Shown in pieces: positions 1-25,535 of a DNA stretch of 25,535 nucleotides. Below the pieces are notes generated by a model. That model ran no database searches. It saw only the letters and a program-made list of their open reading frames with translations, and was not told the origin of the DNA. Each line of letters starts with the position of its first letter. Position 1 is the stretch's first letter. Made by a program: the position numbers and the translations under genes. The stretch is from a virus, in the IMG/VR virus record IMGVR_UViG_3300027973_000202, positions 1-25,535 of that record. The stretch is one strand, 5' to 3'.

Positions 1-3000
1 GATGATGCTAGTCCTCCTGCTGAGTAAGGCATTCTTGTTACGGGTCCACCCATTGAATATTTTTTATTATTAAAAGCATTAAATGTTTGTACTCCATATT
101 TTTTAACAGAATCAGCATTTATTACGTACTCTCCATTTGAGAGCATTGCAGGAATAGAATCAGACTTGCCAGTTCCAGCTCCTGATATAAATCCTCCAGT
201 TGCCATTTTCTTTTTAACTGACAGTCCGTAGTACCCAGCATCTCCTGTAACCTCATATGTAGATCCGTCTGACCCAACAAATGTTTGTCCAACATATCCA
301 TTCTTGCCAGGCTTAACTCCAGATTTTGCTAGCTCAGATGATTGTACAAACTGTCCAGTTGATTGATATTGAGTTCCTTTATTTAAAGTTAATGTAGTGG
401 GTGATACCGCAGTTTGTCCAAATTTTGATTTTGGATTTGTAAAATATGCAAGAAGAGCAGAATCACTTGTTTTTAATTCTTTGTTGCCATTTATTACTTC
501 AGACAATGCAGATTTTCCAATACTTTCTATTCCAGTTGATTGTGTACGAAAACCATCTGCGTACGGAATATGTGGACCTTGTCCACCAATAGAATTTGCT
601 ACATCTTTAAACCCAAGTCCTTTTAATTTAGTTTGCAGATTAGCTAATTGTTTTTGATCAAGAGTACCGTTTGCAGCATTTAGTGTTGCTGTAACCAATT
701 CGTTTAAGGTAACTTGAAGTTCTGCTGCCTTTTTTAAACTAGCATCTGCTGAATCTGTTGCTTTTTTAATTGTTGCTTGAGATCCATCAATCTTTTTTTG
801 TAAACCCTCAATAATTGCTTCTTGTGCTTTTACATCTGCCGCTTCTTTATCTCTAATAGCATTTATTGCTAAATCTTTTTGTCTTGACGATGAGAGTAAT
901 TGTATATCTATTTGAGACTGTGCTGCCCCAGACATATCTCCAGAAGCAAGTCTTTCCTGATATTCAATTTGTAGTTTCTTTATTTGTAAATTATAATCTT
1001 CTGTTGAGTTCTGTCTTTCAAGACCCTTTACTCTTGCGTCAGCCTCTTCTTTAATTTGATCAATAATTTTTTGATGTTTTTTAATTTGATCATCTAAGTT
1101 TACCTGAATTTTTTGTTGTGCTTTGACTGCTTTATCAGAAGATCCAATACTTGATAGCCTTGTTATTTCATCTGTTATCGCTTTATATTTGCCGCCTACT
1201 AAATTTTGAGTTGCTAATCCAACAGCTTTTGCAGCTAAGGTAGCCATCTCTGAACTCATTGATTTTATATCAACATCTATGCCACTTAAATACAATTTCA
1301 TTTTAGCAAAAGCACCTTGAATTGTATCTGATTTATTTACAATTAATCCCATTACTTCATTTTGTTTAGATAGAGCGTCTACGCCTTGTTGGTTTAGTTT
1401 ATTGTTGCCCATCTGCTTATTGCTGATTGACTCCAGTGTTAAATTGAATGCTTCCGCTTCTGTTATTAATTTACCCTGTGCATCTTTAGTGCCAACTAAT
1501 GATTTTTCTGCGGACTGTAAAGATGTTATTACTGTATCAAATGATAAAGAAAGTTGATCCGTATTACCTTCTTTTAATAATGCATTAAATGTTTTAACGG
1601 ATTGTACTGCTGCGGTAGCCTTGTCTTTTATTGCAGCAAATCCACTATTTGCTATTGCTTGAACAGCTTGATTTGCTTTGTCTGAAACAGAGATCATTGC
1701 GTATATTTTCTTTGTAGCTTCTTCTGCTCCCATTCCACCAGCTACTAGTTGAGCCTTTAACTGTTGTGCTTTAACTATTACTTCTCCTGGATCTGCTTTA
1801 TTAAACATGCTTACATAATCTGGGAAGTCTTTTTCTATAGTTGTCTTTAATTCTTTAAGTTGTTTAATTGTTAAATTTAGACCAGGAACACCAGAAGCTT
1901 GAGTTGCAGCATAATACTCTTCAATGTTTGCTTTACTTAGCTTTGTTTGCTCAGCAAAATCTTTTAATTGATTTGTTAATGAATTATATTTAATACCCAA
2001 TCTTTGTGCAGCATCTTCGCTTGGTCCAAAAGCTAAGTTAATAATTTGACGATGTTCATTGATTTTGTCATTGACTGTTTTAACGGCGGCACCTATTGCC
2101 ATTAATCCGCCTAATAATTTAACTGGTCCAGGTAGCATTACTATTGCATTTAGTGCTGATTTAAATCTTCCTAGTTTTGGAACTGTATCGTCTGCTACTT
2201 TTGATGTTCTTGAAAGCATTGCTGGAATCATCATAGATCCTGCCATGCCTCCTATCATTCCGCCCATGTCTCCACCAGCCATTGAACCTAATGCTTGGCC
2301 ACCCATCCATCCAGCAGTTCCACCAACCATCTGTCCTACCATGCCACCCATAGCATACTTTCTAACAGGCATTTTTAAATTAGTAACGCCATTTTTAAAT
2401 CCAAGCATTCTATCTATTGGGTATCCCTGGTTCATTAATGTAATTGCATTTTGATTTCCAGATGTTGCAGTTTTTGTTACAACTGATTCTCCTGGTTCAA
2501 GGAGCGCTGGGACTATATCTCCCCCGCCATATCCTGGTAATTGTGAAACTCCATTTTTAAATGGCGTAGGCAGAAGATTGCCACGTCCCCAGAATGGATC
2601 TGATGAACGAGCAGCGGAGGCAGATGACTGGCTCATCATTGGAAGGAATGCTGATCTTATTCCTCTAATTGAAGCCTGGTTAAGCATGTCGCCAAATATT
2701 TGTTCTGTTATTGGCCCCTTACTGTTTGCAATTTTATCATTTAAAACATCTGCGGCTCTTGCTGCAATACGATTAGCTGCTTGTACGTTTACACCTTGTT
2801 CTTTTAAGAAATATTTAAGGCTTACCATATCGTCTCCAGTAACTGGTGCCCAGTCAGCAGAAGTAGCAATACCTTTATTTAAATTTTTATTAAATCCTTC
2901 TCTATTTTTAACAAATTGTGTTGGAAGAAGTTGCACATAAGGCTTGTTTGTTTTACCAGTCATATTAAGAGATGACAATTGATCTCCTGGAATCATTGGA

Positions 3001-6000
3001 GCAGATTGACCTGGGAGAGTTGTTAAATTTCTTGTTCTATTTCTAAATGCTTTTCCAATTCCATGAACTAGAACTTGGTTTTCATCATCTATTCCAGGTT
3101 TTGTTGGAGTAATTCCATATTTAATCATTTCTGGATCTTTGTACAAATCACCTTGTCGTTTAGAAAATTCTCTATAAGTTTTGCCAGCTCCTTGTTCAAC
3201 GTGTGCTGCAGTACTCATTCCTCTGCTTCTTGATGTTACACGTTCTCCCCTTTGTGCTGCTAAATATGTTGCAGCTTGTCCAGCAGAAGGAACTCTAGAG
3301 CCACCAATTCTTCCTGCTTGTTCTGAAAACGATCTCAATAGTTTTGAAGCGCCCTTAGCCTGAATTCGATTTGTAAACCTTGGAAGCCTTAATCCTAATG
3401 CGGTAACTCCGCCAGCAAACTTTTTAGGCATTGTTGTTTCTGTTGAGTATCCGCCGCCCCAAGTTCTTACTCCTAATGTTTTGGCAATTTTATCAAGAAT
3501 TCCAGACGCTTTTCTATTTGGTCTAAAGATTTCTTTAATGTTTGATTTTCCAGTATTACTTACAATTGGTTGATTAACTAAAGGAACTTGAGTTAAGTTT
3601 GCAGTTCTTCCTAATCCAGTTGCCACTTGTGATGTTGTTTGAGCCATTAATCTTTCTAGCTCACTATTAACAGCAATAATTTTTGCACGAGCCACATCTA
3701 CTGTTAGCTTGCCTGCTTGAAGTTGTCTAACAATTGCTGCTGACTCTGCTGCTGCATTTGTTGTTAATTTTGTCATTGCTGGAAGAAGTTGGCTAAATGT
3801 GCTATTTATTTCTGCGCTGAATGTTCCAGTTCTAGCAATTTCTTTTTTAAGTGCAGCAACTTCTTGTTTTGTCATCATAGATAAAGAACCCATCATTGCA
3901 TGCCACTTGGCTGCTTCTCCTGCAACAATTCCAGTTGAAACTTTATTAACAGTTGTTAAACCTTCATACTGTGGGAAATTGTCTCCCATAAATATTTGTG
4001 GCACAGCCCCTATTTTTTGATTTACAGGAATTGGCGCTGGTGTAACTGAGTGAATAGTTTGTGAATCTCTTTGTGATTGAGACATGCCAGATCTTGGGTT
4101 ATGATGTGCTGCCGCTCTGGTTCCTGGTTTTCCAACAAGTGGGTGCGATGGGTTTACGCTTCCAGCTAATATTGTTGTTCCACCAACAGTTGATACTGCT
4201 GGATTTACTGCTACTGCGGCTGACATTGCTCTTTGTTCTAATGTTCCAAATTCTGAAGACAAAGATGCTATTGCCTGTTTTAATATAGCGGCTGCTTTTG
4301 CATCGCTATAAAATGTTTGCTCAACTAAATTGCCAGCTTTTTGTGCTGCAAGTATTTCTGGTGTTAGTAGCTTCCATCCTTCTCCGCCTTTAAAGAAAGC
4401 TCTAAAATGTGAAGCACCTTTAATAATATATCCAAAAAAGTTTCCAAGTACACCAGTTAACATAATTAGTGGACCAGCTGCGGCTGTAATCATTCCTAAA
4501 AATCCTAATGCTTGCTTAATTGGATTTGGTAATGACTGTGCAAATTTTAATATACCATCAACAAAATTAATCAATGTAGTATTAATTTTTAAGAACTGTT
4601 CTCCAATACCAGCAAGATCGGCTTTAAGGCCTTCTATTGCTCTACGGTATTTACCAGATGCAGATTCTGTAACCATTGATAATTCTCGACCAGCAATATT
4701 TGATAAATCTTGAGAACTTGCTTTCATTAAATCCATTACTTGTAAAGTTTGACTTCCTTGTTTGCCAAGGTTTTCAAACAAAGCATTCATACGGGCAAAT
4801 TGAAATTTACCAAATAACTGCTCTAAAGCTTGTTGTTTTTGTAATGGGTTCAATGTTTCTAATGCTGACTGTAGCTCTAATATAGTTGCTGTTGTGTCTC
4901 CTGCATTTCTTTGAACTATATCTGTTAAAGATATTCCAAATCCTTCAAACATTCCTTTTGCAACTTTTGTTGGGTTAATTAAAGAAGCTAAACCAGACTT
5001 TAGTGCGTTTGCTCCTTCAGAGGCAGATATTCCACCTTCACGCATCGCTGTTAAATAAAGAGCTAAATCTTTTACGTCTCCACCAAGACCTTTAACAATT
5101 GGTCCTGCTTTAGGAATTGCTTCTACTAAATCATTAAGTGTTGTTGATGTCTGGTTTTCAACTGCGTTAAGAAAGTTAATTGATTCAGATAGCTGCTCTG
5201 TATTTTGTTTAAATGCTGTTTGAATTGCAAGTGTTGCTTTCATTGCATCTTGTCTATCTACTTCACCAAGAACTGCTAAGCGAGTAGTTTCTCTAACAGA
5301 TCCTAATAATTCATTCCCTTGTTTTCCAGTAGCAGCAATATCGGCAGCTAATGCAATTGTATCTGAAAATGAACGCCCATAAGCCTTTGATATTTCGGTT
5401 GCAGTTTTTATTACATCTTGTCTTACTTTACCAAGTTCTTGTGAAGAAGTTGCTGCAATACCTCCGTAAACTTTTGTCAATCTAATAAGTTCTTGGTCAG
5501 CTACTTTAAATGCATCTGCGGCAGCTTTTCCAAATGCTGCAATTGGCACTGTTAGTCCTACTGTTAATTGTCGTCCAGCCCACTGTGTATTTTTACCCCA
5601 ATTAATTAATTGACCAGCACCTTCTTGAATAACCTTATTCATAATCATTAATTCTTGTTTTGCTATTGCTGTTTTATTTTTAACTACATCTAAGCCTCTT
5701 GGTATATGCACGTTATACTGCATAAGACCTTCAGCATTTCTTCCCAATGGTTGAAGAATTGAATTTTGTAATTGTACTTGTTGTTTAGCTAAATCTCTTA
5801 TTAGTCCGCCGTTTGATTTTATGTGTTGTGAATAAGTTTGAAAAAATTTACCAAGTTTCATCTGGCCTTTATCTAATTGAGAGCCAAATTTTTCTACGTC
5901 TGAACTTAAACTAACAAAGTGTGTTGAGAATTGACCTGTGCTTCGCATTGTTTCTGCAAAGGATCTATTCATTACAGCAACTTGTGCCGCTAATGTTTTA

Positions 6001-6122
6001 TTGGTTGCTTGTAGTTTGTCTTGTAAACCTGTTAAGGCTGAAGATACCTTATTAAGATCTGTAATAAGATTTGAGAAATCCGATTTAGCAACTATGTTTG
6101 TTACTATTTGTTCTTCAGCCAT
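1..6122 (-). CDS. Tail tape measure protein (3' end beyond window)
   Basis: The frame is open from an ATG at 6122 to the left edge, giving at least 2040 residues, so the C-terminus is missing. Residues about 170-520 look like the TP901-type tape-measure core, with the family's typical IAATGKQG, LNAVENQ and GGISASEGANALKSG stretches. A hydrophobic segment follows at about 537-565 (LGFLGMITAAAGPLIMLTG). A glycine/methionine-rich stretch at about 1257-1302 (GGMAGSMMIP) looks membrane-active. A long Lys/Glu/Gln-rich helical region lies at about 1660-1800. Two copies of a motif common in tape measures occur: GGDIVPALLEPGE at about 1197 and SDSIPAMLSNGEYV at about 1983. Such proteins set tail length and occupy the tail lumen. 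The gene follows the G/GT chaperones, as in most siphophages. The start is supported by an AAGGGG sequence at 6136-6141, which overlaps the end of the chaperone frame. Confidence 0.93.
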   Translation of the reverse strand, partial: MAEEQIVTNIVAKSDFSNLITDLNKVSSALTGLQDKLQATNKTLAAQVAVMNRSFAETMRSTGQFSTHFVSLSSDVEKFGSQLDKGQMKLGKFFQTYSQHIKSNGGLIRDLAKQQVQLQNSILQPLGRNAEGLMQYNVHIPRGLDVVKNKTAIAKQELMIMNKVIQEGAGQLINWGKNTQWAGRQLTVGLTVPIAAFGKAAADAFKVADQELIRLTKVYGGIAATSSQELGKVRQDVIKTATEISKAYGRSFSDTIALAADIAATGKQGNELLGSVRETTRLAVLGEVDRQDAMKATLAIQTAFKQNTEQLSESINFLNAVENQTSTTLNDLVEAIPKAGPIVKGLGGDVKDLALYLTAMREGGISASEGANALKSGLASLINPTKVAKGMFEGFGISLTDIVQRNAGDTTATILELQSALETLNPLQKQQALEQLFGKFQFARMNALFENLGKQGSQTLQVMDLMKASSQDLSNIAGRELSMVTESASGKYRRAIEGLKADLAGIGEQFLKINTTLINFVDGILKFAQSLPNPIKQALGFLGMITAAAGPLIMLTGVLGNFFGYIIKGASHFRAFFKGGEGWKLLTPEILAAQKAGNLVEQTFYSDAKAAAILKQAIASLSSEFGTLEQRAMSAAVAVNPAVSTVGGTTILAGSVNPSHPLVGKPGTRAAAHHNPRSGMSQSQRDSQTIHSVTPAPIPVNQKIGAVPQIFMGDNFPQYEGLTTVNKVSTGIVAGEAAKWHAMMGSLSMMTKQEVAALKKEIARTGTFSAEINSTFSQLLPAMTKLTTNAAAESAAIVRQLQAGKLTVDVARAKIIAVNSELERLMAQTTSQVATGLGRTANLTQVPLVNQPIVSNTGKSNIKEIFRPNRKASGILDKIAKTLGVRTWGGGYSTETTMPKKFAGGVTALGLRLPRFTNRIQAKGASKLLRSFSEQAGRIGGSRVPSAGQAATYLAAQRGERVTSRSRGMSTAAHVEQGAGKTYREFSKRQGDLYKDPEMIKYGITPTKPGIDDENQVLVHGIGKAFRNRTRNLTTLPGQSAPMIPGDQLSSLNMTGKTNKPYVQLLPTQFVKNREGFNKNLNKGIATSADWAPVTGDDMVSLKYFLKEQGVNVQAANRIAARAADVLNDKIANSKGPITEQIFGDMLNQASIRGIRSAFLPMMSQSSASAARSSDPFWGRGNLLPTPFKNGVSQLPGYGGGDIVPALLEPGESVVTKTATSGNQNAITLMNQGYPIDRMLGFKNGVTNLKMPVRKYAMGGMVGQMVGGTAGWMGGQALGSMAGGDMGGMIGGMAGSMMIPAMLSRTSKVADDTVPKLGRFKSALNAIVMLPGPVKLLGGLMAIGAAVKTVNDKINEHRQIINLAFGPSEDAAQRLGIKYNSLTNQLKDFAEQTKLSKANIEEYYAATQASGVPGLNLTIKQLKELKTTIEKDFPDYVSMFNKADPGEVIVKAQQLKAQLVAGGMGAEEATKKIYAMISVSDKANQAVQAIANSGFAAIKDKATAAVQSVKTFNALLKEGNTDQLSLSFDTVITSLQSAEKSLVGTKDAQGKLITEAEAFNLTLESISNKQMGNNKLNQQGVDALSKQNEVMGLIVNKSDTIQGAFAKMKLYLSGIDVDIKSMSSEMATLAAKAVGLATQNLVGGKYKAITDEITRLSSIGSSDKAVKAQQKIQVNLDDQIKKHQKIIDQIKEEADARVKGLERQNSTEDYNLQIKKLQIEYQERLASGDMSGAAQSQIDIQLLSSSRQKDLAINAIRDKEAADVKAQEAIIEGLQKKIDGSQATIKKATDSADASLKKAAELQVTLNELVTATLNAANGTLDQKQLANLQTKLKGLGFKDVANSIGGQGPHIPYADGFRTQSTGIESIGKSALSEVINGNKELKTSDSALLAYFTNPKSKFGQTAVSPTTLTLNKGTQYQSTGQFVQSSELAKSGVKPGKNGYVGQTFVGSDGSTYEVTGDAGYYGLSVKKKMATGGFISGAGTGKSDSIPAMLSNGEYVINADSVKKYGVQTFNAFNNKKYSMGGPVTRMPYSAGGLAS

Positions 6123-6132
6123 TAACTATATT

Positions 6133-6495
6133 CTACCCCTTAGAGTATCCTAACCCTGCCCCAATACCAAATCCTTGCTGTGCTGCAAGTGGGCCTTGTA
6201 AAGAAACTACATCATCTCCTGATGCATCTATTCCCAAAGCCCTTCTTTGAATATCTTCGAAGGTTGGACCTTCTGTTTTTTCTTCTCCATTTAGGTTTAC
6301 ACCTTGTAGAGAAGCCAAGAATTTTCTTTTTTCTTCTTCAGTCTTTTGCATAGACTTAAATGTTTGTATTAACTCTGGCATTGAAAGACTTTCTTCTAGT
6401 TCTTCGTAATTTTTCCAATTACCTAAAAGAAAAACTTCTCCTAGCAAAGCGGCTAAATCTAGTTCTGACCAGCCAGAACCGCTGCCGCTAGAAGG
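6133..6495 (-). CDS. Tail assembly chaperone, T-domain made by -1 frameshift (GT fusion)
   Basis: This is the downstream half of a lambda G/GT-like pair. It has no good independent start; the first usual initiator in frame is a TTG at 6447 without a clear Shine-Dalgarno. The frame stays open upstream through the end of gene G. A -1 slip at CCCAAAC (6501-6495) would join residue 99 of G to PSSGSGSGWSEL and then the 104-residue tail, giving a fusion of about 219 residues. The SGWSE stretch, the acidic helical middle and the Gly-rich end (GFGIGAGLGYSKG) resemble GT extensions. In lambda the T part recruits the tape measure protein to the tail tube subunits, and here the tape measure gene starts 10 bases downstream. 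Family assignment rests on position and frameshift architecture rather than on a diagnostic residue. Confidence 0.8.
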   Translation of the reverse strand, partial: PSSGSGSGWSELDLAALLGEVFLLGNWKNYEELEESLSMPELIQTFKSMQKTEEEKRKFLASLQGVNLNGEEKTEGPTFEDIQRRALGIDASGDDVVSLQGPLAAQQGFGIGAGLGYSKG

Positions 6496-6791
6496 TTTGG
6501 GTCGTCAAGCTTGATCCCTCCGCAAACGTCAAGAATGCGATTGATTGTTGGCATGTCCAAAGCTTCTTCTAGTAAATCTTTATTTGCTACCAAATCTGGT
6601 AACTGTGACTGTATTGCAATTCCACATGCGTTAATTAGAATTGTTAATGTTTCGTCTTCATTTTCTGCCGATTGTGTTTTTTGAATCTCTGCCATAAACA
6701 GGCGTAGTGCCTTAATGCTTAGTGGCTTTAATTTAATCTTTGAACCATTTTGCAGCTCAATTTCTTCTACATTGTATACGGTTGTAGCCAA
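6459..6791 (-). CDS. Tail assembly chaperone, G-type (110 aa)
   Basis: This is a small protein between the tail tube and tape measure genes, the canonical place of lambda gpG-like chaperones, which bind tail tube and tape measure proteins and are not in the mature virion. It begins with a short beta-like stretch (VEEIELQNGSKIKLKPLSIKA), followed by helices, a layout common in this family. The start is TTG at 6791, chosen because a perfect AGGAGG (6797-6802) sits five bases upstream and no ATG fits. It ends LLAAAVLAGQN. A slippery CCCAAAC at codons 98-99 gives the longer GT product. It has its own promoter (6818-6846), downstream of the tail tube terminator. Confidence 0.85.
   Translation of the reverse strand: MATTVYNVEEIELQNGSKIKLKPLSIKALRLFMAEIQKTQSAENEDETLTILINACGIAIQSQLPDLVANKDLLEEALDMPTINRILDVCGGIKLDDPNLLAAAVLAGQN
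6495..6501 (-). promoter_or_regulatory. Programmed -1 ribosomal frameshift site CCCAAAC
   Basis: On the minus strand the zero-frame codons read GAC CCA AAC. The heptamer C CCA AAC has the X XXY YYZ form of a simultaneous P/A-site slip, and re-pairs as CCC AAA. After the slip the -1 frame is open to 6133. It lies 12 codons before the G stop, the expected position for a G/GT switch. Confidence 0.8.
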
Positions 6792-6817
6792 TTTATCCTC
6801 CTAGGATTGTCTAAATT

Positions 6818-6846
6818 ATTATAACATATAGGCATTATCACTACAA
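6818..6846 (-). promoter_or_regulatory. Promoter upstream of tail chaperone/tape measure genes
   Basis: Minus strand: TTGTAG (6846-6841), a 17-base spacer, then a perfect TATAAT (6823-6818). It lies between the terminator hairpin that follows the tail tube gene and the AGGAGG of the chaperone gene, so it would restart transcription for the chaperones and tape measure. Confidence 0.65.
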
Positions 6847-6850
6847 ATAG

Positions 6851-6879
6851 AAAGACCCCCAAATCAATGGGGGTCTCTA
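6851..6879 (-). terminator. Rho-independent terminator after tail tube gene
   Basis: The minus-strand RNA folds as AGAGACCCCC, an 8-9 base loop, then GGGGGUCUUU, followed by a pyrimidine-rich CUAUUUG. The stem has ten pairs with one or two G-U wobbles. It lies about 18 bases past the tail tube stop codon. Confidence 0.75.
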
Positions 6880-6897
6880 TAATTTAATTAAATTAAA

Positions 6898-7560
6898 TTA
6901 AGCTACTGTTAGTGTACGGTCAATAATCTTACCGTATTCTTGACCAGCGTATGCTGAATCTGGAAGAAGACGGAATGTTACTGGGAATGTTGTTGCTTGG
7001 GTACGAGCCAAAGAAAACTGTGACTGTTGTACTGACAAAACACGACGTCCATAGTAAATACGCTCAGCTGATGCGGCATCTGCTGTAGGTGCTTGACCTA
7101 CGGCAATTAGCTGACGCTCTGTTGGTGCAATACCAAGAGCTCCTGCTTCAAGACCGATTGTCTCTGTTTTTGTATTTGTTGAACCTGCTGTTACTGGTGC
7201 TCCAGCCTGTCCGAAAACTACTAGAACGTTTTCTAGTGTTCCTTCGGCCATTTCTGTTGCAATCATAACCTCCATCGCAGACTTGAACAGCTTAGCTGTA
7301 TCAAGTAGCTGATCTACTGTTACTGAATCGTATGTTGGATTATAAGTGATTTGAAGACCGTTGTTGGTAAAACCAACGTTACGATACTTTGAACCATTTA
7401 AAGCGTTTAATGTTGTTGTGTATGAAACTCCAGGTGCAAAAGCAGCTGCTGCTACTGATCCTGGTTCTTGTACTACATAACCTGACTGTGTTGAGTCCTT
7501 CTCAGAAATGAAAAGTGGTGATGCACCTACAAGAATATTTTTGGCATTGTTAAATGACAT
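6898..7560 (-). CDS. Major tail tube protein
   Basis: This is a 220-residue protein rich in beta-type sequence. It lies directly between the connector genes and the G/GT chaperones, where siphophages encode the tail tube subunit. Features consistent with a tube protein are an N-terminal ILVGASPLFISEKD, repeated Thr/Ala-rich strands and a C-terminal stretch FPVTFRLLPDSAYAGQEYGKIIDRTL typical of tube subunits with a polymerising beta-hairpin. No Ig-like C-terminal domain is visible. Expression looks high: its own promoter (7638-7666), a perfect AGGAGG at 7567-7572, and a strong terminator immediately after it. GC content looks higher than in the accessory island. The product name rests on context plus general character. 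Confidence 0.85.
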   Translation of the reverse strand: MSFNNAKNILVGASPLFISEKDSTQSGYVVQEPGSVAAAAFAPGVSYTTTLNALNGSKYRNVGFTNNGLQITYNPTYDSVTVDQLLDTAKLFKSAMEVMIATEMAEGTLENVLVVFGQAGAPVTAGSTNTKTETIGLEAGALGIAPTERQLIAVGQAPTADAASAERIYYGRRVLSVQQSQFSLARTQATTFPVTFRLLPDSAYAGQEYGKIIDRTLTVA

Positions 7561-7566
7561 TTACTA

Positions 7567-7572
7567 CCTCCT
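7567..7572 (-). promoter_or_regulatory. Strong Shine-Dalgarno of the tail tube gene
   Basis: A perfect AGGAGG lies six bases upstream of the ATG at 7560. It fixes this start and fits the high expression expected of a tube subunit. Confidence 0.8.
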
Positions 7573-7637
7573 GTATTTCAATATATATATATTTAAATCC
7601 TAAAATCAAGCTGGCTAGGCTTCTTTCCTCTAGGTCA

Positions 7638-7666
7638 ATTATACGGAACAAGTTGACTAAAAGCAA
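7638..7666 (-). promoter_or_regulatory. Promoter upstream of the major tail tube gene
   Basis: Minus strand: TTGCTT (7666-7661), 17-base spacer, then a perfect TATAAT (7643-7638). It sits just after the end of the preceding connector gene and leaves a leader of about 70 bases. The -35 lies in a short GTTG/CAAC inverted repeat (7652-7667). Confidence 0.6.
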
Positions 7667-7667
7667 C

Positions 7668-8180
7668 CTATAGGAATCTTCCTGCCTGGTTTGTTATTCT
7701 AGAGTATTTAACCTCTAATGTTATATCTGCTGAAAGGAACCCCTGGAGCTCTTGAGAAGGTGCCGTTGGGGATATATCTGCTATAAATATACTATGAAAT
7801 TTAAATTTATCATTTATGTTATCTGATTTATTTATGTCTCCAGCAGAGTCGTCCATACGTCTAAATAGGTCTGTCATTAGATTTCGAATTTCTGATATTT
7901 CAGAAACATCTGTGGAGTAGACAGTAAATAGTATTTGCTCACAGCATATTAGCCAATTTTCTTCATACGATAATCCAACCTTGTCATATACAATATGCTT
8001 TTTCCCGCTTAAAAATTGATTCATTTCTGGGGACTGTTGAACTGGAATAATAGGGATTATGACGTCTCCAATAGAATCGCTATAATACTCTTCTGGATCA
8101 AAGACATTATACGAGCATAGGTTTTCCCATAAATACTTTCTAATTTCAAACATGGCGTCTAATTTATAATTGGCTGTCAT
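7668..8180 (-). CDS. Putative tail terminator / tail completion protein
   Basis: This 170-residue protein sits between the 262-residue neck protein and the tail tube gene, the usual slot of the tail terminator (lambda gpU / HK97 gp10 type). The sequence alternates helices and strands. Features are MFEIRKYLWE at the start, a proline-rich VIIPIIPVQQSPEMNQF at about 41-57, and a C-terminal strand ITLEVKYSRITN. These fit an alpha/beta ring protein that caps the tube and joins it to the head. It overlaps the upstream gene by four bases (ATGA type), suggesting translational coupling. The assignment is by position; I see no diagnostic motif. Confidence 0.6.
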   Translation of the reverse strand: MTANYKLDAMFEIRKYLWENLCSYNVFDPEEYYSDSIGDVIIPIIPVQQSPEMNQFLSGKKHIVYDKVGLSYEENWLICCEQILFTVYSTDVSEISEIRNLMTDLFRRMDDSAGDINKSDNINDKFKFHSIFIADISPTAPSQELQGFLSADITLEVKYSRITNQAGRFL

Positions 8181-8965
8181 GTCATTGCACCCCCAAATGA
8201 TTGTTCTACTGCTGAGTCCGCCATAGATCTAATTGAGTTTGGAGAGAATGAATATTGAACTCTTTTAATTGGAGCAGGTATTCTTAATGCCTTGGAAATT
8301 TCTGAATTAAATATCTGTTGAAATCCAGATTTTCTAATAGCGTTATTTACTAAATTACCACTAAAAAATCTTGAATAATATAATGTAAATTGATTTTTAA
8401 CACTAGGTCCTCCTGGCCTTTTAACGGTCACTGAGGCCCCTATTGGCATAAAGACTGTTCTACCATTAGATTCAAATACTAGCCTCTCAGAATGGCGTGG
8501 AGCAATTATTAGGGGCATGCCTGCTTCCATCACGGACGCTTTATTAACAAAAACATGCTTTCTATTATTTTCTGGAGATGGGACAAATGATTTAGATGGC
8601 TGTAACTCATAATTTACCTTAAATGAAATACCATCGCCATCAATTGTTTTTAATTTAAATAGCCTAGCATTTTTATTTCCAGCCTTTTGCCACTCATAGA
8701 CATGGTGTAATGATTTTGGCTTTGATCTAGCTTGAGCATCTATGTGTTCTCCAAAATCTTTATTTATCTGTGTAAAGATTGTTTTCTTAAATGCATTTTT
8801 AAATCTTTTGCTGTTACTAAATTTAGCTATAACATTAGCTTCATAATATAAAGCCGCTGATATTTGCGCTACATTACTGTCTCTGATTAGGGAGTCTTTA
8901 GGTTGACCGTGCATTAACCGCTCTAGTCCAGAAGCAGCCTGCAATAACATTACGTTAGATTCCAA
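8177..8965 (-). CDS. Putative neck / head-tail joining protein (262 aa)
   Basis: This basic protein lies in the connector cluster between the head-closure candidate and the tail-terminator candidate. The N-terminal half is helical (SAALYYEANVIAKF, FKNAFKKTIFTQINKDFG). The middle is beta-rich, with RHSERLVFESNGRTVFMPIG and the basic stretch ASVTVKRPGG. The C-terminal part ends in PIKRVQYSFSPNS. Proteins of the HK97 gp10-like neck class share this slot but are usually shorter (about 130-170 residues), so this one is long. It overlaps the upstream gene by 11 bases. The functional call is from order only. Confidence 0.5.
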   Translation of the reverse strand: MESNVMLLQAASGLERLMHGQPKDSLIRDSNVAQISAALYYEANVIAKFSNSKRFKNAFKKTIFTQINKDFGEHIDAQARSKPKSLHHVYEWQKAGNKNARLFKLKTIDGDGISFKVNYELQPSKSFVPSPENNRKHVFVNKASVMEAGMPLIIAPRHSERLVFESNGRTVFMPIGASVTVKRPGGPSVKNQFTLYYSRFFSGNLVNNAIRKSGFQQIFNSEISKALRIPAPIKRVQYSFSPNSIRSMADSAVEQSFGGAMT

Positions 8966-9383
8966 TTTGCTGGTTCTCCGATCTTTTTAGTACGGCACTC
9001 CAAGCAAGTACATCTCCAAATGGATCTGTCATTGGGGTTACTCCGACTACTTCAAATACGGTTGGGGTATCATTAGGGTAATCTAATTCTGTCCAAATAT
9101 TTTCGCCATTCCCTGTTCTAATATTTGTTATTTTTTCTCTAATTGATAGCTTTGAGTTTGTTCTAACTTCTATAACTTGAACGTTTTCGTATTTAGTTCC
9201 AAGAACTTGCCTGTCACCACTTCGTGCTGTGGCTGTGTTACTAATAACGCCTTTTGCATAACAAGAAACTGTTTTTATATAGCTCCACTCTTTTTTGATT
9301 GCCCCAGTAGATACGTCTTGAGAGTCCGATTGCTTGTAGACATCCATAAGCATAGAAAACGAAGCATCTACTACTCGAAACAT
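8955..9383 (-). CDS. Putative head-closure (stopper) protein
   Basis: This 142-residue protein directly follows the adaptor candidate, the position of the SPP1 gp16-like stopper. Its composition is mostly beta strands, including VSCYAKGVISNTATARSGDRQV, KYENVQVIEVRTNSKL and VFEVVGVTPMTDPFGDVLAWSAVLKR. This fits the small beta-barrel of head-closure proteins, which seal the portal channel after packaging. The start shares a junction with the upstream stop (9383). No terminator or promoter is visible around it, so it is expressed with the connector operon. Confidence 0.6.
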   Translation of the reverse strand: MFRVVDASFSMLMDVYKQSDSQDVSTGAIKKEWSYIKTVSCYAKGVISNTATARSGDRQVLGTKYENVQVIEVRTNSKLSIREKITNIRTGNGENIWTELDYPNDTPTVFEVVGVTPMTDPFGDVLAWSAVLKRSENQQIGI

Positions 9384-10369
9384 CAGATTACCATTAATTG
9401 AGTTAATACATATGGAAGAAGTATTTGGTCTACGTATACATTTCCTGTTCCACGATATGCCTCTGCATTGTACTCAAACTTCCAATCAAATGACTGAACA
9501 TTGTTTACGTATTTTGCTCTCCAAATAGAGTCTTTAGAAAAATAATCTTTCATTAATTCTATACATGCTATTTCAATATCATCTGGTACAGTGTCCCATC
9601 CATATCTTCCTTGCACACGATATCTGTAGTCTTTAATAAAGACTCCGTAACCATAATCGTTGATGGATGGAGGAACCATTCCGTTTGCTGTGTAGACTGT
9701 ATTGTCCAGCATTTCTGCTCTGTTAATTCTTATTCCAAAACCAGATTCTGTTACTTGAGTTGAATAATTCCAATTATTTATTTGATTAATAGTATCTACT
9801 AGTAAGATATCATTTGAATATAGTTTATGTAATGTGTTTAATTTAAAAGGTAATGGGAGGATGTCTGAGCCCGAACCATAGGCAATTTGAACATCATCGT
9901 ATAGACAAAACTTTTGGCCCGTATGGTTTTCTATTACTTTTCGTGCATACTTTTCTGCCATTACTAGTTCGTGATATGTTTTATAGTTAGGATCAGATGA
10001 GTCAGTTCCAAAACCCATATCCTCAATCGCTTCTGCTAGATTGCAATATGGCTGTACCACATCAACATACGTTGCATGGCTTTGAGATTGACTATTTATT
10101 TGGTATGCCCAATTAACCTTAAACTTTTTTATTCTATTAGTTAAATTATATGGAATATTTATTTTATATGAACCATTATCAGTTTCTATTTTTGTTGCCT
10201 GAATAGAAAGAACTGAGGTTGCTGGATTTACTGATGGGGTGACGGCAGGATCTTCTGTAATATCATAAACTGTAGCCGTGACGTAGTCATTGTCTGCATT
10301 TATGATTTCACCACCAAAAATTATTTTTGTTGCTGTTGGTGAATTAGTGTTTATGTATACTTCTGCCAT
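9383..10369 (-). CDS. Head-tail connector adaptor with extra N-terminal beta domain
   Basis: This is a 328-residue two-part protein. Residues 1-110 are beta-rich and Ig/BppU-like in character (KIIFGGEIINADNDYVTATVYD, then GSYKINIPYNLTN). From about 112 (LAEAIEDMGFG) the sequence becomes helical in the manner of gp6/gp15-type adaptors: KTYHELVMAEKYARKVIENHTG, and later VPDDIEIACIELMKDYF near 258-274. Adaptors dock under the portal and bridge it to the stopper. Typical members are about 100-200 residues, so the N-terminal domain is an addition that may decorate the neck. It follows the 131-residue gene by 14 bases. Confidence 0.6.
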   Translation of the reverse strand: MAEVYINTNSPTATKIIFGGEIINADNDYVTATVYDITEDPAVTPSVNPATSVLSIQATKIETDNGSYKINIPYNLTNRIKKFKVNWAYQINSQSQSHATYVDVVQPYCNLAEAIEDMGFGTDSSDPNYKTYHELVMAEKYARKVIENHTGQKFCLYDDVQIAYGSGSDILPLPFKLNTLHKLYSNDILLVDTINQINNWNYSTQVTESGFGIRINRAEMLDNTVYTANGMVPPSINDYGYGVFIKDYRYRVQGRYGWDTVPDDIEIACIELMKDYFSKDSIWRAKYVNNVQSFDWKFEYNAEAYRGTGNVYVDQILLPYVLTQLMVI

Positions 10370-10383
10370 ATTGAAGGTTTAAA

Positions 10384-10779
10384 TTAGTTGTAGAAGTCTT
10401 GTGCTTCCTTTGGTGTGGCTAATCTAAAACCCTCCTCCTTATCAAAAATTTCTTGAGCTGCCTCTTCTGACATTGCTGCAAAAGGATGATCTTTTGTAAA
10501 CGTGTATCCCATTGTATCGTACCTATGGTTAGATCTATCCATTCTTACAAGAACTTCGTCTTTATTTTGTTTTTTCTTTACATCAAATCTTGGTAAAACT
10601 TCAATCTCTTCTTTTGCATCATCTATATCTTTAAGTGTTTTTGAGTATACCGCCCAAGTTACACCTTCTTCTGATAGTCCCGCAATTATGTCTGTTTTGC
10701 TTTTTAAGTTTTCTAAGTCTACTCCGAAGTCTTCGGCAACCTTTTTAAGTTCAGCTAATTTTAATGTCTCAAATGACAT
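10384..10779 (-). CDS. Small head-region protein with SAP/HeH-like N-terminus (131 aa)
   Basis: This lies immediately downstream of the capsid gene. The first 35 residues (LKLAELKKVAEDFGVDLE, then SKTDIIAGLSEEG) match the pattern of SAP/HeH or Rho-N-like helix-extended-loop-helix motifs, often nucleic-acid binding. Similar short proteins follow the capsid gene in many actinobacterial phages. The middle carries a YTFTKDHPFAAMSEEAAQEIF segment, and the end (FRLATPKEAQDFYN) is also recurrent in such proteins. Its exact role in the head is not known to me. It has its own promoter (10806-10834) and AAGGAGA ribosome-binding site, and heads the connector operon. Confidence 0.6.
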   Translation of the reverse strand: MSFETLKLAELKKVAEDFGVDLENLKSKTDIIAGLSEEGVTWAVYSKTLKDIDDAKEEIEVLPRFDVKKKQNKDEVLVRMDRSNHRYDTMGYTFTKDHPFAAMSEEAAQEIFDKEEGFRLATPKEAQDFYN

Positions 10780-10805
10780 ATATTCTCCTTAGTCTAGGTT
10801 ATTTA

Positions 10806-10834
10806 ATTATAGCATTACTAAATTAAAATGAGAA
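10806..10834 (-). promoter_or_regulatory. Extended -10 promoter upstream of the connector operon
   Basis: Minus strand: TTCTCA (10834-10829), 17-base spacer ending in TGC, then a perfect TATAAT (10811-10806). TGCTATAAT is an extended -10. The -35 box overlaps the last bases of the terminator after the capsid gene, so one hairpin junction ends one unit and starts the next. Confidence 0.65.
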
Positions 10835-10860
10835 GCCCCCAAAATTAATTGGGGGCCTCT
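10831..10860 (-). terminator. Rho-independent terminator after the major capsid gene
   Basis: The minus-strand RNA folds as AGAGGCCCCC, ten-base AU loop, GGGGGCUUCU: ten pairs with one G-U wobble, followed by CAUUUUAAUUU. The wobble pairs only on the minus strand, which supports the direction. It lies about 18 bases past the capsid stop. Confidence 0.75.
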
Positions 10861-10878
10861 ATTTGGATTAATTCCTAA

Positions 10879-11931
10879 TTAGGAAGCAATCTTAACGTTC
10901 TTTACTACTACCCAAGCATCTGCTTGCTCAATTTGAACACCAACACGAGTATACATTGTGTACTCGATTGAGTCCTTCTTTGGCCAGAAGAATCGGTATA
11001 CAGTTACATCACGCTTGATACCAATAACTACGTTATTTGGGAATGTCAAGTGGACGTCACCGTGTGATCCTGTTGCTCCTGAGTATGAGCCAGTTTGTGT
11101 CTCGCTTAGTAATGGAACTTCAACGATTGGAATACCAAATGCGTATGGAGCTACGTATCCAGCTGGGCCAGATACAGGTGCTACCTCACCACGGATAATG
11201 CCAGAAGCAATATCTTGTGGGTTAACGTTTTGGATATTTTGTGAAGTTGCGTATAAGTAATCCTGGATCAGGTTTGAACCTGAAAGGAAGCGAAGGTCTG
11301 TACGACGTTGCTTGTACTTACGTGGAAGTGCTTTTAATGCGCTGTTAAATACAGCACGAGTAATTGCGGCTCCACCAGCATCTACTACATGGCCGTTTGC
11401 CTTTGAAAGTTTAACTGCTCCGTCAAATGCCTTGTAAAGTTGATCTCCAGTCAAAGATGTGTTTCCGTTAAGAACCAAATCTTCAATATCGTTACCAGCC
11501 TGTGTTGCCATCAGACGTGCAATATGATCTTCTAGATCTGCACCTTCAATATTGTCTTCTAGAGACTCAGTTGAAAGTTCCCAATCTAGACGTAACTTCT
11601 TTGTTGTCAAAGAAATTTTTGAGAATGTCACAGCAGCGTTACCGCTGTTTGCGTTATCTCCTTCTGTCGCAAGCTTCATAAGCTTTTCGCCTACGCCCAT
11701 GCGATCAATTTCAGTTGTATCAGATTTCATTCTAACAGTACGTGCGACTTTACCAATTACGGTTGCATCGAACATGTAGTCTAGAAATCGAGCTGATTGT
11801 TCTGGATTAAGTAATCCACCGTTGCCATCTTCTGATCCACGGTGTATTCCTGTTCCTCCAGTGTTTGAAGCAAATGTACCAGTTGCTGTTGTATCAGCAG
11901 CTATTGCTTTTTCTAATAATTCATTGCTCAT
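10879..11931 (-). CDS. Major capsid protein, HK97 fold
   Basis: This 350-residue protein builds the icosahedral shell. Hallmarks of the phage major capsid (PF05065-like) family are visible: a flexible Gly/Thr-rich start, then LNPEQSARFLDYMF; an E-loop-like stretch with MGVGEKLMKLATEGDN at about 78-93; KKLRLDWELSTESLEDN near 112-128, which precedes the long spine helix LEDHIARLMATQAGNDIEDLVLNG; and an A-domain with RKYKQRRTDLRFLSGSNLIQ and FGIPIVEVPLL. The short N-terminus fits a separate scaffold, here fused to the protease upstream. It lies 18 bases after the protease-scaffold gene and is followed by a strong terminator, consistent with high expression. Its base composition looks less AT-rich than that of the accessory island. 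Confidence 0.93.
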   Translation of the reverse strand: MSNELLEKAIAADTTATGTFASNTGGTGIHRGSEDGNGGLLNPEQSARFLDYMFDATVIGKVARTVRMKSDTTEIDRMGVGEKLMKLATEGDNANSGNAAVTFSKISLTTKKLRLDWELSTESLEDNIEGADLEDHIARLMATQAGNDIEDLVLNGNTSLTGDQLYKAFDGAVKLSKANGHVVDAGGAAITRAVFNSALKALPRKYKQRRTDLRFLSGSNLIQDYLYATSQNIQNVNPQDIASGIIRGEVAPVSGPAGYVAPYAFGIPIVEVPLLSETQTGSYSGATGSHGDVHLTFPNNVVIGIKRDVTVYRFFWPKKDSIEYTMYTRVGVQIEQADAWVVVKNVKIAS

Positions 11932-11949
11932 ATTTATTTCACCTACCCT

Positions 11950-13260
11950 TTATTTAAATAGTTCGTTTACGGAACCGAGGAAAGAACCGTTCCATTTTGA
12001 TTTTTGTATTACTACTTCCTGAGACCCGCCAAGGTCTGAGGACTTCTTAATTGCAGTCTCTGATTCTACTGCGTCGACACGCTTTTCTACATTATCAATC
12101 GTGCTCTTGATGTTCTCAACTGTTTTGCTGAGTTCTGTGTGTTTATCTGCCAACTCTGAGATTTGAGTCTCAACGCTCTTGCTGAAAGCTTCAACTGTTT
12201 CTTTAATAGTTGTTACCTGTGCAGCATTAGCTTCTGAAGCTTTGCTTAGAGTATCTGAGAAAAAGCCTTTTAAATCACCTAACATTTTTGCAAAATCAGG
12301 TTCATCAACAACGACCTCTGAGACGTCTGTTGCTTTTTCAACGGTTTCGGCAGAAGTATCTGCTACTACATCTTCTGTAACAGCTTTTTCAACTACTGCA
12401 TCTTGTGCAGGTGCTGAAACTTCTACTAAAGCAGTTTCTTCAACTGCTAATGTTTCTGTGTTTTCTGACACTTCATTACCTCCTTCTGCGTTTGCCTGTT
12501 TTGCAATTGTTTGTCTTTCAGGCAACGTAAATCTTGAATGCTTATATGCATCAAGAATCTTTTCTATTTCTTTAGCTTTGTTTACATCATTGGTTTCTAC
12601 CCAGCCAATTAAACTTGCTGGCTTACCAGTTACTGGAGAATTAAATTCTTTTTCTTTTGACATAAAAACAGAATCGCTTTCTTCACAATAAAAAATATTT
12701 TCTGTTGAAACTTCTGTTGCAATTCCTTTAAAAATTAATTGACCATTCATTTTGGAAATTGAGATGATATTACATAATTCGTTTGCTGGAGAATCTACGA
12801 CTGATAACTCTAGTAAAGAATAGTTTTTAATAAAACGAACTGATTGACCTGTAGATTTATTAACCTCGTTGTCGGACTCAATAATTTTTCCACCAATTGA
12901 AAATCCTGAAAGGGTACCGTCTAAAACCTTTTCCCATGTATCTTGTGCGCCTTTAGAGATATATGCATCTACATAAACTCCGTTATAGAATTCTCCGCTT
13001 TTTGCATCAAAGTATGTTTCTGGCTTAAATGAAACCATTTTGCCAACTGCGTTTGATCCATGCATTTCTCTGATGTTGCCACGGAAGCTTTCAAATGCTT
13101 TTAGACTTGCTTCTGAGGTTACGACATCGTTTGTTTGATCTACATTGTCTAGTGTAGCAAAGCCAGATACAGTTCTCTTTTCACGGTTTACTTTTGTGAA
13201 TGGAACTGATAGGCTGATATTATCGCCATTGCTGGACCAATAAGATTTTTCAATATTCAT
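11950..13260 (-). CDS. Prohead maturation protease fused to scaffold
   Basis: Residues 20-170 form a U35/S78-type (XkdF-like) prohead serine protease. VNREKRTVSGFATLDNVDQTNDVV opens the fold; HG at 67-68 holds the likely catalytic His, S121 in FSIGG the likely nucleophile, and ELSVVDSPAN near 151-160 closes it. Residues 170-250 hold an unassigned insert. From about 255 to the end, an Ala/Val/Glu-rich segment and a long coiled coil (ISELADKHTELSKTVENIKS) look like a scaffold (delta) domain. The protease would cut capsid and scaffold during head maturation. The start at 13260 has a TAAAAT box seven bases upstream and little Shine-Dalgarno, suggesting a leaderless mRNA. Confidence 0.88.
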   Translation of the reverse strand: MNIEKSYWSSNGDNISLSVPFTKVNREKRTVSGFATLDNVDQTNDVVTSEASLKAFESFRGNIREMHGSNAVGKMVSFKPETYFDAKSGEFYNGVYVDAYISKGAQDTWEKVLDGTLSGFSIGGKIIESDNEVNKSTGQSVRFIKNYSLLELSVVDSPANELCNIISISKMNGQLIFKGIATEVSTENIFYCEESDSVFMSKEKEFNSPVTGKPASLIGWVETNDVNKAKEIEKILDAYKHSRFTLPERQTIAKQANAEGGNEVSENTETLAVEETALVEVSAPAQDAVVEKAVTEDVVADTSAETVEKATDVSEVVVDEPDFAKMLGDLKGFFSDTLSKASEANAAQVTTIKETVEAFSKSVETQISELADKHTELSKTVENIKSTIDNVEKRVDAVESETAIKKSSDLGGSQEVVIQKSKWNGSFLGSVNELFK

Positions 13261-13267
13261 ATGCTCA

Positions 13268-13296
13268 ATTTTATCTTTGTATATTTAAAAAGGCAA
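13268..13296 (-). promoter_or_regulatory. Putative leaderless promoter for the protease-scaffold gene
   Basis: Minus strand: TTGCCT (13296-13291), 17-base spacer, TAAAAT (13273-13268), then seven bases to the ATG at 13260. Transcription would begin at or next to the start codon. The -35 is the 3' arm of the hairpin at 13291-13309. Confidence 0.5.
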
Positions 13297-13309
13297 ATAA
13301 TGGTTGCCT
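13291..13309 (-). terminator. Weak intrinsic terminator after the portal gene
   Basis: Minus-strand RNA: AGGCAA, seven-base loop, UUGCCU, then UUUUAAAU. It is a six-pair stem followed by a U run, located between the portal stop and the protease start. It may reduce rather than block read-through. Confidence 0.5.
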
Positions 13310-13314
13310 AATAA

Positions 13315-14898
13315 TTAAGCTGTGACTCTACCCTCACCTTTTGGATTTCTGGCTTCCCCAGAACTATCTGGTGAATTGGCCGATCTTTCCTGAGTTCTAT
13401 TTCTGGTATTTAATGCCTGAGCCTTGATTTCGGCTGCTTGTGCCTGCAAATCAACAACCTCATCTCCACCGTCCATGGGTATCATACCCTTTCTAATTCT
13501 AACTTCATTGGGGGTAATTACCTGCATTCTTAAATACCTTTCATCAATTTTAGATTGTGTATCTTCGTCCGTTAAAGTCAATTCATTAAATTTAAGCATT
13601 AATGCATCTGTTTTTTCAGAAATAATTCTATTTATTTTCTTTTCTAAAATATCTTGAGCTGGTCTACAAACTTGTTCTTTAAACATTTTATCTGCATCTC
13701 TTGCTGAAGCTAGGCTAACTCCTTCTGGAACTCCAATTTTATTTACTGGAACTCTATGCGCCAAAAGAATTTCATCTCTATTCGCTTTTCGATATACATT
13801 AAATGAAGACTCTTGTGGGTTTGCCTCAATAGGTTCCATTTTAAATTCAACTTTAGAGTCAGATGTGTCTGCTGGAAGTGGGACGTAAAGCGATCTATGG
13901 TTCTTTCCTTTTAAACCAACTTGGAAAAATTCTAGTAATTTACGTTCGGATTCTGGTGAAAGCTTTGCGCCCTTTACTGTAATTATATATCTTGGAACCG
14001 CTTTATTTTCAAAATAATCTAAGTTATATTTTCCAGAAAATTCATTTCCTGCCATTGCAGTTTGTGCAGCAATTATATCTGGGATTCCGTAGTAATTGTT
14101 CATTGGCGTATATTTCTTTAAATGAATAACTTCATTTGGACGATCTTCTGCTCCAGAAATTGGGTTAGGAGTTTCTTGATCTGCAAAGTTTCTAAAGTAT
14201 ACTGCCTTGCCATAAAGAAGTTGTATAAATCCGTCACGAAGTCTACGTACTCGCATTGTCTTGGATGGTATGTGTCCGATGTACCCAATATTACCAGACA
14301 CGGTTCTTCCAATTTCAATGTATCCATTGCCAGTAGCCTCTAAATCTGTATAAGCTTTTACTAATGTTTCTGTAAATGTTTCTTCTTCATTTGTTTCCTC
14401 TAGCCAATAATCTAAATCTTGACGAAGTTTATTTAATTTACGTCGAGCACGTTCTAATTGTTTTTTATCATTAATATTATCTAAAGCATCATTTGCTTTT
14501 TTTGTTTCTACAAAAGAGTATCCGAGTCCAACAATGTTAGCAACTTTTGCATTAATTGCTGAATAGTTGTAAGGTGATATCTCATAAATTTTTGAAAGAT
14601 ATTCTAAGTTATAGACTGGCTGAACAAGGTCAAACATTGCGTATCCAGTAACTGCTTGCTGCAATAGATTCTGCTGAGTTCCAGTTCCTTCTTGTCCTAT
14701 AAAACGCTTTTGAAACTCTCTAGATATTTTTCTACGAAATGTCGGGCTTAATCCATTAACTTTTTTTAACTCTTCGCCTTCAATGATAAATGGGTCATTA
14801 CTTAATACAACTTCTTTATTATTAAACTTTATCCAGTCTGCAGAATTTGATATGTCAATAGTTTCTGAGACACTAGGGTCTTCGTTCATAAACTCCAT
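13315..14898 (-). CDS. Portal protein
   Basis: This 527-residue portal resembles the PBSX/PF04860 class and would form the dodecameric gate for DNA entry and exit. Recognisable stretches: YEISPYNYSAINAKVANIVG (about 106-125), the crown/wing region ETLVKAYTDLEATGNGYIEIGR, IPSKTMRVRRLRDG, the VIHLKKYTPMNNYYGIPDI segment near 263-281, and a tunnel-loop-flanking region with HRVPVNKIGVPEG and ARDADKMFKEQV. Near the C-terminus, TPNEVRIRKGMIPMDGGD is a typical portal motif. The start directly abuts the upstream stop, and a CGGAGG-like ribosome-binding site lies about ten bases upstream. No terminase is visible next to it, which is unusual for this position. Confidence 0.92.
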   Translation of the reverse strand: MEFMNEDPSVSETIDISNSADWIKFNNKEVVLSNDPFIIEGEELKKVNGLSPTFRRKISREFQKRFIGQEGTGTQQNLLQQAVTGYAMFDLVQPVYNLEYLSKIYEISPYNYSAINAKVANIVGLGYSFVETKKANDALDNINDKKQLERARRKLNKLRQDLDYWLEETNEEETFTETLVKAYTDLEATGNGYIEIGRTVSGNIGYIGHIPSKTMRVRRLRDGFIQLLYGKAVYFRNFADQETPNPISGAEDRPNEVIHLKKYTPMNNYYGIPDIIAAQTAMAGNEFSGKYNLDYFENKAVPRYIITVKGAKLSPESERKLLEFFQVGLKGKNHRSLYVPLPADTSDSKVEFKMEPIEANPQESSFNVYRKANRDEILLAHRVPVNKIGVPEGVSLASARDADKMFKEQVCRPAQDILEKKINRIISEKTDALMLKFNELTLTDEDTQSKIDERYLRMQVITPNEVRIRKGMIPMDGGDEVVDLQAQAAEIKAQALNTRNRTQERSANSPDSSGEARNPKGEGRVTA

Positions 14899-15234
14899 TT
14901 ATTGTTTGCCTCCGCTTTTTAATGAATCCTTGTAAACGCCTATGTCAAGAGGATCTGGTGTTAGTCCCCATTCTAGTCTTTGTTTTTGATGCTGAAACTC
15001 TTCGTCATCAACTTTACGTCTACCTGATAAAAATTTAGGCTGTCCTTCGTGTATGCCATATGATCTTACTTCTCTTGCCAACAAATCCATCTTTGATCTG
15101 TTGCCTTTTTTAGCTGTTATTGATAAAAAGTTTCCATCGTCATCGCCAATCCATCTTCCGTCTGGCATCTCCCACACATAAATTCCTAGTGTAGTTTCCT
15201 CTATTACTTTTTGATTAATTCTTTTAATATCCAT
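14899..15234 (-). CDS. Conserved hypothetical protein upstream of portal (111 aa)
   Basis: This small protein opens the portal operon and ends exactly where the portal gene begins. YVWEMPDGRWIGDDDGNFLSI at 19-39, followed by RSYGIHEGQPKFLSGRRKVDDEEFQHQ and LTPDPLDIGVY, is a pattern I associate with short proteins beside terminase/portal genes in actinobacterial phages; their function is not known to me. Charge is mixed, with no signal peptide or membrane segment. The ATG at 15234 has a promoter -10 box nine bases upstream and no strong Shine-Dalgarno, so initiation may be near-leaderless. Confidence 0.7.
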   Translation of the reverse strand: MDIKRINQKVIEETTLGIYVWEMPDGRWIGDDDGNFLSITAKKGNRSKMDLLAREVRSYGIHEGQPKFLSGRRKVDDEEFQHQKQRLEWGLTPDPLDIGVYKDSLKSGGKQ

Positions 15235-15243
15235 TAGGTGTTA

Positions 15244-15272
15244 ATTTTACCATTCTTTCTAATTAATGTCCA
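15244..15272 (-). promoter_or_regulatory. Promoter of the portal operon, -35 inside an inverted repeat
   Basis: Minus strand: TGGACA (15272-15267, five of six consensus bases), 17-base spacer, TAAAAT (15249-15244), then nine bases to the ATG at 15234. The -35 overlaps one arm of the GTCCAC/GTGGAC inverted repeat. Confidence 0.65.
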
Positions 15273-15293
15273 CATTTTGTCGCTATGGTGGAC
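15268..15293. repeat. Inverted repeat over the portal promoter (hairpin or operator)
   Basis: GTCCAC (15268-15273) and GTGGAC (15288-15293) are perfect complements separated by 14 bases, just past the stop of the LamG protein. With no U tract it is a poor terminator. Overlap with the -35 box allows an operator role. Confidence 0.45.
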
Positions 15294-15297
15294 AGAT

Positions 15298-17037
15298 TTA
15301 TGAATTTTGAATAACAATCCAGTCATTATTATATATTTCAGTAGATCCTTCTGTCACCGACATGGCAGATGCGGTAGAGGTATATACCGATCTTCCAGTA
15401 TATAAATTGTAATGAGTTATTGCCTTATTTTTATCTAAAGCATCCCTATATAGGGTTATATGCTGATATGAGCCTTTCTTGGACCCAGTGCTCTTATAAT
15501 TAAAGACTAGATCTCCAGAAACAGGTGCTTGAAAAACAATTACAATATGATTTAAATATCCTGAATTTAATACATTGGATATATTTGATTGTGCTGTTTT
15601 ATCTTCACCATTTACGTATATTTTAGATATATTAGTTTTTGATATAGACCCGTTATCCGCCCAGCTAAATTCTGTACCAGCAGATGATATTAATAAACTT
15701 TTTAATATACTGCTTGGGGTATAGAAAAACTCAATGCTATTTGTATCATATGGAAGATCTACCTTGAACCCTGAATTATTTGGGACCAATACTCCATTTA
15801 ATTTATTCATTGATAATATTGGATAAGCCTCTTTGCCAAGGCTATAATCTAGGTTATCTATTTTATAAACATAAGACGCTCCATTTTTAGAATAAGCTAT
15901 TTGCTCAGAGTAAAAATTTACTGATAATGAATAAAGTTTTGGAATATATCTAGAGGAGTCTGTTGAAGAAACTACTATTTTTAAATGAAAAAATCTTTGT
16001 TGGTTAAAATCTGAATACTTGTATTGAGGTATTGAATATCCGTTTTCGCATTGTTCATAAGACACTCCGTCTAGACTTGTATAAACAGAAATTCCAGAGC
16101 TACCGTCCCATTGAATTTTTGAAGAATCCATTGATATACCAGAAGGCATAGATATAATATCTTTTAAAATAACTTCTTTTGTTTCTAATAAATCTGTCTT
16201 AGATAATTGAATATATTCTTCTGACCTACCTAGCGTAAGATCCTCTGTTAAAAAATATTGCCAAGATTTATCTTTTGGATAATTATAAGTAAATGATGTT
16301 CTCATTCCATTGTCATAAATATTAAAAATTTCTCCATTATCTGGATACGCAATCTGTATTGGTAAAGTATTTTGATTACTTAGATAATGATCTTTAATTT
16401 GTTTTTCTGATAAAGAGTATCTATACACTGCTGGATTATCTATTAAAAACTCGTCTGCGCTATTTTGTGTAGGCCCAGACTTTAGTAAGACCTGTGTATT
16501 TTCAAAGGGAACGCCAGTTATTGTTTTGCTAATAGCCAAGTTCCCGTCTAAATATATTGATGCTGAATTTACTGAATATTTGCATACAACATAAATAGAC
16601 TTATTAGTTTCTGGAACTGTGTGCTCTAAAGTTTCGGTGCCAATAACAAATATAATATTGTTGTTTTGCCAAGCAATTCCAAGATCATTAGAAGAATCTA
16701 TAAAAATTGGAGTAAGGTTTGTAGAAGATATTTTTGGTAAAATCCAACACTCTAGCGTAAATTCATTGTCCGCTGTGTCTAGCGTTCCAAATCCTCCTCC
16801 TGCTGTTTGTGCGTAATAATCATTAATAATTGCAAACTGTATATTTGACAAGGAAGTAATTTTTGCTGAGTACTGGCCTCCAGAAACCATTGGCATTATC
16901 TTAGTTTGGCTTGGAAGGCTTCCCGTATACACTCCATTATTACCGCATCCAGAAATGTCTATTGCTGTAGCCGTAGAGTCATCTAGTTGCCAGAATCCAA
17001 TTGGATGGTCTTTTAATATTTTATGAGAGTATGACAT
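15298..17037 (-). CDS. Virion surface protein with LamG/jelly-roll domains
   Basis: This 579-residue protein appears to be built of three beta-sandwich parts. Residues 1-220 form a concanavalin A/LamG-like lectin domain: HPIGFWQLDD, then CGNNGVYTG, EFTLECWILP, SASIYLDGNLAISK, and ADEFLIDNPAVYRYSLSEKQI with the closing strand. Residues about 225-370 look discoidin-like (GISVYTSLDGVSYEQCENG, then RFFHLKIVVSSTDS). Residues about 390-570 hold another jelly-roll-like part (IYVNGEDKTAQ, LNHIVIVFQAP). Such proteins are usually tail-fibre, tail-tip or head-decoration proteins that bind surface glycans. It sits between the SDR gene and the portal operon. A TATAAT box six bases before the ATG and no Shine-Dalgarno suggest a leaderless mRNA. 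Confidence 0.8.
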   Translation of the reverse strand: MSYSHKILKDHPIGFWQLDDSTATAIDISGCGNNGVYTGSLPSQTKIMPMVSGGQYSAKITSLSNIQFAIINDYYAQTAGGGFGTLDTADNEFTLECWILPKISSTNLTPIFIDSSNDLGIAWQNNNIIFVIGTETLEHTVPETNKSIYVVCKYSVNSASIYLDGNLAISKTITGVPFENTQVLLKSGPTQNSADEFLIDNPAVYRYSLSEKQIKDHYLSNQNTLPIQIAYPDNGEIFNIYDNGMRTSFTYNYPKDKSWQYFLTEDLTLGRSEEYIQLSKTDLLETKEVILKDIISMPSGISMDSSKIQWDGSSGISVYTSLDGVSYEQCENGYSIPQYKYSDFNQQRFFHLKIVVSSTDSSRYIPKLYSLSVNFYSEQIAYSKNGASYVYKIDNLDYSLGKEAYPILSMNKLNGVLVPNNSGFKVDLPYDTNSIEFFYTPSSILKSLLISSAGTEFSWADNGSISKTNISKIYVNGEDKTAQSNISNVLNSGYLNHIVIVFQAPVSGDLVFNYKSTGSKKGSYQHITLYRDALDKNKAITHYNLYTGRSVYTSTASAMSVTEGSTEIYNNDWIVIQNS

Positions 17038-17043
17038 TTAAAA

Positions 17044-17072
17044 ATTATACCATCAATGTAGTTTAGTATCCA
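17044..17072 (-). promoter_or_regulatory. Putative leaderless promoter for the LamG protein
   Basis: Minus strand: TGGATA (17072-17067), 17-base spacer, perfect TATAAT (17049-17044), then six bases (TTTTAA) and the ATG at 17037. The expected start of transcription falls on the start codon. Confidence 0.55.
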
Positions 17073-17752
17073 CCAATGTGGAATGCTTGTCCAGTTAAAC
17101 TACTTGATTTTGGGTCAAGCAAAAGCTCTACAATATTGCATATGTCGTCAGATGTAAACACTGTTCGGTTAATAATTTGTGGGCCAGCAAATAGCTTAAA
17201 AGCCATGTCTGGTATGCCCTCTGTCATTGTTGATTTTATTGGGCCTGGTGATATGCAGTTTGGTCTGATAGATGTATTTTGTAATTTTTTTGCTAAAGAT
17301 TTTGTAAATCCATATACTGCATGCTTGCTTGCCCCATATATTGCAAAATCGGTTACTGAATGCGCTGATAGGCTTGCCATATTTATTATTGGTGTATGTT
17401 GTTTTTTGTCCATTAATGGTAAAAACACTTGACAAGAATTCATTGTTCCTATTACGTTTGTAGAAAATATTGATTCCATTTCGCTCTGTTCTATTGTTAG
17501 CCAGTCTACAAATGGGGTTTCTAGTATTCCAGCACAATTTATTAAAGCTTGTACTGTAATATTTTTTTCTTTTAAATCTTCAAATATTGGAGTTAAGGTA
17601 TTTTTTTGGCTTACGTCTGCTTGATAAGTTTTAAAGGATACATCGTTTTGAGGTATACCTCTTGATATGCCAATGACATCATATCCATTTTTAGAAAGCC
17701 TATTTGCTATTACATTCCCAATTCCCCTGCTCGATCCAGTTACTATAATCAT
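17063..17752 (-). CDS. Short-chain dehydrogenase/reductase (SDR)
   Basis: This 229-residue classical SDR is of normal length. The NAD(P)-binding glycine motif TGSSRGIG is at 5-12, NCAG at 72-75, and the catalytic residues are S127 (NMASLS), Y139 and K143 (YGASK). The PGPI turn at 169-172 and the C-terminal LTGQAFHIGGY, which resembles the FabG-like TG..i.vdGG end, are also present. It would oxidise or reduce a hydroxyl/carbonyl using NAD(P)(H); the substrate cannot be read from sequence. It is the last gene of the modification island and is joined to the upstream oxygenase by a TAATG overlap, so it may act on a sugar, lipid or product used by that module. SDR genes are uncommon within phage structural regions. 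Confidence 0.88.
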   Translation of the reverse strand: MIIVTGSSRGIGNVIANRLSKNGYDVIGISRGIPQNDVSFKTYQADVSQKNTLTPIFEDLKEKNITVQALINCAGILETPFVDWLTIEQSEMESIFSTNVIGTMNSCQVFLPLMDKKQHTPIINMASLSAHSVTDFAIYGASKHAVYGFTKSLAKKLQNTSIRPNCISPGPIKSTMTEGIPDMAFKLFAGPQIINRTVFTSDDICNIVELLLDPKSSSLTGQAFHIGGY

Positions 17753-18405
17753 TATTCTGTCCCGTCTGAGTAGTATGCGTTTTTTCTATTATGATACCAG
17801 TTTGGCAATGAATATCTTGTTCCGCTTGTTACCGCATCAACTTCGTGAACGTAAACAAAATTTGATGGGAAAAACAATAGGCTTCCAGCTTCTGGCTTCA
17901 TGTCAATATTACAATGCGGGAATCTTATGTTTCCACCTTCATAATCGTCATTTAAATAAAGAAGTGCCGATAAAACTCTACTGCTTATACCATGGTCTGA
18001 GTGGGCTGGTAGGAATCCGCTTTCTTTATATTTTAATAGGTGCATTGTTTTTTCTCTAGATTTAATATTTTTTTCAGCATATGGATATAATGAAAAATAA
18101 TGTTTTAATCCATCTTCTAACCCATTAAATAACTCAGAAGATATTTCGTGTTGTTCTTTATAAAAATAATCATTAACATCTATATCATTTGGCTTTGGTA
18201 AAAATTTTTGCCAACAGAATATTGTTTTTTCTTTATTGCCGTGATCATAGTCCCATGCTTGCCAAGGCTTTACTGATTGTGACCTATAGTCTTTTTGCAG
18301 GCTTCTTTTTTCTTCTAAAGACTCTATTTTATTAATTAGTCCATTGGGATCTTTTATAATATTTTTATAATACACAACGCCTAAAGCCAACTCTTGATAT
18401 TGCAT
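17752..18405 (-). CDS. 2OG-Fe(II) oxygenase, prolyl 4-hydroxylase-like (A)
   Basis: This is a 217-residue double-stranded beta-helix oxygenase. Iron ligands are visible as HSD (H135, D137) and a distal His at 187 (YVHEVD), with R197 (SGTRYSL) placed to bind the 2-oxoglutarate carboxylate. The strands SALLYLNDDYEGGNIRFP and PEAGSLLFFPSNFVYVH are typical of P4H-like enzymes. Such enzymes hydroxylate protein side chains (proline and others) using O2 and 2-oxoglutarate. I chose the ATG at 18405 because it overlaps the upstream stop as TAATG; a GTG at 18414 is an alternative. It shares the YLNDDYEGG signature with the next gene upstream, so the two are paralogues. Confidence 0.88.
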   Translation of the reverse strand: MQYQELALGVVYYKNIIKDPNGLINKIESLEEKRSLQKDYRSQSVKPWQAWDYDHGNKEKTIFCWQKFLPKPNDIDVNDYFYKEQHEISSELFNGLEDGLKHYFSLYPYAEKNIKSREKTMHLLKYKESGFLPAHSDHGISSRVLSALLYLNDDYEGGNIRFPHCNIDMKPEAGSLLFFPSNFVYVHEVDAVTSGTRYSLPNWYHNRKNAYYSDGTE

Positions 18406-18950
18406 TATTGGCACTCCCTAAAATCTGGGTCTACGAACTCTTGCTTGGTTGATTGCATATAGAGGGCTGTATACCTACTGCCAGAAGTAATTTCTTTAAC
18501 CCCATGAATATATTGATAATCATTTCCTGGGAAAAATATAGCAGAATACTTTTTGGCCTTTAAGGAAAATGCTTGTTTAGGGAAATATATCTCTCCGCCC
18601 TCGTACTCGTCATTTAAATAAATTACGGTGCTATATTCTATGAATGGTTCTTTTTCAATTGCGTCTATGTGAGGACTTCCACTTTGTCCTGGCTGCCACC
18701 ACGAGCCAAAAGCCTTAGTAACAATTACTTTGTCTTTTAAGTTAAAAAATTCTTTCTGAATGTGGTTTGCTCTTACTGAATATTTTTTAAGTATATCCAT
18801 CACCCTATTGTTATATGGGAAAGCAGTTCCGCCGTTTCTATCTTTATAGTATTCTGGATACGGGTTTATTTTTGACGGCGATTGCATCTCTTCCATAAGA
18901 GAAAATGCATCTTGTTCTGATATAAAATCTTCTACTATTTTTATTAACAT
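18405..18950 (-). CDS. 2OG-Fe(II) oxygenase, prolyl 4-hydroxylase-like (B)
   Basis: This 181-residue protein has all expected catalytic residues: H94 and D96 (PHID), distal H149 (YIHGVKE) and R159 (SGSRYTAL). The core YLNDEYEGGEIYFP at about 111-124 matches its neighbour. The N-terminus MLIKIVEDFISEQD starts like many P4H-type domains. No signal peptide is present, so it acts in the host cytoplasm. It starts in a TAATG overlap with the glycosyltransferase gene and ends in another TAATG with oxygenase A, with AAGGAG near its start. The adjacent glycosyltransferase suggests the hydroxyl it installs could be the acceptor; this is inference. Confidence 0.88.
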   Translation of the reverse strand: MLIKIVEDFISEQDAFSLMEEMQSPSKINPYPEYYKDRNGGTAFPYNNRVMDILKKYSVRANHIQKEFFNLKDKVIVTKAFGSWWQPGQSGSPHIDAIEKEPFIEYSTVIYLNDEYEGGEIYFPKQAFSLKAKKYSAIFFPGNDYQYIHGVKEITSGSRYTALYMQSTKQEFVDPDFRECQ

Positions 18951-19765
18951 TACCTGATCTCCTTAATCCTATCAAGATATCTTAATCCGCCCATTCTATC
19001 TATTTGAGACTGGCCAGTGTCGTAAGCAACATCGTTATCTTCAAACGGTAGCTGCATTAAATTTATATTAAAGTTTTTTTGAATTTCATTTGAATATTTT
19101 TCAATAAATTGATTATAGTTATGGGTTAAAGAAAATGGGGTATATTTATCCTCTACTGAATTTTTATTAATTGATATGTATTCGTCTGGGAAATTATAAA
19201 TATCTACGCCACTATTAATTAAATCTATTGAAATACTTTCTTCTTCTCCGCAGTATTTTAAGTGAGTTGGTTGATTTATTATTGCAAAATCTTCAGACAA
19301 TGCAAATATAAAATTTCTGTCTATATAATTTATTTTATTAAAATTTGCAGATGGTACTCTTTCTGGCTCTAGCATGAACCAATTTTTATTTTTTAAGGTA
19401 ACTGTAGAATTTCCAGATAAAATTGAGTTTTTGTTATTTTTTAAAAATTCAACTGCATGGATGTCCCAATCTTTAGCTAATGAAACATCGTCTCCAATTT
19501 GCATATAATATTTTTTATTCAGTGACTTAAATGCATCCCGCTTATATTCAATTGGGCTTTTAATAGAGTCCCACGTAACATATTTATAAACAATTGATGC
19601 ATAAAAATCTGGTTGGTCTAGGGATCTAGTTCTGTCTACACTATTTTGATCAATAATGTAAAAATATAACATATTTTTTTGACTAGATTTGTCTATAATT
19701 TCAGATACAGTTTTAAATAAATTTTTATTTTGATAGCTGTAAATGCATATACCAATATTTTCCAT
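18950..19765 (-). CDS. GT60/PF11397-like polypeptide GlcNAc-transferase
   Basis: This 271-residue GT-A-fold glycosyltransferase opens with GICIYSYQ at 4-11. It then has a KYYMQIGDDVSLAKDWD block at about 85-101, where the family shows a metal-binding DSH-type motif followed by WD. A second family hallmark is at 172-195: CGEEESISIDLINSGVDIYNFP, matching the GEE...l...GyD...P pattern of PF11397. Characterised GT60 members transfer GlcNAc to hydroxyproline of Skp1 (Dictyostelium Gnt1) or to Thr of mucins (trypanosomes). The start at 19765 is chosen because it overlaps the previous stop as TAATG; an earlier ATG at 19783 lies inside the conserved WIP codons of the upstream gene. The acceptor here is unknown. 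Confidence 0.75.
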   Translation of the reverse strand: MENIGICIYSYQNKNLFKTVSEIIDKSSQKNMLYFYIIDQNSVDRTRSLDQPDFYASIVYKYVTWDSIKSPIEYKRDAFKSLNKKYYMQIGDDVSLAKDWDIHAVEFLKNNKNSILSGNSTVTLKNKNWFMLEPERVPSANFNKINYIDRNFIFALSEDFAIINQPTHLKYCGEEESISIDLINSGVDIYNFPDEYISINKNSVEDKYTPFSLTHNYNQFIEKYSNEIQKNFNINLMQLPFEDNDVAYDTGQSQIDRMGGLRYLDRIKEIR

Positions 19766-20415
19766 TATTTGAATGGTATCCATTTCATAGATTTACTATT
19801 TCTAATCTCTCTAAACGGAATAATATCGTATGCAATTGTTACTCTTGCTTGGTCTTGTTGCCAATCTCCTCTAGCATGGGGGTAGCCAGTTTCGGAAACA
19901 ATTGCTCTATTATTTTTATTAATATTTTCAAATAAATCATTATTATTTTTATCTAGCTTATAGTATGTTATGGATGGCTCGGCATCTACACAATAGTAAC
20001 CGTGAAAATGTGGTATGCCAGTTCCTCCAAAATGATCATGAAGTTGCTCTGGATTTTTTACTGGATCAACCTTATTCTCGATAGACTTATAGTCAAAATT
20101 AAACCAGCCATGTATTACATAGTTTTCAAGATTAAAATCTATTTCATAATATTCACATGCTTTTTTTGTAAGATTTTTTAATTCACAATATAGGTTATAT
20201 ATCTCATCGTTTGGAAACATAAAAATATTATAATGATTTATTCCAATTTTTGTTGCTGCGCCTGGTAAATTTTTATATTTATCTAAAACCTCATTAGATA
20301 AATTTAAAGAATTTTCTTTAATAATTTCATCGTTTATTTTATATAAATATTTTGATAGTCCTTGCGTATCATTATTTAAATATGATTCAAAAAATTTTTG
20401 TGGTTTATTTAACAT
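19765..20415 (-). CDS. TIGR02466-like 2OG-Fe(II) oxygenase paralogue 1
   Basis: This is a putative 216-residue oxygenase. The HDH triad (126-128) followed by HFHGYYCVDAEPSITYYK, a distal His at 180 (YPHARGDW) and R191 (ARVTIAYDI) resemble the phage-borne TIGR02466 family of putative 2OG-Fe(II) oxygenases. It is a clear paralogue of the next gene (shared FFE.YL.ND start, GW...HDH..G, RVTIAYDI and a C-terminal KWIP). I selected the ATG at 20415, whose context overlaps the previous stop. The in-frame ATG at 20427 falls within the TGGATACC that encodes the upstream WIP motif and would add four residues absent from the paralogue. Substrate unknown. Confidence 0.78.
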   Translation of the reverse strand: MLNKPQKFFESYLNNDTQGLSKYLYKINDEIIKENSLNLSNEVLDKYKNLPGAATKIGINHYNIFMFPNDEIYNLYCELKNLTKKACEYYEIDFNLENYVIHGWFNFDYKSIENKVDPVKNPEQLHDHFGGTGIPHFHGYYCVDAEPSITYYKLDKNNNDLFENINKNNRAIVSETGYPHARGDWQQDQARVTIAYDIIPFREIRNSKSMKWIPFK

Positions 20416-21056
20416 ATTGGTATCCAATGTTGTGGATGTGCCTTGTTTGCTATTAAACTTTTTAATGGAACTATATCGTATGCAATTGTTACTCTAGGGC
20501 CTTCCCAGTCCCAAGATCCCATTGCATGTGGATGCCCCATTTCTGATATGATAAGCCTGTTGTCTTTATTGTGATTATCAACTTCTTTACCAAAAACTTT
20601 ATAATACGTTGTAGATGGCTCTGCTTTTACGCAATAGTACCCGTGAAAATATGGGGCATAGGGTCCGCCGTGATCGTGCCAGTCCAGCTTTCCTTTGTCG
20701 TTATAATTAATATTAAACCAGCCCTGAATCATGTACTGTTGTTTTTCAAAATCAACTTCATAATACTCACAAGCTTCTTTAACCATCTCTACAAGGTTTT
20801 TATATAGCTTATGTATTGATGGATGATAGAATTGAAAAACATTATATTCCCTCCATTTTATAGTAGAGACGCTGTCTGATGATAGCCAGTGATCTCTCTC
20901 TGTCACCTTTGTTATGCCAGTAAGATTTAAGTTTTCCATATTAGAATATTGGTTCTGTAAAAACTCTGCTAATTGTCCTAGGTCATTGTCTAAATATCTT
21001 TCAAAAAATTTATGCTCTTTACCTGTTGGCTGATTCATTTGCATATTATTAATCAT
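20409..21056 (-). CDS. TIGR02466-like 2OG-Fe(II) oxygenase paralogue 2
   Basis: This 215-residue protein carries HDH at 127-129 (LDWHDHGG), FHGYYCVKAEPSTTYYK, distal His residues at 175/177 (GHPHAMG) and R188 in PRVTIAYDIVP. These match the TIGR02466-type oxygenase core, in which two His/Asp ligands and a later His hold iron and an Arg holds 2-oxoglutarate. The N-terminus contains EHKFFERYLDND as in paralogue 1. It starts immediately after the stop of the 249-residue gene and overlaps paralogue 1. A 23-base stretch of its RVTIAYDI coding region is identical to paralogue 1. Substrate and product are not evident. Confidence 0.8.
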   Translation of the reverse strand: MINNMQMNQPTGKEHKFFERYLDNDLGQLAEFLQNQYSNMENLNLTGITKVTERDHWLSSDSVSTIKWREYNVFQFYHPSIHKLYKNLVEMVKEACEYYEVDFEKQQYMIQGWFNINYNDKGKLDWHDHGGPYAPYFHGYYCVKAEPSTTYYKVFGKEVDNHNKDNRLIISEMGHPHAMGSWDWEGPRVTIAYDIVPLKSLIANKAHPQHWIPIC

Positions 21057-21806
21057 TTATTTTCCCTTATACTGTTTGCGTTGCCATACTATATTTTTAT
21101 AATAGGCATAAATTGAAGATCTTCTTTTTTCATCTTTAATTTGATTCATTTCTTTCCCCTTGACCGAATAGTCTATCTCCAAAGCCCAATCTTCTCTTTT
21201 AATTGGAATCATCTGAAATAGAGGTGTTCCTTTAGGTATTATACCAATAAAGTTCCTTTTTAGGAAGAAGGATGTAAATACTGGTGTGTGCCATAAATCG
21301 GAGTCTATTATTCCGCTAAGGGTGGTAAATGGTAAATCATGTCTATTTAACGGATGGGTTATTAATAAAGAATATCCTTTTGGTGTTTCCGAATACCAGT
21401 TTACCTTCCAGCCAAAATGTAATGGGTGATGGTGTGTTGGGACTGGGACGTCTGTCATTAATCTTTTGTCTACTATCATGTTGTGCCCGTCCCAGGAAAG
21501 TACTGGAAACCCGTTTTTGTCTTGGTTAACATGAAGATCGTAGTCTAGGGTGTACATGTATCCAGAAGTTAATGCATCAAAAAATGGCATACATAGTTTT
21601 GTTGAAGCAGCACTTCCATCGGTTCCCCTATCATTAACTGGATGGAGCTTGCTAATATGGTTAGACTTATAAAATCTAGAAAGTTTTTTATACCATTCTG
21701 GAAGATGGTTTTTAGACTCTTCTGGTTCAGTAATTTTACCATTATTTAAATCGTCAGGATTAATTGAAAATCCTGGCGTAAATTTAATTACTAATTCTTT
21801 TTTCAT
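21057..21806 (-). CDS. Conserved phage protein of the KREDW family (249 aa)
   Basis: I cannot assign a function. The protein has features also seen in the 22509-23228 gene: LPEWYKKLSRFY near 34, a Cys-Met-Pro block (KLCMPFFDALTSGYM), and GWKVNWYSETPKGYSLLITHPLNR at about 132-155. It then has SGIIDSDLW and FIGIIPKGTPLFQMIPIKREDW near 190-210. The G-[IT]-x-KGTP...iP.KREDW pattern with many beta strands suggests a cupin-like or jelly-roll fold. I associate this pattern with small proteins of environmental phages. His-rich THHHPLHFGW at about 124-133 could bind metal. Location between oxygenase genes suggests a related role in modification; this is inference. Confidence 0.6.
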   Translation of the reverse strand: MKKELVIKFTPGFSINPDDLNNGKITEPEESKNHLPEWYKKLSRFYKSNHISKLHPVNDRGTDGSAASTKLCMPFFDALTSGYMYTLDYDLHVNQDKNGFPVLSWDGHNMIVDKRLMTDVPVPTHHHPLHFGWKVNWYSETPKGYSLLITHPLNRHDLPFTTLSGIIDSDLWHTPVFTSFFLKRNFIGIIPKGTPLFQMIPIKREDWALEIDYSVKGKEMNQIKDEKRRSSIYAYYKNIVWQRKQYKGK

Positions 21807-22512
21807 ATTCCCTTATAATTTTTTTAATAGTTTTTTTATCTGTGTTTATTTCTATATCAAATAAATATGTGCCTTTTTTTATTAAACCGCAAATGCTGTC
21901 TTCCATATGATTTTTAGAGTTTGTAAAATAAAAATCAACAAAGTTTGCTTCTTTTATTATAACATTTTCATTTGTTTTTGTAAAACAATCTTTTTTTTCA
22001 ATTATTTTTAGTGAAGGATTTTCTATATTACATTTAATTAAATATTGTATGTCCATGTCTAAAAACCAAGGAATATAAATTTTAAAAATTCTTTTAGAAA
22101 TTGCATTTTCATCTACAATATTATATTGATTTTCTGATGGATAGAACTGACGCAGCCAGCATTTATCGGTTGCATAAAAAAAACTATTAATTGGATTTGA
22201 TTTGAATACCCCCCTATGCCCTAGCAACGGATCAGCTATTTGAATTAATATATCCCCGTAGCTATAATATCTAATTGTTAAACTATTTTTAGAATTTTTT
22301 ATTATCTCTGGTGGGTTAGAAAAATGATGGGCGTACATGTTTACTGGTTTTAGAATTGATTGTTTATAGGCAGGATCAGATTTAACATATTCCCATTCTT
22401 TCCACTTTGGGAACAAATTAGACGTATTGCATATTTGTTCAAAAGTCATTGTTGACATTAGAGACCAAGATTCCGCTTCATAGGGCACTCTATTAACTGT
22501 CTTATTGGTCAT
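21784..22512 (-). CDS. Hypothetical protein, possible divergent member of the neighbouring family (242 aa)
   Basis: I do not recognise this protein. It is predicted to be mostly beta strand, with many aromatic residues (IRYYSYGDILIQIADPLLGH near 76-95, IYIPWFLDMDIQYLIKCNIE near 148-167). Its C-terminal GLIKKGTYLFDIEI resembles the GIIKQGTPIIQVIPF and GIIPKGTPLFQMIPI strands of the flanking genes, so it may be a far-diverged relative lacking the KREDW end. The N-terminal region mentions MTFEQICNTSNLFPKWKEW. It starts in an ATGA overlap with the upstream gene and overlaps the next by 23 bases, so the three are co-translated. It is very AT-rich. Confidence 0.55.
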   Translation of the reverse strand: MTNKTVNRVPYEAESWSLMSTMTFEQICNTSNLFPKWKEWEYVKSDPAYKQSILKPVNMYAHHFSNPPEIIKNSKNSLTIRYYSYGDILIQIADPLLGHRGVFKSNPINSFFYATDKCWLRQFYPSENQYNIVDENAISKRIFKIYIPWFLDMDIQYLIKCNIENPSLKIIEKKDCFTKTNENVIIKEANFVDFYFTNSKNHMEDSICGLIKKGTYLFDIEINTDKKTIKKIIREYEKRISN

Positions 22513-23228
22513 TTATATGTTTTCTTTTTCCAAAATTTTAGTCTATATCCATTTTGAAATACTGATCTAACCTGTAAAGTTTTTTCTTTTATTTTAGTAT
22601 CTGACTGCCTGTCATCGCTTATTGAGCTCTCCCAGTCTTCTCTTTTAAATGGTATTACTTGAATGATTGGAGTACCTTGTTTAATTATTCCCTTAAATCC
22701 TTTTTTAACAAAAAAAGATAGATATCCGTCTGACATATAGGTGTCTGTGTCTATCACTCCAGGGATAGATCTAATGGGAGAGTCCTCTGCATGCATTGGA
22801 GAAGTAAATAAACAACTGTGCCCTTCCTCTGTTTTAACTAACCACATTGGGTGAATTCTAATAATTTCTTCGTGAAAATAATCTGGGATGGGATATTTAG
22901 CCATTTGCTCTTTTAAATGACTTGAAAGAATATATTCCTTCTGCATTCCCATTATCTCAGATGTTACCTGTACCTTTATTCTATCTTCTGTTGCATCTAT
23001 AAATATATCCATTGGGCATTTTAAATAATATCCAAATGTCATTGAATCAAATATAGATTGGCATTTTTTAATTGTTAGCATCATTGTTCCGTTATGAATA
23101 TTTTGATCGTTATTTAAATAGCTTTCTTGATGCTTCCACCATTCTGGTATGCTGGACGCAACGCTAACTGGCTCTGGGAATGCTTTTTTATATAACCTAT
23201 ACTTTGGAATAAATTCTATTTTAATCAT
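22509..23228 (-). CDS. Conserved phage protein of the KREDW family (239 aa)
   Basis: This is a paralogue of the 21057-21806 gene. Shared blocks are IPEWWKHQESYLNND near the N-terminus, KKCQSIFDSMTFGYYLKCPMD, HPMWLVKTEEGHSCLFTSPMH, PGVIDTDTYMSDGYLSFFVKKG and GIIKQGTPIIQVIPFKREDW. Function unknown; strand-rich, cytosolic, no signal peptide. I chose the ATG at 23228, which overlaps the previous stop as ATGA and gives MIKIEFIP, equivalent to the start of the paralogue. An earlier ATG at 23243 is part of the TGGATACC codons of the upstream WIP motif. The repeated pairing of a KREDW gene with an oxygenase-like gene suggests the two families were duplicated together. Confidence 0.6.
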   Translation of the reverse strand: MIKIEFIPKYRLYKKAFPEPVSVASSIPEWWKHQESYLNNDQNIHNGTMMLTIKKCQSIFDSMTFGYYLKCPMDIFIDATEDRIKVQVTSEIMGMQKEYILSSHLKEQMAKYPIPDYFHEEIIRIHPMWLVKTEEGHSCLFTSPMHAEDSPIRSIPGVIDTDTYMSDGYLSFFVKKGFKGIIKQGTPIIQVIPFKREDWESSISDDRQSDTKIKEKTLQVRSVFQNGYRLKFWKKKTYK

Positions 23229-23788
23229 GCTAGTGGTATCCATTTTTGATAGTACTGCCTATATAGATATTCTAGAGGAGAGATATTAAATGATAGTATT
23301 GTCAAACCATCACTTATTTTTTTAAACAATATCTTTGATGATGAATCTAAAAATATTAATTGTCCAGGAATTAAATCAATTTTTTCATCATTTATAAAAA
23401 TTTGATCTTTATTGCAATCTATAACATAAAATCCCACAAATGTAGTTTTATAATTAGGGGCAAAATTTAGATATGTGTCTAATGTAATAGTTTCTTTTTT
23501 AACTATATTGCCAAGTAAATAAAAATAATTTCTTTCAAAATTAACTCCGTTTTTAATGCAATATTCTTTTGTTAAATCAGATATTTCTTTATATAGAATA
23601 TGAATGTTTTTGTTATACATTGCAAAAAAGTTAAATGTTTTATAATCAATTAAAGAAACTTTTTTAGGTTTAAACCCTAGCTTAATTCCTGGATTAAATT
23701 TATAAACATATTCGTGCATCTGAGAGATCATTTTATTATACTCGGAAAGCATGGTGTTGTTATTAATTGAATTAATATTTTTTATCAT
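23225..23788 (-). CDS. Catalytically degenerate oxygenase paralogue (187 aa)
   Basis: Aligned by eye, this is a third member of the TIGR02466-like group. IHILYKEISDLTKEYCIKNGVNFE parallels IHKLYKNLVEMVKEACEYYEVDFE, LDTYLNFAPNYKTTFVGFYVI parallels the HDH region, and SFNISPLEYLY...KWIPLA parallels AYDIVPLKSL...HWIPIC. The HDH triad is replaced (YLN), the distal His block is replaced by DSSSK, and the 2-oxoglutarate Arg by Gly/Leu. It therefore should not bind iron or 2-oxoglutarate. It may be a structural or regulatory partner, or a binding module. The frame is intact, so it is not an obvious pseudogene. It overlaps the upstream gene by 17 bases. Confidence 0.65.
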   Translation of the reverse strand: MIKNINSINNNTMLSEYNKMISQMHEYVYKFNPGIKLGFKPKKVSLIDYKTFNFFAMYNKNIHILYKEISDLTKEYCIKNGVNFERNYFYLLGNIVKKETITLDTYLNFAPNYKTTFVGFYVIDCNKDQIFINDEKIDLIPGQLIFLDSSSKILFKKISDGLTILSFNISPLEYLYRQYYQKWIPLA

Positions 23789-24419
23789 TTGGCTCCCAAA
23801 TGCTCATAGAGTGAAATAAGGCTGGAAATATCGGATCTTTGTATATGACTAATTCTGCTGGCATATTTATTTCAGGAAGTTCCCCAGGTGTCATGCCAAC
23901 CTTAACTATTTTTTCAATTTTATCTTTGTTTAAATTAAACCTTTTTTTAGTTGCTGATGCTATGAGGGAAGATCCGCTTAATGCTACAGCCTGTGTACCT
24001 TGTGTATATCCTGGGCCTAGTCTTGGTAAAATGTTAAAAAATGTACACCATATTGGATATCCAATTAAAGCTAATGATTCTATGTACTTTTTCTTTCGAT
24101 GTATTGGGCTAGTGTAGAATCTATCTGTTATTGCAGTATAGTGATCTTTGTCATATCCGTCTATAATTATTGTAGCCCAAGATGCTGGATAATCGTTGTT
24201 AATAAAATAAGACATAACAATTGTGCCAGACTCATTATCATCATTTTTATAAAGACATTCTATGGCTTGAGAATTCCATTTATCAGTAAGCACTGTATAT
24301 TGTGCCCAAGTACCTTTTATGTACTGTGGATACCTTCTAAATTTAGGTACAGGCTTACCTTTAAAATACCTAACTCCAGAAATTCCCATTAAGCGTAATT
24401 TCTTTACCTTTTTAAACAA
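23772..24419 (-). CDS. Hypothetical protein, weakly GNAT-like (215 aa)
   Basis: I have no firm identity. The N-terminus is strongly basic (FKKVKKLRLMG, then YFKGKPVPKFRRYPQYIKG). The middle (WATIIIDGYDKDHYTAITDRFYTSPIHRKKKYIESLALIG, about 96-135) looks like strand plus FYTSPIHRKKK, reminiscent of the GNAT FV.PEyRgkGig acetyl-CoA loop, but the Gly pattern is not right, so the call is tentative. A hydrophobic helix-like stretch follows. The start given is TTG at 24419 with AGGA six bases upstream; ATG at 24389 is the alternative. It lies 15 bases after the stop of the Fn3/Hint protein, in the same frame, and is the first gene of the accessory island. Confidence 0.45.
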   Translation of the reverse strand: MFKKVKKLRLMGISGVRYFKGKPVPKFRRYPQYIKGTWAQYTVLTDKWNSQAIECLYKNDDNESGTIVMSYFINNDYPASWATIIIDGYDKDHYTAITDRFYTSPIHRKKKYIESLALIGYPIWCTFFNILPRLGPGYTQGTQAVALSGSSLIASATKKRFNLNKDKIEKIVKVGMTPGELPEINMPAELVIYKDPIFPALFHSMSIWEPNDKKY

Positions 24420-24434
24420 ATTAATTCCTGACTG

Positions 24435-25535
24435 CTAGGCTTGGTCTTGAGAATCTCTCCATTTTTGATACATTGCATCTAGTTTATCTGAAAATGTCTC
24501 ATCGCTTGATAGCAATGCATTTTCATCTAGTGCTGCGTTATAAGAGTCGTGAACTAAAGCGTTATCTGTAAAAAATACGTCATAAGGTTCAACGTTTATA
24601 GAAATTAATAACTCTTTTTGTGTAGTTACTTTATAGTCTGTAATTTCTTTCCAGTCATTTTCGCTTGGTGAAAAAATTAAATCTGTTTCTAATACGCTTG
24701 ATGATGGTTGGAATTGAATCTGTCCGTCTCTTTTTATTAAAATAAAGTGCTGTGCAGAATATTTATTTCCATTAATTACAACAGCTCCATCGTCAGAAAT
24801 TCTTGCTGCCATTGCAACAATAGTAGTTTCGGCTGGGGATATGTTTGCGCTATTAACAGACCAATTTTGTAAATATTCTACTATTGCTGTATTTGAAACA
24901 TCTATTCCCTCGATATTAGCAGAGTATAAAACGTCGCCAACGCTTAGGTTGTGTGCAAGAATTAATCCTTCTGGCACCTTTGATTTAATAACTGTTTCTG
25001 CTCCAACCGATTTTGGAGTAAAGCCAAATGGTGTAAAACCAAATGGTGTGAATCCAAATGGTGTAAAGCCAAATGGTGTAAATCCAAATGGTGTAAATCC
25101 AAATGGGCTAAAGCTAAATGGTGTTGTAGTAACTGAGTTTGAACTTCCGCTGTATGATGAAAAACCATTATCATTTTGAGCCCTTACTCTAACAGTCTGG
25201 GCTTCATTTCCGTTTTCTGATAGGTTAGCGGTAAATGTACTAGAGTTATATGACGTAACATCATTTTCATGATCAATTAATCCATATCCAGTAATTGCTT
25301 TTCCACCATTATTTCCTGGGGCTGACCAAGAAACAGAGTTTGTTTCTGCTCCATTATTTGAAAGACTTGGAGCGCTTGGTGTTTGTGGAACTGTTGTTGC
25401 TGTTATTGAATTACTTGCGTCTGACGGCACAGAATTACCAACTGCGTTTGTAGCTATAACTGTAAATGTATAACTAGTTCCAGATTGTAAACCTTGTACC
25501 GTAATAGGAGAAGAAGATCCAGAAGCAGTATAACT
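24435..25535 (-). CDS. Fibronectin III / pentapeptide-repeat / Hint-like virion protein (5' end beyond window)
   Basis: The frame is open to the right edge, so the N-terminus is missing; 366 residues are visible, and an apparent GTG start at 25430 is internal. Domain order: end of one Fn3 domain (SGTSYTFTVIATNAVGNSVPS), a complete Fn3 domain (PSAPSLSNNGAETNSVSW... to SNSVTTT), then a run of FTPFG pentapeptides, and finally a Hint/intein-like domain of about 155 residues. Its end EPYDVFFTDNALVHDS resembles an intein C-terminus. A short helical tail of about 35 residues follows. Fn3 arrays decorate tails or capsids and bind host surfaces. It precedes the modification island, which makes it a candidate target of those enzymes. 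Confidence 0.85.
   Translation of the reverse strand, partial: SYTASGSSSPITVQGLQSGTSYTFTVIATNAVGNSVPSDASNSITATTVPQTPSAPSLSNNGAETNSVSWSAPGNNGGKAITGYGLIDHENDVTSYNSSTFTANLSENGNEAQTVRVRAQNDNGFSSYSGSSNSVTTTPFSFSPFGFTPFGFTPFGFTPFGFTPFGFTPFGFTPKSVGAETVIKSKVPEGLILAHNLSVGDVLYSANIEGIDVSNTAIVEYLQNWSVNSANISPAETTIVAMAARISDDGAVVINGNKYSAQHFILIKRDGQIQFQPSSSVLETDLIFSPSENDWKEITDYKVTTQKELLISINVEPYDVFFTDNALVHDSYNAALDENALLSSDETFSDKLDAMYQKWRDSQDQA
24546..25010 (-). other. Hint / intein-like domain lacking the usual Cys1 and terminal Asn
   Basis: Within the surface protein, block A-like SVGAETVI and LSVGDVLYS align with the intein start C-L-x-G-D-T and the VGD.v.s strand. Block B-like YSAQHFILIKRDG matches T..H....dG, and the end VEPYDVFFTDNALVHDS matches the F/G blocks, with penultimate His, Asp in place of Asn, and Ser as the following residue. 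Ser replaces the usual Cys at position 1. No endonuclease is present. It may be a degenerate or altered-chemistry Hint domain. Confidence 0.7.
25021..25125 (-). repeat. 15-bp tandem repeat, seven units, encoding FTPFG-type pentapeptides
   Basis: Seven consecutive 15-base units, with the last two imperfect (GGGCTA and AAGCTA variants), read on the plus strand as aaNccaaatggtgta. On the coding strand they give a Phe-Thr-Pro-Phe-Gly run between the Fn3 and Hint-like domains. The even third-position variation with a constant peptide indicates selection on the protein. Confidence 0.9.

Follow-up and report, generated by a model that had tools for sequence, protein, structure and literature searches.

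We identified, among the virion genes of a lake bacteriophage, a conserved cassette of enzyme genes whose products look able, judging from their sequences, to hydroxylate a protein and perhaps also to add a sugar to it, the likeliest target being a component of the particle. This combination is unusual in a phage. We tentatively favor the view that the genes serve to tailor phage-particle proteins and fall into two separable sets. This view is based on the gene content, the intact oxygenase ligands, the homology and predicted fold of the glycosyltransferase, the linkage of the genes and purifying selection.

Gene order and linkage

The window (the whole stretch of DNA analyzed, 25,535 nucleotides) contains a 12-gene, almost gapless minus-strand run that starts with the gene for an FnIII/(FGFTP)6 protein, orfL, and closes with five enzyme genes. 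The run is directed towards a LamG-domain protein of the virion region (15298..17037; 579 aa; PF13385, 49.4 bits), orf111 (14899..15234; phrog_9394, E 3e-35), which is conserved immediately before the portal, and the portal protein itself (13315..14898; PHROG match); these and all other window genes described below are on the minus strand. A first-pass annotation had read the five enzyme genes as a hydroxylation-glycosylation module of consecutive genes for a TIGR02466-like oxygenase (here OxE), a GT60 glycosyltransferase (GT), two prolyl 4-hydroxylase (P4H)-like oxygenases with intact HxD...H...R ligands (P4Ha and P4Hb) and an SDR oxidoreductase. They are indeed consecutive ORFs at 17063-20427, with overlaps of 1-19 bases, and the last encodes a FabG-like SDR of 229 aa (17063..17752; PF13561, E 8e-38). 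OxF, three DUF6065-type genes, orfJ and the repeat protein heading the run were not part of that annotation. Between orfL and orfJ lies orfK (23772..24419; 215 aa), for which no family was matched.

The first-pass reading also depended on co-occurrence in related phages, and a P4H gene is found no more than four genes from the GT gene in 79 of 80 GT loci, which carry 61 distinct GT proteins; a DUF6065-type gene is that close in 75 of the 80. These are raw counts from related phages, uncorrected for ancestry. The dN/dS values of four of the five enzyme genes (OxE left out) against two diverged relatives are 0.06-0.27, those of GT being 0.21 and 0.19 and those of the P4H genes 0.06-0.11 (versus L007 and L115), with dS partly saturated in these comparisons. 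The five-gene set is not a chance assembly, since the pairing of GT with P4H is seen again across 80 loci and dN/dS is low. Purifying selection on GT is compatible both with an active enzyme and with a pseudoenzyme.

GT-P4H pairs also occur at another genomic position without adjacent OxE/OxF genes. Thus, the OxE/OxF set and the DUF6065/GT/P4H set are separable in the genome and are fused into one run in the window. When 16 contigs with OxE/OxF were searched whole, GT was encoded in all eight of at least 85 kb and in one of the eight shorter ones. A repeat protein precedes OxE/OxF in seven of the eight large GT-bearing contigs and is absent there in the eighth (G034).

Oxygenases and their candidate substrate

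The reading of P4Ha (18405..18950; 181 aa; H94, D96, H149, R159) and P4Hb (17752..18414; 220 aa; H138, D140, H190, R200) as prolyl-hydroxylase-like 2-oxoglutarate (2OG) oxygenases is supported. P4Hb exceeds the PF13640 cut-off (60.8 bits versus 27); P4Ha has no match in Pfam, but in the PDB the profile of its family hits prolyl 3-hydroxylase 1 (E 5e-11) and the prolyl 4-hydroxylase 3itq (E 1e-7). Prolyl hydroxylases are the best PDB matches of both profiles. The HxD..H ligands are invariant in both alignments (P4Hb, n=16; P4Ha, n=15), and the 2OG-binding Arg is invariant in P4Ha (n=15), with one Lys replacement (L147) among the 16 P4Hb sequences.

The first-pass assignment of OxE (19765..20427; 220 aa) to a TIGR02466-like family is supported only indirectly, through PF13759. 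At E 1, OxE matched no Pfam or NCBIfam family, TIGR02466 included, and none of 41 members of the OxE/OxF family matched PF13759 directly at E 0.1. OxE and its paralog OxF (20409..21056) match no 2OG family and no PDB entry by themselves, and profile comparison does not link them to the P4H set. However, an ORF of P-SSM2 (50173-51012) scores over the PF13759 cut-off and is also matched by the OxE/OxF profile, and the iron and 2OG ligands are conserved (HxH, which is H130-D131-H132 in OxE, H184 and R195). By sequence, OxE and OxF are thus remote PF13759-type 2OG-Fe(II) oxygenases, with homology through an intermediate. The product of orfJ (23225..23788) is homologous to OxE/OxF (hhalign 97.7%, E 2e-12), but none of the 24 aligned members of its family with letters at the HxH place has His there. 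We predict it to be a degenerate oxygenase paralog, a pseudo-oxygenase.

The gene heading the run, orfL (24435..25535), is incomplete, its 5' end lying outside the window; close relatives are ~430 aa. It encodes an FnIII-like part, six FGFTP units (25014-25103) that differ from each other at synonymous sites only (n=6), and a C-terminal part judged Hint-like by eye, with no match to Pfam Hint. The fn3 match is 39.3 bits in a relative (L009) and 16.6 bits (cut-off 25) in the part of orfL within the window, and PHROG matches are to minor tail (E 3e-5) and virion structural (E 5e-5) proteins. In 70 of 80 loci, OxE/OxF are preceded by the gene for an F-x-F-[STAV]-P repeat protein (at least 3 units), which is the direct upstream neighbor in 45. 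We also scanned for repeat DNA blind to the enzymes, counting OxE/OxF, P4H, DUF6065-type or GT as tailoring genes. Of the 112 repeat proteins recovered in 102 loci, 86 are followed by a tailoring gene no more than eight genes downstream; a further 21 have none but lie <4 kb from the locus end, and five lack any. The orfL product is therefore a candidate target of OxE/OxF, and its strict FGF[ST]PF motif is the only obvious Pro/Thr-rich candidate target. In 24 contigs picked because GT is not adjacent to a repeat protein, the strict motif was present in five, including four of the seven of at least 100 kb. Its absence from three of these seven large contigs indicates that the repeat protein is not the sole target of GT and the genes linked to it.

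The GT60-like transferase and the DUF6065-type proteins

GT (18950..19783; 277 aa) is classed by its sequence as GT60-like rather than as a GT60 member, because the DSH metal motif is absent. Its PF11397 match is below the Pfam cut-off (18.8 bits versus 21) and covers residues 12-57 only, while 19 of 45 proteins in the GT alignment match PF11397 at E <= 0.01, the true PF11397 proteins L264 and L222 among them. The GT subfamily (32 members) is homologous to a comparison set of five GT60-type phage proteins (hhalign 98.3%, E 1.4e-14), of which the four tested pass PF11397 (L366 left out). Both blocks named by the first-pass annotation as hallmarks of PF11397/GT60, QIGDD..WD and GEEES..GVD..P, are present, but where the window protein has QIGDD the five GT60-type proteins have Q[VIFC]DSHT. 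The GT60 motif (D-x-D/H) is thus replaced by GDD, and only four of 45 relatives (L112, L115, L264, L222) have D/E-x-D/H at this place, so the enzyme may be inactive or may work by another chemistry.

The predicted GT model (pLDDT 91.2) is closest to polypeptide GalNAc-transferases (best Z 19.3, rmsd 3.3, 235 residues), to which GT60 is related. The first 29 solved structures all belong to this group (Z 16.7-19.3, rmsd 2.9-3.5, 219-239 residues), and among the matches listed the best outside it has Z 16.6. The predicted fold is thus nearest to protein O-glycosyltransferases, not to an unrelated family acting on DNA or lipid sugars. The closest BFVD model overall is an uncharacterized phage protein (29% identity, E 4.5e-27). 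A related predicted fold is found in BFVD proteins of uncultured phages named 'Glycosyltransferase, GlcNAc', the best of which matches at E 2e-14 (TMq 0.63) with 19% identity.

We consider it unlikely that the pathway stops at hydroxylation, with GT being a pseudoenzyme whose GT60-derived scaffold would bind the peptide to be modified by the P4H enzymes. In favor of this reading, DSH is lost in most relatives while W71-D72, W106-D107, G179, H221 and Y223 are kept in 41-44 of 45, and orfJ suggests that altered paralogs are retained in this run. Nevertheless, the closest relatives keep acidic residues at the metal place (GDD at 81% identity, DGD at 69%, EDD at 61%). H221, a putative counterpart of a metal-binding histidine, remains in 43 of 45, and the E-rich block E180-E182 has Glu at its three positions in 31, 28 and 37 of 45, the last being E182.

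The DUF6065-type proteins (i) (22509..23243; phrog_7084, E 1e-41) and (g) (21057..21806; phrog_7084, E 7e-38) flank a divergent one, orfH (21784..22512). Window scores for PF19541 (DUF6065) are 20.0 bits, for (i), and 15.7 bits, under the cut-off of 26.6; the score is 96.4 for a protein encoded in a related cassette (L390). OrfH has no family match of its own and is remotely related to the DUF6065-type family (hhalign 85.9%, E 5e-6 over 79 columns). The model of (g) (pLDDT 85.7) is closest to dUTPases (Z 9.4), and in halovirus HSTV-2 a DUF6065 gene adjoins thymidylate synthetase; DUF6065 therefore hints at nucleotides. True GT60 genes with DSH lie no more than one gene from DUF6065 genes in L361 and L372. 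Both neighborhoods were judged by eye to be tail regions.

This hint bears on the main rival as to substrate, DNA base hypermodification, in which the 2OG enzymes would oxidize a pyrimidine in DNA or a nucleotide, GT and a carbamoyltransferase would decorate it, and DUF6065 would act on nucleotides. Carbamoyltransferases that act on 5hmC are real in phages (PMC8670742), a carbamoyltransferase gene was found in 11 of 12 contigs tested and is often near the DUF6065/GT/P4H set, sometimes adjoining GT-P4H (for example, G037), and the GT60-like gene of phage XacN1 adjoins one. Yet we regard this reading as rather unlikely. A homolog of thymidylate synthase or dCMP hydroxymethylase occurs in none of the 12 contigs, which may be incomplete, compared with nine of 14 control genomes. 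Tet_JBP matches P4Hb only at E 0.14, and protein glycosyltransferases head the GT fold matches listed. For the P4Ha profile, the E value is 0.008 with a Tet-like PDB chain and 5e-11 with prolyl 3-hydroxylase 1.

Proposed roles and known systems

We infer that the cassette acts on a protein belonging to the virion, with the repeat as the probable site and with GT activity likewise presumed. OxF and OxE (set A) would hydroxylate the protein encoded just upstream, an FnIII protein that resembles fiber or decoration proteins and carries consecutive FGF[ST]P-type units, probably at Pro (or at Phe or Ser/Thr). In set B (the DUF6065-type proteins, GT, P4Ha and P4Hb), the P4H-like enzymes would hydroxylate a protein and GT, if active, would add a sugar to the new hydroxyl or to Ser/Thr. 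The fused sets before the portal could act on one protein in the window; in other phages of this group set B lies apart. A specific version, in which the 2OG oxygenases hydroxylate the FGF[ST]P prolines and GT glycosylates hydroxyproline or the neighboring Thr to give the particle a glycosylated repeat stalk, is quite doubtful. The module first proposed is partly supported: GT60 homology, the predicted fold, the resemblance of the P4H-like enzymes to prolyl hydroxylases and linkage speak for it, while the changed metal motif, the non-universal repeat and the GT-P4H pairs away from OxE/OxF do not.

Set B can sit outside the virion region, near an endolysin-like gene (by eye) and a carbamoyltransferase (by eye; tested for L138), and GT-A enzymes often act on surface glycans. 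These observations would suit tailoring directed at the host surface, either its proteins or its glycans, that might for instance prevent superinfection or alter receptors. We find this improbable: in the window, the enzyme genes sit within the virion region and share a run with LamG and portal, and the nearest solved folds of GT work on polypeptides. It is highly improbable that the 2OG enzymes draw down 2-oxoglutarate in infection with no specific substrate, as proposed for cyanophage 2OG oxygenases (PMC3037559), a proposal that depends on cyanobacterial NtcA signaling and leaves unexplained the recurring DUF6065-GT-P4H order and the tie of OxE/OxF to one repeat protein.

The proposed tailoring of particle proteins resembles the Skp1 prolyl hydroxylation/Gnt1 (GT60) pathway of Dictyostelium and Toxoplasma (PMC6939170) in pairing a prolyl-hydroxylase-like 2OG enzyme with a GT60-homologous transferase in the cytosol. 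It differs in the altered metal motif, two other oxygenases besides the two P4H-like ones, the DUF6065 partners, the location in the virion region and the proposed FGF[ST]P acceptor. The first-pass statement that no phage equivalent had been described needs qualification from two sides. Mimivirus glycosylates collagen hydroxylysine through R699 (PMC9546862). This too is virus-encoded glycosylation of hydroxylated residues, but of hydroxylysine, in collagen and by a eukaryotic virus. Mimivirus L230 is presumably bifunctional. Glycosylated virions are reported for the mycobacteriophages Che8 and Rita (PMC11256854), phages of actinobacteria that have GT genes and whose major capsid protein bears glycans; the passages on them mention no hydroxylase step. 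Cyanophage Syn9 encodes at 33-46 kb several 2OG oxygenases and a DUF6065 homolog, gp43 (E 6e-13), as here, but with tryptophan halogenases; in a search that gave matches in G009 and G011, the GT profile had none in Syn9.

Phage virion glycosylation has been reported in a few cases. Among the open-licence papers listed by our searches, none was found on phage enzymes that hydroxylate virion proteins, with or without later glycosylation. DUF6065 is now tied to a predicted dUTPase-like fold and to the hydroxylase and GT genes. If true, the two-step route would be a prokaryotic-virus counterpart of hydroxyproline O-glycosylation, with a transferase whose metal site was rebuilt. The gene set is defined, and a short repeat that may be the modified site, FGF[ST]P, lies beside its candidate hydroxylases. 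This makes testable the question of which substrates the numerous 2OG oxygenases encoded by aquatic phages use.

Organization of the virion region

The window, a virus record of 25,535 bases, contains a minus-strand virion region. From its right end the genes run in the order orfL, orfK, orfJ, DUF6065(i), orfH, DUF6065(g), OxF and OxE, followed by GT (a GT60-like glycosyltransferase), the prolyl-hydroxylase-like P4Ha and P4Hb, SDR (a FabG-like oxidoreductase), LamG, orf111 and the portal gene. The five genes for which the first-pass annotation had proposed a hydroxylation-glycosylation module are the final five ahead of LamG. From orfL to LamG all gaps are at most 25 bases and 9 of the 12 junctions overlap, so the run is likely one operon, judging by its spacing. 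A small precursor peptide within the run was considered and dropped, as the window's genes overlap or abut. No tRNA was found in the window, and nothing in it reached the gathering score of an Rfam family. The capsid protein shares 59% identity with its counterparts in Streptomyces phages, Faust (Stanwilliamsviridae) among them, and we infer an actinobacterial host.

Oxygenases and the FGF[ST]P repeat protein

P4Hb scores above the cut-off for PF13640. Its profile (16 sequences) matches the prolyl 4-hydroxylase chains 3itq/5hv0 best, followed by prolyl 3-hydroxylase 1, PKHD-type hydroxylases and Egl nine homolog 1; that of P4Ha (15 sequences) places prolyl 3-hydroxylase 1 first and the prolyl 4-hydroxylases 3itq/5hv0 next. 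The HxD motif and the distal His are invariant in both alignments, and the only replacement of the Arg is a Lys in one P4Hb sequence. In some related phages (L383, L390, L391 and L392), one DUF6065-labelled gene is surrounded by four to eight P4H-like genes. In L383 and L390 this group lies beside a Hint-labelled protein, and a collagen-like G-x-y protein is found at the end of L390.

OxE (19765-20427, minus strand) and OxF have no direct match to any 2OG family, and OxE has none among annotated phages. A profile of 41 of their relatives matches ORF PSSM2_057 of cyanophage P-SSM2, which is itself above the PF13759 cut-off, and HxH, H184 and R195 are conserved in the alignment. By sequence, OxE and OxF are remote relatives of the PF13759 oxygenases. 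They are not simply further P4Hs, because they do not match the P4H profiles. A further paralogue, orfJ (23225-23788, minus strand), lacks the HxH iron ligands and is retained in the operon. Two close relatives (L007 and L008) keep OxF without OxE, so OxE may be dispensable.

The truncated first gene, orfL (24435-25535, minus strand, cut by the window end), encodes an FnIII-like protein with six FGFTP units and a Hint-like end. Its six units differ at synonymous sites only, suggesting that the repeat peptide is probably under selection. We found 97 OxE relatives and took 80 loci. In 70 of these 80, OxE/OxF are preceded by a protein with three or more F-x-F-[STAV]-P units, directly so in 45; of the remaining ten, five start less than 1.5 kb from the end of the locus and the other five (L044, L089-L091 and L095, in which the first gene is orfJ) show no repeat protein. 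The same tally over 52 distinct first oxygenases gives 45 with an upstream repeat protein, 4 near the locus end and 3 with none. Searching for the repeat at the DNA level, without reference to the enzymes, yielded 112 repeat proteins in 102 loci. An oxygenase, DUF6065-type or GT gene follows within 8 genes downstream in 86 of the 112; 21 show none and lie less than 4 kb from the locus end, and 5 show none. The FGF[ST]P protein is the most likely candidate substrate of OxE and OxF.

By eye, the repeat proteins (window 24435-25535; 93 distinct, L183-L284) tend to have a Hint/intein-like end. This part starts with Cys and ends with HN in many relatives, and has Ser and HD in the window lineage. 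Self-cleavage or cross-linking of the virion repeat protein is a possible outcome.

The glycosyltransferase and its gene neighbourhood

The window GT alone scores 18.8 bits against PF11397, under the cut-off of 21. Profile against profile, its 32-member subfamily matches five GT60-type proteins from phages at 98.3% (E 1.4e-14). The predicted structure (pLDDT 91.2) is closest to polypeptide GalNAc-transferases, which make up the first 29 entries (GalNAc-T2: Z 19.3, rmsd 3.3, 235 residues). After these comes chondroitin polymerase (Z 16.6), with lysyl hydroxylase LH3 ranking lower (Z 15.6). The named BFVD proteins most similar to the model are annotated 'Glycosyltransferase, GlcNAc' and come from an uncultured phage. 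All five GT60-type phage proteins have the DSH metal motif, and the window GT has G97-D98-D99. D/E-x-D/H occurs in only 4 of the 45 family members, two of which are true PF11397 proteins; D98 is kept in 25 of the 45, H221 in 43 and E182 in 37. Homology to GT60, as the first-pass annotation had proposed, and a protein-glycosyltransferase-like fold are supported by profiles and modelling, and with its altered metal motif GT is a candidate enzyme only. The gene is under purifying selection (dN/dS 0.21 against L007 and 0.19 against L115).

Because the GT family is divergent, little can be read from the absence of matches in a single-sequence search of annotated phages and PDB, in a search for close relatives in bacterial and archaeal genomes (72 pattern matches, 0 relatives) or in a profile search of PDB. 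The profile found nothing in five reference phages, and two contigs in the same search did match. True PF11397 (GT60) genes with DSH were observed on viral contigs (L361 7345-8307, L372 8531-9469, L264 7323-8192 and L222 9634-10587), flanked by DUF6065 genes in L361 and one gene after DUF6065 in L372. Besides their main GT match, some contigs have one or two weaker ones of GT type (G043 78546-80124, G045 12475-13143).

GT relatives were collected from IMG/VR with an 8-sequence alignment, and the best 80 of 90 relatives were taken (61 distinct GT proteins). A P4H lies within 4 genes of GT in 79 of these 80 and a DUF6065-type gene, a label that in our grouping takes in orfH-type proteins, in 75. 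As with the OxE loci and those of the repeat scan, these loci are mutually related, so none of the linkage counts represents independent events. Across the same best 80 of 90, the gene immediately ahead of GT is DUF6065-type in 38, OxE/OxF in 38 and off the locus in 4, and the gene immediately behind is a P4H in 67, OxE/OxF in 7 and unassigned in 6. In L083, GT and P4H are separated by an inserted tetrapyrrole-methylase-type gene (8747-9457; PF00590, 73 bits).

A second group of contigs carries three DUF6065-type genes, GT and P4H without adjoining OxE/OxF, away from the portal and often beside a carbamoyltransferase. In a partial comparison by eye, G009 and G011 have replication-type genes in a shared order, going by the lengths and first residues of the sequences. 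This suggests one broad phage group that holds the set in two different positions. The impression from loci of about 16 kb that GT is confined to a subset of OxE/OxF phages was rejected: of 16 OxE/OxF contigs chosen for length and searched whole, 9 have GT, including all eight of at least 85 kb, and the other 7 measure 66-82 kb and may be fragments. The two gene sets thus still accompany each other.

We also searched 24 contigs in which GT does not adjoin the repeat protein for FGF[ST]PF DNA. It occurs in 5 of the 24; among the seven of at least 100 kb it is present in four and absent from three, and it was found in none of five reference phages. The repeat thus goes closely with OxE/OxF and has only a loose link with GT. 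The absence of the strict motif from three long contigs weakens the repeat as the sole target of GT, an idea retained only within an unlikely reading in which the repeat would be both hydroxylated and glycosylated. The sequence around the modified proline of Skp1 may resemble the repeat motif, a likeness given no weight here.

DUF6065-type proteins and candidate substrates

The tandem DUF6065-type genes occupy 21057-23243 on the minus strand. Two are of phrog_7084 type, below the PF19541 threshold, and orfH is a remote third. The DUF6065(g) model (pLDDT 85.7) matches dUTPases moderately (Foldseek E 6e-4, Z 9.4), and by eye DUF6065 seems to share sequence motifs with dUTPases; a DUF6065 profile had no match in PDB. 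Among annotated records, 50 have a homologue; 48 of these bear the name of a haloarchaeal host or are called halophages. In HSTV-2 the homologue adjoins thymidylate synthetase, and in Syn9 it lies between halogenases and 2OG oxygenases. That Syn9 cluster (NC_008296 33000-46300) combines two tryptophan halogenases, the DUF6065 homologue and several 2OG oxygenases; some neighbour names (DNA endonuclease V, ferrochelatase) may mislead. DUF6065 proteins come as tandem groups and are very common in viral contigs, with at least 590 relatives. They may work on nucleotides, or serve as structural partners. We found no mention of DUF6065 in the open-licence papers searched.

The chief rival to a protein substrate is DNA, which the enzymes would hypermodify. 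The dUTPase-like fold of DUF6065 and a carbamoyltransferase in 11 of the 12 contigs tested favour it, and a 5hmC carbamoyltransferase has been described (PMC8670742). Against it, a thymidylate-synthase-type hydroxymethylase was found in none of the 12 contigs, which may be incomplete, and TET-type signals were weak (Tet_JBP at E 0.14 for P4Hb; a Tet-like PDB chain at E 0.008 for the P4Ha profile, compared with 5e-11 for prolyl 3-hydroxylase 1). A carbamoyltransferase without GT was dropped as an argument against DNA hypermodification, as contig G037 also contains GT.

Comparable activities on proteins include the Skp1 pathway with its GT60 enzyme (PMC6939170), collagen glycosylation by mimivirus (PMC9546862) and mycobacteriophage virion glycosylation, as reported in PMC11256854. 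Cyanophage 2OG oxygenases have been discussed together with a nitrogen proposal (PMC3037559), and PMC9611531 mentions a viral prolyl 4-hydroxylase as transcripts. A search of open-licence papers found none that treats phage, prolyl hydroxylase, glycosyltransferase and virion jointly. The place of the genes in the virion region, together with the likeness of the oxygenases to protein hydroxylases and of GT to protein glycosyltransferases, makes tailoring of virion proteins by the phage the best-supported reading of these sequences and models.
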